A stretch of 64,000 nucleotides of DNA from a bacterium (GTDB lineage Bacteria; UBA10199; JAIBAG01), in the NCBI GenBank assembly GCA_019695305.1, contig JAIBAG010000004.1, positions 62,001 through 126,000 of the forward strand, read 5' to 3'. Positions within the stretch are counted from its first letter, which is position 1, and each line of letters starts with the position of its first letter. The notes beneath the pieces are model-generated. The model saw nothing but the letters and a program-made list of their open reading frames with translations. It was not told the origin of the DNA and searched no databases. A program made the translations under genes and the position numbers. Positions 1 through 64,000 of this stretch are shown here, piece by piece.

Positions 1-52
1 CCCCCGGAAGGAGGGTGTTGTCTAAATCAAATATAGCGGCCGGTTTGGTCAT
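1..52 (-). CDS. HAD-superfamily hydrolase, 5' end only
   Basis: The gene runs off the left edge and only 17 codons are visible, read on the minus strand from an ATG at position 52. The peptide contains AIFDLDNTLL, the motif I of HAD phosphatases (DxDxT), whose first Asp is the nucleophile. Substrate cannot be judged from so little. It is divergent from trpE, and the 101 bases between them hold an inverted repeat. Seen: the motif at the expected N-terminal place. Inferred: a small phosphatase, possibly a SerB-like one. Confidence 0.6.
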   Translation of the reverse strand, partial: MTKPAAIFDLDNTLLPG

Positions 53-58
53 AAAGAG

Positions 59-106
59 TAACCCACCCCAACCCTTCCTTAGCTTAAGGGAGGCCGGGAG
101 GGGTTA
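59..106. repeat. imperfect inverted repeat between divergent genes
   Basis: The left arm starts TAACCCACCCC at 59 and the right arm ends GAGGGGTTA at 106, so the two ends are near reverse complements around a short TAGCTTA-like centre. The arms are C-rich on one side and G-rich on the other and do not match perfectly. It lies upstream of both flanking genes, so it is not a terminator of either. It looks like a REP-type intergenic repeat. No second copy was seen in this window. Confidence 0.5.
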
Positions 107-153
107 CGAATCTAATTGCCTAACTTCTCTAAATTATTTATTCACATATTTCA

Positions 154-1617
154 ATGATTTCAGTTTCTTTTAAAGATTTTTCAGCCATGGCCAAAAAGGG
201 TAATTTGGTGCCTGTGTATGCCGTGATACCGGCCGATATGGATACGCCTGTGTCTGCCTTTCTGAAAATTAAAACCGGCAAATATGATTTTTTGCTGGAG
301 AGCATGGAAGGCGGAGAAAAGTGGGGCCGCTATAGTATTTTGGGAACGTCACCTCAAAAAATAATCCGGACGCGGGATAAAACGATTGAAGTCGAAGAAG
401 AAAAAAAGAAAAAAACTTTTGTTGTTCAAGGGAGTCCACTGTCTTTTCTCAAAGAAACTTTAAGTGCTTATAAGCCGGTAGCACATCCTGATTTACCGCG
501 TTTTGCGGGCGGGGCGATTGGTTATGTGGCATACGACATGGCCCGCCATTTTGAAAAATTACCGGCCACCGCCAAGAACGATTTAGGCATTCCGGAATCG
601 GTTTTCTTTATTACTGATACGATTGCCATATTCGATAATTTAAAACAGGTTATTATTTTGGTGAACCATGCTTATTTAGAAAACGGGACTTCACTTAAAA
701 AGGCTTATGCCGGAGCGGTTAAAAAAATAGAAGCTTTGGCCAAAAGGCTCGCCAAGCCTGCCCCGGCTCTCAAAAAAGCAAAGAAAACTAAAACTACTTT
801 AAAGCCTAACCGTAGCGAAAAAGAATTTTGTGCGCTTGTTGAAAAAGCCAAAGAATACATTAAGGCAGGCGATATCTTTCAAGTGCAGGTTTCTACCCGT
901 TTTGAAGGCAAAACTACTATCGATCCTTTTACTTTGTATCGTGCGCTCCGCCGGATTAATCCTTCGCCTTATCTTTATTTTTTCAGCGATACGTCTCTCA
1001 GTTTAGTGGGTGCTTCTCCCGAATTAATGGTGCGTTTGGAAGACGGTAAGATGGATTTGCGCCCTATTGCAGGCACACGCCGCCGAGGGCGCACTGAAGA
1101 AGATGACATACGCATGGAAAAAGAATTGCGCGCCGATCCCAAAGAACGGGCCGAGCATGTGATGCTTGTCGATTTGGGGCGGAACGACTTAGGCGTGGTG
1201 GCTAAAACGGGTACGGTTCATGTTTCGGAATTGGAAGTAGTGGAACGTTATTCGCATGTGATGCATCTCGTCAGTCACGTATCGGCCCAGGTGAAACCCG
1301 GCTGTGATGCTTTTGATGTGCTGAAGGCTACGTTTCCTGCGGGTACTTTAACGGGTGCTCCTAAAATTAGATCGATGGAAATTATTGAAGAGCTGGAAGG
1401 TATCCGTCGTGGAGTATACGGTGGTTGTGTGGGTTATATCGGCTTTAACGGCAATATGGATATGGCCATTACTATTCGCACTGCTTTATTTACCAAGGGA
1501 AAAATCTACGTTCAGGCGGCTGGTGGTGTAGTGTACGATTCTATCCCCGAACGCGAGTATTTGGAATGTCGCAATAAGGCGCGCGCCTTGATGACGGCGG
1601 TGGAGAGTGTATCATGA
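154..1617 (+). CDS. trpE: anthranilate synthase component I
   Basis: Large subunit of anthranilate synthase (chorismate plus ammonia from TrpG to anthranilate), first step of tryptophan synthesis, cytosolic. The 487 aa length is normal. LLES at residues 47-50 is the tryptophan feedback site typical of TrpE. The C-terminal chorismate-binding domain shows [27 protein letters not shown] and AAGGVVYDS in the usual order. The start at 154 has no clear Shine-Dalgarno; an in-frame ATG at 187 is a weaker alternative. It overlaps trpG by 4 nt (ATGA), implying translational coupling. No trpD, C, F, B or A follows; isoprenoid and tRNA-synthetase genes come next. No leader peptide or attenuator was recognised upstream. 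Confidence 0.96.
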
Positions 1618-2201
1618 TACTAGTCATCGATAATTACGATTCGTTTACCTACAACCTGGTGCAGTATTTGGGCGAAATTCTTATTACGCAGCTTAAAAAT
1701 CCGGATGATGAAATTAAAGTGTACCGTAACGATAAAATTACGGTGGATGAGATTCAAAAATTAAACCCCAATTTTATTGTGATTAGCCCCGGGCCCTGTA
1801 CGCCGAAGGAAGCGGGGGTTTCGGTGCCGCTTATTCAGCAGTTAAAGGGGAAATATCCCATCTTAGGTGTTTGTTTAGGGCATCAATCCATTGGCGAAGC
1901 CTTGGGTGGCGATGTCATCCGTGCGCCGCAGATTATGCATGGGAAAACCTCCGAAATTTTTCATGACGGTAAAACTATCTTTAAAGATTTGCCCAATCCT
2001 TTTACGGCCACACGTTATCATTCGCTCATCATTAAAAAAGAAACTCTCCCGGCAGATCTTGAAGTATCGGCCTGGACCGAAGATGGCATTATTATGGGTG
2101 TGCGTCATAAAACTTTGCCCATTGAGGGTGTACAGTTTCATCCTGAGTCTATTCTTACTACTGCCGGAAAAGATATTTTGAGGAATTTTATCAATGGGTA
2201 A
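1614..2201 (+). CDS. trpG: anthranilate synthase component II (glutamine amidotransferase)
   Basis: Class I glutamine amidotransferase that supplies ammonia to TrpE. It has 195 aa, the length of a stand-alone TrpG without TrpD fusion. The catalytic triad is visible: Cys87 in GVCLGHQ, His176 and Glu178 in QFHPES. The oxyanion region ISPGPCTP lies at residues 57-64. PabA and TrpG are hard to separate by sequence, so this subunit could also serve aminodeoxychorismate synthase. It overlaps trpE by 4 nt and the next gene by 8 nt. Open frames on both strands inside it are shadows. Confidence 0.95.
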
Positions 2202-3339
2202 CACGTTTGCCATTATCCCGGCGGCTGGTAGTGGAGTGCGTTTTGGGGCCTCTACCAAAAAGCAATTTTTAACTCTGCGTGGCAAAACTCTTCTTGAGCA
2301 TACGTTGGGTGCTTTTTTAAACGCAAATCTTTTTACAAAAATTATCGTGTGTTTGCCGGCTGATGAGTTGAAAGCGTTATCTGCTCAAACTTTTGATCCT
2401 CGCATTGTTCTAACGCAGGGTGGTGCTACACGGGCCGAGTCGGTTTATAAAGGCTTTATTCAAGCCGGTGCTACACAAGACGATGTTGTTCTTGTGCATG
2501 ATGCCGTTCGTCCTCTTGTATCAACGGATCTCATTAAAAAAGTAGCTGAAGCAACACTTGCAAAGGGCGCTGTTATTCCGGCATTGCCCGTTTCGGATAC
2601 AATCAAAGAAGTTAATGAAGAAAAAGTAGGGAAAACAATCGATCGCCGTTTGCTGCAGGCTGTTCAAACCCCGCAGGGCTTTAAGGCTTCTGTTTTAAAC
2701 GCGGTTTATGCCAAAAAACCCAATCTCAATACACTGGCTACCGACGAGGCTTTTTTGGTTGAAGAGGCCGGTTTTCCGGTTTATGTGGTAGCAGGCGAAA
2801 AAAGAAATATAAAAGTGACCACGCCGGATGATTTGGCGCAGGCAGAGCAAATGATGGGAACAAATTTAAAAATTGGACAGGGCTACGATGTGCATCGTCT
2901 TGTAGAAGGGCGTAAGCTTATCATTGGCGGTGTCACCATCCCTTACGAAAAAGGACTTTTGGGCCATTCCGATGCCGATGTGCTCTTGCATGCGATCGGC
3001 GATGCGCTGTTGGGAGCAGCTGGTCTTGGAGATTTGGGCGAGCATTTTTCGGATCAGGATAAACAGTATAAAGATATCGATTCTAAAATTCTCTTGGCCG
3101 ATATCGTCAAAAAAGTAGCTAGTCAGGGCTATAAACCCGCCAATGTGGATGCCACGGTGGTGGCTCAAGCTCCCAAATTAAAAGAATATAAAAACCAGAT
3201 GAGAAAAAACATCGCCTCCCTTCTCAATCTTTCTGAAGATGCGGTGAATATTAAAGCCACTACCGAAGAAGGTATGGGATTTACAGGTACGGGCGAGGGC
3301 ATGTCGGCATCGGCCGTTGTTCTTGTTACAACATTATGA
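2194..3339 (+). CDS. ispDF: bifunctional IspD/IspF (MEP pathway)
   Basis: Fusion of 2-C-methyl-D-erythritol 4-phosphate cytidylyltransferase (residues about 1-222) and 2-C-methyl-D-erythritol 2,4-cyclodiphosphate synthase (about 225-381), two steps of non-mevalonate isoprenoid synthesis. The IspD half shows [10 protein letters not shown] near residues 9-18 (nucleotide binding), VHDAVRP and [14 protein letters not shown]. The IspF half starts with GQGYDVHRL (Asp and His metal ligands), followed by [19 protein letters not shown] and a C-terminal [12 protein letters not shown]. The fusion is known in several proteobacterial groups. The gene overlaps trpG by 8 nt and cysS by 4 nt. Isoprenoid supply also feeds the undecaprenyl carrier used by the polysaccharide locus downstream, though this need not be why they are close. 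Confidence 0.96.
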
Positions 3340-4775
3340 GTTTATACATTTACAATACACTTTCTAAAGATAAGGAAGAATTTGTTCCAGCCACCCCGGG
3401 TAAAGTAGGTATGTATGTGTGCGGCGTGACGGTTTATGACGAATGTCATTTGGGGCATGCGCGTGCGGTAATCACCTTCGACATGGTGTATCGCTATCTT
3501 TTGCACAAAGGTTTTGATGTTAATTACGTACGTAATTTTACGGATGTTGACGATAAAATTATCAACAAGGCCATTAAAGAAGGTAGCGATTGGAAGGAAG
3601 TTGCCAAGCGTTATATTGCGGCTTTTTACCGCGATATGGATGCGTTGGGCAATAAGCGCCCCTCGGTAGAACCGAAAGCTACCGAGCATATTGCCGAGAT
3701 GCAGCAGTTGATTGAAACACTGATTTCAAAAAAGATGGCTTATGCCGGTGGTAGTGATGTGTTTTATGCCGTACGCGAAAAGAAAGATTACGGCAAGCTT
3801 TCGGGCAAAAAAATTGATGAGCTGGAATCGGGTGCGCGTATTGAAATAGATGAAAAGAAAAAAGACCCTTTGGATTTTGCTTTATGGAAAGGGGTAAAGC
3901 CGGGAGAGCCTCACTGGGATTCGCCTTGGGGTAAGGGACGCCCAGGTTGGCATATCGAATGCTCGGCCATGAGTATTAAGTATTTGGGTGAAAGTTTTGA
4001 TATTCATGGTGGCGGACGCGATCTTATGTTCCCTCATCACGAAAACGAAATTGCTCAATCCGAAGGCGCTACGGGCAAAAAATTTGCGCGCTATTGGATT
4101 CATAACGGGTTTATCAATATTAATTCCGAAAAAATGAGTAAGTCGCTGGGGAATTTTTTAACGATTCATAAATTACTTAAAACATTACACCCCGAAGTAA
4201 TTCGTCTTTTTATTTTGGCGGCCCATTATCGTTCCCCTCTTGACTATACCGAAGATAATATCGAGGCTACACGCCAGTCGTTACTCCGCTGGTATACCGG
4301 TTTGGCGCGTATTCAAACCATTCCTCAATCTGCTAAACGTGTAGCCGTTCCTGCTTTGGACGAGCTTAATCAAAAGTTATCCACCGGTTTTACTGAGGCT
4401 ATGGATGACGATTTTAACACAGCGCGTGTGTTGGGTCTTTTGTTTGAAGCCATTCGCGAATGGAACCGTATTTTAGACGAAAAGAAAATTCCATCCGAAA
4501 AAACGTGTGCCGATTTTTTAAATGTAGTGCAAACCGTGCATCAGGTGCTGGGTATTTTTGGTTCGAACGCGGTCGCGTTTTTGTTGGGAGAAAATATTAA
4601 AGCGTTAGCCACCAAGGGAATTACGGAAGACTGGATCAATCAAAAAATTAACGAACGCCTCGAGGCGCGTAAAAATAAAGACTGGGCCAAATCGGATGCT
4701 ATTCGAGATGAGCTTGCTGCCAAAGGAATCGTTTTAAAAGACGGTGCTGGCGGTACAACCTGGAGCGTAGAATAA
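3336..4775 (+). CDS. cysS: cysteinyl-tRNA synthetase
   Basis: Class I aminoacyl-tRNA synthetase that charges tRNA-Cys. 479 aa is the usual length. The HIGH-type motif is HLGH at residues 38-41, KMSKS is at 266-270, and Cys29 in [10 protein letters not shown] and the Cys of WHIECSAMS fit the zinc site. The C-terminal anticodon-binding part includes the [16 protein letters not shown] block typical of the family. The start overlaps the ispDF stop (ATGA). The neighbouring ispDF-cysS order occurs in several proteobacteria. Confidence 0.97.
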
Positions 4776-4777
4776 TA

Positions 4778-6403
4778 ATGAATAAAAAAATCTTTCTTTT
4801 TCTTTTTTTGTTTCCTTTTCTTGGTTTTGCATCGGAAACGGTGATAACGCGCAATATTCCTGTTTCCGACCCCGTTTATCACGATATCGATACTTTAATT
4901 GCTCATGGTTTGGTTAAAAAAGCCATTATTGGTCAGCGGCCGTGGAGCGAAGAGCAAATCAGACGTATGTTGAAAGAAGCACAGGAGAATTCTGAAGCTC
5001 TTTGTGATAAGTTTGAAGGCGCGAAACGTGAGCGCTGTGATCGAAGAAAAGATTATGCTTCTGAATTGATTGATCATTTGAACGAACGTTTTAGACCCAG
5101 TTCCAAACCGTTTCAATTTCATCCGTTTGACTCACTAGAGGTAAACGTTACTTTTTTAGACAGCCCATGGCGGAATGTTTTAGCAACCAACGGTGTAGGT
5201 CAAATTGATGCTCGTGTAAATCCTCTAGTCGCCAATCAAAACGGAAAACATTATGTAGACGGTGCTCAATACTCCTTAGATTTAACAAGCTGGGGAGGCG
5301 ATAGTCGTTATCTTATTCTTGATTCTAAAATAGGGATTGAATCTTTATTCCCGCGAAATTCGATAAACGATGATTTTAATTTAATTCCTACTCGCCTTTA
5401 TTTAAAAAGCGGTTACAAAAATTTTTCAGTGACCATAGGTAGAGATGAAGTGATTTGGGGCCAAGGTGAAAACGGCGGACTTCTCCTTTCTAAGAACGCT
5501 CGTCCTTTGGATATGATGATGCTTACTGCCGATCATCCTTTTTATTTCCCATGGGTGTTTAAGTATTTGGGTTTGTTTAAACCTTCTCTTTTTGTGGCTA
5601 ATTTAGGCTCCGAGGATTTTGCGGACCAACCTTTTTTTACTGGACTTAAATTTACACTCAAGCCTGCATCTTTTTTTGAATTAGGTATATCGCAAGCTTT
5701 GATTATGGGTGGAAAGAACGGACCCGAAATTTCACCCGGAGAGGTATTTGGGGAATTTTTTGCTTCCCGTGGGGGATTTTTATCAACGTCGGGTATTCAG
5801 AACGAAAATTTATCAAATAGAATATATGGTTTTGATGGACGTATCAATTTTCCGTCTTCACTGCGAGGAGCTTCTCTTTATTTTGAAATGATGTCGGACG
5901 ATGCTTTTTTTAGTAGGTTTAAAACTAACTGGAGTTATCTGGGTGGCTTATACATTCCTCGTATAGATAACAAGGGCAAGTTGTCGGCTCGTGCCGAGTT
6001 TCGTTATATGGCACCAATTTTTTATCGCCATGGTGTTTTTGTTTCGGGTTATACTTTAAATAAACAAATACTTGGCGATGAGCTTGGGTCGGATGCTTAC
6101 AGTGTTTCGGGCAAGTTATATTATCATCCCTGTGATAAGACGCGTTTACGCGCTTCTCTTTACTATCAAAATCGCGATAATAATCTATGGCTTAAAACAC
6201 CCAGCTCAGAATTTGTAGTAACACTAGATACAGCTGCTGAAAAAAGAATTGGTACCAGGCTTGATGGCGATTTTAAAGTTTCTAAAAAAATCGCACTTAA
6301 TACTGGGTTGGGTTATGAACATGTCAGTAATTTTAATTCTACATCTGTCTCAAGGCATAATTTTCTTTTGAGTTCAGGACTTAAAATTAGTTTTGGGAAA
6401 TAA
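4778..6403 (+). CDS. Wzi-family capsule-assembly outer-membrane barrel
   Basis: 541 aa protein with a signal peptide (residues 1-19, cleavage expected after GFA) and a body of alternating aromatic and hydrophobic strands ending in a C-terminal strand with terminal-like aromatics, as in outer-membrane barrels. The block SVTIGRDEVIWGQGENGG followed by LLLSKNARPLDM matches my memory of the Wzi capsule-assembly family (Pfam CapAssembly_Wzi). Wzi-type proteins attach or organise capsular polysaccharide at the cell surface. It starts 2 nt after the cysS stop, so it is probably transcribed with the trp-isp-cys genes and not with the polysaccharide operon. It converges on the next gene with a 7 nt gap and no visible terminator. 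Confidence 0.8.
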   Translation: MNKKIFLFLFLFPFLGFASETVITRNIPVSDPVYHDIDTLIAHGLVKKAIIGQRPWSEEQIRRMLKEAQENSEALCDKFEGAKRERCDRRKDYASELIDHLNERFRPSSKPFQFHPFDSLEVNVTFLDSPWRNVLATNGVGQIDARVNPLVANQNGKHYVDGAQYSLDLTSWGGDSRYLILDSKIGIESLFPRNSINDDFNLIPTRLYLKSGYKNFSVTIGRDEVIWGQGENGGLLLSKNARPLDMMMLTADHPFYFPWVFKYLGLFKPSLFVANLGSEDFADQPFFTGLKFTLKPASFFELGISQALIMGGKNGPEISPGEVFGEFFASRGGFLSTSGIQNENLSNRIYGFDGRINFPSSLRGASLYFEMMSDDAFFSRFKTNWSYLGGLYIPRIDNKGKLSARAEFRYMAPIFYRHGVFVSGYTLNKQILGDELGSDAYSVSGKLYYHPCDKTRLRASLYYQNRDNNLWLKTPSSEFVVTLDTAAEKRIGTRLDGDFKVSKKIALNTGLGYEHVSNFNSTSVSRHNFLLSSGLKISFGK

Positions 6404-6410
6404 AAGATAT

Positions 6411-8309
6411 TTAATGCCGCGGGGTAAGTGGCACCACATTGCTAGTTTGAGATTCTTCGGGCAAGTCTTTATGGTTAAACTCAGTTACGATATCTTTGAT
6501 TCGTAACAGTAGTTCATCACGGTTAAATGTTTTAGCAGTTTCAATCAGCATGTCTACTTTTGTTTTAAGTTCTTCCCAATCGAGAATAGTTGTTTTTCCG
6601 ATGGTGATATTTTCGTACTGAGTTTTCTTTTCGCTTTCATCAATCAATAGTTCTTCAAACAGTTTTTCCCCCGGACGTAAACCCGTGCAAACAATATCAA
6701 TATCTTTATATGGTTCTTTTCCTGCCAGAAAGATAAGGTCTTCAGCCATTTCTTTAATTTTAACGGGGTTACCCATATTTAAAATAAAAATTTCACCGCC
6801 GTGACCAATAGAAGCGGCTTGAAGAGTTAATTCAACAGCTTCTTGAATAAGCATAAAATAGCGTACTACATCAGGATGAGTAACAGTAACGGGCCCGCCA
6901 GCATTAATTTGCTTTAAAAATTTAGGGATAACGCTACCTGATGACCCTAAAACATTGCCAAAACGCACAGCTACGAATTCGGTATTAGATCTTAAGTTTA
7001 GATTTTGGATGTAAAGCTCACAAATACGCTTAGTGGCACCCATTACGTTAGTAGGACGTACCGCTTTATCGGTTGATATTAATACAAACTTTTCGATGTT
7101 GTAATGCTGGGCAGCATTAACAAGATTAATGGTCCCTCTAACATTGTTAATCACACCAATGAAGGGGTTGTATTCAATCATGGGTACATGTTTAAACGCC
7201 GCGGCATGCAAAATGAGATCAGGTTTTTCTTCCTGTATAAGTGCATTTATGCCATGACGGTTATTAAGATCGAGTAAGGTATAGCGTAAGTTAAGATTTT
7301 GGTTAGGATAACTTTCGCGAAGAGCTTCTTCCATTTTGTAGAGGCCGTACTCGGAATTATCAAGCAAAATCACGCGCGAAGCGTTAAATCGGATAACCTG
7401 TCTGACTAACTCTGATCCAATAGAGCCCGCGGCGCCAGTAATGAGCACTTTTTTGTCTTTTATAAAACGTTCAATTTGGCGCTCGTCCAAATCTTCCGGA
7501 TTTCTTTTTAAGAGATCGGCAATGTCTATGTTTTTAATATGAACATCTTGTTTGATCATTCCCGGTAAGGTGGGAGCTATACGGCAGATAACACGCATTT
7601 TACGGCATTCTTTAACTAGTTCTCGCAAAGATTCAGGTCTAAATTTGCTGATAGCGACTATGAGTTCAGAAATTTCATAATCAGCTACGAGTTTGGCTAA
7701 TTGATTATGGGTTCCTAGTACAGGGATGTTATGAACTTTAAGTCCTACTTTGCGCTGATTATCATCAATAAAGCCAATAACGTTATAAATGTGCTTTTCT
7801 CTCATCAGACTGCGAGCTAAAGCGTCACCTACATCTCCTGCACCATAGATGAGAATGTTTTTTTCTCCTTCGGTAAACTTAAGAGTACTTTCAGTGTAGT
7901 ATCGGGGGAAAAATCGACTCAGGCTCACAAGACTCAACGAGAAAAACCAATAATTAATAAAAATATTGATCGGGAATTCAGACGAGTTAATAAAAATTAC
8001 CAAAAAAGAAGATAATAGAGCGCCTATGGAGACCGTTTTAATAAGAGTTATTGCAAAGAGAAAGCTAGCATAGCGTAAAATGACTCTGTATAGTCCCATG
8101 GCATGAAAAAGAACCATGTTAACACCCAAAAATAAGGGGACTGTTTGCATGAAAATTTTTATAAAGTCAGGAGTGGTATGGGTGTTTAATGTATAAATAT
8201 AGAGTGCCATTGCCCAAGCGATGCAAACAGAAACGCAATCACAAACAAAGAGAATGGGTTTGATAAAGCGACGGATAAAGGTGGTTATTTTATTTTTATG
8301 GTAGAACAA
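6411..8309 (-). CDS. membrane-bound nucleotide-sugar 4,6-dehydratase (FlaA1/PglF/WbpM/CapD family)
   Basis: 632 aa. The N-terminus has four hydrophobic segments (about residues 13-135), then a nucleotide-binding fold with GAGDVGDALA (156-165) and a second Rossmann domain with TGAAGSIGSEL (291-301). The catalytic region reads STDKAVRP (412-419) and MGATK (423-427). Met in place of the usual SDR Tyr is typical of this family. Known members convert UDP-GlcNAc to a 4-keto-6-deoxy sugar, an entry step to QuiNAc, FucNAc and bacillosamine, so it probably feeds the adjacent glycan locus. The start codon is TTG at 8309, supported by GAGGA at 8319-8315 with 5 nt spacing; no ATG is better placed. It is transcribed opposite to its neighbours. 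Confidence 0.9.
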   Translation of the reverse strand: MFYHKNKITTFIRRFIKPILFVCDCVSVCIAWAMALYIYTLNTHTTPDFIKIFMQTVPLFLGVNMVLFHAMGLYRVILRYASFLFAITLIKTVSIGALLSSFLVIFINSSEFPINIFINYWFFSLSLVSLSRFFPRYYTESTLKFTEGEKNILIYGAGDVGDALARSLMREKHIYNVIGFIDDNQRKVGLKVHNIPVLGTHNQLAKLVADYEISELIVAISKFRPESLRELVKECRKMRVICRIAPTLPGMIKQDVHIKNIDIADLLKRNPEDLDERQIERFIKDKKVLITGAAGSIGSELVRQVIRFNASRVILLDNSEYGLYKMEEALRESYPNQNLNLRYTLLDLNNRHGINALIQEEKPDLILHAAAFKHVPMIEYNPFIGVINNVRGTINLVNAAQHYNIEKFVLISTDKAVRPTNVMGATKRICELYIQNLNLRSNTEFVAVRFGNVLGSSGSVIPKFLKQINAGGPVTVTHPDVVRYFMLIQEAVELTLQAASIGHGGEIFILNMGNPVKIKEMAEDLIFLAGKEPYKDIDIVCTGLRPGEKLFEELLIDESEKKTQYENITIGKTTILDWEELKTKVDMLIETAKTFNRDELLLRIKDIVTEFNHKDLPEESQTSNVVPLTPRH

Positions 8310-8512
8310 AAAAATCCTCGTTTAATAGTATCGTAATAATGTACTTAGCTCAAAAAATAGGCAAAATAAAGCATAAATTCAGTGTTATCATCAGTAGATG
8401 CTATCCTGCTTATTTTCTTTGATTATCTGTTTTTCTTGCGAAAAACTGAAATAATGGCCACAAAATTTAGTATAAGTTGATTTATTTGATTGGCTACAGT
8501 AGTTTTTAAATC
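8310..8512. promoter_or_regulatory. divergent intergenic region
   Basis: 203 AT-rich bases between the 4,6-dehydratase and the beta-helix gene. For the minus-strand gene, TTGCCT (plus 8359-8364) and CATTAT (plus 8336-8341) with 17 nt spacing form a weak candidate promoter about 20 nt before the ribosome site. For the plus-strand gene, TATAAG at 8471-8476 could be a -10, but no good -35 pairs with it. No ops-like GGCGGTAG and no open frame of note was seen. Confidence 0.3.
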
Positions 8513-10009
8513 ATGAAAAATTTTTTTTTGCTAATTCTTGGCAATGTAATGCGACTTTTATTGGTAGTGTTTTTTTTAAATGTGAGTTGCTCTTCAAATA
8601 AATCAACAACGTCAGAATCTCCTTCTTCTAGTGAAGACTACAGTAGTTTCTTTATTCCTTCCGATAACTTTTATTACGATGACCAAGTTATTAATGATGA
8701 ATTATCTCAATTTGTTGATGAGGGTACAGAAATTGAAATTAATAACAATTTAGTTACTGTGCACGGAGACCTGACAGTTCCCGAAGATGACAGCATTAAT
8801 TTATCGGGCGATATAGCTCTTGTTGTAGAGGGTAGTGTTTATGCTTGTAGATGTCACATTTTTGAAAATATTTATGATATAAAAATAAACAATGAGACCA
8901 CGCTTAATCCTGTTTATCCCGAATGGTGGGGAGCAGAAGCTTCAGATGCAAATCCTGCTTTAAACAAATGGGCTATTCGACAGGCGATCGATTCATTAAG
9001 CATTAATGGTGGTACTATTGAACTAGATAGTGGTGAATATGTTATTTCAGGTCAATTAAGAATTTCCGATGATAATATCACTATTGTAGGTGTTGAAGAC
9101 CAAACAATGCTAAAGGCTACTTCGGGCAATTCTAGCTTTTTAACACGAGATGCTATTTTGGGGGATGGTTCTATCTCTGTTGAAAATGGGACTCTATTTC
9201 AAGCTGGTGGAAATTTTTTTTTACGAGATGATACTTCTACTGAGGGCTACAAAAACTTTTTGGGTAAGATAGATCATGTTGTTGGAAATGAAATATTTCT
9301 GGTTAGAAATATAAATGATTCTTTTTTTGTTTCTCAAAATTCTGTTATATCAAGCACGTTTCCTGTGATGACCATTGATTCATCAAATAACATTGCCATT
9401 CGAGATTTAATGATAGATGGAAATAAAAATGATGCAGGAATACAATCATGGTATCTTGCAGGTATAGTGGTTTCTCATTCGACAGATGTTACTATTGATA
9501 ACGTAGAAATTAGCGATGCGGGTTATGAAGGAATAACTTTGATCGCCAATGAAGATGTTACTGTAACGAACAGCAAAATTATTGGAAGTAAAAATGACGG
9601 TATTCACTTGGGCAGTGCCAGAAATAATATTATTGATAACAATACTATTATTTTTTCAGGTGCAGATGGTGTATATTTTTGCGATGACAATCTCAATGTT
9701 GAAGTATCAAATAACACTATAGCTAATTCCAGCGCCTATGGCATTGGAGGTATTGGTTCTTGGGGTAGAGGTAGCGATATCAGTCCTATAGATAGACTTG
9801 TTACTCTTGATAACAACATAATATTTAACAGTGGCTATTCTGGAATAGGTGTTCTTGAAGCTGATTCTATTTCTATCACTAGTAACATAATTTATAGTAG
9901 CTCTCAAAGTCAGCCTCATAATTGTGGTATATATGTAAGCCGATCACAAAATATAACAATTTCCTCTAATTCAGTATACGATCACCAGGAAGGTGCTGAG
10001 TGTTATTAA
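8513..10009 (+). CDS. putative lipoprotein with right-handed beta-helix (pectate-lyase-3 like)
   Basis: 498 aa. A hydrophobic signal (residues 3-24) ends in LNVSC with Cys26, an acceptable but not perfect lipobox, followed by a Ser/Thr-rich linker. From about residue 135 the PEWWGA motif and the following WAIRQAID resemble the entry of pectate_lyase_3 domains. The rest is Asn/Asp/Ser-rich with many N-N-T-I and S-S-N steps, typical of parallel beta-helix coils. Such folds occur in polysaccharide lyases, epimerases and depolymerases. No catalytic residues could be assigned. The gene looks more AT-rich than its neighbours and has two T9 runs (8521-8529 and 9214-9222). The helix stops without a clear cap, so C-terminal loss is possible. 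Function unknown. Confidence 0.7.
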   Translation: MKNFFLLILGNVMRLLLVVFFLNVSCSSNKSTTSESPSSSEDYSSFFIPSDNFYYDDQVINDELSQFVDEGTEIEINNNLVTVHGDLTVPEDDSINLSGDIALVVEGSVYACRCHIFENIYDIKINNETTLNPVYPEWWGAEASDANPALNKWAIRQAIDSLSINGGTIELDSGEYVISGQLRISDDNITIVGVEDQTMLKATSGNSSFLTRDAILGDGSISVENGTLFQAGGNFFLRDDTSTEGYKNFLGKIDHVVGNEIFLVRNINDSFFVSQNSVISSTFPVMTIDSSNNIAIRDLMIDGNKNDAGIQSWYLAGIVVSHSTDVTIDNVEISDAGYEGITLIANEDVTVTNSKIIGSKNDGIHLGSARNNIIDNNTIIFSGADGVYFCDDNLNVEVSNNTIANSSAYGIGGIGSWGRGSDISPIDRLVTLDNNIIFNSGYSGIGVLEADSISITSNIIYSSSQSQPHNCGIYVSRSQNITISSNSVYDHQEGAECY

Positions 10010-10025
10010 AGGAGGGTAGATGTCC

Positions 10026-10052
10026 AGCCAACTTAGTTTTTTTGGCTTTTCT
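10026..10052 (+). terminator. possible rho-independent terminator after the beta-helix gene
   Basis: AGCCAA at 10026-10031 pairs with TTGGCT at 10042-10047 across a 10 nt loop, followed by TTTTCT. The stem is short and AT-containing, so termination strength is uncertain. It sits 17 nt after the stop and before the promoter candidate of the large operon, where a terminator would be expected. Confidence 0.4.
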
Positions 10053-10090
10053 ATACATATCTTGAGTAATGTCGGTCGTATAATATTTTA

Positions 10091-10120
10091 TTGACGTTTT
10101 ATACTTAATTAACTTATAGA
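10091..10120 (+). promoter_or_regulatory. candidate sigma-70 promoter of the 51-kb operon
   Basis: TTGACG at 10091-10096 is a 5 of 6 match to the -35 consensus. TTATAG at 10114-10119 (17 nt spacing) or TATAGA at 10115-10120 (18 nt) is the matching -10. A start near 10127 would give a leader of about 75 nt that includes the hairpin and ops element before the first codon. A second TATAAT at 10079-10084 lacks a -35 at usable spacing. Evidence is by eye only. Confidence 0.45.
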
Positions 10121-10166
10121 AAGCACTCCTTAATGTATTTTCCTGTTATTATTCAACTTTTTTATT

Positions 10167-10182
10167 TCTATCATTCGATAGA
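10167..10182 (+). other. leader hairpin directly before ops
   Basis: TCTATC and GATAGA form a perfect 6-bp inverted repeat around an ATTC loop, ending 2 nt before the ops core. JUMPstart regions of known polysaccharide operons also carry small stem-loops near ops, so this may be part of the recruitment signal. The stem is AT-rich and weak. Confidence 0.4.
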
Positions 10183-10184
10183 GT

Positions 10185-10195
10185 GGCGGTAGCCT
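10185..10195 (+). promoter_or_regulatory. ops/JUMPstart core element (RfaH recruitment site)
   Basis: GGCGGTAGCCT. The first eight bases are the invariant ops core, and the T at position 11 also matches the consensus as I know it (GGCGGTAGnnT). GCGGTAGC can form the small non-template hairpin read by RfaH. It lies about 60 nt after the predicted transcription start and 6 nt before the TTG start of the first gene of a 51-kb polysaccharide operon. An RfaH-like gene lies at 61652-62161. No other copy was seen in the window. The position, sequence and partner gene together make this a strong call. Confidence 0.8.
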
Positions 10196-10200
10196 AAGAA

Positions 10201-11973
10201 TTGCAACCTTCTATTTTAAAAAAAATATTATTCTTACTTCAAGCGCCTAATAGAAAAATAAAGCCAACACTTATTTTTCTTATACTGATTGGCATGATGT
10301 TGGAGACTTTGGGGGTGGGGTTAATTATTCCGGCCTTGGCTGTTATGGTTGATCCGAGTCAGGTGGCTAAAATTTCTTTTTTTCAGCCTTTCATTAAAGG
10401 GGCCGGGAGTCAGACCGAGCTTGTTGTTATCGGGCTAGTTTCATTATTGGTTGTCTATGCCGTTAAAGCAGGGTTTCTCGCTTTTTTATCCTGGTATCAA
10501 TCCGGTTTTGCATACAGAGTACAGGCCAGTCTTTCTCAGGAGCTTTTTTCCGGATATTTACGCCAGCCTTATACGTTTCATCTACAACGTAATTCTTCCG
10601 AACTTATTCGGAATGTTATTAACGAAACCAATCATTTTACTTTTAATGTGATGAATATGGGGATTACCCTTTTAACCGAAATTTTTGTGGTGCTGGGTAT
10701 TGCCGTTCTACTTGTTTACGTTGAGCCCATTGGTGCACTTTGGGTGGTGAGTGTGCTGGGTCTGGCTGTGTATGTTTTTCATGCTTTTACCCGGTCACGC
10801 ATATCGCGTTGGGGAGAGGCCAGACAGTTTCATGACGGCCTTCGCATTCAGCATCTTCAGGAGGGATTAAACGGTGTAAAGGATGTTAAAATACTGGGAA
10901 GGGAAGATTCTTTTTTATCCCAATACGCAGTTCATAATGTGGGCAATGCCGATGTGGGCAAGAAACAATATACCTTGCAGTCTCTTCCCCGGTTATGGCT
11001 GGAGTTTTTAGCTGTTGTGGGACTCGTATTAATTGGTTTCACAATGCTGGTTCAGGGAAAGCCCATGACGTCTCTTTTGCCTACTATGGGTTTATTTGCT
11101 GCCGCTGCTTTTCGTTTAATGCCTTCCGTAAACAGAATTTTAAATACGATACAGAGTTTACGTTTTTCTTATCCTGTTATTAATGTTTTATATACCAGCC
11201 TCAAAGAATTTAAAACTATTCCTCCTGCTGTATCTTCCGGGAAATTGTCTTTTGCTCATGACATCAAACTGGAAAATATAAGTTACATTTATCCCGAATC
11301 CAGTCATGTTGTTTTACAAAATGTAAACATGACTGTTAAAAAAGGTTCCTGTATTGGAATTATAGGTGGTAGCGGTGCCGGCAAGAGCACTTTTGTTGAT
11401 TTGATTTTGGGTTTGTTAACGCCCATCAGTGGAAAAATAATGGTGGATGGTTTGGATATACAGTCTAATATACGAGATTGGCAGGATCAAATAGGGTATG
11501 TGCCTCAAAATATTTATTTGACGGATGATACAATTAAAAACAATGTAGCCTTTGGTTTAAAAAATGATGAAATTGATGAGGCGGCTATAGAAAAAGCGAT
11601 TAAGGCCGCCCAGTTGGATGAGTTTGTACGTAGTTTGCCAGAAGGTTTAAATACTATTGTGGGTGAAAGAGGGGTTCGTTTATCGGGAGGACAGTGTCAG
11701 AGAATTGGAATTGCCCGTGCCCTTTATCGTGACCCTCCTGTATTGATACTGGACGAAGCGACTAGTGCCCTGGATACTAAAACAGAAAAAGAAGTGATGA
11801 CAGCCGTTGATGCACTAAAAGGGAAAACGCTTTTTATTGTGGCTCACAGGCTTACCACTCTTAAGCATTGTGATTTGATTGTGAAGCTTGAAAAAGGCCA
11901 GATAGCAGATACCGGTCTTTACGATCATTTTGTTAATGAGCAAAGTTTGTTTCAAAAAAATATAGCAGGATAA
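10201..11973 (+). CDS. ABC-type lipid-linked oligosaccharide flippase (PglK-like)
   Basis: 590 aa half-transporter with an N-terminal six-helix membrane domain and a C-terminal ATPase: Walker A GGSGAGKST near residue 385, signature LSGGQCQRIGIARAL near 490, Walker B VLILDEATSALD near 514, and an H-loop AHRLTT near 547. The early ETLGVGLIIPAL segment, FRLMPSVNRI and QIGYVPQNIYL resemble Campylobacter PglK, which flips undecaprenyl-linked oligosaccharide. It is the only flippase candidate in the locus, since no MATE-type Wzx was found. The start is TTG at 10201, with no good Shine-Dalgarno, directly behind ops. That fits RfaH-linked translation activation, but it also leaves the exact start open. 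Confidence 0.85.
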   Translation: MQPSILKKILFLLQAPNRKIKPTLIFLILIGMMLETLGVGLIIPALAVMVDPSQVAKISFFQPFIKGAGSQTELVVIGLVSLLVVYAVKAGFLAFLSWYQSGFAYRVQASLSQELFSGYLRQPYTFHLQRNSSELIRNVINETNHFTFNVMNMGITLLTEIFVVLGIAVLLVYVEPIGALWVVSVLGLAVYVFHAFTRSRISRWGEARQFHDGLRIQHLQEGLNGVKDVKILGREDSFLSQYAVHNVGNADVGKKQYTLQSLPRLWLEFLAVVGLVLIGFTMLVQGKPMTSLLPTMGLFAAAAFRLMPSVNRILNTIQSLRFSYPVINVLYTSLKEFKTIPPAVSSGKLSFAHDIKLENISYIYPESSHVVLQNVNMTVKKGSCIGIIGGSGAGKSTFVDLILGLLTPISGKIMVDGLDIQSNIRDWQDQIGYVPQNIYLTDDTIKNNVAFGLKNDEIDEAAIEKAIKAAQLDEFVRSLPEGLNTIVGERGVRLSGGQCQRIGIARALYRDPPVLILDEATSALDTKTEKEVMTAVDALKGKTLFIVAHRLTTLKHCDLIVKLEKGQIADTGLYDHFVNEQSLFQKNIAG

Positions 11974-11980
11974 TTTTAAT

Positions 11981-13099
11981 ATGGCCCCTTCAATTCTCGA
12001 AACCGGAATAAAACTTGTTAAAAACGTTGGCAGCTTTAACTTTGGCGCCGGCTCTGTTGCAGAACTTCCCAAGCATCTTGCCACTCGCCGTGCCCGTTCT
12101 AAAGAGGCAGGAGGCAAAGTTGTTTTTATTATCGATCAGTTTTTTAAAGATAAAAAAGAAGTTTTAAGTCATTTGGATATTCAGACTCAAGATTGCGTTG
12201 TGTTTGTACCCACTGATCATGAACCTAAAACCGATAAAATTGATCAGGAAGTAGCTCGTTTAATTGCGGATGGTTTTTCAAATCCTGCAACCATTGTGGG
12301 CTTAGGTGGAGGAATTACGCTGGATACCGCCAAGGCGATAGCCAATCTTTTAACCAATGGAGGTATAGCCGAACAATATCAGGGCTGGGATTTAGTGAAG
12401 GTGCCGGCGGTTCATAAAATAGGAATTCCTACAATTTCGGGTACCGGAGCTGAAGCTACCCGTACCTGTGTGATGACCAATACCAAAACAGGTCTTAAGC
12501 TGGGCATGAACAGCGATTACACTGTTTTTGATCATGTGATTTTAGATCCCGAACTAACAGTGACAGTTCCCCGTAACCAGTATTTTTATACGGGTATGGA
12601 TGCCTATATTCATTGTGTAGAAGCTTTGTCGGGTTCTTATCGTAATGCTGTGGGAGATGCGTATTCGCGTGAAACTATTAATCTGTGCCGTCAGGTTTTT
12701 TTAAACGATGACATGATGGATGCTAAGTCGCGTGAGCGCTTGATGGTTGCCGCTTATTTGGGAGGTTGTGCCATTGCGACCAGTTACGTAGGAGTGGTTC
12801 ATCCTTTTTCTGCAGGCTTAAGCGTTGTTCTGGATCTCCATCACTGTGTGGCCAACTGTATTGTGATGCGTGCCATGAGCGAGTTTTATCCCGAAGCTTA
12901 TGATGAGTTTTGGAAAATGGCCGAACGCCAGAATGTATCGGTTCCAGAAGGTGTGGCTCGCAACTTAACCGATGAACAATACAAAGCCCTGTATAATGCA
13001 ACGCTTATTCATCAAAAACCGTTAACCAATGCTTTGGGTGAAAATTATCGCGATATTCTGACGTACGACAAGGTTGTATCGCTTTTTAAAAAAATGTAA
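11981..13099 (+). CDS. kdnB: 3-deoxy-D-manno-octulosonate 8-oxidase (iron-type alcohol dehydrogenase)
   Basis: Group III metal-dependent alcohol dehydrogenase fold, 372 aa. Seen: GGGITLDTAKAIANLL near residue 106 (NAD binding), GTGAEATRT, LGMNSDYTVFD, GMDAYIHCVEALSG near 205 and HPFSAGLSVVLDLHHC near 273-289, providing the Asp and His metal ligands. The whole layout matches KdnB of Shewanella as I remember it. KdnB oxidises C8 of Kdo to the aldehyde. The next gene is the partner KdnA, which makes the assignment much stronger than the fold alone. Starts with ATG 7 nt after the flippase stop. Confidence 0.85.
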   Translation: MAPSILETGIKLVKNVGSFNFGAGSVAELPKHLATRRARSKEAGGKVVFIIDQFFKDKKEVLSHLDIQTQDCVVFVPTDHEPKTDKIDQEVARLIADGFSNPATIVGLGGGITLDTAKAIANLLTNGGIAEQYQGWDLVKVPAVHKIGIPTISGTGAEATRTCVMTNTKTGLKLGMNSDYTVFDHVILDPELTVTVPRNQYFYTGMDAYIHCVEALSGSYRNAVGDAYSRETINLCRQVFLNDDMMDAKSRERLMVAAYLGGCAIATSYVGVVHPFSAGLSVVLDLHHCVANCIVMRAMSEFYPEAYDEFWKMAERQNVSVPEGVARNLTDEQYKALYNATLIHQKPLTNALGENYRDILTYDKVVSLFKKM

Positions 13100-13125
13100 G
13101 CCTGTTGGCTTGAAAAGAGGTTAGC

Positions 13126-14295
13126 TTGCCCGGATTTGAAGTTATAGGAATTGAAGAACAAAACGAAGTGAATGATGTTTTTGCGCGTGGGGGTGTTCTT
13201 TTTCGCCACGGTTTTGATCAGCTGAGAGGTGATTGTTACAAGGTAAAGGAATTTGAAACGGCTTTTGCCCGTTATATGCAAGTGCCTCATGCTTTGGCGG
13301 TTACTTCAGGTACGGCTGCCTTACGTGTTGCCCTGGCTTCTTTGGGCATAGGTCCTGGTGACGAAGTGATTACGCAGAGTTTTACTTTTGTAGCAACGGT
13401 TGAAGCTATTATTGAATCGGGTGCCACTCCTGTGTGTGCTGAAATCGACAAAACTTTAAATTTAGACCCTGAAGATTTAGAGAAGAGAATCAATAAGCGT
13501 ACGCGTGCCGTTATAGCTGTTCACATGCTGGGAACTCCAGCTTATCTCACAAAAATAAAAGAAATTTGCCAAAAATATGGATTAATTCTTATTGAAGATA
13601 CCGCTTGGGGTTGCGGTGGAAAATTGGCAGGGAAATATTTAGGTACTTGGGGTGATATAGGAACTTTTAGTTTTGACTTTGCCAAAACGATGACAACGGG
13701 TGAAGGTGGGATGATTGTTTTTAATAATTCTAAACACTATCAGCGAGCCGCGGCCTGGCATGACCACGGTCATGAAAATAATCCTGCAGTTCCGCGCTGG
13801 GAAGATACCCGTGCCGGTAGCGGATTTAATTTTAGAATGATGGAGCTGCAGGGGGCGGTTGGTCTTGCCCAGTTAAAAAAATTATCTTCTGTTATTGAAG
13901 CTCAGCGTGTCAATCGGGATCGTTTGTGGAACGCCATTAGTGATTTACCCGGCATCTCTCCTCGTGAAGTTCCTGAGCATGCTTATGAAACAGCAGATGC
14001 GCTTGTTTTTAGTGTGTCAGATAAGACAACAGCCCTAAATTGTCGCCATGCATTATTAGCACAAAAAATATCCACAAAAATACTGCCCGAAGCAACAACA
14101 TGGCATTTTGCAGGAACATGGAATCATATGCCTCAATTGGTTAAGGCTCATGGGGGCGACTTAAACCATGATTTTTCCCAGTCCCGCGCTCATTTAGAGC
14201 GTTGTGTGTCGTTGCCGGTAATTGTTAAAATGAATGAAAACATGCCGCAAGCCGTAAGAACGGCCTTATCCCAGGTTTTGAAAGAAAAAGTATGA
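13126..14295 (+). CDS. kdnA: 8-amino-3,8-dideoxy-D-manno-octulosonate transaminase
   Basis: DegT/DnrJ/EryC1-family PLP aminotransferase, 389 aa, with the PLP lysine at Lys187 in [15 protein letters not shown]. It begins MPGFE, as Shewanella KdnA does, and shares the GEGG and [15 protein letters not shown] blocks. KdnA aminates the C8 aldehyde made by KdnB, giving 8-amino-Kdo, which is then activated as a CMP sugar. The start is TTG at 13126, set by AGAGG at 13116-13120 with 5 nt spacing. A 5-bp hairpin (13098-13111, loop TGTT) sits between kdnB and this start. The downstream overlap with the glycosyltransferase is 4 nt. Confidence 0.85.
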
Positions 14296-14960
14296 AAAAA
14301 ATTCCAAAAATTTCGGTGCTTGTTCCTGTTCATAATCAGGAAAAATACATTGGTCGTTGTTTGCGTTCTATTCTAGCGCAAAATTTTCCGCGTGAAGATT
14401 ATGAGATTATTGTTATTGATGATGGAAGTCAGGATCGCACTTCTTATGCCTTAGAACTTTTTCACGACGATATTACTCTGGTAAAAAATGAAACTAATCT
14501 GGGCTTGCCGGCATCTTTAAATCGTGGCATTCGTGCCTCAAATGCACCTTATCTGGTTCGCGTTGATTCTGATGACTATATTAATGCCGAATTTTTAAGA
14601 ATTTTGAGTCTTTTTCTCTCTCATAATCTTCATATGGATGCTGTAGCCTGTGATTATCTGCTGGTAGATGATCGTGAAGAAGTAATAGCCCGCAAAAATT
14701 GTCTTGAAGATCCGATTGCCTGTGGTGTTATGTTTCGAACAGAACAACTTATTGATATTGGATTGTATGATGAAACTTTTTTACTTCATGAAGATCGTGA
14801 TCTCCGTATTCGCTTTGAGAAAAAGTATAAAATTCATCGTTTAGAACTGCCGTTATATCGTTATCGTCGTCATAGCAATAATATTACTAATAATGTAGAA
14901 GCGATGAATTTACATCGGGATAATCTTATAAAAAAGCATGGGCAAGGATGTTTAAAATGA
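14292..14960 (+). CDS. family 2 glycosyltransferase
   Basis: GT-A fold glycosyltransferase, 222 aa, which is short for the family. Seen: [20 protein letters not shown] at the N-terminus, [10 protein letters not shown] for nucleotide binding, VRVDSDDY near residues 90-97 as the DxD metal site, and a later [10 protein letters not shown] block that fits the ED acceptor-side motif. No membrane helices. Start overlaps kdnA by 4 nt; its stop overlaps the neuB start (ATGA). Position suggests it transfers an ulosonic acid or a neighbouring residue, but donor and acceptor are not known. Confidence 0.85.
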
Positions 14961-16027
14961 TATCAATTAAACTCGGAAATAAAATATTATCAAACGATAG
15001 TCTCCCCTATGTTATTGCTGAAATTGGTGTGAATCATGAAGGTTCACTAGAACAGGCCAAGCGACTTATTGAACTGACCAAAGAGGGCGGGGCTGATGCT
15101 GCAAAGTTTCAAAGCTATAAGGCTGATACTCTTGCTTCCAAACATTCCCCGGCTTATTGGGATACAACCAAAGAACCCACCTTGAGCCAACATCAGCTTT
15201 TTAAAAAATACGATAATTTTAGCCCCGAAGATTATGTAGAATTAGCAGCTCATTGTCGCAATGTGGGGATTGATTTTTTATCTACCCCTTTTGATGACGC
15301 TTCTGTTGAGTTTTTAGATCCTCTCATGCCTTTTTTTAAAATTGCCTCAGCAGATTTAACCAATATTCCTTTTTTGCGTCGCATTGCCTCCAAAAAAAAG
15401 CCTGTACTTCTCTCAACGGGGGCGGCAACTTTAGGAGAAATTGATATTGCCGTTGAAACGCTAACCCGTGCTGGAGCTAAAGATATTTTATTGCTACATT
15501 GTATTTTAAATTACCCCACTGAGAATGCCAATGCCCATCTCCGGATGATTAAGGGTTTGCAAAGAGCCTATCCAGATCATTTGATTGGTTATTCCGATCA
15601 TACTTTGCCTGATGATGCCATGACATCCCTTGTTTCCGCGTATTTATTGGGTGCTGTTGTGATTGAAAAGCATTTTACGCATGATAAAACTTTAATCGGC
15701 AATGATCATTATCATGCTATGGATGTAAATGATTTGAAGCGTTTTGTAAGTCTTGCCAAGCGTGTCCATGTCTTATTGGGTAACGCTGAACATAAAAGCC
15801 CTATTACCACCGAAGGTATTTCTCGTTTAAATGCCCGGAGGAGTATTGTGGCGGCACGTGATATTTCTAAAGGTCATAAATTTACTGAATCCGATTTGAC
15901 ATACAAAAGACCTGGTACAGGTGTGAGTCCTATTCATTGGGATGAAGTTATCGGAGGAAGCGCGCTGCGAGATATAAAAGCGGATGACGTTTTGCAGTGG
16001 AGTGATATTGTTACAAAATCCCGCTAA
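14957..16027 (+). CDS. neuB: NeuB-family nonulosonic acid synthase with SAF domain
   Basis: Condenses phosphoenolpyruvate with an N-acyl hexosamine-type sugar to make a nine-carbon 2-ulosonic acid. Seen: [58 protein letters not shown] and [12 protein letters not shown] in family order, then a C-terminal SAF (antifreeze-like) domain from about residue 285 with [10 protein letters not shown]. The ATG at 14957 overlaps the previous stop and is preferred over one 9 nt upstream. Length is normal. Neither the hydrolysing epimerase NeuC nor Pse/Leg upstream enzymes are obvious nearby, so sialic, legionaminic or pseudaminic acid cannot be chosen. Confidence 0.88.
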
Positions 16028-16733
16028 AAAAAGAACGGTTGCTATTATTCAGGCCCGGATGAGCTCTGTACGTTTTCCGGGAAAGATGCTGGCCCCTCTA
16101 GGGGCCTTTCCTATTATTGAATGGGTGATTCATCGTGTAAAGCGAGCTTCTAAGCTGGATGATATTATTTTGGCGACATCCGAGTTGTCATCCGATGATC
16201 CTCTTGCTGATGTAGCAAGTAATTTGGGTGTTAAAGTTTTCAGGGGGAATGAGCAAGATGTATTAGGACGTTTTTTAAATGCATCCCAACTTACTCAGTC
16301 CAATCAGATTGTTAGAGTATGCGCTGATAACCCTTTTATTGATGGCGTTGAAATTGACAGGCTGATTGATTTTTACCTGGCTAATCCTTGTGATTATGCT
16401 TGTAACCATCAAAATAGAATGAATAGTGGGTATGCCGATGGTTTTGGTGCCGAAATTATCGATTTAAAAATTTTGCGTCAGATTGCAGATATTGCACGAG
16501 ACTTGCGCTATCGTGAACATGTGACTCTTTATTTATGGGATCATATTCAAAAATATCGCATGCTTTCTGTTCCCGCCCCTGCGGGGCTATCTTATCCCCA
16601 TCTTCGTTTTGATGTTGACACTCCTGAAGATCTATTGAAATTGGAAAGCGCAGTCAATGCAGGAATTGGGCTTGATACGCCGGCTTTTGAGATTGTGAAT
16701 TGGGCTTTAAAACAGGACGAGAATATTCGCTAA
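16008..16733 (+). CDS. SpsF-type cytidylyltransferase, likely CMP-ulosonate synthetase
   Basis: Nucleotidyltransferase of the CMP-NeuNAc synthetase/SpsF group, about 241 aa. Seen: VAIIQARMSSVRFPGKML (nucleotide-binding loop), FRGNEQDVLGRFLNA, RVCADNPFIDG and LRFDVDTPEDL. It follows NeuB directly, so it probably activates the NeuB product with CTP. The start is uncertain: TTG at 16008 has GGAG 5 nt upstream and fits family N-termini, but GTG 16002 and ATG 15984 are in frame. All starts overlap the neuB end. A GGCCCC/GGGGCC hairpin lies at 16091-16106 inside the gene. Confidence 0.8.
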   Translation: MLQNPAKKRTVAIIQARMSSVRFPGKMLAPLGAFPIIEWVIHRVKRASKLDDIILATSELSSDDPLADVASNLGVKVFRGNEQDVLGRFLNASQLTQSNQIVRVCADNPFIDGVEIDRLIDFYLANPCDYACNHQNRMNSGYADGFGAEIIDLKILRQIADIARDLRYREHVTLYLWDHIQKYRMLSVPAPAGLSYPHLRFDVDTPEDLLKLESAVNAGIGLDTPAFEIVNWALKQDENIR

Positions 16734-16736
16734 AAT

Positions 16737-18044
16737 ATGGAATTTAGTCAGACTTTAAGTGTTGAAATAGACCGTTATCTGAAAAAATTGTTTCCTATTT
16801 GTCGCAGTTTAACAGGTTCTGGTAATCGTGAGACTCTTCGTATTTTAAATGAAATTACTCCTATAGATGTAAAAGAAATTCCCTCAGGAACAAAAACTTA
16901 CGATTGGGTTGTTCCGCCCGAATGGGATATTCGCGGTGCTTTTATTGGTTTGCCTGATGGAACGCGCATTGCCGATTTTAAAGAAAATAATCTGCATGTG
17001 ATGAGCTATAGTATTCCCGTTCAAAAAACCTTGAGCTGGGAAGAGCTTGAGCCTCACTTGCATCGTCATCCTCATTTACCCAATGCGATTCCCTATCGTA
17101 CTACATATTATCGTGAAGAATGGGGCTTTTGTGTGACCCACGATCAATATGCCGCTTTAAAGACAAGTCAGGGACCTTTTTCAGTATCAATCGATAGCAG
17201 TTTAAAGCCCGGGTCTTTAACGTATGGCGAATGTCTTATTCCCGGAAAATCAAAGCAGGAAATTCTTATTTCGTGTTACATTTGTCATCCTTCCATGGCC
17301 AATGACAGTTTGAGCGGAGTAATTTTAACCGCGTTTTTAGCTCAACATCTTAGAAATTTTAAAAACAGTTATTGGTCTTACCGTATTGTTTTTGTTCCCG
17401 AAACATTGGGTGCCATTGCCTATTCTTTTTTGAACGAAGCCAAAATGAAGCATATTGATATTGGTCTGGTGGTAACAACCGTGGGAGGGCAGGGGGATGT
17501 GGGTTATAAACAGGCCTGGAATAAAGAACATCCCATTAATCGACTGGTTGAATCGGTTTTTAAAGAAGCTGGTAAAACATTTAAAACTTATCCGTTCGAT
17601 ATTCATGGTAGTGATGAAAGACAATATTCCACGCAAGGTTTTAAAATTAATTGCGTGACCCTGTGTAAAGACCGTTATTACGAATATCCTCAGTATCATA
17701 GTTCGCTTGATAATTTATCTTTTGTGACAGGTTCCCAAATATTTGAAACATTTGAGCTGTACTGCAATCTTATTAAAAAACTGGAAGCCCGTCGTATTTA
17801 TAAAAATACTATTCCTTGTGGCGAGGTGATGCTATCCAAGCATGATCTTTATCCCTCCAAGGGAGGAGCTCAGAGACCTGAACTTGGAGGGCGTTCTGAA
17901 CTCGATTTGATTTTATGGCTTCTTTTTCTGTGCGATGGCCGTAAGTCTGTTGATGATATTGCTGTTGAACTCGGTGTGGGTTCAGAAGCTTTACTGCCCA
18001 TTATTGAACGATTAAGAGGAAAAGGAGTGCTGACCCTTGTCTGA
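16737..18044 (+). CDS. DUF4910-type aminopeptidase-like protein with C-terminal winged helix
   Basis: 435 aa zinc-peptidase-like protein common in surface-glycan clusters. Possible metal ligands are visible: His184 and Asp190 in ICHPSMANDSLSG, Glu222 in VPETLGA and His321 in YHSSLDNLSF, resembling the M28 aminopeptidase layout. An N-terminal domain with PLTGSGN-like IRSLTGSGN text is replaced here by CRSLTGSGN. The last 60 residues (DLILWLLFLCDGRKSVDDIA) look like a winged helix. Role unknown; in this context it may trim or transfer an amino-acid group on a sugar. It precedes a FemAB-like gene, overlapping it by 8 nt. Confidence 0.75.
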   Translation: MEFSQTLSVEIDRYLKKLFPICRSLTGSGNRETLRILNEITPIDVKEIPSGTKTYDWVVPPEWDIRGAFIGLPDGTRIADFKENNLHVMSYSIPVQKTLSWEELEPHLHRHPHLPNAIPYRTTYYREEWGFCVTHDQYAALKTSQGPFSVSIDSSLKPGSLTYGECLIPGKSKQEILISCYICHPSMANDSLSGVILTAFLAQHLRNFKNSYWSYRIVFVPETLGAIAYSFLNEAKMKHIDIGLVVTTVGGQGDVGYKQAWNKEHPINRLVESVFKEAGKTFKTYPFDIHGSDERQYSTQGFKINCVTLCKDRYYEYPQYHSSLDNLSFVTGSQIFETFELYCNLIKKLEARRIYKNTIPCGEVMLSKHDLYPSKGGAQRPELGGRSELDLILWLLFLCDGRKSVDDIAVELGVGSEALLPIIERLRGKGVLTLV

Positions 18045-19026
18045 AGATAAATATCAGTGGATTGCTAACCCCGGCCCCGAAGAATGGGATCAGGTTATTC
18101 AATTGTCTCCTCAAAGCAATTTATTTTGCGAGCGCTTCTTTTTAGAGGCGGCCGGCGTTCGTCATCAGTTATATCTTGTTAAACAGGGAGAGCATATCAA
18201 GGCGGGAGTCTGTGTAGTAAAAGGGCAGCAGGATAATAACTGTGTTTTGGATGATCTGGTTATTCATAATGGTATTCTTTTTTTAAATGAAGAAACCAAA
18301 AAGCAGGTTCGTTTACGTTTTGAACAGTTTGAATTAACAGAATTTATTATTCAGCGTCTAACTTCCCAGTTTGAAACCATTGAGCTGGCTTTAGCGCCTC
18401 AATTTGAAGATTTGCGTCCTTTTATCTGGCACTGTTATCACGAATCGGACAAGAATAATAAATTTACTCTCGATCTTCGCTACACCACTTATGTAGATGT
18501 TTCTGAACTGGGCCAGGGCGTTGCCGATGAATCTTCGGCTGCTTTTCTTGCCATGGATACGTTACGGCAGCGTCATATTCGCCAGGCCCACAAGCAGGGA
18601 GGAACTGTTCAGTTGGGAAAAAACAGTCAGCTATTAGTTGGTTATTATCGTGATTTAATGGTGAGACAAGGGGACCCTTCCTCCGAAGATAAATTAGTTC
18701 GCATGGCGCGTGTTATAGACCAGTTGATTGCAGCTGGTCGAGGTGCTCTATATGAAGTTGTTAATAGCCAGGGGGTTATTGTTTACACGGTATTTTACGC
18801 ATGGGACAGTAAAAGAGCCTACTATCTTTTTGGAGCTGGTCACCCGGAGCACTCTGAATTATGGCAAGGAACTTTGGCACATTGGGGCGCCTTTAAGAAT
18901 TTGTCTCAAAATCATCATGTCAAAGAAGTTGATTTGGAAGGGGTTAATAGCCCCAATAGAGGTTGGTTCAAGTTGAGTTTTGGCGGTAATCTCAAGTCTT
19001 ATTATCAAGTTTACAAGAATAAATAA
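18037..19026 (+). CDS. FemAB/GNAT-like acyl- or aminoacyltransferase
   Basis: 329 aa with two weakly GNAT-like halves. The blocks LRQRHIRQAHKQGG, YYRDLMVRQG and AYYLFGAGHPEHS, with a closing VDLEGVNSPNRGWFKLSFGG, resemble the FemAB-like group of acetyltransferases, where N-SPN or N-xGxxxFK near the end is common. FemAB proteins add amino acids, and relatives add acyl groups, to cell-surface precursors. The start is TTG at 18037, which overlaps the stop of the aminopeptidase-like gene and so looks coupled. The substrate is unknown, possibly an amino group of a glycan residue. Confidence 0.65.
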   Translation: MSEDKYQWIANPGPEEWDQVIQLSPQSNLFCERFFLEAAGVRHQLYLVKQGEHIKAGVCVVKGQQDNNCVLDDLVIHNGILFLNEETKKQVRLRFEQFELTEFIIQRLTSQFETIELALAPQFEDLRPFIWHCYHESDKNNKFTLDLRYTTYVDVSELGQGVADESSAAFLAMDTLRQRHIRQAHKQGGTVQLGKNSQLLVGYYRDLMVRQGDPSSEDKLVRMARVIDQLIAAGRGALYEVVNSQGVIVYTVFYAWDSKRAYYLFGAGHPEHSELWQGTLAHWGAFKNLSQNHHVKEVDLEGVNSPNRGWFKLSFGGNLKSYYQVYKNK

Positions 19027-19077
19027 GTATATTAGTAAAAAAACTGTAAAGAGAAGAAGTTTTAAAGAGGTTATATT

Positions 19078-20196
19078 ATGGCAAAAGTAAATCAATTTCG
19101 TGACGAGCTATCTACCGATGATGGTAAAACAGTCCAGTTGAACAAAGGTCATTATAACCTTGATACCAATGAAAGATCCGAAGAATTTAATCGTAAAATG
19201 AGTGAGGGCTGGGAATTAGAATATGCCCGTTACCGTTCTGACTGGGAGGCTCTTCCTGCAAAGAAGGAAGTGCGTGAATACCCTTTATTAGTAGACATTG
19301 AATTGGCTTCTTCGTGTAACTTAAAATGTCCCATGTGTTATACCACAACCGATCATTTCAAAGAGACTGTTAGCCGCAAGTTAATGAAATGGGAGCTTTT
19401 TACCAAGGTGGTGGATGAAATTGCAGGAAAGGTTCCAGCTGTGAGATTAAGCTGGAGAGGCGAATCTACTTTGCATAAAAAATTTGTAGATGCTGTTCGT
19501 TATGCAAAAGATAAAGGTGTTAAAGAGGTTTCATTTTTAACTAACGGATGGAAATTGGAGTTGCCTTTTTTTGAAGAGCTTGTGAAAGCTGGTGCCGATT
19601 GGATAACAGTTTCTTTTGACGGAGTGGGGGAGGATTATAACCGAATTCGTGCCCCTCTTAAATATGAGGAAACTCTTTTAAAGCTAAAAAATATTATGGA
19701 ATATAAACGTGCCCATGGGTTATCTAAGCCTACAATTAAGGTACAGGGCGTTTGGCCAGCTATCCGTAAAAATCCACAGCTTTTTTATTCTACCATGAAA
19801 GAAGCGTCTGATCTGGTAGCTTTTAACCCACTTATCGATTATTTGGGGAATGACGCTGATTCCGATATCGTTTATGAAAAAAACTTTTCTTGCCCTCAGA
19901 TTTATCAGCGTGTATTTGTTTCGTCCACAGGAGAAGCAATGATGTGCAATAGCGATGAATATGGTCAGGAAATTATCGGGAATGCACTTAATCAGACTAT
20001 TTATGAAATATGGCATGGTGAAAAATTAAATCGTGTACGTACATTGCATGCACGTGAGAACGGTTTTCAGGAAGTACCAGTATGCCGTAAGTGCTTTTAT
20101 CCTCGTAAAATGGAAGTTGCCGAACAGGCACAAGTAGATGGACGTACGATATTGATTGAAAATTATATTAATCGTAAACAACAAGTAGGAACTTAA
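19078..20196 (+). CDS. radical SAM protein with SPASM-like C-terminus
   Basis: 372 aa. The radical SAM CxxxCxxC motif is Cys80, Cys84 and Cys87 in SSCNLKCPMCYT. After the barrel come further cysteines (FSCPQIYQRV, AMMCNSDEYG, VCRKCF), matching a SPASM auxiliary cluster. The substrate is not known; in glycan clusters such enzymes modify sugars or small ligands by radical chemistry. Strong upstream AGAGG at about 19066-19070. It is preceded by a 51 nt gap, one of the larger gaps in the operon, and followed closely by a methyltransferase and a 2OG oxygenase, suggesting a joint modification module. Confidence 0.85.
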   Translation: MAKVNQFRDELSTDDGKTVQLNKGHYNLDTNERSEEFNRKMSEGWELEYARYRSDWEALPAKKEVREYPLLVDIELASSCNLKCPMCYTTTDHFKETVSRKLMKWELFTKVVDEIAGKVPAVRLSWRGESTLHKKFVDAVRYAKDKGVKEVSFLTNGWKLELPFFEELVKAGADWITVSFDGVGEDYNRIRAPLKYEETLLKLKNIMEYKRAHGLSKPTIKVQGVWPAIRKNPQLFYSTMKEASDLVAFNPLIDYLGNDADSDIVYEKNFSCPQIYQRVFVSSTGEAMMCNSDEYGQEIIGNALNQTIYEIWHGEKLNRVRTLHARENGFQEVPVCRKCFYPRKMEVAEQAQVDGRTILIENYINRKQQVGT

Positions 20197-20210
20197 TCAT
20201 AGGAGAAAAT

Positions 20211-21191
20211 ATGAGTAACAAACAAACATCATACAACGACCCAAAACTGCTCGAGTTGTTGGATACATTTGCTGATTTATATTGGTTAAAGCCCTTTGAT
20301 ATCCCTTGGGATGCATTTGCTGCTTACAATGTTTATAAGAGATTAAAACCTGAGGATGTAGTGTTAGACTTTGGTTGTGGTGATGGTATTTTTACGGCTC
20401 TTATGTTGGGAGCTAGACTTCCTATTGACTATGACAGGTTTACCACAGCTAAATCTGAAAATCAGAAAATTGGAGAAAATCAGTCTGGCGATATTTATGA
20501 TACACCTGATGTAGTTAAGGCTCTTCAGGTAAAACCTGAACGCCGCATTGCTTGTGGTTTGGAATTAAAGGATCATCATATAAAGGTTGCCCAATCTCTT
20601 GGCTTTTATGATGAAATTATTGAAGGCTCTTTTGAAAAAAATAATTTGCAAGCCGATCGGTTTGATAAAGTTATTTCACTTTTTGCTTTTTACTGGGCAA
20701 GTGATATTAATGCTGCAACAGCCACTGTTCAACGCGTTTTAAAGAAAAACGGTGAGTTCTTGGTGGTTCTTCCTTCGGAACATCTTCATGGAATGCATCT
20801 TACCAAGAAGCTAGCTGAAGAATTGCGTGAAAAACCACTTAAGCAAGTTTTTGAAGCCATGGATGGTGGTCGACGCGCTTTAACTAGCCGTTATTCGCGT
20901 AGTGTAGCTGATTGGAAGGCATTTTTCTCCGATTATAAATTTGAAACGCTCGAAGTTATTCCTACTGTTAACAAGTTGATTTTCTTTTTTCAGGATATTG
21001 CTCAACGCGTCTTTATTCCAAGTCTTATTGAGCACACCAAGAGCAAAATTTCTGCTGAAGACAGAGCTTCTTTTAAGACATACCTTTGCAAAAAGGTGTA
21101 TCCTGAGTTCTTGAAAGCATATTACGAAGGCATCGAAGGTAATCCGGAGATTGACCACGCGTATTATCTTTTTAGATTGAAAAAAGCCTGA
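20211..21191 (+). CDS. class I SAM-dependent methyltransferase
   Basis: 326 aa with a Rossmann methyltransferase core. VVLDFGCGDGIFTAL is motif I, and KVISLFAFYWASDINAATATVQRVLKKNGEFLVVLPSEH covers motifs IV-VI. An insert between motif I and the next strand (about residues 68-105) is longer than usual. The start has AGGAG 6-7 nt upstream. It sits between the radical SAM gene and a 2OG oxygenase. Acceptor unknown. Confidence 0.8.
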   Translation: MSNKQTSYNDPKLLELLDTFADLYWLKPFDIPWDAFAAYNVYKRLKPEDVVLDFGCGDGIFTALMLGARLPIDYDRFTTAKSENQKIGENQSGDIYDTPDVVKALQVKPERRIACGLELKDHHIKVAQSLGFYDEIIEGSFEKNNLQADRFDKVISLFAFYWASDINAATATVQRVLKKNGEFLVVLPSEHLHGMHLTKKLAEELREKPLKQVFEAMDGGRRALTSRYSRSVADWKAFFSDYKFETLEVIPTVNKLIFFFQDIAQRVFIPSLIEHTKSKISAEDRASFKTYLCKKVYPEFLKAYYEGIEGNPEIDHAYYLFRLKKA

Positions 21192-21198
21192 TTGAATC

Positions 21199-21945
21199 AT
21201 GGTAACACAAAACTTGGATTTTTTAGTGAATGTAAAAGGTTTGAATGATTTGCCTCAAAAGAGGCAAATCATTCAAACATTGCTTAAAGAAATTGGTTTT
21301 TGCGTCATTCGCGGTGTATTTAATCCTGAAGAAGTTATTTCCGAATACAAGAAGCACTATTCTTACTTTAAATCTTCTGAAGATCTACGCCGAAGCGGCC
21401 CTATTGTAGAGCGTATGAAAAACTTTCAGCGTGTGGATTGTGGAGATTATTCTCAATGTAATGCAAGGCTTAGTCGGATGTTTACACGTTTTTTTTGGAA
21501 TCCGGACGATACGTTTTCCTGGTGTTTTAAAGTTCTCCAGCAACTCAGAGATATTTTAACCGAGCGTAAGGTTGCTTACTCAGACGGGATGTATACTTTA
21601 AATGGTACCAAGTATTATGAGTTTCCCAAGATACTCCATTATCCTGTAGGTGGAGGATTTATGAATGAGCATTTTGATGCCTATAATAACGATGGTATTT
21701 TCAATATTGGTATGTCTGTGACCCGAAAAGGGATTGATTACAAAGCGGGTGGAGTTTATTATAAAAGAAAAACTGGTGAAGAAATTTTAATCGATGATTT
21801 TTCTCAGCCGGGGGATATTTATATTCACGATGCTCAGGCAGTGCATGGTGTTCACGCTATTGATTCCGATTGCCCTCTTGATTTGTCTACTATGGCAGGT
21901 CGTGTTACTCTTATTTTATCAAGTGAGTCTTTTCCTACATCCTAA
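21199..21945 (+). CDS. 2-oxoglutarate/Fe(II)-dependent oxygenase (PhyH-like)
   Basis: 248 aa non-heme iron oxygenase. The facial triad is visible as His158 and Asp160 in NEHFDAY and His216 or His219 in VHGVHAID, with Arg235 in GRVTL as the likely 2-oxoglutarate anchor. The fold resembles phytanoyl-CoA dioxygenase-like proteins. It probably hydroxylates, or otherwise oxidises, a glycan precursor or lipid; the substrate is unknown. The start ATG at 21199 lies 7 nt after the methyltransferase stop. A perfect 18-bp inverted repeat with an AAAA loop lies 40 nt into the coding region, and encodes LNDLPQKRQIIQ without disrupting the frame. Confidence 0.8.
   Translation: MVTQNLDFLVNVKGLNDLPQKRQIIQTLLKEIGFCVIRGVFNPEEVISEYKKHYSYFKSSEDLRRSGPIVERMKNFQRVDCGDYSQCNARLSRMFTRFFWNPDDTFSWCFKVLQQLRDILTERKVAYSDGMYTLNGTKYYEFPKILHYPVGGGFMNEHFDAYNNDGIFNIGMSVTRKGIDYKAGGVYYKRKTGEEILIDDFSQPGDIYIHDAQAVHGVHAIDSDCPLDLSTMAGRVTLILSSESFPTS
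21239..21278. repeat. perfect 18-bp inverted repeat, AAAA loop
   Basis: The left arm is 21239-21256, the loop 21257-21260 and the right arm 21261-21278. Checked base by base, the right arm is the exact reverse complement of the left (GTTTGAATGATTTGCCTC). No T-run follows, so it is not a standard terminator. In RNA it would be a very stable hairpin starting 40 nt after the start codon of the oxygenase gene. Confidence 0.9.
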
Positions 21946-21985
21946 TTATTTCAGTTGGTTTTTTTAATCGTTTCTTAACGCAAGA

Positions 21986-23632
21986 ATGAAATTTAATCTC
22001 AACCTAAAAACATCTCCGAGCGTTTGTTTCAATTCTATTAAATGGGATAGGGCTGAAATTACTCAGGCTCTACAGTTTTTAGAGCCGCAGCAGCATGTTC
22101 TTTTAACTCGTTTGACAGATTTATTAAACAGTTATCATGGTTTGGATAAATCTGTAGATTATTATGATGTGATTTGCGGTGAATGGCTGATGAATTTTAG
22201 TCACATTGTGTATGCTTCTTATCAAGAAGTTATTCGCGGTAATGATTTTCCACTCCAATTTGATACAATCACTCTGCCCATATTTGCAGATTGCCAAGAT
22301 TTCCAGTATGTAAATGTAAATTCATCCCGTTTTAACGAACAGTTACGTTTCCTTGTGCAAAAACTTGTAATGACAGGGAAAAATGAAGTTTTTGCATTTA
22401 ATGTGGAGAGTATGGTTTATGGAAAAGCTAATTTAAAGACACGATTAAAGCGGAATATTTTGCGATTTGTTACACAACTTGTTGGTGGCAAAAATGCCCC
22501 ATTTGTTTTTTCGCGCCCATATTTTAGGTGTAGTCGTATACATTGGCTTAAGGTTCTTAAAAAATGGTCTTCTTGGGCCAGGCAGGATGATTATCTTTAT
22601 CCTATTCATGTTTTTGCTAAAATCGATAGTGTCTGGCGCAATGTTCAATCTCAATCTGGCCCTTTAACAAGCTTTTCCGATGTATTGTGGGCTTTAGTAC
22701 CTCTTTATATACCTTTTATATATTTAGAAGGTTTTGTTTCGTACTCTAAGAAAGCTAAAGCTCTTGATTTGCCTAGGCCTAAGGTGGTTTTCACTGCCGA
22801 TGGCCTCCATGGTCATGTGCTTTTTAAAACACTTCTTGCAGATTGGCGAAAAGAAGGAACGAAGGTGCTTAATCATCAGCATGGTGGTGCTTATGGTATT
22901 GGATTAATCGAGCCTAGTGAAAATTATGAAATAAGGATAGCGGATTGCTTTTATTCTGCAGGTTGGATGTCTGAAGATAAAAAAGTAAAACCCTTATGTT
23001 TACAGATGCCCAATGCTTTCTATTATATAAAAACAAAGGGTAAAATTTTACTTAATCTTTTAGTAATGCCTTCTTATGTATTTCGTATTCATTTTGCAGG
23101 ATTACCTGGCACAACCGAAGGTATGATTGACAATACATTAGATTTTGTACGCGAGACGAAATTTGTAAAAAACCTTAAAATAAGGCCTTACTTTAACGAT
23201 TATGGATGGAATTTAATGGAAAAATTAAAAAATGCCAGTAGCCATGTAGAATTGGATGATACGACATTGACTGGTCCTGTATCGTATGCTCAATCAAGTT
23301 TGGTGATTCATAATTATCTGGGAACGGCATGGTTGGAGACGCTTGCCATGAATATTCCTACAATCTGTTTTTTTGAAAAGGAAATGTATGCTTTTCGACC
23401 CTCCGTGCAGCCTTATATTGCAGATTTGTATGCCGTGGGTATTTTGCATAATAGCGGTCACGATGCTGCTCAGTTTGTAAAAAATATAGCGCAAGACCCA
23501 CAGGTTTGGTGGCAAAGGCCCGATGTACAGAAAGCTCGTTTGGCATTTATTAAGAATTATGCCAATTTTTCTACCGACTGGGAGCATTTATGGGAAATTG
23601 AATTAGAACAATGGGTCCATCAATATACATAA
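21986..23632 (+). CDS. LIC12162-family surface-carbohydrate transferase-like protein
   Basis: 548 aa. The layout fits the LIC12162 family (named after Leptospira O-antigen genes): an N-terminal region with DYYDVICGEWLMNFSHIVY, then two Rossmann-like halves with HQHGGAYGIGLIEPSENYEI, and LVIHNYLGTAWLETLAMNIPTICFF resembling glycosyltransferase GT-B donor sites. The activity of this family is not established; sugar or glycerol-phosphate transfer is likely. No signal or membrane segments. It has a 40 nt upstream gap. Confidence 0.7.
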   Translation: MKFNLNLKTSPSVCFNSIKWDRAEITQALQFLEPQQHVLLTRLTDLLNSYHGLDKSVDYYDVICGEWLMNFSHIVYASYQEVIRGNDFPLQFDTITLPIFADCQDFQYVNVNSSRFNEQLRFLVQKLVMTGKNEVFAFNVESMVYGKANLKTRLKRNILRFVTQLVGGKNAPFVFSRPYFRCSRIHWLKVLKKWSSWARQDDYLYPIHVFAKIDSVWRNVQSQSGPLTSFSDVLWALVPLYIPFIYLEGFVSYSKKAKALDLPRPKVVFTADGLHGHVLFKTLLADWRKEGTKVLNHQHGGAYGIGLIEPSENYEIRIADCFYSAGWMSEDKKVKPLCLQMPNAFYYIKTKGKILLNLLVMPSYVFRIHFAGLPGTTEGMIDNTLDFVRETKFVKNLKIRPYFNDYGWNLMEKLKNASSHVELDDTTLTGPVSYAQSSLVIHNYLGTAWLETLAMNIPTICFFEKEMYAFRPSVQPYIADLYAVGILHNSGHDAAQFVKNIAQDPQVWWQRPDVQKARLAFIKNYANFSTDWEHLWEIELEQWVHQYT

Positions 23633-23781
23633 TTTCAAAAAGAGAAAAGATGCTGATTTTGAATGATGCCAATATTTTAAATACTACCCATGAAAAAAAG
23701 TTGTTTTATAAATGTAATGAATAATGTTGATTGCTTCCACCAAGTTTTTTTGAAAGAAATGCGTTCTCTAAAGGTAAGATT
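23633..23781. other. largest gap in the operon (149 nt), small frame of unknown value
   Basis: AT-rich. A 24-codon frame, 23650-23724 on the + strand (ATG start, taa stop), reads LILNDANILNTTHEKKLFYK in its middle. It has no recognised relatives and only a poor ribosome site, so it may be chance. No terminator hairpin and no convincing promoter was seen, so transcription through the operon is not obviously broken here. Confidence 0.3.
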
Positions 23782-24558
23782 ATGAGAATTATCAGATATC
23801 AGATAAAGAATAGTGTAGTTCCTCAATTGGGCATAATTAATAATGAAGATATTTATGAGTTAAAAGGTGATGTTTTAGATGGGTCGGCTAAAGAGGGAAA
23901 TAGGCTTTGTTCTCTTAAAGAAGTTAAGCTATTGGCACCATGTTTGCCCTCTAAGATAGTGTGTATGGCGATTAATTTTCCTGGGATTGATCATTACTCG
24001 CCCAATATGAAAGAGCCAATGGTATTTATTAAGCCTGGTAGTAGTATTTGTAATCCTGGAGATCCTGTTATTAATCCATTTCCCGATTTGCCTTGGTGGG
24101 GAGAAGCCGAATTGGGTGTAGTGATACGCCGTCGTATGCGTAATATTAATCCTGTTGATGTTCGTGATTTTGTTTTGGGTTTTACCATTGGGAACGATGC
24201 GTCGGTTGAAAATATTGAGGGGCGCGATCATCATTTGGCTCGTTCCAAAGCCCCGGATACTTTTTGTCCTATTGGTCCTTGGATAGATACCGATTTTGAT
24301 ACTCGTGATTGTATTATTGAGGCTGTTCAAAATGGAGAGGTTATTCGCCGGGGGCGTTCTTCACAACAAGTATGGCAATGGCCTCGTATTTTATCCTGGC
24401 TTTCTACCTGGATTACTTTAGAGCCATGGGATATCGTTTTAACCGGCAACCCGCCAGATACAGTGGGCATGCGATTCATTAATCATGGTGATATTTATAC
24501 GGCCCGTGTTGAAGGTTTGGGAGAATTGACTAATCCATTTTTTTTAAAAGGGAGATAG
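23782..24558 (+). CDS. fumarylacetoacetate-hydrolase-fold protein
   Basis: 258 aa from the ATG at 23782; AAAGGT is 6 nt upstream and the MRIIRYQ start is typical of the family. An upstream in-frame TTG at 23731 is unlikely. Seen: VCMAINFPGIDHYS, MVFIKPGSSI, WWGEAELGVVI (acidic metal ligands), GFTIGNDASVEN and a C-terminal ILTGNPPD. FAH-fold enzymes hydrolyse, decarboxylate or isomerise beta-keto acids. In a glycan operon the role is unclear; a 2-keto acid intermediate related to ulosonate chemistry is possible. No supporting pathway partner was proven. Confidence 0.8.
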   Translation: MRIIRYQIKNSVVPQLGIINNEDIYELKGDVLDGSAKEGNRLCSLKEVKLLAPCLPSKIVCMAINFPGIDHYSPNMKEPMVFIKPGSSICNPGDPVINPFPDLPWWGEAELGVVIRRRMRNINPVDVRDFVLGFTIGNDASVENIEGRDHHLARSKAPDTFCPIGPWIDTDFDTRDCIIEAVQNGEVIRRGRSSQQVWQWPRILSWLSTWITLEPWDIVLTGNPPDTVGMRFINHGDIYTARVEGLGELTNPFFLKGR

Positions 24559-24562
24559 TTTT

Positions 24563-25516
24563 ATGAATGATACATGTGTTTTATGTCATAGTGAAAAATA
24601 CCGGGTTTTATCCACCAAGTTACGCCACGATCGTCCTGGAACGGTTGTTGAATGCACCGATTGCGGATTAGCCAGAATACAGGGAGCTACGCACTACGCG
24701 GCTAAACTCAATGAGTTTTACAAGGAGCAGTATTCAAAGGATTATTATTCGGACGTTAAAAGCCAGCTCGATAGTCTTTTTGAATCGTTTTTGCCTGTTC
24801 AGGCTAGCCGTCTTGAAAAAGTGCTTCCTTATATCAAGAAAACAGATCGTGTTTTAGAAATAGGAAGTGGTACAGGATATTTTTTAACAGCTCTACGCCC
24901 CCAGGTGACTGAAGTGCAAGGTATTGAATTAAGTGCGCGTGAAGCAGCTTATGCCAAGGAAGTAAGAAATATCCCTACTAGCTCCCTGCCTTTTGAAGAG
25001 AGTGATTTGCCTAAAGGATATTATGATCATGTCTGTTTGTTCCATGTTTTAGAACATGCGGCTGATCCGATCCAGTTTTTAAAGGGACTTAAATCCTTTA
25101 TAAAGCCTGGAGGGCGCATTCATCTTGAAATCCCTAATTTGATGGATCCTTTAGTCTGGATATTTGATGTGGAGCCTTATCGTAATTTTTACTATCAGGA
25201 GCCTCATCTCTATTATTTTAAACCTGAAACTTTATCCCGTGTGTGTGAAAAAGCCGGATATAAGATCGTTAAGATGTATCCTTTTCAGTCAACAAGTTTA
25301 ATTAACAATTTAAATTGGACTTTCTTAAAAAAACCTCAGCCAAGCCGCTGGGACTGCATGCAAGCTACATTGCCCCAAGGTTCTTTAAAGGCAGATTTGC
25401 CCAAAAAAGTGGAACAAAACTTCAATGCTTTCCTTAATAACTGTAATAAGCAGTACTTTAAGTTTCTTGAAGAAAACGGCTATTCTGATATGGTTTTTGC
25501 CACTATTGAAATTTAG
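24563..25516 (+). CDS. class I SAM methyltransferase with N-terminal zinc-binding motif
   Basis: 317 aa. CVLCHSEKYR and CTDCGLA (residues 5-40) form a Cys4 zinc-ribbon-like start, common in sugar C- or N-methyltransferases of this type. RVLEIGSGTGYFLTAL is motif I, DHVCLFHVLEHAADP and LKSFIKPGGRIHLEIPN are later motifs. GxGxG and HVLEH fit the Methyltransf_11/23 family. It follows the FAH gene by 4 nt. The sugar acceptor is unknown; zinc-ribbon forms include C-3 methyltransferases of deoxysugars such as TylC3, which would fit a branched-sugar product, but this is inference. Confidence 0.82.
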   Translation: MNDTCVLCHSEKYRVLSTKLRHDRPGTVVECTDCGLARIQGATHYAAKLNEFYKEQYSKDYYSDVKSQLDSLFESFLPVQASRLEKVLPYIKKTDRVLEIGSGTGYFLTALRPQVTEVQGIELSAREAAYAKEVRNIPTSSLPFEESDLPKGYYDHVCLFHVLEHAADPIQFLKGLKSFIKPGGRIHLEIPNLMDPLVWIFDVEPYRNFYYQEPHLYYFKPETLSRVCEKAGYKIVKMYPFQSTSLINNLNWTFLKKPQPSRWDCMQATLPQGSLKADLPKKVEQNFNAFLNNCNKQYFKFLEENGYSDMVFATIEI

Positions 25517-25524
25517 GAAACAAC

Positions 25525-26481
25525 ATGCAAAAAAATAAATCAGCTATCGTAACCGGGGGTGCCGGTTTTATCGGATCCCATCTTACCCGACGCCTTCTTG
25601 ATGAAGGCTGGGATGTTCTTGTTATTGATAATTTATCTTCCGGACGCCGATCTAATGTTCCGGAAAAAGCCCGTTTTTTATGGCTCGATTTGGGAAGGGA
25701 TGATGCCATTCTGGAGATGCCGGCTGAGCCTGTTGATGTTGTTTTTCACTTAGCCTCTCACGTGGGGCAGGAATTATCTTTTGAACGTCCTCTTTACGAT
25801 TTAAAAGCCAATGGTTTGTCTACGATGACCTTATTAAACTGGTGTCTCCAAAAGAAAGTAAAGCAACTTATTTTTGCCAGTTCTATGAATGTATATGGTG
25901 AACCTGACAGTCTACCGGTAAGTGAAAGTGCTGCTATTAAACCTCCATCCCCCTATGCTGTTGGTAAAATTTCATCGGAGTATTTGTGCGCTATCTATCA
26001 AAATTTTGGAGTTAACACGACCTGTTTGAGGCTCTTTAACGTTTATGGTCCTTTGCAGGATATGCAAAACCTGATGCAGGGCATGGTGAGTATTTACATG
26101 GCCTATGTGGCCAAAAACCAGCCTCTTTTCATTCGTGGATCATTAGAGCGGTTTCGTGACTTTGTTTTTGTAGCTGATGTGGTTGACGCCTTTATGCGTT
26201 GTATGAATGAGAAGGCTTACGGGAAAATTTATAATATTTCAACGGGTCGTCAAACCTATGTTCGCGAGTTGCTCCAGGCTATTATTAAAGCATGGGGGCG
26301 TGATATGGCCGAATACCCTATTACTTACGGCGATCCCACACGCCGAGACCAGTTTGGAATATACGGCGACTCTTCTCTTATTCGCAGTGATTTAGGCTGG
26401 AACCCTTCTGTTACTTTGGAAAAGGGCATTGAAATCATGTCGGGATGGGTTAAGGAAGAATTGGTTAAAAATGGTTTTTAA
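25525..26481 (+). CDS. NAD-dependent sugar-nucleotide epimerase/dehydratase
   Basis: 318 aa extended SDR. TGGAGFIGSHL at residues 10-20 binds NAD, FASSMNVYGEP carries the catalytic Ser, and SPYAVGKIS supplies the YxxxK. RLFNVYGPLQ and RFRDFVFVADVVDA are typical of GalE/RmlB-like proteins. 4-epimerase or dehydratase cannot be told from sequence. It lies between a methyltransferase and the CMP-sugar synthetase, so it belongs to the same sugar cassette. Start with AGGAAAC upstream, 8 nt after the previous stop. Confidence 0.88.
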   Translation: MQKNKSAIVTGGAGFIGSHLTRRLLDEGWDVLVIDNLSSGRRSNVPEKARFLWLDLGRDDAILEMPAEPVDVVFHLASHVGQELSFERPLYDLKANGLSTMTLLNWCLQKKVKQLIFASSMNVYGEPDSLPVSESAAIKPPSPYAVGKISSEYLCAIYQNFGVNTTCLRLFNVYGPLQDMQNLMQGMVSIYMAYVAKNQPLFIRGSLERFRDFVFVADVVDAFMRCMNEKAYGKIYNISTGRQTYVRELLQAIIKAWGRDMAEYPITYGDPTRRDQFGIYGDSSLIRSDLGWNPSVTLEKGIEIMSGWVKEELVKNGF

Positions 26482-26490
26482 AGGAGAATT

Positions 26491-27252
26491 ATGAAAGTTG
26501 TTATTGGTATTCCTGCCCGTATGGGGGCCTCACGTTTCCCTGGAAAACCCCTGTGTAAAATTTTGAATATGCCCATGGTGGAACATGTCTACAAGCGTTC
26601 ATTATTGGCCGATAAAGTAGATGAAGTATTTGTAGCCGGATGTGACGACATTGTTCGTGATGCGGTGTTGGGTTTTGGGGGTAAATTTCTTATGACAGAC
26701 CCCGATATTTCGAGACCCGGCTTGCGTGTTGCCGAAGCTTGTAAACAACTTGATTTAGATGATGATGATATTGTGGTGGTGGTGCAGGGTGATGAACCTC
26801 TTGTGCATCCGGATATGATCAATTTGGCTGTTGAGCCTTTGTTGAAGGATAAAGCTGTTCAGTTAGGAACATTAGTAGCCGATGCAAATGAACAGGAATG
26901 GCTGGATCCGAATGAGGTTAAGGTGTTGGTAGATAAATACAATGATATTTTATTTATGACACGCTCACCTGTTCCGTCGAATACACGTAATGAGATAGGG
27001 CCTCGTCTTAAACAAGTGGCCATTATGCCTTTTCGTAAAAAGTTTTTGATGGCCTTTGAAGATATGGCAATGATGCCTTATGAACGTGTTGAATCCATCG
27101 AATTATTAAGAGCGATTGAGCATGGTGTAAAAGTGAGAGCAATTCGTTCCCCCTTTCAAAGTATTTCGGTAGACACTGAAAAAGACAGGCAAGAAGCTGA
27201 AGCCGCTATGAGCCAAGATCCTTTTTACCAGCAATATGGGAAGAAAAAATGA
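26491..27252 (+). CDS. kdsB: KdsB-like 3-deoxy-ulosonate cytidylyltransferase
   Basis: 253 aa, the KdsB length. Seen: IPARMGASRFPGKPL (nucleotide loop), MTDPDISRPGLRVAEAC in the place of the usual SGTER..E substrate block, and VVQGDEPLVHPDMI. KdsB proteins couple a 3-deoxy-2-ulosonic acid to CMP. The altered substrate block suggests a substrate other than plain Kdo. 8-amino-Kdo made by the upstream kdnAB is the obvious candidate, since Shewanella uses a KdsB-like CMP-8-amino-Kdo synthetase. An alternative is the product of the HpcH/HpaI aldolase encoded immediately downstream (4 nt overlap). A strong AAGGAG site precedes the ATG. Confidence 0.85.
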   Translation: MKVVIGIPARMGASRFPGKPLCKILNMPMVEHVYKRSLLADKVDEVFVAGCDDIVRDAVLGFGGKFLMTDPDISRPGLRVAEACKQLDLDDDDIVVVVQGDEPLVHPDMINLAVEPLLKDKAVQLGTLVADANEQEWLDPNEVKVLVDKYNDILFMTRSPVPSNTRNEIGPRLKQVAIMPFRKKFLMAFEDMAMMPYERVESIELLRAIEHGVKVRAIRSPFQSISVDTEKDRQEAEAAMSQDPFYQQYGKKK

Positions 27253-28025
27253 AATACACAAATAAGCTTAAAGCAAAGTTAAAATCGGGTGGACGTGTTT
27301 TTGGAACCTGGTCCATGTTGTCTTCGCCTTCGGTTGTGAATGTGATTGCCGAAACCGATCTGGATTTTGTTATTATTGATATGGAGCACGGCCCGATGAG
27401 TTTTGAGACGGCCGAAAGAGAAATTTATGCCTCCGAAGTGGGAGGGTGTACTCCTATTATCCGCTTAAGCGATCCTCAGCCTCATCATATTCTTCATGCT
27501 TTAGAAATTGGCGTTCAAAATGTGATGATGTCTCAGGTGGCAACCGCCAAGCAGGCAGAGACTTTTGTGAGAGCCTGTAAATATGCTCCCGAAGGAGACC
27601 GTGGATTGTCGCCTTTCACACGTAATCACGGATACTCAGATCGTGATCTGGCAAAAAAAATGGCTCATGCCAATGAACAAATGTTTGTAGGTGTTCTTGT
27701 TGAAGGCGAAGAAGGAATTCGTAATATTCCCGAAATCGCCAAAGTTCCTCATTTAGATATGATTTATCTGGGGGTCTATGATCTCTCTCAGGTGTATGGT
27801 GTTCCCGGCGATTTAACCCATCCTAAAGTGTTGGGGGCTTTGCGCGATCAGGTGTCTATAATTGAAAGTCATGGCCTGGTAGCGGGGTCTGTTGCCCGTG
27901 ATAAAGAATATTTAAAACTTCTTCTGGATTCCGGTTTTCGTTTTGTGTCCTACCGTTGCGATAGCGCTGTTTTAAGAGACGGTTTTGAAACTGCCCTTGG
28001 CTGGTATCATGAGTTTTCAAAATGA
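27249..28025 (+). CDS. HpcH/HpaI-family class II aldolase
   Basis: 258 aa. Seen: DMEHGPMSF (active His), IIRLSDP (Arg), KYAPEGDRGLSPFTR, VEGEEGIRNIP (metal Glu) and YLGVYDLSQ (metal Asp), all features of metal-dependent pyruvate aldolases such as HpaI and GarL. Such enzymes join or split pyruvate and an aldehyde, giving 2-keto-3-deoxy acids. Known roles are catabolic. Here the gene is translationally coupled to a KdsB-like cytidylyltransferase and sits in a glycan operon, so a synthetic role making a 3-deoxy-2-ulosonate is a reasonable guess. Not proven. Confidence 0.85.
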   Translation: MKYTNKLKAKLKSGGRVFGTWSMLSSPSVVNVIAETDLDFVIIDMEHGPMSFETAEREIYASEVGGCTPIIRLSDPQPHHILHALEIGVQNVMMSQVATAKQAETFVRACKYAPEGDRGLSPFTRNHGYSDRDLAKKMAHANEQMFVGVLVEGEEGIRNIPEIAKVPHLDMIYLGVYDLSQVYGVPGDLTHPKVLGALRDQVSIIESHGLVAGSVARDKEYLKLLLDSGFRFVSYRCDSAVLRDGFETALGWYHEFSK

Positions 28026-29095
28026 TTATTAAAAAATCTACATTACGTGTTGGGATAGCCGGATTTGGAGTGGTGGGAAAACGGCGTAAAGATTGTATCG
28101 ACCGCCATCCTCAAATGGAAGTGGTAGCCGTTTGCGATCGTACGTTTAACGGGTCGGGTACTCTGGAGAACGGTGTTCGTTATCATCAAGACTACAAGCA
28201 ATTACTTCAGGAAAAACTGGATGTTTTAATAGTTTGTTTAACTAATGATATTGCTGCAGAGGTGACGATTGCAGGTCTTGAATGTAACCTCCATGTTTTT
28301 TGTGAAAAGCCGCCCGGACGCAATGTTGACGATATTGTGCGGGTAAGAACTTATGAAAAAAAGAATCCCCGTCTTAAGCTGATGTATGGGTTTAACCATC
28401 GTTATCACGATTCGGTTCAGGATGCTTTAAAGATACTCAGATCAGGTCAATTGGGTCGTGTTATCAACATGCGCGGTTTGTATGGTAAAGCCAAGCTTGT
28501 TACCTTTAACCAGTCAGACTGGCGTACCAAACGTGCTATTGCAGGTGGAGGAGTATTACTCGATCAAGGAATCCATATGGTGGATTTGATGAGGCTTTTT
28601 GGAGGAGATTTTAGTGAAGTTCATAGTTTTGTTTCTAACAGTCATTGGGGATATGACGTAGAAGATAATGCTTATGCACTGATGCGTACACCTGATGGCG
28701 TTGTGGGCATGCTCAGCTCATCTGCCACTCAGTGGAGGCACCGATTTCATTTAGATATTAATTTGCAAAAAGGCAGCCTTACTTTAGGTGGTATTTTGTC
28801 GGGAACAAAAAGTTATGGTGATGAAACCTTAACGGTAATACACGCCGATCCAGATAATGATCGTGGTGATCCTAAAGAACAGATTACTCGTTATAATCGA
28901 GATCCTTCTTGGGATGAGGAAATCATTTCTTTTGCCGACTCTATTTTACATGATAAGCCTGTGCAGAGTGGAACATCTGAAGATGCCTTGCGTACCATGC
29001 AGCTGGTTTATAATATTTATTATTCTGATCCTGTTTGGCGTAAAACTTACCAGATTCCTGATCCAAATGTTTTGAGTGATGTATATAAAAAATAA
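28022..29095 (+). CDS. Gfo/Idh/MocA-family sugar dehydrogenase
   Basis: 357 aa oxidoreductase. RVGIAGFGVVGKRRKD is the NAD(P) loop, HVFCEKPPGRNVDDI contains the catalytic-site EKP motif, and GGGVLLDQGIHMVDLM is the conserved family segment with its His. It overlaps the aldolase by 4 nt (ATGA). Likely oxidises or reduces a hydroxyl of a sugar or sugar-nucleotide intermediate. Exact substrate unknown. Confidence 0.88.
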   Translation: MIIKKSTLRVGIAGFGVVGKRRKDCIDRHPQMEVVAVCDRTFNGSGTLENGVRYHQDYKQLLQEKLDVLIVCLTNDIAAEVTIAGLECNLHVFCEKPPGRNVDDIVRVRTYEKKNPRLKLMYGFNHRYHDSVQDALKILRSGQLGRVINMRGLYGKAKLVTFNQSDWRTKRAIAGGGVLLDQGIHMVDLMRLFGGDFSEVHSFVSNSHWGYDVEDNAYALMRTPDGVVGMLSSSATQWRHRFHLDINLQKGSLTLGGILSGTKSYGDETLTVIHADPDNDRGDPKEQITRYNRDPSWDEEIISFADSILHDKPVQSGTSEDALRTMQLVYNIYYSDPVWRKTYQIPDPNVLSDVYKK

Positions 29096-29109
29096 AAGAG
29101 GATTGAGTT

Positions 29110-29733
29110 ATGAATAACGTAAATAATTTATTTAAATCCGATGAAAACATCGGACAGTTTGCTAAAAAATATTTTAACTATTTAAAAGCCGTTTTGGATG
29201 GAATGGATATTGCTTCAATGGTGGCTTTGGAGGCTGAACTGGAAACCGCCAGAAATGAGGGCAGGACTATATTTGTAGCGGGCAATGGTGGATCGGCGGC
29301 AACGGCTACAACCATGGCTAATGATATTGGTTTTGATATCATTAAAAAAACAGGGGTAGACAAACCCTTTAAATTGTTTGCGTTAACGGACAACAGTTCT
29401 GTGATTACGGCCATTGCTAATGATGTGGGGTATGAAAATCTGTTCACCAGCCAGTTAAAAATACATTACAAACCAGGAGACAGATTGCTGGTGATTTCGG
29501 CCAGTGGCAATTCACCCAATGTGGTGAATGCTGTTGAATGGGTAAAATCTCACGGTGGGCGTGTTATCGGATTTTTAGGTTTTGACGGTGGTAAATTAAA
29601 AAATATGTGCGATGTGGTGATTCATGCCCCCACCATAAAAGGTGACTATGGTCCTGTTGAAGATGCTCATCTGATTATGAACCATGTTTTGGCACACTGG
29701 TTTCAATGTAAGCTGCAAAAAGGCAAGGTGTAA
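29110..29733 (+). CDS. SIS-domain phosphosugar isomerase (GmhA-like, His ligand missing)
   Basis: 207 aa. AGNGGSAATATTMANDIG and VISASGNSPNVVNAVEWVKSHG are the SIS phosphate loops of GmhA-type sedoheptulose 7-phosphate isomerases. In GmhA as I know it, the first loop reads NGGSAADAQHxAxE, whose His binds zinc. Here Thr-Thr replaces Gln-His and Asp replaces Glu, so ordinary GmhA activity is doubtful. A related phosphoketose-aldose isomerase is likely. GAGGA lies before the ATG. A 7-bp hairpin with AAAA loop starts 27 nt into the gene (29137-29154). Confidence 0.78.
   Translation: MNNVNNLFKSDENIGQFAKKYFNYLKAVLDGMDIASMVALEAELETARNEGRTIFVAGNGGSAATATTMANDIGFDIIKKTGVDKPFKLFALTDNSSVITAIANDVGYENLFTSQLKIHYKPGDRLLVISASGNSPNVVNAVEWVKSHGGRVIGFLGFDGGKLKNMCDVVIHAPTIKGDYGPVEDAHLIMNHVLAHWFQCKLQKGKV
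29137..29154. repeat. perfect 7-bp inverted repeat, AAAA loop, in SIS gene
   Basis: TCCGATG (29137-29143), AAAA (29144-29147) and CATCGGA (29148-29154). Same loop as the 18-bp repeat at 21239 and also close to a gene start. Short enough to be chance. Confidence 0.6.
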
Positions 29734-30449
29734 TGCGTTTTTCGGGAAAAAAAGTACTGGTTACTGGCGCTTCTCGTGGCATTGGAAAAGCTATGGCGCT
29801 GGCGTTTAGAGCTGAGGGGGCCTATGTTATTGGAACTCATACAAAAGCAGGACAGGGTGATGCAGCTATATGCCAGGAATGGGTGAGTGCTGATTTTAGT
29901 GATCGGGACCAAATTCAGAAATGCGCTGATTTTGTAAACCAATGTGCACCCGATATTTTGATTAACAATGCAGGTATTAATAAAATAGCTCCATTTGTCG
30001 ATATTACTCCCGAAGAATTTTTATTAATCCAGCAGGTTAATGTGTTTGCTCCTTTCATGTTGTGTCGTGCGGCTCTCCCTTCGATGAAAAAGAAAAAGTG
30101 GGGTCGTATTGTGAACCTTTCTTCTATTTGGGGAAAAATTAGTAAGGCTCAAAGAGCGTCTTATTCTTCCAGTAAATTTGCACTGGACGGTCTAACTACG
30201 GCTTTGGCTGCAGAGCATGCTGCAGACGGTATTGTGGCCAATTGTATCTCGCCAGGTTTTATTGATACTGAGTTGACGCGCCGGGTGTTAGGAGATGCAG
30301 GAGTGAAAGCTATTCTTCCATCCATTCCGGCGGCCCGGTTTGGACAGACAGATGAAATTGCGCGCTTGGTACTTTGGCTTTCCAGTGAAGAAAATACCTA
30401 TTTATCGGGTCAGAATATTGCCATAGATGGGGGCTTTACCCGTGTCTGA
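29733..30449 (+). CDS. short-chain dehydrogenase/reductase
   Basis: 238 aa classical SDR. VTGASRGIGKAMAL binds NAD(P), NNAGINKIAP, NLSSIWGK with Ser, YSSSKFAL with the YxxxK pair, and SPGFIDTEL follow in normal order. Resembles FabG and sugar-keto reductases. Start ATG overlaps the SIS stop by 1 nt. In this cassette it would reduce a keto sugar or acid; FabG-like fatty-acid activity is less likely given the neighbours. Confidence 0.88.
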   Translation: MRFSGKKVLVTGASRGIGKAMALAFRAEGAYVIGTHTKAGQGDAAICQEWVSADFSDRDQIQKCADFVNQCAPDILINNAGINKIAPFVDITPEEFLLIQQVNVFAPFMLCRAALPSMKKKKWGRIVNLSSIWGKISKAQRASYSSSKFALDGLTTALAAEHAADGIVANCISPGFIDTELTRRVLGDAGVKAILPSIPAARFGQTDEIARLVLWLSSEENTYLSGQNIAIDGGFTRV

Positions 30450-31512
30450 AATAATCAACGTTAAATCTTACAAAGGGGTTTATTCGGTTCTTTTTCATAA
30501 TCTCTTATCTCTAGGTATTGATCCTTTGCTAGAGGGTGAACCTCATTTTTTAATCGATGCCAATGTAGCTCGCTTATATAAGGATGAACTTGCCCCAATA
30601 TTAAAACATCCCAATCTGATTATTATAGAAGCTATTGAAGACAATAAATCGCTGGAGCAGATTATTCCCGTTTTTAAAAAGTTGGTTGCTAACAAAGTGC
30701 GCCGCGATCATATGCTTGTTGCTATCGGTGGCGGAATTATTCAAGACATTACCTGTTTTATTGCCAGTACCTTATTGCGTGGTCTTCGCTGGCGTTTTGT
30801 TCCCACAACATTGTTGGCACAGGCCGATTCCTGTATTGGTTCAAAAAGTTCTATTAATCTTGGCGATACTAAAAATATTCTAGGTACTTTTAATCCTCCC
30901 GATCAGATTTTTATTAATACACAATTTTTAGATACTCTTGAAAAGAAAGATATTCATTCAGGCGTGGGTGAAATTATTAAAGTTCATGCCATTGATGGGA
31001 AGAAGTCTTTTAATAACCTGGCTGCCGATTTTAAAGCCTTGTTTGCCGACCGGAAAATTTTACTAAAATATATCCGGGAAGCTCTTTTGATTAAAAAAAG
31101 ATTTATTGAACAGGATGAATTTGACCGGGGAATACGCAATATTTTTAATTACGGGCACAGTTTTGGGCATGCGGTTGAATCGGCTACGCGTTATGCCGTA
31201 CCTCACGGTATTGCTGTAACTATGGGTATGGATATGGCTAATTTTATTTCGGTAAAACGTGGATTGATGCCTGCCGGTGAATATGAACGCATGCATGGTA
31301 TTTTAAAAGAAAATTATCATGCGTTTTCTAAAACAGAAGTTTCTTTTGATGCTTTATTGTCTGCTCTCATGAAAGACAAAAAAAATACCAGCACCATGCT
31401 GGGATTAATTTTTCCTGTAGGAACCGATGCTGCTATTGAGCGTGTTCAGGTGAAGCCTGACGATCTTTTTAAAATTCAATGTCGAGAATCCCTCGCAAGT
31501 ATTTCTCAATGA
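30442..31512 (+). CDS. 3-dehydroquinate-synthase-like sugar phosphate cyclase
   Basis: About 356 aa from GTG at 30442 (an ATG at 30427 is in frame). Seen: GGGIIQDITCF (NAD), FVPTTLLAQADSCIGSKSS, KNILGTFNPP, and the metal ligands Glu177 in GVGEIIKV, His239 in GHSFGHAVE and His255 in VPHGIAV. AroB, EVS-type and 2-deoxy-scyllo-inosose synthases share this fold. DSCIGSKSS replaces the DHQS form DSSVGGKTA, so this is probably a divergent cyclase rather than the shikimate enzyme; no other aromatic gene lies near. It overlaps the SDR by 8 nt and the dehydrogenase by 4 nt. Substrate not known; a heptulose phosphate would fit. Confidence 0.8.
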   Translation: MSEIINVKSYKGVYSVLFHNLLSLGIDPLLEGEPHFLIDANVARLYKDELAPILKHPNLIIIEAIEDNKSLEQIIPVFKKLVANKVRRDHMLVAIGGGIIQDITCFIASTLLRGLRWRFVPTTLLAQADSCIGSKSSINLGDTKNILGTFNPPDQIFINTQFLDTLEKKDIHSGVGEIIKVHAIDGKKSFNNLAADFKALFADRKILLKYIREALLIKKRFIEQDEFDRGIRNIFNYGHSFGHAVESATRYAVPHGIAVTMGMDMANFISVKRGLMPAGEYERMHGILKENYHAFSKTEVSFDALLSALMKDKKNTSTMLGLIFPVGTDAAIERVQVKPDDLFKIQCRESLASISQ

Positions 31513-32456
31513 GTTCTTCTACAAAAGTTGCCGTTTGTTCCCGATCTTTTTCCAATAATCCTGTATTGCGTGCAGAACTTTTGGCCCATTATCCTGAGGC
31601 CAAGTTTAATGATGCGGGACTTTCATTAAACGGAGACAGCCTGGTGGAATTTTTAAAAGGATATGAAAAAGCCATTACCGCACTTGAGACTATTGACGAA
31701 TCTGTTTTATCCCGCCTTCCTGAACTTAAAGTGATTAGTAAATACGGTGTGGGTTTGGATATGATTGATATGAAAGCGATGAAGGCTCATGGCAAGAGTT
31801 TGGGATGGATAGGAGGCGTTAATAAACGTTCCGTTTCCGAACTTGTTATTGCCTTTGCCATTATGATGTTGCGCCATTTGCCTTTGGCCCATCAGGAAGT
31901 TTTAAACGGTACCTGGCGGCAGCATATTGGCGGGCAATTAACGGGCAAAAAAGTGGGTATTATTGGCTGCGGCCATATCGGCAAAGATCTGGTTTATTTA
32001 CTCAAGCCGTTTAATTGCGAAATTCTGGTTTATGATATTAGGGATTATGCCGATTTTTATAAAGAACATGGAATTAAAAAAGTGGATTTAAAATTTCTTT
32101 TATCTTCTGCCGATATTGTTACTCTGCACGTTCCTCTTGATGAGACAACACGCGGGATGCTGGATAAACAACATCTTTCACTTATGAAGCCGGAGGCCAT
32201 CCTGATTAATGCAGCCAGAGGTGGTTTGGTGGATGAAGTTTTTTTAAAAGAAATGCTCACTAAAAAAAAAATGGCAGCTGCGGCCTTTGACGTGTTTCAT
32301 ATCGAGCCTCCACAGGATCAGGAACTTCTTAAGCTTCCCAATTTTTTTGCTACACCTCATCTGGGAGGCAGTGCTTGGGAAGCCATTTTAGCAATGGGTC
32401 GTGCTGCTATTGAAGGCTTAAATAATAATGCCGTTCCTGATTTACACTCCGTCTAA
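31509..32456 (+). CDS. D-isomer-specific 2-hydroxyacid dehydrogenase (SerA-like)
   Basis: 315 aa from the ATG at 31509, which overlaps the preceding stop (ATGA). An ATG 30 nt upstream is possible but less likely. Seen: GKKVGIIGCGHIGKDL for NAD, INAARGGLVDE (catalytic Arg region) and TPHLGGSAWEA (catalytic His). No C-terminal ACT domain, unlike many SerA. It likely oxidises or reduces a 2-hydroxy or 2-keto acid, which suits an ulosonate or keto-acid pathway. Exact substrate unknown. Confidence 0.87.
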   Translation: MSSSTKVAVCSRSFSNNPVLRAELLAHYPEAKFNDAGLSLNGDSLVEFLKGYEKAITALETIDESVLSRLPELKVISKYGVGLDMIDMKAMKAHGKSLGWIGGVNKRSVSELVIAFAIMMLRHLPLAHQEVLNGTWRQHIGGQLTGKKVGIIGCGHIGKDLVYLLKPFNCEILVYDIRDYADFYKEHGIKKVDLKFLLSSADIVTLHVPLDETTRGMLDKQHLSLMKPEAILINAARGGLVDEVFLKEMLTKKKMAAAAFDVFHIEPPQDQELLKLPNFFATPHLGGSAWEAILAMGRAAIEGLNNNAVPDLHSV

Positions 32457-34253
32457 ATGAAAGTTATTTTATGCCATGCCGATGCTCCAATAAAATGGAG
32501 TGGTGTATGGATATATGTTGGTACCCGTTATACGCGTATGAAGTATTGTGAAGCGCGCATTGGTGGTCAGAGGGTGTCATTATCAAAGGGAATTCGAGAT
32601 AAATTTGAAGAAAATAGGGGTGAATTTTTAAAATGGGTTGAGGCGCAGCGCCAGGCTAATAAGGATTCACTGTACTGGTGGATGTCGCATGTGGCGGGCA
32701 GAAACAATATGGTTGCTCTTTTATTCATCCATTTTTGTCAGTTGTGTGCTTTAAACGAGCAACTAAAAAAGAAATGCCTTTCTGTCGATAAGATACTTAT
32801 TGTGTGTGAAGACACGTTCTTATTGAAGTTTTTTAAGGAAAATTTAAGACTCACTTATACCGTAAGCAAAAGCATTTTAACTTGGAGAGGAACTTTTAAA
32901 GATATTTCCAGGTTTATTTACCGTACTGGGGTTAATGTAGTGAGAGAAGTGTTTCATGCTGTAAAACATGCCTGGTTTGCAAGAAAAACAAGAACTCCTC
33001 AGAAAAATCCTGCCGGACGAGCAGTCCTTGTTCATCAATGTCTTGATGATAAGGCCTTCAAAGCTGATGGCAGTATTGTGGATCGTTATTTTGCAATGTT
33101 TCCCTCATGGATTAAGAAACAAGGAAAACAGGTTTATTTTTTGCCCTGGCTTTATAATGTCCGTAAACCCTTATTTGAGGTTTATCGTTTTCTACGTCAA
33201 AATGACACTGTTGTTCCTGCCGATTACTTAACATGTACGGATTATGTGAAGAGTTTTTTTAACCATATACGTTCCGTTTTTGTAAAAATGAATCCTGTTT
33301 TAAACAGAGTGCACATTGGAGCGCTTGTTTGCCGTGAGCGCTTTGAACAACTAGTTTCTATGGCTCAAGTTCGTTTTTGGCTTTATGGGCCTGCTTTAAA
33401 ACGTTGGGCACAAAATTTTGAGCATCTCACTCTTCTGGATGTTTATGAGGGCATGCCCCCGGAACATGTTCAGGTTCATGCACTTAAAGGTCATCTGAAA
33501 TCGGTAAAGTTTGTGGGGTATAATCACTCTGTAGCTTCGAGAGATTTTTTAGCTTTCTGGTCGCTGCCCAGCGAGTGGGTTTCTATTATGAACCCAGATG
33601 TTGTGGTAACAAACGGAAATATAGGAAAAGAAGTTTTTTTAAAACAGGGAGTCCCGGCAGAACGTGTGCTAGCAGGTCCTGCTTTAAGACAGCAATTTTT
33701 ACAAGAGCCTGATGATATAAAGAAGAAAGGACTTTTGATTTTACTGTCTTTGGATAATGACCTAAGCTCTGAAATTTTACACAAAATGGTGTCTCAGGCG
33801 CCCTTGCTTTCTTCCTTAAATGTGCCGGTAACGGTTAAACCACATCCTATGACGGGTAGAGAATCTGTTTTGGAATTGGCCGGTCTTGTTTCTTTGCCGG
33901 AGGGCTGGCGCTGGGCGGATGGAGAAATATATGATGAAATGAAAGAAGTGTCTTGTTGCGTTGCTTTGGGAACAGCCGGAGTTTATGATGTCGTGTTGGC
34001 AGGATGTGTTCTTTTGCCTTTAAGGAGTGAGCTTGGGGTGATGGAAAATTATCTGGATATTCTGCAGGATGAGTTTCCTGTTTTGCGGGCTCTTGAAGAG
34101 AACGAAATTTCGGGGCGTATTATGGAAGTTTTTGTGACCCGAAAAGATGAATTTAAAACCGCCTTTAATCTCATTCGTACTCGTGTTATGACAGGGTTTA
34201 GTCCTGTTAATGATGCCAACTTAAATATTTTTTTACAGTCATTGTCCATATAG
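32457..34253 (+). CDS. putative glycosyltransferase (GT-B like), unclassified
   Basis: 598 aa with no clear family from memory. Seen: FVGYNHSVASRDFLAFW, DVVVTNGNIGKEVFLKQGVPAERVLAGPALR, LLSLDNDLS, PVTVKPHPMTG and VALGTAGVYDVVLAGCVLLPLRSELGVMENY, a pattern like the donor-site half of capsule and polysialyl-type GT-B enzymes (KPHP and a G-T-A loop). N-terminal 250 residues are Lys/Arg/Trp rich and unusual. Starts right after the stop of the preceding gene. Likely transfers a sugar of this glycan. Not a closed assignment. Confidence 0.55.
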   Translation: MKVILCHADAPIKWSGVWIYVGTRYTRMKYCEARIGGQRVSLSKGIRDKFEENRGEFLKWVEAQRQANKDSLYWWMSHVAGRNNMVALLFIHFCQLCALNEQLKKKCLSVDKILIVCEDTFLLKFFKENLRLTYTVSKSILTWRGTFKDISRFIYRTGVNVVREVFHAVKHAWFARKTRTPQKNPAGRAVLVHQCLDDKAFKADGSIVDRYFAMFPSWIKKQGKQVYFLPWLYNVRKPLFEVYRFLRQNDTVVPADYLTCTDYVKSFFNHIRSVFVKMNPVLNRVHIGALVCRERFEQLVSMAQVRFWLYGPALKRWAQNFEHLTLLDVYEGMPPEHVQVHALKGHLKSVKFVGYNHSVASRDFLAFWSLPSEWVSIMNPDVVVTNGNIGKEVFLKQGVPAERVLAGPALRQQFLQEPDDIKKKGLLILLSLDNDLSSEILHKMVSQAPLLSSLNVPVTVKPHPMTGRESVLELAGLVSLPEGWRWADGEIYDEMKEVSCCVALGTAGVYDVVLAGCVLLPLRSELGVMENYLDILQDEFPVLRALEENEISGRIMEVFVTRKDEFKTAFNLIRTRVMTGFSPVNDANLNIFLQSLSI

Positions 34254-34271
34254 TTTTTTTGACTCATAAAT

Positions 34272-35015
34272 ATGTATAAGATGTTTCAAAATGAATGGCA
34301 GGGAATCCAGTTTTCCGATTTTGCTGTTATCTCATCCCAAAATTTGGCTGATAGCGATTTTTATTCCAAATTTTATATAGAATTTTTTAAAAGATACCAG
34401 AATTGGAATGAGATATCACAGTCGTGGCGTGGGGTGAAAGAAGCATGCGCCGATTTTGTTATTAAAAAGTGCAAAACAGGGAAGGTTCTTTCTGTGGGTT
34501 GTGGTTTGGGTTTCATGGAGCATTATATTCGCTCCCTTAATACGGGTGTTGATTTGTATGTGCACGATGTGACCCCTCATGCATGGAAATGGGTTGGTTC
34601 TGAATTTGGGGATGATCATAAACTGTTGGGCTATATTCCCGAGTGTTTACCGAAAAGGGTTTTATTTGACCTGGTTTATCTTTCTGTTGTTGAATATGCT
34701 TTTGATACCGATTCTCTGGTTCGTTGTTTGGCAGATATTCGTTCCTGTCTTGTTCCCGGGAAGGGACAGCTGCTTATTTTTGGCTCTTTAGAAGATGTGC
34801 CGGCCTCTATGAAAGGGCATGTGATTTCTAAAGGCAGAAAAGTGAAAGCTTTTCTGAGAGCGTGTTTGGAAAAAACAGGTTTATTCCATCGTGGCCAGTT
34901 TTGGGGGTGGGGAAGGACCAGAAAAGAATTCCAAGACATCATGAATCGCGCAGGATATACAAGTTTTGAAGAAGGTTTTGTGGGAGAGCAGTATTGGATA
35001 TCAGGCTCTTGCTGA
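34272..35015 (+). CDS. class I SAM methyltransferase
   Basis: 247 aa. KVLSVGCGLGFMEHYIRSL is motif I; FDLVYLSVVEYAFDTDSLVRCLADIRSCLVPGKGQLLIFG covers motifs IV-V. The C-terminal region ends FEEGFVGEQYWISGS. Located between the GT-B-like gene and the CDP-glucose genes. Acceptor unknown. Confidence 0.78.
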   Translation: MYKMFQNEWQGIQFSDFAVISSQNLADSDFYSKFYIEFFKRYQNWNEISQSWRGVKEACADFVIKKCKTGKVLSVGCGLGFMEHYIRSLNTGVDLYVHDVTPHAWKWVGSEFGDDHKLLGYIPECLPKRVLFDLVYLSVVEYAFDTDSLVRCLADIRSCLVPGKGQLLIFGSLEDVPASMKGHVISKGRKVKAFLRACLEKTGLFHRGQFWGWGRTRKEFQDIMNRAGYTSFEEGFVGEQYWISGSC

Positions 35016-35043
35016 TGTATAAAACCCTTTATAAGGATAGATC

Positions 35044-35820
35044 ATGAAAACAGTTATTTTATGTGGTGGATTAGGTACTCGCCTTTCTGAAGAGACCCAG
35101 ATTAAACCCAAGCCCATGGTTGAAATTGGCGGACGACCTATTTTGTGGCATGTAATGAAAATATACGAACGTTACGGCTTTAAAGATTTTACTTTGGCCT
35201 TAGGCTATAAGGGAGAGGTTATTAAAGATTATTTTTTACATTATCATGCTCGTCAAAGCGATTTAACGGTTAACTTAAAAAATGGACAAGTCGATTATAA
35301 AAATCCTACCTCTGAAGATTGGCAGGTATCAATGATTGATACAGGGGCTAACACAATGACAGGGGGTCGTTTACTTCGTCTTAAAAATCATTTGAAGGCT
35401 CATGGAACTTTTATGCTTACCTATGGAGACGGAGTAGCAGATGTTGATATTGCTGCTTTGTTAAAAGCACATCGTGCCCATGGACGCTTGGCGACTGTTA
35501 CGGCCGTCAGGCCTTCGGCGCGTTTTGGTGGCATTCATATGGAAAAGGGAAAAGTGACCCACTTTAAAGAAAAACCGCAGTCGGGAGAGGGCTGGATTAA
35601 CGGAGGTTTTTTTGTTTTGGAACCTGGTTTTTTTGATTACTTAACTGATGATGCTACCGTTTTGGAACAATCACCTTTGGAAACTTTGGCTCAGGAAGGC
35701 CAGTTAATGGCCTATGAGCATCCTGGTTACTGGCAATGTATGGATACGGTAAGAGATAAAGAAGCCTTACAGGCAATGTGGGCAACTGGAAAAGCGCCCT
35801 GGCTAAAGGCAGGTGTATGA
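35044..35820 (+). CDS. rfbF: glucose-1-phosphate cytidylyltransferase
   Basis: 258 aa, the RfbF/DdhA length. VILCGGLGTRLSEETQ and KPKPMVEIGGRPILWHVMK are the cytidylyltransferase loops; YGDGVADVD and a product-side INGGFFVLEP with EQSPLETLA are typical. It makes CDP-glucose from CTP and glucose-1-phosphate. AAGGA precedes the start. It overlaps rfbG by 4 nt, so the two steps are coupled. Confidence 0.94.
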   Translation: MKTVILCGGLGTRLSEETQIKPKPMVEIGGRPILWHVMKIYERYGFKDFTLALGYKGEVIKDYFLHYHARQSDLTVNLKNGQVDYKNPTSEDWQVSMIDTGANTMTGGRLLRLKNHLKAHGTFMLTYGDGVADVDIAALLKAHRAHGRLATVTAVRPSARFGGIHMEKGKVTHFKEKPQSGEGWINGGFFVLEPGFFDYLTDDATVLEQSPLETLAQEGQLMAYEHPGYWQCMDTVRDKEALQAMWATGKAPWLKAGV

Positions 35821-36926
35821 TATTTAATGATGCATATAAAAATAAGCGTGTGTTGGTTACCGGGCACACTGGTTTTAAGGGGGGGTGGCTAACATCCTGG
35901 TTACTTAAACTGGGCGCGGAAGTTGTTGGATTTTCCAAAGATATTCCTACTCATCCGGCTATGTTTGATGAATTAAATTTATCGCAACACATGCGTCATC
36001 TTATTGCTGATGTTAGAGATCTCAATACCGTTCGTAAGGTTATCGAAGAAGAAAAACCCGACTTTGTTTTTCATCTGGCAGCTCAGGCCATTGTATCGGT
36101 TTCGTATCAAAACCCGGTAGAAACCATGACGACCAATGCCATGGGCACTATGAATATTTTGGAAGCTTTACGTTTTGCACAAAAACCATGTGTTGCTATT
36201 ATGGTCACTAGCGATAAATGTTATGATAATCTTGAATGGCCATGGGGATATCGAGAAACTGATGCATTGGGAGGTAGGGACGTTTACAGTGGTTCCAAAG
36301 GAGCAGCCGAGCTGGTTATCAAATCGTACCTGTATTCATTTTTTACGAAAAACCATCCTGTGCGTATTGGGGTGGGGCGCGCCGGAAATGTTATTGGAGG
36401 CGGAGATTGGGCTAAAGACCGAATTGTTGTAGATTGCATGAGAGCCTGGAGTGAATCTAAAACTGTCGAAATCAGGAGCCCTCAATCTACACGGCCTTGG
36501 CAGCATGTGCTAGAGCCTATCAGCGGTTATCTCACTCTTGGCCACGCCTTGTTGCAAGATCATGCACTTCATGGTGAAACATTTAATTTTGGTCCTAGAG
36601 CTGAACAAAATCGTACCGTGGTTGAACTTTTGAGTGATTTGGGTCGTCATTGGGGCTTTAAATCGTCTCAGGAAGCGTACCAAATTACAGATAATATTCC
36701 TTTTCATGAAGCTGGCTTGCTCAAGCTTAATTGTGACAAGGCACTTCTTAAATTAAAGTGGGAGCCCAATCTGAATTACGATGATACGATTCGCATGATT
36801 GGTGACTGGTACAAGGCTTATTACAAGCATAATGCCGATATGTATGCTCATACCATGGATCAGATTTCTTTTTACGAAAAAGAGGGTGTAAGTAAAAAAC
36901 TTGTTTGGACTAAAAGCCATAAATGA
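35817..36926 (+). CDS. rfbG: CDP-glucose 4,6-dehydratase
   Basis: 369 aa from the ATG at 35817 (ATGA with rfbF). An ATG 39 nt upstream is in frame but unlikely. Seen: VLVTGHTGFKGGWL (NAD), HLAAQAIVSVSY, VTSDKCYDN, YSGSKGAAEL with YxxxK, and RAGNVIGGGDWAKDR, signatures of RfbG/DdhB. Product is CDP-4-keto-6-deoxyglucose. A G7 run occurs within FKGGW at 35879-35885. No RfbH-type dehydrase follows; the next genes are an epimerase-like and an aminotransferase gene. Confidence 0.94.
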   Translation: MIFNDAYKNKRVLVTGHTGFKGGWLTSWLLKLGAEVVGFSKDIPTHPAMFDELNLSQHMRHLIADVRDLNTVRKVIEEEKPDFVFHLAAQAIVSVSYQNPVETMTTNAMGTMNILEALRFAQKPCVAIMVTSDKCYDNLEWPWGYRETDALGGRDVYSGSKGAAELVIKSYLYSFFTKNHPVRIGVGRAGNVIGGGDWAKDRIVVDCMRAWSESKTVEIRSPQSTRPWQHVLEPISGYLTLGHALLQDHALHGETFNFGPRAEQNRTVVELLSDLGRHWGFKSSQEAYQITDNIPFHEAGLLKLNCDKALLKLKWEPNLNYDDTIRMIGDWYKAYYKHNADMYAHTMDQISFYEKEGVSKKLVWTKSHK

Positions 36927-37375
36927 CTATCCATGATCAAATAGACGGGATTGTTTTAACCCCGCTTCGACAAATTGCCGATGAGCGTGGTGCCGTTTTG
37001 CATATGTTACGTGCTGATGCAGAGGGATTTACACGCTTTGGTGAATGCTATTTTTCAGAAATTCGTCCGGGTGCCGTGAAGGCCTGGAAATGTCACCACA
37101 AGCAAACGCAAAATCTGGCGGTTCCGGTTGGACGGATTCGTCTGGTGATTTATGATGCGCGCGAACATTCCAAAAGCCACGGTCAGCTTCAGGTTATAGA
37201 GCTGGGAAGACCGGATGCTTATTCCCGCGTAAAAATTCTTCCGGGACTATGGTATGGTTTTAGCTGCATCTCTTCGGTACCGGCACTTTTGGCCAATTGT
37301 GCCGATATTCCGCATGATCCTTCGGAAAGCGAAGTAAAACCGGTGGATGATCCTTTCATTCCCTATCAGTGGTAA
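36923..37375 (+). CDS. RmlC-like dTDP-4-dehydrorhamnose 3,5-epimerase family protein
   Basis: 150 aa cupin, shorter than typical RmlC (about 180). GAVKAWKCHHKQTQNLAVP carries the active His region, RLVIYDARE and LWYGFSCIS follow, and the end PVDDPFIPYQW resembles RmlC family ends. It probably epimerises or isomerises CDP-4-keto-6-deoxyglucose, the RfbG product, because the genes overlap by 4 nt. C-3 or C-5 choice cannot be seen. Confidence 0.78.
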   Translation: MTIHDQIDGIVLTPLRQIADERGAVLHMLRADAEGFTRFGECYFSEIRPGAVKAWKCHHKQTQNLAVPVGRIRLVIYDAREHSKSHGQLQVIELGRPDAYSRVKILPGLWYGFSCISSVPALLANCADIPHDPSESEVKPVDDPFIPYQW

Positions 37376-37384
37376 CAATAGTTC

Positions 37385-38503
37385 ATGACACAAAAAATAA
37401 TACGTCTCTCCAAATCCTGTATAGGTCCTGAAGAAAAAAAGGCGGTTATGGAAGTATTGGATTTCGAATATCTGGGAATGGGCAGTTATGTAGAGAAATT
37501 TGAAAAGGAATTAAGTGCTTTTTTGGGGCGCCCCGCCGTGTGTGTGGTAAATGGTACGGCGGCGCTGCATCTGGCCGTTCAGGCCTGTGGGTTAAAGGCC
37601 GGTGATGAAGTTTTAGTTCCTTCACTTACCTATGTGGCGTCTTTTCAGGCTATTTCGGCTACCGGTGCCAAACCCGTTGCTTGCGATATTCATCCCGATA
37701 CCTGCCTGGTAGATTTAATAGATGCCCAAAAAAGACTGACTCCTTCAACAAAAGCCATTATGCCCGTTTATTACGCAGGAGAGTCAGGCAACAGAGACGA
37801 AATTTATGCCTTTGCCCGTGAGCATCAGTTGCGCGTTATTGAAGATGCGGCTCATGCCTTTGGAAGCGTTCATGAAGGGAAACGTATTGGCAGTTTTGGT
37901 GATATTACCTGTTTTAGTTTTGACGGCATTAAAAATATTACTAGCGGAGAAGGCGGGTGTATTGTTACCGATGATGTGGATATTTTACAAAAAGTAAAAG
38001 ACGCCCGTTTACTGGGTGTTGAAAAAGATTCCGAAAAAAGATTTTTGGGCCAGAGAAGCTGGGAATTTAACGTAACCCTTCAGGGCTGGCGTTATCACAT
38101 GAGTAATATCATGGCGGCTATAGGCCTTGTGCAGCTTAAAAAAATGCCTCATATGGCAGCAATAAGACAAACCCTGGCCAGCCGATACGATGAATTGTTT
38201 AAAGGGCATACAAAAATAAAACTTTTAAAGCGAAGTAGCGCTGCTGTTCCCCATATTTATGTGGTTCGCATTAAAGGATTATTAGACCGCAAGGCTTTGC
38301 AAGACAAACTTTTGGCAGCAGGTATTCAAACGGGCGTTCATTATCAGCCCAACCATCTTTTAAGTCTGTATCATGATTCCAAAGCTCTTCCTTGCTCTCA
38401 AACTGAATCTCTTTTCCCCGAACTTTTAACCCTTCCTCTTCATCCCGACCTTTCTGCGGCCGACATAGACTATGTGGCCGATCAACTAAGCAAATCAGTA
38501 TGA
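37385..38503 (+). CDS. DegT-family sugar aminotransferase (CDP module)
   Basis: 372 aa. PLP lysine is Lys183 in FSFDGIKNITSGEGG, so it is a true aminotransferase and not RfbH, which replaces this Lys. NGTAALHLAV, PSLTYVASFQAI and EDAAHAFGS are standard. Located directly after the CDP-glucose genes, it probably aminates C-4 or C-3 of the CDP-keto-sugar. The FSFD..K block is also found in KdnA, a weak similarity. Its start follows the epimerase stop by 9 nt, and its end overlaps the next gene by 4 nt. Confidence 0.87.
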   Translation: MTQKIIRLSKSCIGPEEKKAVMEVLDFEYLGMGSYVEKFEKELSAFLGRPAVCVVNGTAALHLAVQACGLKAGDEVLVPSLTYVASFQAISATGAKPVACDIHPDTCLVDLIDAQKRLTPSTKAIMPVYYAGESGNRDEIYAFAREHQLRVIEDAAHAFGSVHEGKRIGSFGDITCFSFDGIKNITSGEGGCIVTDDVDILQKVKDARLLGVEKDSEKRFLGQRSWEFNVTLQGWRYHMSNIMAAIGLVQLKKMPHMAAIRQTLASRYDELFKGHTKIKLLKRSSAAVPHIYVVRIKGLLDRKALQDKLLAAGIQTGVHYQPNHLLSLYHDSKALPCSQTESLFPELLTLPLHPDLSAADIDYVADQLSKSV

Positions 38504-39414
38504 CCGAACTCTCCACTTCTGCGTGTCATCACAGTCCTCTCGTAAGCGTTATCATGAACTGTTATAACGGACAAAAATATCTACGTGAGGCCATCGATAG
38601 CGTTTTGGCGCAAACTTATGAAAATTTTGAAATTATTTTTTGGGATAATCAGTCTACCGATGAGAGTGCCAGTATTTTTAAAAGCTATAGCGATTCCAGG
38701 CTGAAGTATTTTTATGCTCCCACACATACTTTTCTTTATGAAGCCCGGAATTATGCTGTTAAAAAGGCAGAAGGAGAGTTTTTTGCATTTTTAGATGTTG
38801 ATGACACATGGGCTCCCCGTAAACTGGAACAACAAATACCTCTGTTTACAGCAGATTCTGAGGTAGGTTTTGTTTGTAGTAACTACTGGATTGTTCAGCA
38901 GGAAACGGGTGTAAAAAAAATATTCCGTAAAAAAAAGCTGCCCCGAGGCCGGGTGCTTAACGACTTGCTTTTAGATTATCCTGTTGGCCTTTTAACGCTT
39001 GTTTTGCGTCGCACTGCTTTTGAAAGTTTAAAGAGGGGCTGTGATCCACGTTTTCATGTTATTGGTGATATGGATTTAACGGTGCGTTTAGCCATGAGCT
39101 GGAAAATGGACAGTGTTCAGGAGCCTCTGGCCTTTTATCGCTTGCATGGTAATAATGAAGGGCAAAAACAAAAAGAACGCCAGGTCAATGAGTTTAAAGT
39201 ATTCGTGGATGAATTGCAGAAAAATCCCGATGTGGCATCCTTATCAGGTTATCAAAAAATAAGTCAGGAGCTTATTTATATGCAGGGTAGATTGTATCTT
39301 TTGCGAGATGAAAAAGAAAAGATCAGGATTTGTTTAAATCAATTAAAATGGGGCCGCTATAAAATAAAATTATGGATATTGTTTGTTTTTAAGTTTTGGA
39401 GACTAGGGAGATAA
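38500..39414 (+). CDS. family 2 glycosyltransferase
   Basis: 304 aa GT-A. Seen: LVSVIMNCYNGQKYLREAID, IFWDNQSTDES, FAFLDVDDTWAP as DxD near residues 105-112, and a GDMDLTVRLA acceptor block. Soluble. Overlaps the aminotransferase stop by 4 nt and precedes the polymerase. Donor may be the CDP sugar made by the four preceding genes, by position only. Confidence 0.87.
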   Translation: MTELSTSACHHSPLVSVIMNCYNGQKYLREAIDSVLAQTYENFEIIFWDNQSTDESASIFKSYSDSRLKYFYAPTHTFLYEARNYAVKKAEGEFFAFLDVDDTWAPRKLEQQIPLFTADSEVGFVCSNYWIVQQETGVKKIFRKKKLPRGRVLNDLLLDYPVGLLTLVLRRTAFESLKRGCDPRFHVIGDMDLTVRLAMSWKMDSVQEPLAFYRLHGNNEGQKQKERQVNEFKVFVDELQKNPDVASLSGYQKISQELIYMQGRLYLLRDEKEKIRICLNQLKWGRYKIKLWILFVFKFWRLGR

Positions 39415-39427
39415 ATAGTATTTTAAT

Positions 39428-40909
39428 ATGAAAATACGAACGCTCGCAGTAGTTTTTTTTATTCTTTACGGCTTTGCTATCCCGTTTGCGGCTTATGATT
39501 TTTTTAATGAAAATTATGTGGCGAGTCTGGCTCTTATGGGGTCGTGTTTTGTGATCGCCCTCATGTTTTTATCGGGCAGGGTTTTTTTATTCACGATACT
39601 CATTTCATTTTATGTTTTCAAAGTTTATCTTATTCGCCCTTACGTTGATATATTTCTTCCTTATCTTGATGGTAAACAGCTGGAATATATTTATTTGAAT
39701 AATTTCTTTTTTAATCCTCATGATGCGGGCATAGTTTATATAAGCTTGTTTTCTTTGTTATTAGCCTGGCTTTTAGGGACGTTACTGGTGCGTTCTAAGC
39801 CTACTGAACCTGTTTTCCCTCTGCGTATTTTTAAAAAAATTGATGCCTATATATTAAATGCAGACTGGCGTTTCTGGCTCATTTGGGTTGTTTTAACTTT
39901 TTTAAACTATAAATCGCCAAGCGAAGCCTGGGAAGGAATGATGACTGGAGAAAGTTCCGGTTCATTCGGGTATGGTCTTTTTTCACCTTATATTATCAAT
40001 TTTATCTGCCTCTATGCTTTTATTCTTTTAAACTATAACAAATCTGAAAAAAGAAACTGGTTGCTTATTTTACCGGTCATTTCTTATTGCTTGCTCAATA
40101 GTGCGGGAGGCAGTCGATCGGCTGTTTTTATTGTTTTGGTCATGGCTTCAAGTTATTGGTTTTTTCTTAATTTTGAAAGAAGGCTGAGTTTTAATGATTT
40201 AAAAAAGATAACGATGGTTATTGTATTGTTACCATTGGTTATTTTTGCAGGTCTTTTTGCCCAGGTACTCAGGCCTTTATTAAGGGCAGGGGCTGATCCT
40301 GAGGTGATATGGGAAACAGCAAAGAAAGGATTTAATTTACTCGATTCGAATAATGCTATTATGAGTACAATTTTTTTTGGACTCACAGAGCTGTTACATC
40401 GACTTAGCAGTCTCCAGGCTCAATTTTTAATATTGAACGATCATTTTATCCACCCCCCTTGGGAAACTTTTAATCCTTGGAATACAGTCATGCGTATTTT
40501 TAATGATTTGATGCCGGGAGATCCTTTTTCCAACTTACTAACAATTAATCAACTTTATGATTATATTTATCATGATGCTTTGATCAATTATAATAGCGAA
40601 ACTTGGGGTATTCAGGGTACTTTGTATCTTTATTTTGGGTATTGGTTTTCTCCAATAGTAGTTTTTTGTGTGGCGTGCCTTATTGCCCGATATTATCCAA
40701 AAATTTCTTTTCTTGCAAAGCATTCTCCTTCTGTCATCGTTTTCTTTATTCTTTTATTTAACGATTTGATCGAAAATGGCACTTTTGAGCGTGTTATTCC
40801 CAATGATATTGTAAGGCCCCTGGTATGTTTTTTTACGGTTTCTTTTTTTATGAGAGTTTTAAAAATTATTTTTCCGTCAAAATTAAAGCGCTTGCGGGAA
40901 ACCCGCTGA
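39428..40909 (+). CDS. O-antigen polymerase-like membrane protein (Wzy)
   Basis: 493 aa with about ten to twelve hydrophobic segments and large loops, for example between residues 320 and 400. LLNSAGGSRSAVFIVLVMA resembles the Arg-containing loop motif of oligosaccharide repeat-unit polymerases. Wzy proteins join repeat units on undecaprenyl pyrophosphate in the periplasm, and they are very divergent, so the call rests on topology, length and context with Wzz- and SLBB-type genes. No O-antigen ligase features distinguish it with certainty. Confidence 0.72.
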   Translation: MKIRTLAVVFFILYGFAIPFAAYDFFNENYVASLALMGSCFVIALMFLSGRVFLFTILISFYVFKVYLIRPYVDIFLPYLDGKQLEYIYLNNFFFNPHDAGIVYISLFSLLLAWLLGTLLVRSKPTEPVFPLRIFKKIDAYILNADWRFWLIWVVLTFLNYKSPSEAWEGMMTGESSGSFGYGLFSPYIINFICLYAFILLNYNKSEKRNWLLILPVISYCLLNSAGGSRSAVFIVLVMASSYWFFLNFERRLSFNDLKKITMVIVLLPLVIFAGLFAQVLRPLLRAGADPEVIWETAKKGFNLLDSNNAIMSTIFFGLTELLHRLSSLQAQFLILNDHFIHPPWETFNPWNTVMRIFNDLMPGDPFSNLLTINQLYDYIYHDALINYNSETWGIQGTLYLYFGYWFSPIVVFCVACLIARYYPKISFLAKHSPSVIVFFILLFNDLIENGTFERVIPNDIVRPLVCFFTVSFFMRVLKIIFPSKLKRLRETR

Positions 40910-40921
40910 TTCTATTTTTTT

Positions 40922-42136
40922 GTGATGAATAAAAAGGAAGATCCAATAAAAATTATTTTTTATGAGCCTTATCCTATGGGCATGGGCGGTAATTTCTTAA
41001 CCCAAAAGATGATTTTGGAGCGTTTGGACCGCCGGTTTTTTACCCCTATCGTGATGGCTCCCCTGGACGGAGTGGCGCTTGATTATTTCAGATCGCAAGG
41101 GATTGAATGTGTTGTCATGCCTCCTCCCGGCATGCTGGGTCGTTATGGAGGAGAGGCACTTCGAAATAGTCTGTTGGGCCGGATTAAATCGGCTGTTGAT
41201 CTGTTTTTTTATAATGTACGGCTGGCCCGCTTTTTTAAGAGCCGACAAATAAATGTGGTGTATGCTAATTGTGTGCGGGCCATGCTGAGTGTAGGTGTTG
41301 GGGCACGGCTTGCCGGTATTCCTTCTTTGCTTTATGTGAAGGGAGAACTGGCTAACCCCTTTATCGATCGTGTCTGTTTTATTTTAGCCTCCAAAATTCT
41401 TTTTTTCTGCGCCAAAAACAGGGATGATCGATATCCTTATCTGGTGAAATGGTATAAAAAGAAAATTCAGATTTTAGAAATTGGTTTGGATCCTGCTACT
41501 ATATCCCAGGTTGAAAATAAGGATAACTCGGGTCTGGCTAAAGAGCTCGATATCAACTCCGGTTTTCTTAATACAGTTGTTCTGGCGCAGCTGTATCGTC
41601 CTAAAGGACAACATCTTGCCATTTTAGCCCTGGCACAACTGGTAAAAGATTTTCCTCGTGCGCGTTTATACTTTGTAGGCGATCATGTTATTGAGGAATA
41701 TCGTGCTTATAAGAATGAACTGGAAGATTTAATCAAAAAACATGGTTTGTTGGAACATGTGCGATTTACGGGTTGGAGAAAAGACGCGTTAAATATTGCA
41801 AGTCTGGCGGATATTGTATTGCATCCTTCTTTGGCGGAAGGTTTTGGGCGTGCAGTTTTGGAAGCTATGGCTTTAGGAAAACCTGTTGTGGCTTCGGCTG
41901 TTGGAGGCTTGCGTGAAGCGATTAAAGACGGAGAAAACGGTTTTTTAATTGCTCCGGGTGATGTTGATGCCCTTGCTGCTCGCTGGCGCTTATTGCTATC
42001 TGACGAAAAAATACGCGCTAAGCTGGGAGAAGAAGCCAGACGTTCGGTATTTGCCGACTATCTGATTGATGACAAGGTAAAGCGGCTTTCTGAAATCTGG
42101 AGAGTGATGGGGAAAAAGACTATATGTGTGGAATAG
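40922..42136 (+). CDS. family 4 glycosyltransferase (group 1)
   Basis: 404 aa GT-B. N-terminal EPYPMGMGGNFLTQK, then LYRPKGQHLAILALAQL, LYFVGDH, VRFTGWRKD and LAEGFGRAVLEAMALGKPVVA with the E-x7-E donor site, ending FLIAPGDVDAL. Typical retaining GT4. The last 13 nt overlap asnB. Acceptor and donor not known. Confidence 0.88.
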   Translation: MMNKKEDPIKIIFYEPYPMGMGGNFLTQKMILERLDRRFFTPIVMAPLDGVALDYFRSQGIECVVMPPPGMLGRYGGEALRNSLLGRIKSAVDLFFYNVRLARFFKSRQINVVYANCVRAMLSVGVGARLAGIPSLLYVKGELANPFIDRVCFILASKILFFCAKNRDDRYPYLVKWYKKKIQILEIGLDPATISQVENKDNSGLAKELDINSGFLNTVVLAQLYRPKGQHLAILALAQLVKDFPRARLYFVGDHVIEEYRAYKNELEDLIKKHGLLEHVRFTGWRKDALNIASLADIVLHPSLAEGFGRAVLEAMALGKPVVASAVGGLREAIKDGENGFLIAPGDVDALAARWRLLLSDEKIRAKLGEEARRSVFADYLIDDKVKRLSEIWRVMGKKTICVE

Positions 42137-44049
42137 CGGGTGAATTAAGTTTTGGAAGTCCTGTTGATCCTGTTAATTTGCGATTGATGGCGGATGCTAT
42201 CCTCCATCGTGGTCCCGATGATGAAGGTTTTTATCATCACGGTCGTATCGGGCTGGCTCACCGTCGTCTTTCTATCCTTGATCTTTCTGCAAACGGTCAT
42301 CAGCCTATGTGGAGCCACGATCGTTCGCTTGTCATTGTTTTTAACGGAGAGGTTTACAATTTTCGGGAAATCAAGCCCGATCTGGAGGCTAAAGGATATC
42401 GCTTCATTGGTAATTCTGATACCGAAGTGGTGGTCAATGCTATTCACTGCTGGGGTTTAGAAGAAGCCTTAAAGCGGTTTATTGGTATGTTTGCTTTTGC
42501 CGTATGGGATACGCGAAACTGTTCACTTTGTCTGGTGAGAGACCGCGTGGGTGTAAAGCCTCTTTATTATCAAAAAAATTCAAACAATATTTTATTCGGA
42601 TCTGAATTAAAAGCACTGTATGCTCACCCGCTATTTATTCGCACTTTAAGAAGCAAGGGATTGCAGCAGTTTTTTTGCTTTGGCTATACGGTAAGCGATA
42701 CCACCATTTATCAGGATACCTATAAAGTTCCGGCGGGACATTTTTTACGTATTTCGGAAAACGGAACAACTTCTTTGGTGCAGTATTGGAGTTTGGATTC
42801 TGTAAAAAGAGGCTCGTTTAAGGGATCTTTTGAAGAGGCGAGTGAACAATTAGCCGCTTTGTGTGATAGTGCATTTTCCTATCGTCTGGTGTCAGATGTT
42901 CCAGTGGGAATGTTTCTTTCTGGAGGGGTTGATTCCTCTTTTTTGGCAATGGTTGTTAAAAAGCGTTTGAATGTAGATTTGGAACAAATCACAATAGGAT
43001 TTGAAGATCCTCTTTATGATGAAAGCACAAAAGCCGCAGCGGTTGCTAACAGTCTGGATTTAAAACACACCATCAAAACAATTAACGCTTACGATTCACA
43101 GCAGGCGCTTTCACGTTTTGTTGAAATATGGGATGAACCATTTGGAGATACATCGGGTATTCCTACCTCTATTCTGTGCCGTCTTGCCAGGCAAGATGTG
43201 AAGGTGGCTCTTTCGGCCGATGGAGGAGACGAACTTTTTTGTGGGTACGGAAGTTATCCCTCTTATAATGCACGTTATAATCGTCTTCGCTGTTTTCCTT
43301 TTCCTGTGCGACTGGCCGCTCAGTATCTTTTAAGGGCTTTGCCATATCAGGCTTTAATCTCGGCAGCACTCTCTACAACAAAAGGTCCTCGCTGGAATCC
43401 TCAAACCATAGCCCGCTATGAGAAAACGACGGATATTATAGGTGTTCGTGGCCCATCCGATTTAATTCGGGTTATGAACGAAAAGGGATGGACAATGAAT
43501 TCTGTAGGAGATTTGCTGAATCTGGAGCATGAGAACATGGTAGAGGGAACGGTTTTTGAGAAAGAGATAAAATTGGAATCCAAACATGATTTTATCGATC
43601 ATATGATGCGTACCGATTTCACTACTTTTCTGGCCGATGATATTTTAACCAAGGTAGACCGGGCTTCAATGGCTGTTTCTTTAGAATGCCGTGATCCTTT
43701 GCTCGATCACCGTCTGGCTGAATTCAGTTTTTCTCTGCCGTTACCCTACCTTTACAAAAGCGGTGACCATAAACATATTTTAAAACAGATGATGAAAGCT
43801 CATATTGAACCATCAGTTCTAAATTTGCCAAAAAGAGGGTTTTCCATCCCTCTTTATGACTGGTTACGTGGTCCCTGGAAAACAATGGCTCAGGATTATC
43901 TTTCTTCCGCTCAAATTAAAAAAACAGGTGTTTTAAATGAGCATGAAGTCAAAAAAGAAATGGATAATTTTTATCGCTACGAAGGCGGGCGTGCCGAAAA
44001 AATAATGTTGATGCTTAATTTTCAGATGTGGGCTGAAAAATGGCTATAA
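42124..44049 (+). CDS. asnB: asparagine-synthase-like amidotransferase 1
   Basis: 641 aa with Met-Cys-Gly start, Cys2 being the glutaminase nucleophile, GNSDTEVV and ATP-pyrophosphatase SGGVDSS near residue 267. LSADGGDELFCGYG and DPLLDHRLAEF are family signatures. In surface-glycan clusters such proteins (WbpS, WbtH type) amidate uronic acids using glutamine. A TviB/WbpO-type dehydrogenase that makes uronic acid lies in the same operon. A housekeeping asparagine synthetase role cannot be excluded. Overlaps its neighbours at both ends. Confidence 0.88.
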   Translation: MCGIAGELSFGSPVDPVNLRLMADAILHRGPDDEGFYHHGRIGLAHRRLSILDLSANGHQPMWSHDRSLVIVFNGEVYNFREIKPDLEAKGYRFIGNSDTEVVVNAIHCWGLEEALKRFIGMFAFAVWDTRNCSLCLVRDRVGVKPLYYQKNSNNILFGSELKALYAHPLFIRTLRSKGLQQFFCFGYTVSDTTIYQDTYKVPAGHFLRISENGTTSLVQYWSLDSVKRGSFKGSFEEASEQLAALCDSAFSYRLVSDVPVGMFLSGGVDSSFLAMVVKKRLNVDLEQITIGFEDPLYDESTKAAAVANSLDLKHTIKTINAYDSQQALSRFVEIWDEPFGDTSGIPTSILCRLARQDVKVALSADGGDELFCGYGSYPSYNARYNRLRCFPFPVRLAAQYLLRALPYQALISAALSTTKGPRWNPQTIARYEKTTDIIGVRGPSDLIRVMNEKGWTMNSVGDLLNLEHENMVEGTVFEKEIKLESKHDFIDHMMRTDFTTFLADDILTKVDRASMAVSLECRDPLLDHRLAEFSFSLPLPYLYKSGDHKHILKQMMKAHIEPSVLNLPKRGFSIPLYDWLRGPWKTMAQDYLSSAQIKKTGVLNEHEVKKEMDNFYRYEGGRAEKIMLMLNFQMWAEKWL

Positions 44050-45110
44050 GTTCAAACGAAAAAACTTATCAGGAGTTGGGCTTTCAGGTGGCGAGAGAAA
44101 TTCTGGGCGTTGCCGATATGAATTCTGTGCACATAGGCCCTTTAAGTAAAAACTATTTTTCATTTACCTTTCCCTTAAGCATTTCCTCACAAGAACTTCA
44201 TTTTTTTGTAAAAATTCCAAAAGACAATATGAGAGGGAGCGATATTGAAATATTGCCTATTAATCATAAAGATCGAATATTAGGTGATGAAGAAGCAGCC
44301 AGCTTGAGGTTTTTGAACCAAAATTGGAAAGTGGACCACTTTAATGTTCGTTGGGTTAATTTGCGCGGAACAATTCCCGCCTATAATGCGCTTATTACCG
44401 ATCGTATATTTGCTCCTGATATTATTCATCAGTTCCGTCGTATGGATTTACGAAGGCGTTTTGGTTTTATAAAGGATGGTAAACAATTACAGGATTTGAT
44501 GGGAAGAATAGGGGCAAGTTTAGGTCGTTTTCATCAATTGCATTCTACTTCTCGTCTTTTTAGTTTGTCTGATTCTGTGTCTAAATATGAATTTTATTGT
44601 CATGAATTGGCCAAGAATAGCAAAAGTGCCTGGCCAGAGCGTATTTTAAAGAAGATTTTATCTATTAGTAATTTTAAGGCACAAACTTTTGAAGTGCCTA
44701 CCTTTAAAGGCATTGACATTCGAAATGTTTTACTTGATACAGAAAAAACTATTTATTTTCTGGATCCGGGTAAAACTAAAGTGACCTTTTATGAGGCAGA
44801 TCTGGCTCGTTTTTTAATGACTTACCGGATTCTCTATTGGGGGAATAAGCGTTTGCTTTTCTTAAATGAGCCTGACCGAAAAGCTGAGAATGCTTTTTTA
44901 AAAGCTTATTTCCAGCAAATGGGAGTTTTATCATCGCCGGTCTACAATCTTTTTTTACTTAAAGAGCAGCTTAAGCATTGGTATGTTGCTTTAGATTCTT
45001 TAAATTACCTTTCCTGGCCTGCTGCAATTAAAAGTTTGGCAACCAGAATCTATGTTAAATCATTTTATGAAAAACAAGTTTCTGAAAGTTACGCACTACT
45101 CCCTCAATGA
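44040..45110 (+). CDS. degenerate aminoglycoside-phosphotransferase/kinase-like protein
   Basis: 356 aa. FHQLHSTSR, FKGIDIRNVLLDTE and IYFLDPGK resemble kinase loops of the APH family (catalytic Asp loop and metal-binding Asp), but the standard HGDxxxxN catalytic motif is replaced by GIDIRN. It could be a sugar or lipid-sugar kinase, or an inactive relative. It begins inside asnB (10 nt overlap) and ends overlapping the methyltransferase by 4 nt, so it is part of the asnB unit. Assignment is tentative. Confidence 0.5.
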   Translation: MAISSNEKTYQELGFQVAREILGVADMNSVHIGPLSKNYFSFTFPLSISSQELHFFVKIPKDNMRGSDIEILPINHKDRILGDEEAASLRFLNQNWKVDHFNVRWVNLRGTIPAYNALITDRIFAPDIIHQFRRMDLRRRFGFIKDGKQLQDLMGRIGASLGRFHQLHSTSRLFSLSDSVSKYEFYCHELAKNSKSAWPERILKKILSISNFKAQTFEVPTFKGIDIRNVLLDTEKTIYFLDPGKTKVTFYEADLARFLMTYRILYWGNKRLLFLNEPDRKAENAFLKAYFQQMGVLSSPVYNLFLLKEQLKHWYVALDSLNYLSWPAAIKSLATRIYVKSFYEKQVSESYALLPQ

Positions 45111-45781
45111 AAAATAGTACTGATTATAAAAAAGATACACTAGACGCCTATCGTACTCCGGAACGAGCTCTGGAATATAAGAATTTCCATACCAAAGATT
45201 GGTCATGGGGCCGTTTTGTAACATGGCTCGAACATAAAAAAATTGCGCGTGAATTGAGCCGGTATACTTGGACATCTTCCGATCAGCTTTTAGATATCCC
45301 TTGCGGCACGGGTATTCTTGGCGAGCTTCTTCACAACTTTCCTTTCAAAATTGTGGCCAGCGATATTTCTCCCGAAATGATGGCGATGGCGAAAGAAGAA
45401 TATCCTCAAGGCAGATTATTAAGCTGTACCCAGGCCGATATTACCAAAACACCGTTTGCACGCTCTTCATTTGCGTGTGTGGTAACACTGGGTTTTCTTC
45501 ATCGGGTGCCTTTAGATATTAAACGGGCGGCCTTAAAGGAAATTGCGGCCTTAACAAGCAAACTGGCTATTGTTACGTGTAGTGTAGATACGCCCCTGCA
45601 GCGTTTTAAGCATTTTGTTTTGTCCCGGATTAAGCGCAACCATGTGCCGGCTCCATGTCCCATGCCCCTCAATCAAATTGCTGCCGAATGTGAATTGCAT
45701 GGATTTAAGGTAAAAAGCGCCGCTATGGTTTTGCCTCTGTTATCCGCCGATGCTGTTTTTGTTCTTGAAAAGAAAACATAA
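45107..45781 (+). CDS. class I SAM methyltransferase
   Basis: 224 aa. LLDIPCGTGILGELL is motif I, VASDISPEMMAMAKEEYPQG is motif II, and VVTLGFLHRVPL fits later motifs. Small and soluble. Start overlaps the kinase-like stop by 4 nt. Acceptor unknown. Confidence 0.82.
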   Translation: MKNSTDYKKDTLDAYRTPERALEYKNFHTKDWSWGRFVTWLEHKKIARELSRYTWTSSDQLLDIPCGTGILGELLHNFPFKIVASDISPEMMAMAKEEYPQGRLLSCTQADITKTPFARSSFACVVTLGFLHRVPLDIKRAALKEIAALTSKLAIVTCSVDTPLQRFKHFVLSRIKRNHVPAPCPMPLNQIAAECELHGFKVKSAAMVLPLLSADAVFVLEKKT

Positions 45782-45784
45782 TTC

Positions 45785-47824
45785 TTGAAACTAATTCCTG
45801 AAAATAAAAATTATTATCGCCCCGATATTGATGGGTTGCGGGCCGTGGCAGTTATTCTTGTTATTTTATACCATTTGTTTCCCGGTATTTTTAAAAACGG
45901 GTTTCTGGGAGTAGATATCTTTTTTGTGATTTCCGGATTTGTGGTGACTCAATCGTTGCAAGCGAGTCTGGTTAGCGGATATTTCAAGGGAGGACTTTCT
46001 TTTTATAGTCGTCGTATTAAAAGAATTCTTCCGGCTCTTTATGTCAATATTATCATCAGCCTCATTTTAAGCTGTTTACTCATTCCATTTTCCGAATTGA
46101 GAAGCTTGTTTAAAACGGCTGCGGCAGCTCTTGTAGGAGCCAGTAATGTGGCCCTGTTATACGCGCGTTTTGATTATTTTAGCCCTGATCTTTCGCTTAA
46201 TCCTTTTGTTCATACCTGGTCATTAGGTGTAGAAGAACAGTTTTATTTTGTTTTTCCTCTCATCTTAACAGCCGGACTTTTTATAGCGTCGGTTCGTGCT
46301 AAGATTAAAGTAGATATTCTTATCGGCCTGTGTGCTCTTTTATCTCTGGGCTACTGGATTTATTTACTCTTTCATGCCGGTGTTTCGGCGTTTTATAATC
46401 CGCTGGCCCGCTTTTGGGAGCTTTTTACTGGCGTTCTTTTATTTAGAAACAAGGATGCTATTGCTGCCTCTATAGGCAGAAAAATAAATATTATTTTACA
46501 GTATGCGGCCTGTTTGTGTTTGATTGTGGCTTTGTTTTTTTCTTTTAACGCAGGCCCGGGAAATTTATTGAATTATGTACTGGTTGTTTTGGGTACGGCT
46601 TTTTTTATTATTGCCGGATTTTCGTCTTCGCCGCTGAATAAAACCATTGGTTCCGGTCCGTTTGTTAAAGCCGGACTCATGTCTTATTCGCTTTATTTAT
46701 GGCATTATCCCGTTTTTGTTCTCATGCGCTGGAACTTTAATCTGGAACATTTTTTACCTGTGGTGGTGGCTTGTTTTCTTTTTATAAGTGCTGCGTATTT
46801 ATCTTACACCTATATAGAAATGCCTTGCCGGCATGCTTCTGTGAAGGGAGGGAAGGTTGTGCTCATGGGGATGGCCGGTGGCCTTGTTTGTCTTGTTCTC
46901 GTTTATGCTCTCTATGAGTTGCCTCCTTCCCGTTTATATCTGGGTAATGTTTCTCAGTATTATAATTTGTGGCCCAAAGAAAACGAACCTCTGACGCCTT
47001 CTCTTAAAACACCACAACGAAGTTGCCATCTGGAATATCGTGATGCTCTGTCTCCCAACCTGCTGGAACGTTGTTCAACCGTAGAGAAAAATGAAAAATT
47101 TATTTATTTAATAGGAAATTCCCATGCCCAGCACCTTGTTCCCATGCTGGAAGCGGTATCTCAAAAAACGGGTTATGGTTATTCGGCATTAACCATCAGC
47201 AACTGTCGTTTAATCAGTGCTTTTCAAATGGTGGGAGGAATTAACTACCGTTACGACCTGTGTAAAGATTACTTTGATTATGTTCTGGATTCGGTTATTA
47301 AAAATTCAAAGCCGGGAGATATTGTTCTGATCGGGGCACGCTCCCTTTTTGAGAAACCTTCGTCTCTTGAAGGGGGTAATCCGTCTCGTATTTATCTGGA
47401 AAACGGACGTGAACTGTCTTCTAAGGAAGTGTATGAAAAAACAATGTCCGATTTATCGGCATTTGTTTCTGCCGTGAACTTAAAGGGGGTTTCCGTTGTA
47501 TTTACAGGCCCTACGCCTTCTTTTGGCCTGTCAGCGGCTCAATGTGCCCCCGAGTGGTTCAGGTCTGACAATGAAAGCTGCAGGGCCTCTAAAAAATTAC
47601 TTGTACAGGAGCAGGAAACCGAATTGAAAACGCTTTCGGAACTCATGGAAAAAAATAAGAATGTTTATTTTTGGGATCCTTCCTTGAATTTGTGTCCTGA
47701 TGATTTTTGTTACCCGGTGGCTGATGGCAAACTCCTGTTTCGCGATTTGCATCATTTGTCTTTTTGGGGTTCACAGTCTCTGGCGCCAGAGTTTATTGAG
47801 TTTATACAGAGGCTAAAACTTTAA
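45785..47824 (+). CDS. OafA-type acyltransferase-3 with C-terminal SGNH domain
   Basis: 679 aa. The N-terminal membrane half has the R-x10-H motif (Arg19 to His30) near GLRAVAVILVILYH and GVDIFFVISGFV; HTWSLGVEEQFYFVFPL and LWHYPVFVLMRW are standard. After about residue 385 a periplasmic SGNH-hydrolase-like domain follows, with YLIGNSHAQHL (Ser near 446) and DLHHLSFWGS (Asp-His near 656-659). OafA-type proteins O-acylate, usually O-acetylate, glycans in the periplasm. The start is TTG at 45785, with no strong Shine-Dalgarno. Confidence 0.9.
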   Translation: MKLIPENKNYYRPDIDGLRAVAVILVILYHLFPGIFKNGFLGVDIFFVISGFVVTQSLQASLVSGYFKGGLSFYSRRIKRILPALYVNIIISLILSCLLIPFSELRSLFKTAAAALVGASNVALLYARFDYFSPDLSLNPFVHTWSLGVEEQFYFVFPLILTAGLFIASVRAKIKVDILIGLCALLSLGYWIYLLFHAGVSAFYNPLARFWELFTGVLLFRNKDAIAASIGRKINIILQYAACLCLIVALFFSFNAGPGNLLNYVLVVLGTAFFIIAGFSSSPLNKTIGSGPFVKAGLMSYSLYLWHYPVFVLMRWNFNLEHFLPVVVACFLFISAAYLSYTYIEMPCRHASVKGGKVVLMGMAGGLVCLVLVYALYELPPSRLYLGNVSQYYNLWPKENEPLTPSLKTPQRSCHLEYRDALSPNLLERCSTVEKNEKFIYLIGNSHAQHLVPMLEAVSQKTGYGYSALTISNCRLISAFQMVGGINYRYDLCKDYFDYVLDSVIKNSKPGDIVLIGARSLFEKPSSLEGGNPSRIYLENGRELSSKEVYEKTMSDLSAFVSAVNLKGVSVVFTGPTPSFGLSAAQCAPEWFRSDNESCRASKKLLVQEQETELKTLSELMEKNKNVYFWDPSLNLCPDDFCYPVADGKLLFRDLHHLSFWGSQSLAPEFIEFIQRLKL

Positions 47825-47828
47825 AACT

Positions 47829-49724
47829 ATGTGTGGTATTGCCGGAATTTATCTTAACTCCCCCAAAGAAGCCGCTTTTCTTTTAGAAAAGGTTTCGTCG
47901 ATTGTGTCTGCGATCAGTCATCGCGGGCCGGATGGCCATGGAACATGGGCAGATGCCCAGGGGCAACTGGTGCTGGGTCATGCCCGTTTGGCCATTATTG
48001 ATTTAAGCAAAGATGGGAAGCAGCCCATGCTTTCTCAGAGCGGTAACTTTGTACTCACCTTTAACGGGGAAATTTATAATTATGTTGAATTGCGCGAAGA
48101 GCTTGCTGGTATGGGTGTTCAGTTTAGAGGAACATCCGATACGGAAGTGTTGCTGGAGGCCATGGAGCGATGGGGGATTGAAAAAACCTTAAAGCGCGCG
48201 CGCGGGATGTTTGCCGTGGCTCTTTGGGACATAAAAAAGAAAATTCTATGGCTAGGTCGTGACCGGGTAGGTAAAAAACCTTTGTATGTTTATCAGGATC
48301 ATCAGTGTCTTGTTTTTGCGTCGGAAATAAAAGGAATTTTAAAATATCCTGATATATCAGTAAATCTTTCCTCACAGGCTCTTTCCGATTATTTGACTCT
48401 TGGTTTTGTGGTGGGCCCCCAAACTATTTATAAAGAAATAACAGAAATTAATCCCGGTACCCTTGTATGTTTTAAAGAAAATTTTACCGTGCGGGAAGAA
48501 ATAAACTACTGGAGTTTCCCGAACGAGGCATCCCGTATCTTGTCGCCTCAGGAAATTGAAAAAGAAACGGAACGTCTTTTAAACGAAGCCATTAAACTTC
48601 GCTTGCGTGCCGATGTGCCGGTAGGGGTATTTTTATCGGGAGGCATTGATAGTGGTTTAATTACCGCTATGGCGGCTTTGCAGTCTTCCCAGCCGCTGCA
48701 GACATTTACCGTTAGTTTTGGAAATTCCAGTTTTGATGAATCTCATTTAGCCAGTCTGGTAGCCGAACGTTATCATACGCAGCATCGCGAAATACGGCTC
48801 GACCCGGATTTGAGAGATTTGTTGCCTCAAATAGTACGGACTTATGATGAACCTTTTGCCGATCCTTCCGCTGTACCTACTTATGCCATTTCTCAGGAGG
48901 CATCACGGTATGTAAAAGTTGTTCTTAACGGCGAAGGTAGTGATGAACTTTTTGGTGGCTACAGACGTACCTATGCCATGCGCTGGCTTCAAAAAATTCA
49001 GTTTATCCTGCAGCTGTTGCCTCAAGGAAGTCTGGGCGGGCTGGCAAAAATACTGCCGCAACCTCAGGGCTTTCGGAATGCTTATTCCTTTTTTCATCGT
49101 TTTATACGGGCAGCTCAGGCCGATGCCCAAACTCGTTATCTGTTGTGGTCTTCTGACGGGTTTGATGAAGAAGAAAAAGCTTTTCTTGGCAAAAATTCTT
49201 TTCATAACCAGCTCTCTACGCGTGAAGTTTTAAGTGAAAGATTATCCGACTATTCTTCCTTGCCGCCGTTAGCCCAGTTTATGGCTTTTGATTTTTTAGT
49301 GGGGATGGCTGATTGTTTACTGCCTAAAATTGATATGGCAACCATGGCTCATGGCCTGGAGGGGCGTTCTCCTTTTTTAGATCAGGAACTGGTTTATTGG
49401 GTGGCCGGACTTGATAAAAGAAATTTGCTATCGGGAGGAGATACCAAGCCTGTTTTACGGTCTATTGCCAAACGGTATTTGCCAGACGGAATCGTATCGG
49501 CCCCCAAAAGAGGTTTTGAAATGCCTCTTGTACGCTGGATGAAAGAGGATCTTTATGATATGGCCAGGGATACCTGTTTGTCTCAAAACAGTATTTTGTT
49601 TGATATGTTTGACCGTGATCAGGTAAGTGCTCTTGTAAACAGGCAAACATCTCTTGATGATGAGCGCTGGGCTAAGCGCTTATGGACTTTTTTTATGCTG
49701 GCATCGTGGGGAAAATATAAATGA
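47829..49724 (+). CDS. asnB: asparagine-synthase-like amidotransferase 2
   Basis: 631 aa. Met-Cys-Gly start, SHRGPDGHG, ATP site SGGIDSG near residue 271, and LNGEGSDELFGGYRR. Second copy of this family in the operon, only about 55 percent of the way along it and clearly different from the first, so it is not a recent tandem duplicate. It may amidate a second uronic acid or act on a different donor. A GC-dinucleotide run lies at 48194-48204. Overlaps the next glycosyltransferase by 4 nt. Confidence 0.87.
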   Translation: MCGIAGIYLNSPKEAAFLLEKVSSIVSAISHRGPDGHGTWADAQGQLVLGHARLAIIDLSKDGKQPMLSQSGNFVLTFNGEIYNYVELREELAGMGVQFRGTSDTEVLLEAMERWGIEKTLKRARGMFAVALWDIKKKILWLGRDRVGKKPLYVYQDHQCLVFASEIKGILKYPDISVNLSSQALSDYLTLGFVVGPQTIYKEITEINPGTLVCFKENFTVREEINYWSFPNEASRILSPQEIEKETERLLNEAIKLRLRADVPVGVFLSGGIDSGLITAMAALQSSQPLQTFTVSFGNSSFDESHLASLVAERYHTQHREIRLDPDLRDLLPQIVRTYDEPFADPSAVPTYAISQEASRYVKVVLNGEGSDELFGGYRRTYAMRWLQKIQFILQLLPQGSLGGLAKILPQPQGFRNAYSFFHRFIRAAQADAQTRYLLWSSDGFDEEEKAFLGKNSFHNQLSTREVLSERLSDYSSLPPLAQFMAFDFLVGMADCLLPKIDMATMAHGLEGRSPFLDQELVYWVAGLDKRNLLSGGDTKPVLRSIAKRYLPDGIVSAPKRGFEMPLVRWMKEDLYDMARDTCLSQNSILFDMFDRDQVSALVNRQTSLDDERWAKRLWTFFMLASWGKYK

Positions 49725-50932
49725 AGATTCTTTGTGTGAATCCTGATGATCTTTCCACTCTTTTATTTTGCAAGACACTCTCTCGTCTTTTGAAACAAAT
49801 TCCGGGAGTAAAGCTGGTGACGGTGGGTGGTGTTGTAGAAGGCCTTTCTGCTGATATGTATCGTGAAGAATTAAAAAATGAAGTTTTGTCCACGCATCGG
49901 GAGCTTCCGATGAAGCGTTTTATTTCGCCTCTCAGTGATCTTCGTTATTTTTTCAAACTTTATAAAATGATGAGAGAAGAAAAATGTGATGCGGTCATTA
50001 CCTTTACCACCAAGCCCAATATTTATGGGCAATTTGCCGCTTTTTTTGCCGGTATTCCTTTAAGAGTGATGGCGGTGCGCGGGCTAGGCAGAACTTTTAA
50101 TGCTCCTTCTTCTTTTAAAGAATCTCTGCTTCAGGGGTTGATGACTATTTTGTATAAACTATCGTGCTTGGCTACTCATAAAGTGTGGTTTACAAATCCC
50201 AGAGATCTTTCCGATTTTGTTTCGCAACGTCTGGTGACTCAAGAAAAGACTTTTATGACTCAAAACGCAGTTGACTTAACCGATTTTTGTATGGAGCGTA
50301 TTGATCCTGCTAAACTTAAAAATATGCGCAAGGAATTGGGAATACCAGAAGAATGCCAGATTGTGATTATGGTGGCCCGTTTAATTGAGCAAAAAGGAGT
50401 GAAGGAGTTTGCCGAGGCGGCTGTTCAATTGCATAAAACTTTGCCCCATCTTTATTTTCTGTTGGTGGCTCCCGAAGAACCTTCAAATCCTTCTATAGTA
50501 CCTGTTTCCTATATACGTGGTATGGAGTCCATGTCTCATTTGAAATGGCTGGGTTTTAGAAAAGATGTGCGGGAATTATACGCTTTATCGGATATTTCCG
50601 TTTTACCTTCTTATTACAGGGAAGGTGGCTATCCTCGTGCGCTTCTGGAAGCCATGGCTTATTCCAAGCCGGTTATTGCGGCAGATACTCCCGAATGTCG
50701 TGGGCCGGTGGAAGATGGTCGAAACGGCTATCTTGTTCCTCCTCAAGACTCAAAAGCTCTTGCACGGGCTATTGAAAAAATCATCACCAATCCTGAATTA
50801 TGTCGTGAGATGGGACGGCAATCGCTTATACGTATGAAAGAAGAATTTGACGACCAGGTTGTTTTTAAAAGAATTATTAATGAAGTGTTAATGCCTCAAG
50901 GGATGCAGGAAACCGTTTATCAAAGCTTATAA
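49721..50932 (+). CDS. family 4 glycosyltransferase (PglA/WbpX-like)
   Basis: 403 aa. Residues 85-130 read VITFTTKPNIYGQ and VRGLGRTF, a form I associate with PglA-type HexNAc transferases acting on undecaprenyl-linked sugars. Later VMVARLIEQKGVKEF, WLGFRKDVRELY and SYYREGGYPRALLEAMAYSKPVI fit GT4, the last with an E-x7-E donor site variant. Likely an early transferase on the carrier lipid. Precise donor not known. Confidence 0.86.
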   Translation: MKILCVNPDDLSTLLFCKTLSRLLKQIPGVKLVTVGGVVEGLSADMYREELKNEVLSTHRELPMKRFISPLSDLRYFFKLYKMMREEKCDAVITFTTKPNIYGQFAAFFAGIPLRVMAVRGLGRTFNAPSSFKESLLQGLMTILYKLSCLATHKVWFTNPRDLSDFVSQRLVTQEKTFMTQNAVDLTDFCMERIDPAKLKNMRKELGIPEECQIVIMVARLIEQKGVKEFAEAAVQLHKTLPHLYFLLVAPEEPSNPSIVPVSYIRGMESMSHLKWLGFRKDVRELYALSDISVLPSYYREGGYPRALLEAMAYSKPVIAADTPECRGPVEDGRNGYLVPPQDSKALARAIEKIITNPELCREMGRQSLIRMKEEFDDQVVFKRIINEVLMPQGMQETVYQSL

Positions 50933-50935
50933 ATT

Positions 50936-51709
50936 ATGGTGCAAAATTTTAAAAATGTTACTGAAATAGCGGGTGAAAAAGTGTCTCAGGCTCAGTTGTG
51001 CCGTGTTGTTCAACGGTATGTATGGGCGGGCGGTTATTGTCATAATAAAGATGTTTTAGAAATAGCCTGTGGTGTGGGGCAGGGGCTTGGCTATTTGGCT
51101 TCTGTCTCTCGCAGTATACGGGCCGGTGATATCACACCCGATCTGGTTTTACAGGCGCGGGCCCATTATGGGAACCGCATTTCTATTACCGAAATGGATG
51201 CCGAACATCTGCCATTTGATGATTCCAGTCTGGATGTTGTTATTTTATTTGAAGCTATTTATTACCTTCCTTCTGCCAAGCAGTTTATTCAGGAGTGCAA
51301 GCGGGTTTTGCGTCCCGGGGGTGTGGTTTTGATAGCCACAGCCAATAAAGATCTGTTCGATTTTAACCCCAGCCCTTATTCCACTCACTATTATGGTGTT
51401 GTTGAACTCAATGCCCTGCTTCAATCTTTGGGGTTTTCCTGTGTTTTTCTGGGAAATCTCTCTGAAACTGCTCTTGGATTAAAGCAAAAAATAATTCGCC
51501 TGATTAAAAAACTTGTTGTAGCTCTTAATCTGATGCCGAAAACGATGTCGGGCAAAAAGTGGCTCAAGCGTATTTTTTTTGGGGAGTTATTGCCTATGCC
51601 GGCAGAAATAGATATTCATACGGCGCCGTATGTTCCTCCGGTGGCTATTTCTTCCCATGAGCCCAGCCGGTGTTCAAATGTGCTGTATGTTGCAGCTACT
51701 AAAGTTTGA
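50936..51709 (+). CDS. class I SAM methyltransferase
   Basis: 257 aa. VLEIACGVGQGLGYLA is motif I, RAGDITPDLVLQARAHYG II, DAEHLPFDDSSLDVVILFEAIYYL IV, and VLRPGGVVLIATANK V. Methyltransf_11 type. Between GT4 and aminotransferase genes, 3 nt after the GT4 stop. Acceptor unknown. Confidence 0.85.
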   Translation: MVQNFKNVTEIAGEKVSQAQLCRVVQRYVWAGGYCHNKDVLEIACGVGQGLGYLASVSRSIRAGDITPDLVLQARAHYGNRISITEMDAEHLPFDDSSLDVVILFEAIYYLPSAKQFIQECKRVLRPGGVVLIATANKDLFDFNPSPYSTHYYGVVELNALLQSLGFSCVFLGNLSETALGLKQKIIRLIKKLVVALNLMPKTMSGKKWLKRIFFGELLPMPAEIDIHTAPYVPPVAISSHEPSRCSNVLYVAATKV

Positions 51710-51723
51710 CGGGATTTTAAGTT

Positions 51724-52836
51724 ATGAAAAAAAGAGATATTCCATTTTTTAATTACCCTCACATTTTTAAAGAGCATGACGAGGATTATTCCCGGGTGCT
51801 TACCGAAACATGTCGCCGGGGCGCCTATATCATGCAGCAGGAGCTTTTTGAGTTTGAGAAGCAGCTGGGGCAATTTTTAGGCGTTAAGCATGTGCTGGGA
51901 ACGGCTGACGGTACAATGGCTTTAATGATGGCGCTTAAGGCTGTGGGCATTAAACCGGGGGATGAGGTGATTGTTCCTACCCATACCTTTGTGGCAACGG
52001 CCGCCGCCGTTGATCATGTGGGGGCAAAGCCCGTTCTGGTGGATTGTGCTAGAGATCACTTGATTGATGCGGACGATGTAAAACGTAAAATAACCAAGCG
52101 GACGCGTGCCATTATGCCAGTTCAGCTTAACGGTCGCACCGCCAACATGGAGCCTGTTACAAAATTAGCCCAAAATCACAATTTGGTGATTGTGGAGGAT
52201 TCTTGTCAGGCACTTGGTTCAAAATTTAAAAATAAATTTGCCGGCACCTTTGGTGCCGCCGGAGCATTTAGCTTTTATCCCTCAAAAACATTAGGCTGTT
52301 TTGGAGACGGAGGAGCAGTAATTACAAACGATGATGAAGTGGCTACAATATTAAAGCTGTTGCGCGATCATGGTCGTGGCGACGACGGAAAAGTATGGAT
52401 GTTTGGCTATAATTCACGACTAGACAATATCCAGGCTGCCATTTTACTACTTAAGTTAAAAAGATACCCCGAAGCCATTGCCAAAAGGCGCGCTTTGGCG
52501 ATGCGTTATCAAAATGCTCTTAAAGACATCAAAGAAGTGCTTTTACCTCCTGCTCCTGATGCCGATGATGCCCACTTTGATATTTACCAAAACTACGAAA
52601 TTGAGGCCGAAAATCGCGAAAAATTACGCTTTTTTTTGGAAGAAAACGGTATTAAAACAATTATTCAATGGGGGGGGCATCTTATTCACCAGTTTGAGAA
52701 GCTGGGGCTTAATACCGATGTTCCTTACGCCGAAGCCATGAGTAAAAAATACATGTTATTGCCTATGCACACGGCTTTGACCGATGACGATGTGGATTAT
52801 GTTTGTGAAAAAATAGTAGAGTTTTATAAAAAATAG
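51724..52836 (+). CDS. DegT-family sugar aminotransferase
   Basis: 370 aa. PLP lysine is Lys188 in FSFYPSKTLGCFGDGG, the ArnB/FdtB-like form. GTADGTMALMMALKAVGIKPGDEVIVPTHTFVATAAAV, and C-terminal IIQWGGHLIHQ. Sugar-nucleotide substrate unknown: 3- or 4-keto sugar. Followed by a TylF-type methyltransferase and split transketolase, so an amino sugar with methylation or branching is possible. A G8 run encodes WGGH at 52670-52677. It has a good GAT-rich start with a 14 nt gap before it. Confidence 0.88.
   Translation: MKKRDIPFFNYPHIFKEHDEDYSRVLTETCRRGAYIMQQELFEFEKQLGQFLGVKHVLGTADGTMALMMALKAVGIKPGDEVIVPTHTFVATAAAVDHVGAKPVLVDCARDHLIDADDVKRKITKRTRAIMPVQLNGRTANMEPVTKLAQNHNLVIVEDSCQALGSKFKNKFAGTFGAAGAFSFYPSKTLGCFGDGGAVITNDDEVATILKLLRDHGRGDDGKVWMFGYNSRLDNIQAAILLLKLKRYPEAIAKRRALAMRYQNALKDIKEVLLPPAPDADDAHFDIYQNYEIEAENREKLRFFLEENGIKTIIQWGGHLIHQFEKLGLNTDVPYAEAMSKKYMLLPMHTALTDDDVDYVCEKIVEFYKK
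52670..52677 (+). repeat. G8 homopolymer in aminotransferase gene
   Basis: Eight consecutive G at 52670-52677 encode the Gly-Gly of QWGGH. The motif itself is conserved in the family, so the run is partly forced by the protein, but both glycine codons being GGG in an AT-rich gene leaves a slippage-prone tract. A one-base change would truncate the C-terminal 60 residues. Confidence 0.7.
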
Positions 52837-52845
52837 AAAGTAACT

Positions 52846-53628
52846 ATGAAAAAATCCTCTCAATCAAAAAAAGCAGGGCAAATTCATGTAGAAGGTGGGC
52901 TTAGAACTTCTGCCGAAAAAGACGAAGCGAAAAAAAATGCTGCCTGTTTTGATAGAAATCCGGAGTCGTGGGGAAAAAAAATAGAGAATTTCCCCAAATA
53001 TGTGCGTCGCCAGAATATCACCCGTTTTTTGGCACTCTACGAAATTTTCAAGCGTGTTCTGCCTGTAAAAGGCTCTATTGTAGAATGTGGAGTTTTTCGC
53101 GGTTTTGGCTTAATGAGCTGGTCAAAGTTCAGTGCTATTTTAGAGCCTGTTAATTTAACTCGTCGCATTTATGGTTTTGATTCTTTTGCTGGTTTTCCTG
53201 AGATATCCAAAGCCGATATGTCGGCCAAAAGTAATCATGTGAAGCATGGTGATTTGCACGCCGATTCTTATGAAGAATTAAAAGAATTGATTGCCATTCA
53301 TGATTCTACCCGTTTTTTAGGACATGTTCCCAAAACAAATCTTATTCGCGGAAATGCCACCAAAACCATTCCGGCTTTTGTTAAGGAAAATCCTCATTTG
53401 GTGGTGAGTTTGCTTTTTATGGATTTTGATCTTTATGAACCTACCAAAATAGCTTTGGAACATTTTGTTCCACGTATGCCTAAAGGAGCGGTGATTGCTT
53501 TTGATGAACTTGATAACCCTCTATGGCCAGGTGAAACTCTGGCTATGCTAGAGCATTTTAAGAAATCTCCCTTAAAGCTCGAGCGCGTGGAATTTGATCC
53601 TTATATCAGTTTTGCTGTTCTTGATTAA
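52846..53628 (+). CDS. TylF/MycF-type sugar O-methyltransferase
   Basis: 260 aa. GSIVECGVFRGFGLMSW, IYGFDSFAGFPE, LIRGNATKTIPAFVKENP and SLLFMDFDLYEPTKIALEHFVPRMPKGAVIAFDELDNP match TylF-type metal-dependent O-methyltransferases (macrocin O-methyltransferase family), where the DxD and later Asp bind magnesium. An N-terminal Lys/Ala-rich extension of 40 residues is longer than usual. Acceptor would be a glycan or nucleotide sugar. Overlap with neighbours is none; gaps are 9 and 2 nt. Confidence 0.86.
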   Translation: MKKSSQSKKAGQIHVEGGLRTSAEKDEAKKNAACFDRNPESWGKKIENFPKYVRRQNITRFLALYEIFKRVLPVKGSIVECGVFRGFGLMSWSKFSAILEPVNLTRRIYGFDSFAGFPEISKADMSAKSNHVKHGDLHADSYEELKELIAIHDSTRFLGHVPKTNLIRGNATKTIPAFVKENPHLVVSLLFMDFDLYEPTKIALEHFVPRMPKGAVIAFDELDNPLWPGETLAMLEHFKKSPLKLERVEFDPYISFAVLD

Positions 53629-53630
53629 TT

Positions 53631-54455
53631 ATGATAACGAAAAAAAATCATAACACTGTAGATCTGGCTCAAAAAATCAGAATGGATATTCTGGAGATGA
53701 CTAGTCGCGGGAATAGCTCGCATATCGGGTCGTGTTTTAGCCAAGTGGATATTTTAGCAGTGCTTTATGGTGCTATTCTTCAGGTTGACCCGCAAAATCC
53801 CCGCTGGGAAAATCGTGATCGTTTTATTTTAAGTAAAGGCCATGCTGGCGCCTCGGTATATGCGACATTGGCTGAATGCGGTTTTTTTAAAACCGATAAA
53901 CTCTTAACCCATTATCAGGACGGTTCCGATTTGAGTGGCCATGTGAGTCATAAAGGAATTCCGGGCGTTGAATTGTCAACTGGAAGTCTGGGACATGGGC
54001 TGGGAGTTGGTGTAGGAATGGCCAAGGCTGCCAAAATGGACGGAAAATCATGGCGTACTTTTGTGATGATGTCGGACGGCGAATGCGATGAAGGATCTAA
54101 CTGGGAAGCTGTTTTGTTTGCTTCTCACCACAAGCTTGATAATTTAATAGCAATTGTTGATTATAATAAAATTCAAAGTTTAGCGCCTGTGGCCGAAACG
54201 CTGGCTCTAGAACCTTTTGCTGATAAATGGAAGGCTTTTGGATGGCAGGTTAAAGAAGTGGATGGTCATGATCATGACGCCTTAACTGATGTTTTTTCCG
54301 GACTTTCTGCGTCTTCCGGAAAACCAACCGTTATATTGGCCCATACAATCAAGGGTAAGGGAGTTTCGTTTATGGAGCACAGTGTGCTTTGGCATTATCG
54401 TTCTGCACAGGGTGAAGAATTTGCCGCGGCTAAAAAGGAGTTACTGACTAAGTGA
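53631..54455 (+). CDS. transketolase-like subunit, thiamine-diphosphate domain
   Basis: 274 aa, the N-terminal half of a split transketolase. Seen: GNSSHIGSCFSQVDILAVLY, SKGHAGASVY, ELSTGSLGHGLGVGVGMAKA and the thiamine motif SDGECDEGSNWE through IAIVDYNK. The partner subunit follows with a 4 nt GTGA overlap. Transketolase transfers a two-carbon unit between sugars; split versions often occur in biosynthetic clusters and may act on nucleotide-linked or unusual sugars. Substrate here unknown. Confidence 0.9.
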   Translation: MITKKNHNTVDLAQKIRMDILEMTSRGNSSHIGSCFSQVDILAVLYGAILQVDPQNPRWENRDRFILSKGHAGASVYATLAECGFFKTDKLLTHYQDGSDLSGHVSHKGIPGVELSTGSLGHGLGVGVGMAKAAKMDGKSWRTFVMMSDGECDEGSNWEAVLFASHHKLDNLIAIVDYNKIQSLAPVAETLALEPFADKWKAFGWQVKEVDGHDHDALTDVFSGLSASSGKPTVILAHTIKGKGVSFMEHSVLWHYRSAQGEEFAAAKKELLTK

Positions 54456-55378
54456 GAGATTATTTTATTAAACGGCTGACAGAACTGGCCTCTGCCGATA
54501 AACGTATTGTTCTTATTACGGGAGATTTGGGCTTTGGAGTTTTTGACAATTACAGAGCTCAATTACAGTCACAGTTTATTAATGCAGGAGTTGCTGAGCA
54601 AAATATGACGGCTTTGGCAACCGGTATGGCGATGGAAGGTAAAATTGTTTTTACCTATTCTATAGCAAACTTTCCTACACTACGCTGTTTAGAACAGATT
54701 CGCAACGATGCCTGTTATCATAATGCTAACGTCAAGGTTGTTTCTATTGGCGGAGGTTTTAGCTATGGAGCTTTGGGGATTTCTCACCATGCTACAGAAG
54801 ATCTGGCTATTCTTCGCAGTCTTCCCGATATTACTGTAGTTGCTCCATGTGGTTTGTGGGAAACCGTAGAAGCGACCTCTGCTCTTGTGCTTCGTGAAGG
54901 AGCCTGTTATCTCCGTTTAGATAAATCGTTTGGCGAAGATGCGCCTCGGGCCAACGAAGTATTTACTTTGGGTAAGGCCAGGGTATTAAAGGAAGGAAAC
55001 GATATTTCTTTTGTTGTTTGCGGAGGTATTTTAAAAGAAGTTCAGTCAGCCGCCGATATTTTGGCCAAAAAGGGTATTAACGCGCGTATTATTTCCATGC
55101 ATACCATCAAGCCTCTTGATAAAGATATTTTGACCAGGGCCGCAAAAGAAACAGGAGGTATTGTTACTGTTGAAGAACATACCCTGCATGGCGGGCTTGG
55201 AAGCGCCGTTGCCGAGCATTTGATGGATTCGGGAATTTATCCTGAAAAGTTTAAAAGAATTGCTCTGGAAGCCGGTTTTTCTTCCCTGGTAGGTTCGCAA
55301 GAGTATTTGCGAAAACAATATAAACTAGAAGCAGATAGCATAGCCAATAAGGTAGAGCATTTGCTTTCGAGGGGATGA
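54452..55378 (+). CDS. transketolase-like subunit, pyrimidine-binding/C-terminal domain
   Basis: 308 aa partner of the previous gene. FINAGVAEQNMTALATGMA contains the Glu that activates thiamine; FTYSIANFPTLRCLEQIRND and GALGISHHATEDLAILRSLPDITVVAP are the central part, and the transketolase C-terminal domain (IISMHTIKPLD, VTVEEHTLHGGLGSAVAE) follows. Start is GTG at 54452. Together the two genes make one complete enzyme, compatible with DXS-like and E1-like relatives, though the HATED and EEH blocks favour transketolase. Confidence 0.9.
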   Translation: MRDYFIKRLTELASADKRIVLITGDLGFGVFDNYRAQLQSQFINAGVAEQNMTALATGMAMEGKIVFTYSIANFPTLRCLEQIRNDACYHNANVKVVSIGGGFSYGALGISHHATEDLAILRSLPDITVVAPCGLWETVEATSALVLREGACYLRLDKSFGEDAPRANEVFTLGKARVLKEGNDISFVVCGGILKEVQSAADILAKKGINARIISMHTIKPLDKDILTRAAKETGGIVTVEEHTLHGGLGSAVAEHLMDSGIYPEKFKRIALEAGFSSLVGSQEYLRKQYKLEADSIANKVEHLLSRG

Positions 55379-56124
55379 TGAGAATTAAACGTTTTTTTGA
55401 TTTTATTGTTAGTGGTTTAGCGTTGCTTCTGGTGGGGCCTTTTCTTGTTATTGTGATGTTTGCGATTTATTTACAAGATCGCCACTCTCCCATTTATAAG
55501 GCAACACGTGCTGGGAAAAACGGCAAACCTTTCGTGATGTACAAAATTCGTTCTATGGTTGTAAATGCAGAAACGCTGGGTGGCAGTTCTACAGGGAATG
55601 CTGATCCGCGTATTACAGCTATAGGCCGATTTGTTAGAAAATATAAGTTAGATGAGCTTTCGCAGTTATGGAATGTATTTACTGGAGATATGTCGCTGGT
55701 GGGGCCACGACCTAATACGGTGAACGATATAAAATTTTATACACAGGAAGAAAATGAGCTGTTAAGTATTGTTCCTGGAATTACCGATTTTTCTTCTATT
55801 GTTTTTGCCGACGAGGGCGCTATTCTTGAAAATAAACAAAACCCCGATCTTGCTTATAACCAGCTTATTCGCCCCTGGAAAAGCAGGCTCGGGATTTTTT
55901 ACTGTAAAAATCGTTCTTTCATCCTGGACTTAAAATTGATTTTTTTGACGTTAGTAACTATTGTAAACCGTTCTATGGCTTTAAGCCTAGTTCAGCGAAT
56001 TCTTCTTGATTTGGGGGCGCCTGATGATTTAGTGCGGATTGCGAGCAGAAAGGAAAGTCTTATGCCTTTTCCTCCGCCAGGAATGGAGCAGATAGTGAAA
56101 GCCGGTTTCGGTATGCCTCTTTAA
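55375..56124 (+). CDS. undecaprenyl-phosphate sugar-1-phosphate transferase (initiating enzyme)
   Basis: 249 aa bacterial sugar transferase of the WcaJ/PglC type. RIKRFFDFIVSGLALLLVGP is a single re-entrant hydrophobic helix, followed by KIRSMVVNAETLGGSSTGNADPRITAIGRF, DELSQLWNVFTGDMSLVGPRP and VPGITDFSSIVF. It lacks the long N-terminal membrane domain of full WbaP/WcaJ, so it is the minimal form. It transfers a hexose- or HexNAc-1-phosphate from UDP sugar to undecaprenyl phosphate, starting repeat-unit assembly. Overlaps the transketolase gene by 4 nt. Confidence 0.9.
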   Translation: MMRIKRFFDFIVSGLALLLVGPFLVIVMFAIYLQDRHSPIYKATRAGKNGKPFVMYKIRSMVVNAETLGGSSTGNADPRITAIGRFVRKYKLDELSQLWNVFTGDMSLVGPRPNTVNDIKFYTQEENELLSIVPGITDFSSIVFADEGAILENKQNPDLAYNQLIRPWKSRLGIFYCKNRSFILDLKLIFLTLVTIVNRSMALSLVQRILLDLGAPDDLVRIASRKESLMPFPPPGMEQIVKAGFGMPL

Positions 56125-56154
56125 GGTGTTTTTAATTAAATTTTATCAGAATTC

Positions 56155-57456
56155 ATGACCATGAAAGATAATCAGGAAACCATTGTTGCTGTAGTAGGGC
56201 TTGGCTATGTGGGTTTACCTTTAGCTGTTGCTTTTGGGAAATTGGGTAGAGTTATTGGTTTTGATTTGTCAGAAGAAAAAGTAGCTTCCTATAAGAAGTG
56301 TGTAGATCCTGCTGATGAGGTAACAGAAAGTGAATTTCGTGACGCTTCTTCTCTGGAGTTTACCGCGGATTCTAAAAAATTAAGTGAGGCTAATGTTTTT
56401 ATTGTGGCTGTTCCAACTCCCGTTGATGAAGCCTATAAGCCTGATTTTGCTCCACTTGTTTCGGCCAGCCGTTTAATTGGACAAAATATGAGGCAGGGGA
56501 GCCTCGTTATTTATGAATCTACGGTTTACCCTGGTGCGACCGAAGAAGTGTGTATTCCTGTTTTAGAAAAAGAATCGGGAATGAAATGGCAGAAAGATTT
56601 TCGAGTGGGTTATTCTCCTGAGCGTATTAATCCAGGAGATAAAGAACACGTTTTGTCTAATACCATCAAAATAGTATCGGGTGATAGACCTGAAACTCTG
56701 GATGAAGTAGCTCAATTATATAATCGTGTGGTTAAGGCTGGAGTGTTTAAAGCTTCTTCCATTCAGGCTGCTGAAGCGGCAAAAGTTATAGAAAATACAC
56801 AACGTGATTTGAATATTGCATTAATGAATGAGTTGGCCATTATTTTTAACCGGATGAATATTGATACGATGGAAGTGTTAAAGGCAGCAGGTACAAAATG
56901 GAATTTTTTGCCTTTTCGCCCTGGTTTGGTAGGCGGGCACTGTATTGGTGTTGACCCTTATTATTTGACTTACAAAGCGGAAGTAATAGGATACCATCCC
57001 CAGGTTATTTTGGCGGGCAGAAGAATTAACGATGGGATGGCTAAGTTTGTGGCCGAAAGTACGGTTAAAGAATTGATTCAATCGGGAAGCGGTGTGAAAG
57101 GCGCCAAAGTGAATGTTTTGGGGCTGTCATTTAAGGAGAATTGTCCGGATTTACGTAATTCAAAAGTAGTGGACATGATTCGAGAACTGGAATCTTTTGG
57201 GTTGAAAGTAGCTGTGAACGATCCCTTAGTTAGCCCGCAGGAAGCTTTACGGGAATATGAGCTTTCTTTAACGGCTTGGGATAATTTGTCAAAGGCAGAA
57301 GTTCTTGTTTTGGCTGTTGCCCATAAAGAATATTTGAAATTTTCATTGGAAGAATTAACGCGTCAGTTGCTACCCAATGGTTGTATTATTGATGTTAAAT
57401 CTCAGCTTGATGCGGATAAATTGCGTAAAATGGGCTACAGGGTATGGCGCTTATAA
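56155..57456 (+). CDS. UDP-sugar 6-dehydrogenase (TviB/WbpO type)
   Basis: 433 aa. VVGLGYVGLPLAVAFGKLG for NAD, FIVAVPTPVDE, YESTVYPGATEEVC, SPERINPGD and GGHCIGVDPYYL with catalytic Cys263. The N-terminal GRVIGFDLSEEKV and PDEVTESEF forms are those of UDP-HexNAc dehydrogenases (TviB, WbpO, WbtA-neighbour types), which make UDP-HexNAc uronic acids, rather than of Ugd. A separate Ugd is at 62158. It provides the uronic acid that asparagine-synthase-like proteins may amidate. The start follows a 30 nt gap. Confidence 0.88.
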   Translation: MTMKDNQETIVAVVGLGYVGLPLAVAFGKLGRVIGFDLSEEKVASYKKCVDPADEVTESEFRDASSLEFTADSKKLSEANVFIVAVPTPVDEAYKPDFAPLVSASRLIGQNMRQGSLVIYESTVYPGATEEVCIPVLEKESGMKWQKDFRVGYSPERINPGDKEHVLSNTIKIVSGDRPETLDEVAQLYNRVVKAGVFKASSIQAAEAAKVIENTQRDLNIALMNELAIIFNRMNIDTMEVLKAAGTKWNFLPFRPGLVGGHCIGVDPYYLTYKAEVIGYHPQVILAGRRINDGMAKFVAESTVKELIQSGSGVKGAKVNVLGLSFKENCPDLRNSKVVDMIRELESFGLKVAVNDPLVSPQEALREYELSLTAWDNLSKAEVLVLAVAHKEYLKFSLEELTRQLLPNGCIIDVKSQLDADKLRKMGYRVWRL

Positions 57457-57477
57457 TCCAGAAGGTAAAATTTTCTT

Positions 57478-58656
57478 ATGTCATCTGAATCAGATAGTGA
57501 AATCAATCTCCTAGATGGTCTTAATATAATTTTCCGTTGGAAAATTTTTATAGTTACTTTTGTTTTTCTTGTAACAACAGCATCTATTTTCATATCTCTT
57601 CTTTTGCCCAAATATTACAAGGCTGAGGCGACTTTGCTACCAATGGGGGGAGGTGCAGAAGGTGGTGCAGGTATGATGAGTATGATGCTTTCTGCTCAAT
57701 TTGGTTTGGGTGGAGGATTGGGAGGAAATAGTGCTTCGGCGCAACTTTTACCAATATTAACAAGCAAGATTTTGGCTGTAAAAGTTATTAATAAGTATAA
57801 CTTTTTGCCTGCAATCTATCCAAATTATTGGGACGAAAAAAACAAAACGTGGAAACCCGAAGCTAAAGATAAAATCAAAGATTACGATAATATTGTTGAA
57901 AAGTTTTTTTCGATGCTGACAATTACAGATGATAAGAAAAAGCAAATTATTACTCTGAGGGCGGTTACGCTTGATCCAAAACTTTCTGCAGAACTAGTTA
58001 ATAGTTACATTTTTGAGTTTCAAAATGAACTTGAACAAAATACTTATACATCGTCCAAAAGAAATCGTATTTTTATAGAGCAGCAACTTCAGGAAATGCA
58101 GCGGATGTTTCTTAATGCGGGTAAAGAGTTGTCTTCTTTTTATAATAATGAAACCATTTCCAGTGAGAACCCATTTGTAGATGTGGATGTTACCGCGGGG
58201 GGGGGAGAAGATCATGCTAAATCAGAGCAACCTGTTTTTGCTAGCGAGCAGGTTCCTGGTGCTAATGGCCCTCCCATATTGCAAAGTGTCATCAATAATA
58301 ATCAGTCTTTATACTCAAAGTTAGCCGATGTGAAGAGTGCTAATAATAATCAATTGGCTCATCAAATACCGCAGCAGACGTATTTTCAATATTTAGCGGG
58401 CAAGCAAAAGGAAAGTGAGCAAATGCTCATGGTTTTGGCTCAAAAGTATCAAGTTGCAAAAATTGAAGAGGCAAAAGAAGATTTAAACTTTAAAGTTATA
58501 GACTGGGCACAGGTTCCGGCGAAAAAGTTTAAACCAGCTAGAAGTAGGATTGTTATTGTCACTTTTATGATGTCAAGCTTCGTTGCCATTTTTCTGGTTT
58601 TTTTACTCGAGTATTTAAAAAATAATCGGCAAAAAATAAAAGTATTTGAAAAGTAA
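57478..58656 (+). CDS. Wzz-like chain-length determinant (polysaccharide co-polymerase)
   Basis: 392 aa. Two membrane segments (residues about 20-45 and 355-378) flank a periplasmic domain with coiled-coil content; INLLDGLNIIFRWKIFIVT at the start and PAKKFKPARSRIVIVTF before the second segment are typical. A glycine-rich stretch at residues 55-85 is unusual. No cytoplasmic tyrosine kinase domain, unlike Wzc. Controls glycan chain length together with Wzy. A G9 homopolymer lies inside the gene at 58197-58205. AAGGT upstream of the ATG. Confidence 0.8.
   Translation: MSSESDSEINLLDGLNIIFRWKIFIVTFVFLVTTASIFISLLLPKYYKAEATLLPMGGGAEGGAGMMSMMLSAQFGLGGGLGGNSASAQLLPILTSKILAVKVINKYNFLPAIYPNYWDEKNKTWKPEAKDKIKDYDNIVEKFFSMLTITDDKKKQIITLRAVTLDPKLSAELVNSYIFEFQNELEQNTYTSSKRNRIFIEQQLQEMQRMFLNAGKELSSFYNNETISSENPFVDVDVTAGGGEDHAKSEQPVFASEQVPGANGPPILQSVINNNQSLYSKLADVKSANNNQLAHQIPQQTYFQYLAGKQKESEQMLMVLAQKYQVAKIEEAKEDLNFKVIDWAQVPAKKFKPARSRIVIVTFMMSSFVAIFLVFLLEYLKNNRQKIKVFEK
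58197..58205 (+). repeat. G9 homopolymer in wzz-like gene
   Basis: Nine consecutive G encode the end of Ala and Gly-Gly-Gly in VTAGGGED, around residue 240 of the Wzz-like protein, in a linker-like segment. A gain or loss of one G would cut off the last third of the protein, including the second membrane segment. Such tracts are slippage-prone in AT-rich genomes. Confidence 0.75.
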
Positions 58657-58670
58657 TAGCAGGGATTAAT

Positions 58671-59807
58671 ATGATTAGGGTTATATTCAAAAAGCTGTGT
58701 GGTTATAAGGCTATATTAAGTCTTTTTTTTCTTTTCTGTTTAGTATTGCAAAGTACAAGCTCATGGTCTCAGGCGTTGGGCAGAAAAAACCTACAGCAAT
58801 CATCATTTGGTACGCAAAAAAAACTTGTTGATAGTTTAGGAAGTAATAAAGCCAATATGGCTTTTACGGAGGATGATGCTGTTGCTTTTTCCCCGGTTCC
58901 TTTTGGTGGTATGGGTTCTGTCAACTCATTAAGTTATACGGTTCATGTGTTGGGCGAAGTGGCTCGTCCGGGTACCTATAAAATTTTGCCTTCCGATAGG
59001 GTAACCGATTTATTGCGTTACGCGGGTAATATTTTGCCTAATGGCAGCCAAAGAAATATTCAGCTTAAAAGACAGAACCAGTCCAGAAAAATAGATATTT
59101 ATTCTTATAAGTATAATGGTGATCTTAATCAGAATCCGTATCTGGTAGACAATGATGTTGTTTTTGTTCCTTTAAAAAAGGGAGAGTTTGAAATTGAAGG
59201 CCCGGTTAATAGGCCTGGTAATTATGAAATTAGTCAGCCTATTTCTCTATCAAAAGCAATTAAAATGGCCGGAGGGTTGGCAACGGGTTATACCAGCACA
59301 GATCCTATCCGTATTATCCGTTTTGGCATGGATGGAACTAAAAATGTTATTGAAGTGTCCAGTTCAGACAAAATTGATTACGATTTTAAAGTTCAAAAGG
59401 GAGATATTGTTGTTGTTCCTCATATTCTTCTTGTCGGTAAAAAATTTGATTATAACGTCAGCAAAATTCCCGGTGATAATATTTTTTATCCTACCATTAA
59501 TGATAATGTAAATGTGATTGGTGCCGTGACGGCGCCGGGGGCTTATTCCTTTCAGCCCAGTTTTAAATATTTAGATTATGTAGGTTTGGCCGGCCCTACC
59601 CATCAGTCCAGCTTAAAACGGGTTAAGGTGTTGTCGGGTGATGGTAAAAAAAGATTAGTGTCTAATGTGAAAGAAATTAATCCGGGAGATACTATTATTG
59701 TTCCTACAAAATCCATTACCGTTACCAATGCACTCACATGGTTCAATACGATTACCAATACTACCCTTACGACTTTGTTGTTGTACGACAGACTTCATAA
59801 TAATTAA
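58671..59807 (+). CDS. Wza-like polysaccharide export protein with SLBB domains
   Basis: 378 aa with a signal peptide (residues about 10-33, cleavage near SWSQA). Three SLBB-type repeats are visible, starting with VHVLGEVARPGTYKILPSD (near residue 88), FEIEGPVNRPGNYEIS (near 174) and VNVIGAVTAPGAYSFQPS (near 280). The usual N-terminal polysaccharide export sugar-binding domain (PES, Wza domain 1) was not recognised, and there is no lipobox. It probably forms or helps an export channel. 14 nt after the Wzz-like gene; overlaps the next by 1 nt. Confidence 0.75.
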   Translation: MIRVIFKKLCGYKAILSLFFLFCLVLQSTSSWSQALGRKNLQQSSFGTQKKLVDSLGSNKANMAFTEDDAVAFSPVPFGGMGSVNSLSYTVHVLGEVARPGTYKILPSDRVTDLLRYAGNILPNGSQRNIQLKRQNQSRKIDIYSYKYNGDLNQNPYLVDNDVVFVPLKKGEFEIEGPVNRPGNYEISQPISLSKAIKMAGGLATGYTSTDPIRIIRFGMDGTKNVIEVSSSDKIDYDFKVQKGDIVVVPHILLVGKKFDYNVSKIPGDNIFYPTINDNVNVIGAVTAPGAYSFQPSFKYLDYVGLAGPTHQSSLKRVKVLSGDGKKRLVSNVKEINPGDTIIVPTKSITVTNALTWFNTITNTTLTTLLLYDRLHNN

Positions 59808-60769
59808 TGCTTGATACTATTAAAAATACTTATCAACAGTTCTTGGTGACTTATGAGAACGCTCTTGCTTTGTCGCTCTCTCAAACGAGTATTGGTAAAA
59901 TAGTTCTTGGAGGTATGGGGGGCTCGGCATTGCCTGCTGATATTTTAAATGATTATTTAGGCGGATCTCCTAATATTGCCATTGTTACCGATTATACTTT
60001 GCCCTCTTATGTAAACGCCCAAACATTAGTTTTTTGCTCGTCATTTTCTGGCAATACTGAAGAGACATTACAATTATTGGATGAAGCTCTCAAAAAAAAC
60101 GCCTCCATTGTTGTGCTGTGCCATGGAGGTAGATTAAAAGAGGTGGCTCTTAGTAAAAAACTTCCTTTTATTCAGATCCCCAGTTGTATTCAGCCCCGTT
60201 GTGCTGCTGGATATTTTTTTGCGGCTATTTTAGGCGTATTAGAGCAATTGAAGCTGGTATCTCCTCAAAAAAATAATCTTACTTCTCTCTCCGAATTTTT
60301 AAAAAAGGAAGTTGTTCGTCAGGAAGAGGTTGGCCGTGTTTTGGCCAAGCAGTTAAAAAACTTTGTGCCTATTGTTTACGGGGCTTCCAATTTTTATTCA
60401 GCTTGTCGTATCACTAAAATTAAATTTAATGAAAATGCCAAAGTGCAGAGTTTTTTCAATACATTTCCTGAGCTAAACCATAATGAGATGGTGGGGTTTA
60501 CAAAAATGCTCATGAAGACGGCTGTTGTTTATTTTAAAGGACAATGCATGCATCCGCGTATTTACAAACGTATGGATGTGATGAAAAATTTATTATCCGA
60601 CAAAATGCCTTTTTTTGATGTGGAATTAAAAGGCGATAACCATCTTCAGGAATTGTGGGATGCTATTTTGATTGGTGATTTTACTTCTTATTATCTGGCC
60701 AAAGAGTATGGGGTTGATCCCGCCCCGGTTGACATGGTTGAAGAGTTCAAAAAAAATCTCGATAAATGA
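59807..60769 (+). CDS. bifunctional phosphoglucose/phosphomannose isomerase
   Basis: 320 aa SIS-fold protein of the bacterial PGI/PMI family. IVLGGMGGSALPADIL, FCSSFSGNTEETL (phosphate loop), IQPRCAAGYFFAAIL and a C-terminal NELNHNEMVGF-like FPELNHNEMVG are typical. Converts fructose 6-phosphate to mannose 6-phosphate, and with ManC would feed GDP-mannose. No phosphomannomutase gene is present in the window, so it must be elsewhere. The start overlaps the previous stop by 1 nt; the stop overlaps manC by 4 nt. Confidence 0.88.
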   Translation: MLDTIKNTYQQFLVTYENALALSLSQTSIGKIVLGGMGGSALPADILNDYLGGSPNIAIVTDYTLPSYVNAQTLVFCSSFSGNTEETLQLLDEALKKNASIVVLCHGGRLKEVALSKKLPFIQIPSCIQPRCAAGYFFAAILGVLEQLKLVSPQKNNLTSLSEFLKKEVVRQEEVGRVLAKQLKNFVPIVYGASNFYSACRITKIKFNENAKVQSFFNTFPELNHNEMVGFTKMLMKTAVVYFKGQCMHPRIYKRMDVMKNLLSDKMPFFDVELKGDNHLQELWDAILIGDFTSYYLAKEYGVDPAPVDMVEEFKKNLDK

Positions 60770-61647
60770 AATCTGAAAATATCTATGTTGTTATTCTTGC
60801 CGGAGGTGAAGGGACTCGTTTTGCCCCATATAGTACCCCCCAGCGGCCTAAGCAGTTTTTAAATATTACCCATCCTCATCGTACCATGATTCAGGAAACC
60901 TACGATCGAATTGCCGGCTGGGTTCCTACAGACCATGTTTTTGTTTCCACCAATTTAAAATATTGCGGTCTTGTTGCCGATCAGTTACCCGATATTCCGG
61001 CTTCCAATATTATCGGCGAGCCTCTCAAGAAAAATACAGCACCTCCTATTGCATTGATTACAGCCTATTTGCATAGTCTTAACCCGAAAGCTTGTGTTTT
61101 ATTTTTACCTTCCGATCATTATATCCACCAGCCGCAACTAGCGCGGGATTGTTTTGAAGAAGCTTTAGATCAAAGTGTGGAAAAGAAAAGGATGTTCGTA
61201 TTTGGGGTGTTGCCTACATTTCCTTCATCCGATTATGGATATATTGAAACAAAGGCGCCTCACGATGTTGTTCGTTTTGTAGAAAAACCCACCGTTGAAA
61301 AAGCAGCTTCTTATATAGAGTTAGGTAATTTTTTTTGGAATAGCGGTATTTTTGCATGGGAAGCAGATGTTTTTTTAAAAGAAATTGAAAACCACATGCC
61401 CGAAATCAGTTTTTTACTGAAAGATATAAAGCTGGATGGGAAAAAACTAAACCAAGAAAGTATATTGTCTTATTTTACGAAAGCGCCTTCTATTTCTATC
61501 GATTATGGATTGATGGAAAAATCAAAAAGAGTGGGCTATGTTCCCTTTAATGTAGGATGGAATGATGTGGGTACATGGAAGGGGCTTAACGAACTGATTA
61601 AAAATTTTAAGATTGATATCCCACCGCAGGTAAAACCCTATCTCTAA
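60766..61647 (+). CDS. manC: mannose-1-phosphate guanylyltransferase
   Basis: 293 aa, the nucleotidyltransferase domain only, without the C-terminal isomerase of full ManC. VVILAGGEGTRFAPYS, RPKQFLNI, LPSDHYI, FVEKPTVEKA, WNSGIFAWEAD and GWNDVGTW are standard. Makes GDP-mannose from GTP and mannose 1-phosphate. Last gene of the long operon; it converges on the rfaH-like gene with only 4 nt between the stop codons and no visible terminator. Confidence 0.93.
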   Translation: MKSENIYVVILAGGEGTRFAPYSTPQRPKQFLNITHPHRTMIQETYDRIAGWVPTDHVFVSTNLKYCGLVADQLPDIPASNIIGEPLKKNTAPPIALITAYLHSLNPKACVLFLPSDHYIHQPQLARDCFEEALDQSVEKKRMFVFGVLPTFPSSDYGYIETKAPHDVVRFVEKPTVEKAASYIELGNFFWNSGIFAWEADVFLKEIENHMPEISFLLKDIKLDGKKLNQESILSYFTKAPSISIDYGLMEKSKRVGYVPFNVGWNDVGTWKGLNELIKNFKIDIPPQVKPYL

Positions 61648-61651
61648 TTCT

Positions 61652-62161
61652 TTAAGCTACTCTAATCTTCTCAATCTCCGACCAATGCAGCGTTGCTTTT
61701 AAATTGTAGTTAATCATATTTAAAAGCACAATCACACGCTCATCGTCCGAGCTTTTCTTTTCAATAATTCCCTCCAAATCGGCCAGCATTCCTTTTTTTA
61801 CTCTTACCTTTTCCCCTTTTTCTACCGTCATAGGCTGTTCCACATAGCCTTTATCATTCATTTTACTTTTGATAGCATTCACTACTTCATCAGGTACGGC
61901 AACTGGCTTATTTTCTGCACACAAGATATGAGAAACGCCACGTGTATATTTAATCAGATGTATGTTTGAAGGATTGGTGAAGTCGATATAGATAAAAAGG
62001 TAACCTGGGAAAAGAGGTTTAACGTTTAAGTGCGTAGCGCGCAGTTTATGCTGAACTTGACGGATGCGAGGGAGAAAAGATTTAAAATGTGCACGCGTAA
62101 GTAGATTGTGCACATCCAGTTCGCGATGAGATTTGGTTTTAATTACAAACCATTGATTCAT
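61652..62161 (-). CDS. rfaH: RfaH-like transcription antiterminator
   Basis: 169 aa NusG paralogue. WFVIKTKSHRELDVHNLL starts the NGN domain; PLFPGYLFIYID (residues 49-60) and TRGVSHIL (73-80) closely resemble RfaH, in which the same PLFPNYLF and TRGVSH blocks occur and the Arg contacts ops DNA. A KOW-type C-terminus follows from about residue 115 (VEKGEKVRVKKGMLADLEG) and LLNMINYNLK matches the RfaH end. It would bind RNA polymerase paused at ops and prevent termination. It is in a two-gene operon with ugd (4 nt overlap) and opposite to the operon it should control. Confidence 0.87.
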   Translation of the reverse strand: MNQWFVIKTKSHRELDVHNLLTRAHFKSFLPRIRQVQHKLRATHLNVKPLFPGYLFIYIDFTNPSNIHLIKYTRGVSHILCAENKPVAVPDEVVNAIKSKMNDKGYVEQPMTVEKGEKVRVKKGMLADLEGIIEKKSSDDERVIVLLNMINYNLKATLHWSEIEKIRVA

Positions 62162-63468
62162 GATACTTTTCCAATCCTGTAATAGGATAACCCCACTTCT
62201 TTAGTATGAACTTCATTTAATAAATTGCGGCCATCAAAAATGACTTTGTCTTTTAAATTTGCTTTCAAATTATTATAATCGGGGCTTCTAAATTCGTTCC
62301 ATTCGGTTGCAATTATTAAGGCGTCAGTATCTTTTAATGCTACATAAGCATCAGATGTATATATTAACTTATCGCCATATTGCATTTTTACATTCGCCGT
62401 TGCTTCAGGATCGTAGGTTGTAATTATAGATTCTGCATCTAATAGCTGGTCAATTAATGCTAAGGCCGGAGACTCACGGATATCATCCGTTTTGGCTTTA
62501 AATGCGAGACCCCAAACAGCAAATTTTTTGCCTTGTAGTTTGTCGCGCCCTCCATAATGTTTTACAATTTTATCAAATAAAACCTTTTTCTGGTTTTCAT
62601 TAGCCGTCGATGCAGCATGAATAACTTCAAGAGAAACTCCATGCTCCACGGCTGTTCTCTGAATAGCTTTTACATCTTTTGGAAAACACGAACCGCCAAA
62701 GCCTATTCCCGGAAATAAAAAAGCCGATCCTATGCGAGGATCGGCGCCTATGCCATGACGAATATCATCTATATTCGCATTAACTTTTTCACACAAATTA
62801 GCCATTTCGTTCATAAACGATATACGTGTGGCCAGCATAGCATTAGCCGCATATTTAGTAAGTTCAGAGGAACGGCGGCTCATGAAGATCAGTTTTTCCT
62901 TTTGCCGCATGAAAGGGCCATAGAGTTCTTCAAATAAAGGTTTTAAAGATTTATCGTTAAGGCCAATAATAATGCGGTCGGGTTTCATGAAATCGTGAAC
63001 GGCATCGCCCTCTTTTAAAAATTCGGGATTAGAAAAAACAACATAAGGATGCTTGAGATATTGTTTAAAAATTTCTTCAATTTTATCTCCCGTACCAACA
63101 GGTACTGTGCTTTTAGTACCCACAATTATTTTTTTAGTGGATTTTTGGGCTATTTCACGGGCCACGTCTAATACATGGGTTAAGTCAGCCGACCCATCTT
63201 CCTGAGGAGGAGTGCCTACCGCTATAAAACATATATCTGAGTCATTAATGCTTTTCCCCAAATCGGTGGTGAAAGAAAGGCGATTTTTTTTATGATTTTC
63301 CCTAACAATAGACTCTAAACCTGGCTCAAAAATAGGGATGCTTCCCTTGTTCAAATTATCGATTTTTTTGGGGTCAATATCCACACAGGTGACATTATTG
63401 CCAGCCTCCGCCAGGCAGGCGCCCGTTACTAACCCTACATAACCTGTGCCAATGATCGATATTTTCAT
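62158..63468 (-). CDS. ugd: UDP-glucose 6-dehydrogenase
   Basis: 436 aa. ISIIGTGYVGLVTGACLAEAGNNVTCVDID for NAD, FIAVGTPPQEDGSADLT, STVPVGTGD, NPEFLKEGDAVHDFM and GFGGSCFPKD with catalytic Cys261; the C-terminus has VIFDGRN. Makes UDP-glucuronic acid. Start ATG at 63468 is fixed by the conserved N-terminus. Cotranscribed with the rfaH-like gene. A GCCGATCCT/AGGATCGGC hairpin (62723-62745) lies within the codons for a conserved motif. Confidence 0.94.
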   Translation of the reverse strand: MKISIIGTGYVGLVTGACLAEAGNNVTCVDIDPKKIDNLNKGSIPIFEPGLESIVRENHKKNRLSFTTDLGKSINDSDICFIAVGTPPQEDGSADLTHVLDVAREIAQKSTKKIIVGTKSTVPVGTGDKIEEIFKQYLKHPYVVFSNPEFLKEGDAVHDFMKPDRIIIGLNDKSLKPLFEELYGPFMRQKEKLIFMSRRSSELTKYAANAMLATRISFMNEMANLCEKVNANIDDIRHGIGADPRIGSAFLFPGIGFGGSCFPKDVKAIQRTAVEHGVSLEVIHAASTANENQKKVLFDKIVKHYGGRDKLQGKKFAVWGLAFKAKTDDIRESPALALIDQLLDAESIITTYDPEATANVKMQYGDKLIYTSDAYVALKDTDALIIATEWNEFRSPDYNNLKANLKDKVIFDGRNLLNEVHTKEVGLSYYRIGKVS

Positions 63469-63479
63469 AGAAGGGCTGC

Positions 63480-63508
63480 ACCATAATGGGGTGTATGAAC
63501 AAAGTCAA
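63480..63508 (-). promoter_or_regulatory. candidate promoter of ugd-rfaH
   Basis: Read on the minus strand, TTGACT (plus 63503-63508) and TATGGT (plus 63480-63485) have 17 nt spacing. The transcription start would be near 63473, only about 5 nt before the ugd ATG, so the mRNA would be almost leaderless. That shortness weakens the call. Confidence 0.35.
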
Positions 63509-63574
63509 ACGCTTTTAAACACAAAACCTAAATTTGTCTTTTAATTACAAGGGCTTTCGTATAAGAATAGGGCT

Positions 63575-64000
63575 ATGAAACTGGCTTCTCCACGGGCAGA
63601 ATTGCTTAAAATTCAGCAGCAGATTTTTAAACAGAATAAAAGGATGATTGGGAGCCAGGCCATGGCCCAAGATCGGGCCTTTTTGGCTTACGAACGGGCT
63701 TATCAAAATGCGGTCAAAAATTACCGTAAAATAGTGCCTGTAGAGGAGGTTGTGGAGGCTATCCGGAAGGCCGATATCATTTTTGTGGGGGATTACCACA
63801 CGCTCAATCAATCACAGCGTTCTTTTTTACGCGTTTTGCGTTCTTATTTACCCGTTAGTGATGAGTTTGCCATAGCGTTTGAATTGGTTCAGGCACGGTA
63901 TCAACAATTTTTAGACAAATACATGAAGGGGGCCATAAGCGAACTTACGTTTTTACGAAAAATAGAATTTAAAGAACATTGGTATTTTGATTTATGGAAA
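63575..64000 (+). CDS. ChaN-like heme-binding/DUF399 protein, partial
   Basis: 142 codons from ATG at 63575, open to the right edge. IIFVGDYHTLNQSQRSFLRVL resembles the ChaN/PhuW family (GExHxxxxHQxxxxxxL form, here GDYHTLNQSQ), a group thought to bind heme or iron. No signal peptide is seen at this start, unlike many ChaN lipoproteins. It is divergent from ugd, with 106 nt between them. GTATAAG at 63559-63565 could be a -10, but a matching -35 is poor. Confidence 0.6.
   Translation, partial: MKLASPRAELLKIQQQIFKQNKRMIGSQAMAQDRAFLAYERAYQNAVKNYRKIVPVEEVVEAIRKADIIFVGDYHTLNQSQRSFLRVLRSYLPVSDEFAIAFELVQARYQQFLDKYMKGAISELTFLRKIEFKEHWYFDLWK

Follow-up and report, generated by a model that had tools for sequence, protein, structure and literature searches.

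The window, by which we mean the whole 64,000-nt stretch of contig JAIBAG010000004.1 analysed here, is dominated by 48 co-directional open reading frames (ORFs) on the forward strand, which extend over 51.4 kb from position 10201 to position 61647 and bear out the 48-gene, 51-kb operon described in the first-pass annotation. The gene calls leave no intergenic gap larger than 98 nt within this array, and it is from this gene spacing that we infer an operon. Pfam assigns to it NeuB, two CMP-sugar synthetases, three DegT aminotransferases, glycosyltransferases, two asparagine-synthase-like amidotransferases, a split transketolase, a bacterial sugar transferase (Bac_transf), an SLBB-domain export protein and nucleotidyltransferases (NTP transferases), contents that identify a surface-polysaccharide locus. 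The first gene (10201–11973, plus strand) encodes a PglK/MsbA-like ABC exporter, and the last, mannose-1-phosphate guanylyltransferase-like, closes a right-hand module (50936–61647, plus strand), most genes of which are common to a related genome, G004, described below. On the left flank, the gene of a PglF/WbpM-like nucleotide-sugar dehydratase (6411–8309, minus strand), assigned by Pfam and found conserved by comparison with G004, is preceded by a Wzi-like gene (4778–6403), with cysS and ispDF also before it. A parallel beta-helix protein gene (8513–10009) stands between the WbpM-like gene and the operon leader and is absent at that place in G004. Promoter- and terminator-like matches inside the operon are mostly at chance level; one operon gene (21199–21945), which has no Pfam match, contains an 18-bp perfect hairpin, GTTTGAATGATTTGCCTC-TTTT-GAGGCAAATCATTCAAAC (21239–21278, minus strand).

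Immediately upstream of the first gene, positions 10185–10195 of the plus strand carry GGCGGTAGCCT, an ops-like RfaH recruitment element, followed by AAGAA and by the TTG start at 10201, which confirms a spacing of 6 nt between element and gene. The nine-nucleotide ops core GGCGGTAGC is exact (10185–10193) and T11 is also kept; position 12, the second base of the T11 G12 pause dinucleotide, is A in place of the usual G, and positions 13–14 are AG. G12, which promotes the pause, is kept in the ops of all relatives that have the site. The bases read by RfaH, G4–G8, and the C3:G8 stem are intact. Folded as single-stranded DNA, the region forms a 3-bp GGC/GCC stem within ops, with GGTA in the loop, alongside an upstream hairpin (z −2.5), and the shape of the ops fold matches that in the E. 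coli RfaH–ops crystal, where C3 is paired with G8 and T6 is flipped out (PMC5995543). The upstream hairpin, a small one in the first-pass annotation, is a perfect TCTATC-ATTC-GATAGA with a 6-bp stem and a 4-nt loop just 5′ of ops (10167–10182, plus strand), and it has no counterpart in the G004 leader.

A promoter had also been placed upstream of ops. A sigma70-like match, TTGACG and TATAGA separated by an 18-nt spacer, can indeed be read at 10091–10120 (plus strand), and would leave a leader of ~58 nt before ops; because the consensus promoter scan lists no plus-strand promoter at this place, we regard it as a weak promoter and as a candidate only. The TTG start without a clear Shine–Dalgarno sequence, previously noted as expected for RfaH-aided translation, is a property of the window that does not generalise, as Shine–Dalgarno-like sequences lie near the first start in G004 and in several relatives. 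Across the whole 2.78-Mb genome, GGCGGTAGNNT occurs 18 times and the reversed control pattern 22 times. Many unrelated ops copies had been named as an outcome that would speak against a regulatory unit; among the other 17 copies of this 11-mer, 15 fall within ORFs and the remaining two form the arms of a single terminator-like hairpin (contig C8), and only the window’s copy heads an operon. The number of exact matches expected on the plus strand of the 191-nt leader is 6e-4 for GGCGGTAGNNT and 1.3e-4 for GGCGGTAGCNT.

At the far end of the operon, 4 nt past its last stop codon, lies the gene of a 169-residue RfaH-like NusG paralog (61652–62161). The gene and its PLFPGYLF and TRGVSH blocks had been recognised in the first pass, which left unstated that it is encoded on the minus strand and is convergent with the operon. 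Directly upstream of it, co-oriented and with a 4-nt overlap, is ugd, encoding a UDP-glucose/NDP-sugar dehydrogenase (62158–63468, minus strand); G004 has the same ugd–rfaH pair, and in G006, G007 and G029 a ugd-like 3′ end lies ahead of rfaH. The ugd coding sequence contains a strong terminator-like hairpin with a T-run (GCCGATCCTCGCATAGGATCGGC TTTTTTATTT; 62723–62745, minus strand), which, being upstream of rfaH within its own transcript, could attenuate rfaH.

The best-scoring NusG-superfamily model for the protein is TIGR01955, the RfaH equivalog (111.7 bits, E 3e-32), though the protein falls short of the 144.5 bits set as curated cutoff for this model; the cutoffs of the UpxY model NF033644 (83 bits versus 100) and the LoaP model NF033641 (73.8 bits versus 125) are not reached either. 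In the tree, the RfaH-like proteins of the class form one group (92/90), in which the window protein is sister to that of G004 (97/89), and the housekeeping NusG proteins of the class form a separate, distant clade (100/100). The placement among housekeeping NusG that had been named as refuting is not seen, and the other such outcome that was checked, ops copies elsewhere in the genome, does not refute the pair either. The Rho-contact loop of NusG, I-F-G, is lost as well: it is M-I-N in the window, and IFG occurs in no class member. On these two grounds, the separate clade and the absent Rho loop, the view that the protein is a housekeeping NusG was rejected. Three of the four ops contacts (K10, H20, R23 and R73) are present in the window, in which H20 is replaced by leucine; all class members have K10 and R73, H20 and R23 vary, and H20 is replaced in most members. 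F56, T72-R73-G74 and R138 are kept, with the exception of L075, which has alanine at T72. E48 is lysine in the window and lysine, alanine, serine or threonine in the class, so the autoinhibitory bridge between E48 and the retained R138 is missing from the whole class. AlphaFold2 predicts a confident NGN domain and two C-terminal helices (125–134 and 139–151) at low confidence (pLDDT about 61–70); the model of a relative with the rfaH–ops type of locus has the same low-confidence helical C-terminal part as the window’s convergent-type protein, so that the comparison, made to see whether either is a non-switching barrel, did not tell the two apart. Among known folds the closest is that of E. coli RfaH in complex with ops DNA (5ond). 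We call the product an RfaH-like NusG paralog that probably acts in the manner of RfaH, and do not class it as strictly RfaH, because it scores under the equivalog cutoff and is devoid of H20 and E48, yet keeps K10, R23, F56, R73 and R138 and matches the RfaH fold.

No housekeeping nusG was found in the window’s own assembly (G000, 95.6% complete). The idea that the RfaH-like protein is the genome’s only NusG was rejected, as rpoB and rplK are likewise missing from this assembly; the joint absence of nusG, rplK and rpoB is consistent with a single contig having been left unbinned. In several relatives nusG is on a separate contig of ~15 kb.

The same bracket recurs in another family of the order, on contig MGRJ01000024 of Deltaproteobacteria bacterium RIFCSPHIGHO2_02_FULL_40_28 (G004). 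To the left of the locus stand counterparts of the window’s ispDF, cysS, Wzi-like and WbpM-like genes, followed by an ops, GGCGGTAGCATG, that overlaps the ATG of the first gene; this ops is complete; the window’s may be a weaker version of the element. The G004 operon is ~62 kb long, almost entirely co-directional and unlike the window’s in contents, up to a right-hand module in which the gene order is that of the window (27–72% identity) and beyond which lie a convergent rfaH (50% identity) and ugd (61%). The ends of the locus are thus conserved between the two genomes and the middle is variable, an arrangement typical of O-antigen and capsule loci. The convergent ends are separated by a 4-nt gap in the window (61647–61652) and overlap by about 17 nt in G004 (C24:89528–89544), which leaves no room for a terminator between operon and rfaH. 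One may speculate that a termination-resistant polymerase could run antisense into rfaH–ugd and damp its own activator, a form of negative feedback.

The comparison was extended by searching PF02357 in 60 relatives, with the class represented by 46 genomes, the window’s own included. An RfaH-like paralog alignable to the window’s is encoded in 26 of the 46, besides or apart from housekeeping nusG. A noncoding ops, the coding or noncoding status of each site resting on ORF calls, precedes a gene array in 23 of the 23 paralog-positive genomes that could be tested (G002, G007 and G008, with rfaH near contig ends, were left out), and the array is of polysaccharide type wherever its genes were inspected. 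In most relatives ops lies directly beside the rfaH-like gene, in the order rfaH–ops–operon. A scan near rfaH-like genes with the bare 9-mer GGCGGTAGC recovered exact matches downstream of the gene and on the same strand in 17 genomes, at 48–245 nt in 16 of them and at 900 nt in one; the chance of at least 14 such rfaH-adjacent matches is ~1e-36. Beyond the 9-mer used as query, all 17 sites have G at position 12 and Y at position 13, and 14 of them have C at position 14, so that they match the extended E. coli ops pattern. Around the housekeeping nusG genes of the class, 175 kb of strand sequence contained no GGCGGTAGC.

G12 is present in five distal ops sites as well. Besides the G004 site, ops away from rfaH stands 7.3 kb downstream before a nucleotide-sugar operon (G006), 9 kb downstream before a polysaccharide operon (G029), 65 kb away before an ABC exporter–NeuB-like operon (G028) and, in G035, at the head of a polysaccharide operon on another contig. 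G016 has, in addition to its first ops, a distal one ahead of a winged-helix/epimerase operon. The distance between ops and rfaH in G035 and G016 implies action in trans. The first-pass description of the locus as a self-contained unit accordingly holds for this sub-lineage only; in most relatives the order is rfaH–ops–operon, and ops may also be far from rfaH. Where the paralog is absent (20 genomes), 30 of the 31 ops-like 12-mers inspected (GGCGGTAGCNYG) are inside ORFs, and the lone exception, GGCGGTAGCGCG in G042, is part of a different palindrome. Whole-genome counts of the ops 12-mer do not differ from those of reversed controls, and it is therefore position alone that is informative.

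Two further observations concern the genes around these sites. A small winged-helix regulator (...TISQRQLAKATGISIGVVNAVLRKM...) often comes first or early among the genes that follow ops, giving the order rfaH–ops–wHTH–polysaccharide genes (loci L060, L065, L067, L072, L112 in G029 and L248 in G016). In G006 (L055), downstream of rfaH and before the operon headed by the distal ops, is an apparent toxin–antitoxin pair, recognised by eye from short antitoxin-like and PIN-like ORFs.

We consider that the window holds an RfaH-type, operon-specific elongation and recruitment unit, with a probability of roughly 0.85. The two parts themselves, their co-occurrence and placement across the class, the G004 layout and the loss of the Rho loop are the observations on which this reading is built. 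The earlier proposal that ops and the RfaH-like protein work together gains support from the comparative evidence, namely the 23 testable relatives and the whole bracket in G004. Homology with E. coli RfaH leads one to expect binding, pausing, processivity and ribosome recruitment here as well. RNA polymerase, having started upstream of 10185, would slow over the ops-like element, where the RfaH-like protein would use its NGN domain to read the small hairpin formed by the exposed non-template GGCGGTAGC; the protein would then stay on the polymerase, exclude NusG and Rho and accompany it across the whole 51-kb, 48-gene polysaccharide operon, perhaps also aiding ribosome loading at the weak TTG start of the first gene.

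The absence of G12 raises the alternative that the window’s ops is decaying and recruits poorly, with the operon expressed largely without the RfaH-like protein. None of the 17 rfaH-adjacent sites departs from G12 and the five distal ones have it too, every E. coli ops target validated by experiment carries TG at positions 11–12, and the E. coli G12C substitution abolishes the U11 pause in vitro (PMC5995543). In the same experiments, however, RfaH was still recruited to G12C when transcription was slow (PMC5995543), G4–G8 and the C3:G8 stem are intact in the window, and an operon with no gap above 98 nt would suffer strong polarity if unaided, which makes decay unlikely. Little credence is likewise given to the possibility of a non-switching, constitutively active RfaH homolog with no need of ops for loading, as a 2026 preprint proposed for homologs whose genes adjoin their operons (PMC13015549). 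Such a homolog would account for the replacement of E48 in every class member and of H20 in most, and for a gene beside a long polysaccharide operon, but it leaves unexplained why ops is kept base for base beside cis-encoded genes; the AlphaFold C-terminal part is, at low confidence, a helical pair and not a barrel, and since the window’s rfaH is transcribed away from the operon, co-transcriptional loading in cis is impossible. That the ops match is a coincidence, with the RfaH-like protein acting elsewhere or through another signal, is very improbable: the 18 ops-like 11-mers in the genome are no commoner than the reversed control and the window copy is without G12, but only 1e-4 to 6e-4 matches are expected in the leader, the other copies fall in ORFs or terminator arms, ops sites in the relatives go with the presence of the paralog, and the corresponding position of the G004 locus carries an ops as well.

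The unit thus favoured shares with E. coli RfaH, for which the reference is a 12-nt ops and the target operons rfb, waa, kps and tra, an NGN–KOW NusG paralog, the ops core GGCGGTAGC with T11, a long surface-polysaccharide target operon, the residues K10, R23, R73, F56 and R138 and the loss of the Rho loop. It differs from it in sequence (identity 28% or less), in three substitutions (H20 to L, R16 to D and E48 to K), in an ops without G12, and in gene position: E. coli rfaH is monocistronic and far from its targets, whereas the window gene adjoins its target operon in convergent orientation. Like Bacteroides UpxY, the window protein is a NusG paralog dedicated to a polysaccharide operon and encoded at the same locus; unlike upxY genes, which reside inside their operons (PMC7593976), its gene faces the operon from the far end. 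LoaP of Bacillus and TaA of Myxococcus are also specialised NusG paralogs next to long biosynthetic operons, although theirs are polyketide operons (PMC7593976, PMC7819879). The monomorphic RfaH homologs resemble the class proteins in missing some key ops-binding residues and in being encoded beside long envelope operons, but they are reported to be ops-independent (PMC13015549), whereas the class keeps an exact ops beside the gene.

The ops–RfaH mechanism is already known from E. coli; here the pair is found in an uncultured lineage far from E. coli. In a search of GTDB contigs, the window protein alone returned no match. Elsewhere, ops lies about 100 nt downstream of rfaH-like genes in Alphaproteobacteria and unassigned MAGs, and 66 nt downstream in Oceanospirillaceae. 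In Nitrospira (L184, L194, L215) an exact ops is found about 88 nt upstream of the rfaH-like gene, in reversed order compared with the class, which suggests that this gene may be the first of its own target operon. RfaH was found in 23 phyla in a 2020 survey, which described as unknown how NusG paralogs are recruited if their genes lie within or next to the target operon (PMC7593976); in the limited literature searched, we found no description of ops beside such operon-encoded rfaH-like genes. We tentatively propose, at somewhat less than even odds, that the RfaH-like proteins encoded beside operons in the class, in some Alphaproteobacteria, in Nitrospira and in others are recruited by an E. 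coli-type ops despite having no E48 and mostly no H20. In the published evolutionary order, action in cis came first, without ops, and ops and autoinhibition were then acquired together. If our proposal is true, ops recruitment would be ancient, preceding or independent of E. coli-style autoinhibition and trans action, which would contradict that order of events, and the window and G004 would represent a derived arrangement, the gene having moved to a place behind the operon, facing it. The rfaH-adjacent ops of 17 genomes, together with those in Alphaproteobacteria, Nitrospira and Oceanospirillaceae, would then offer a testable answer to how such paralogs are recruited, namely by the same ops code, and the class would supply natural RfaH variants that apparently read ops with K10 and R73 alone conserved.
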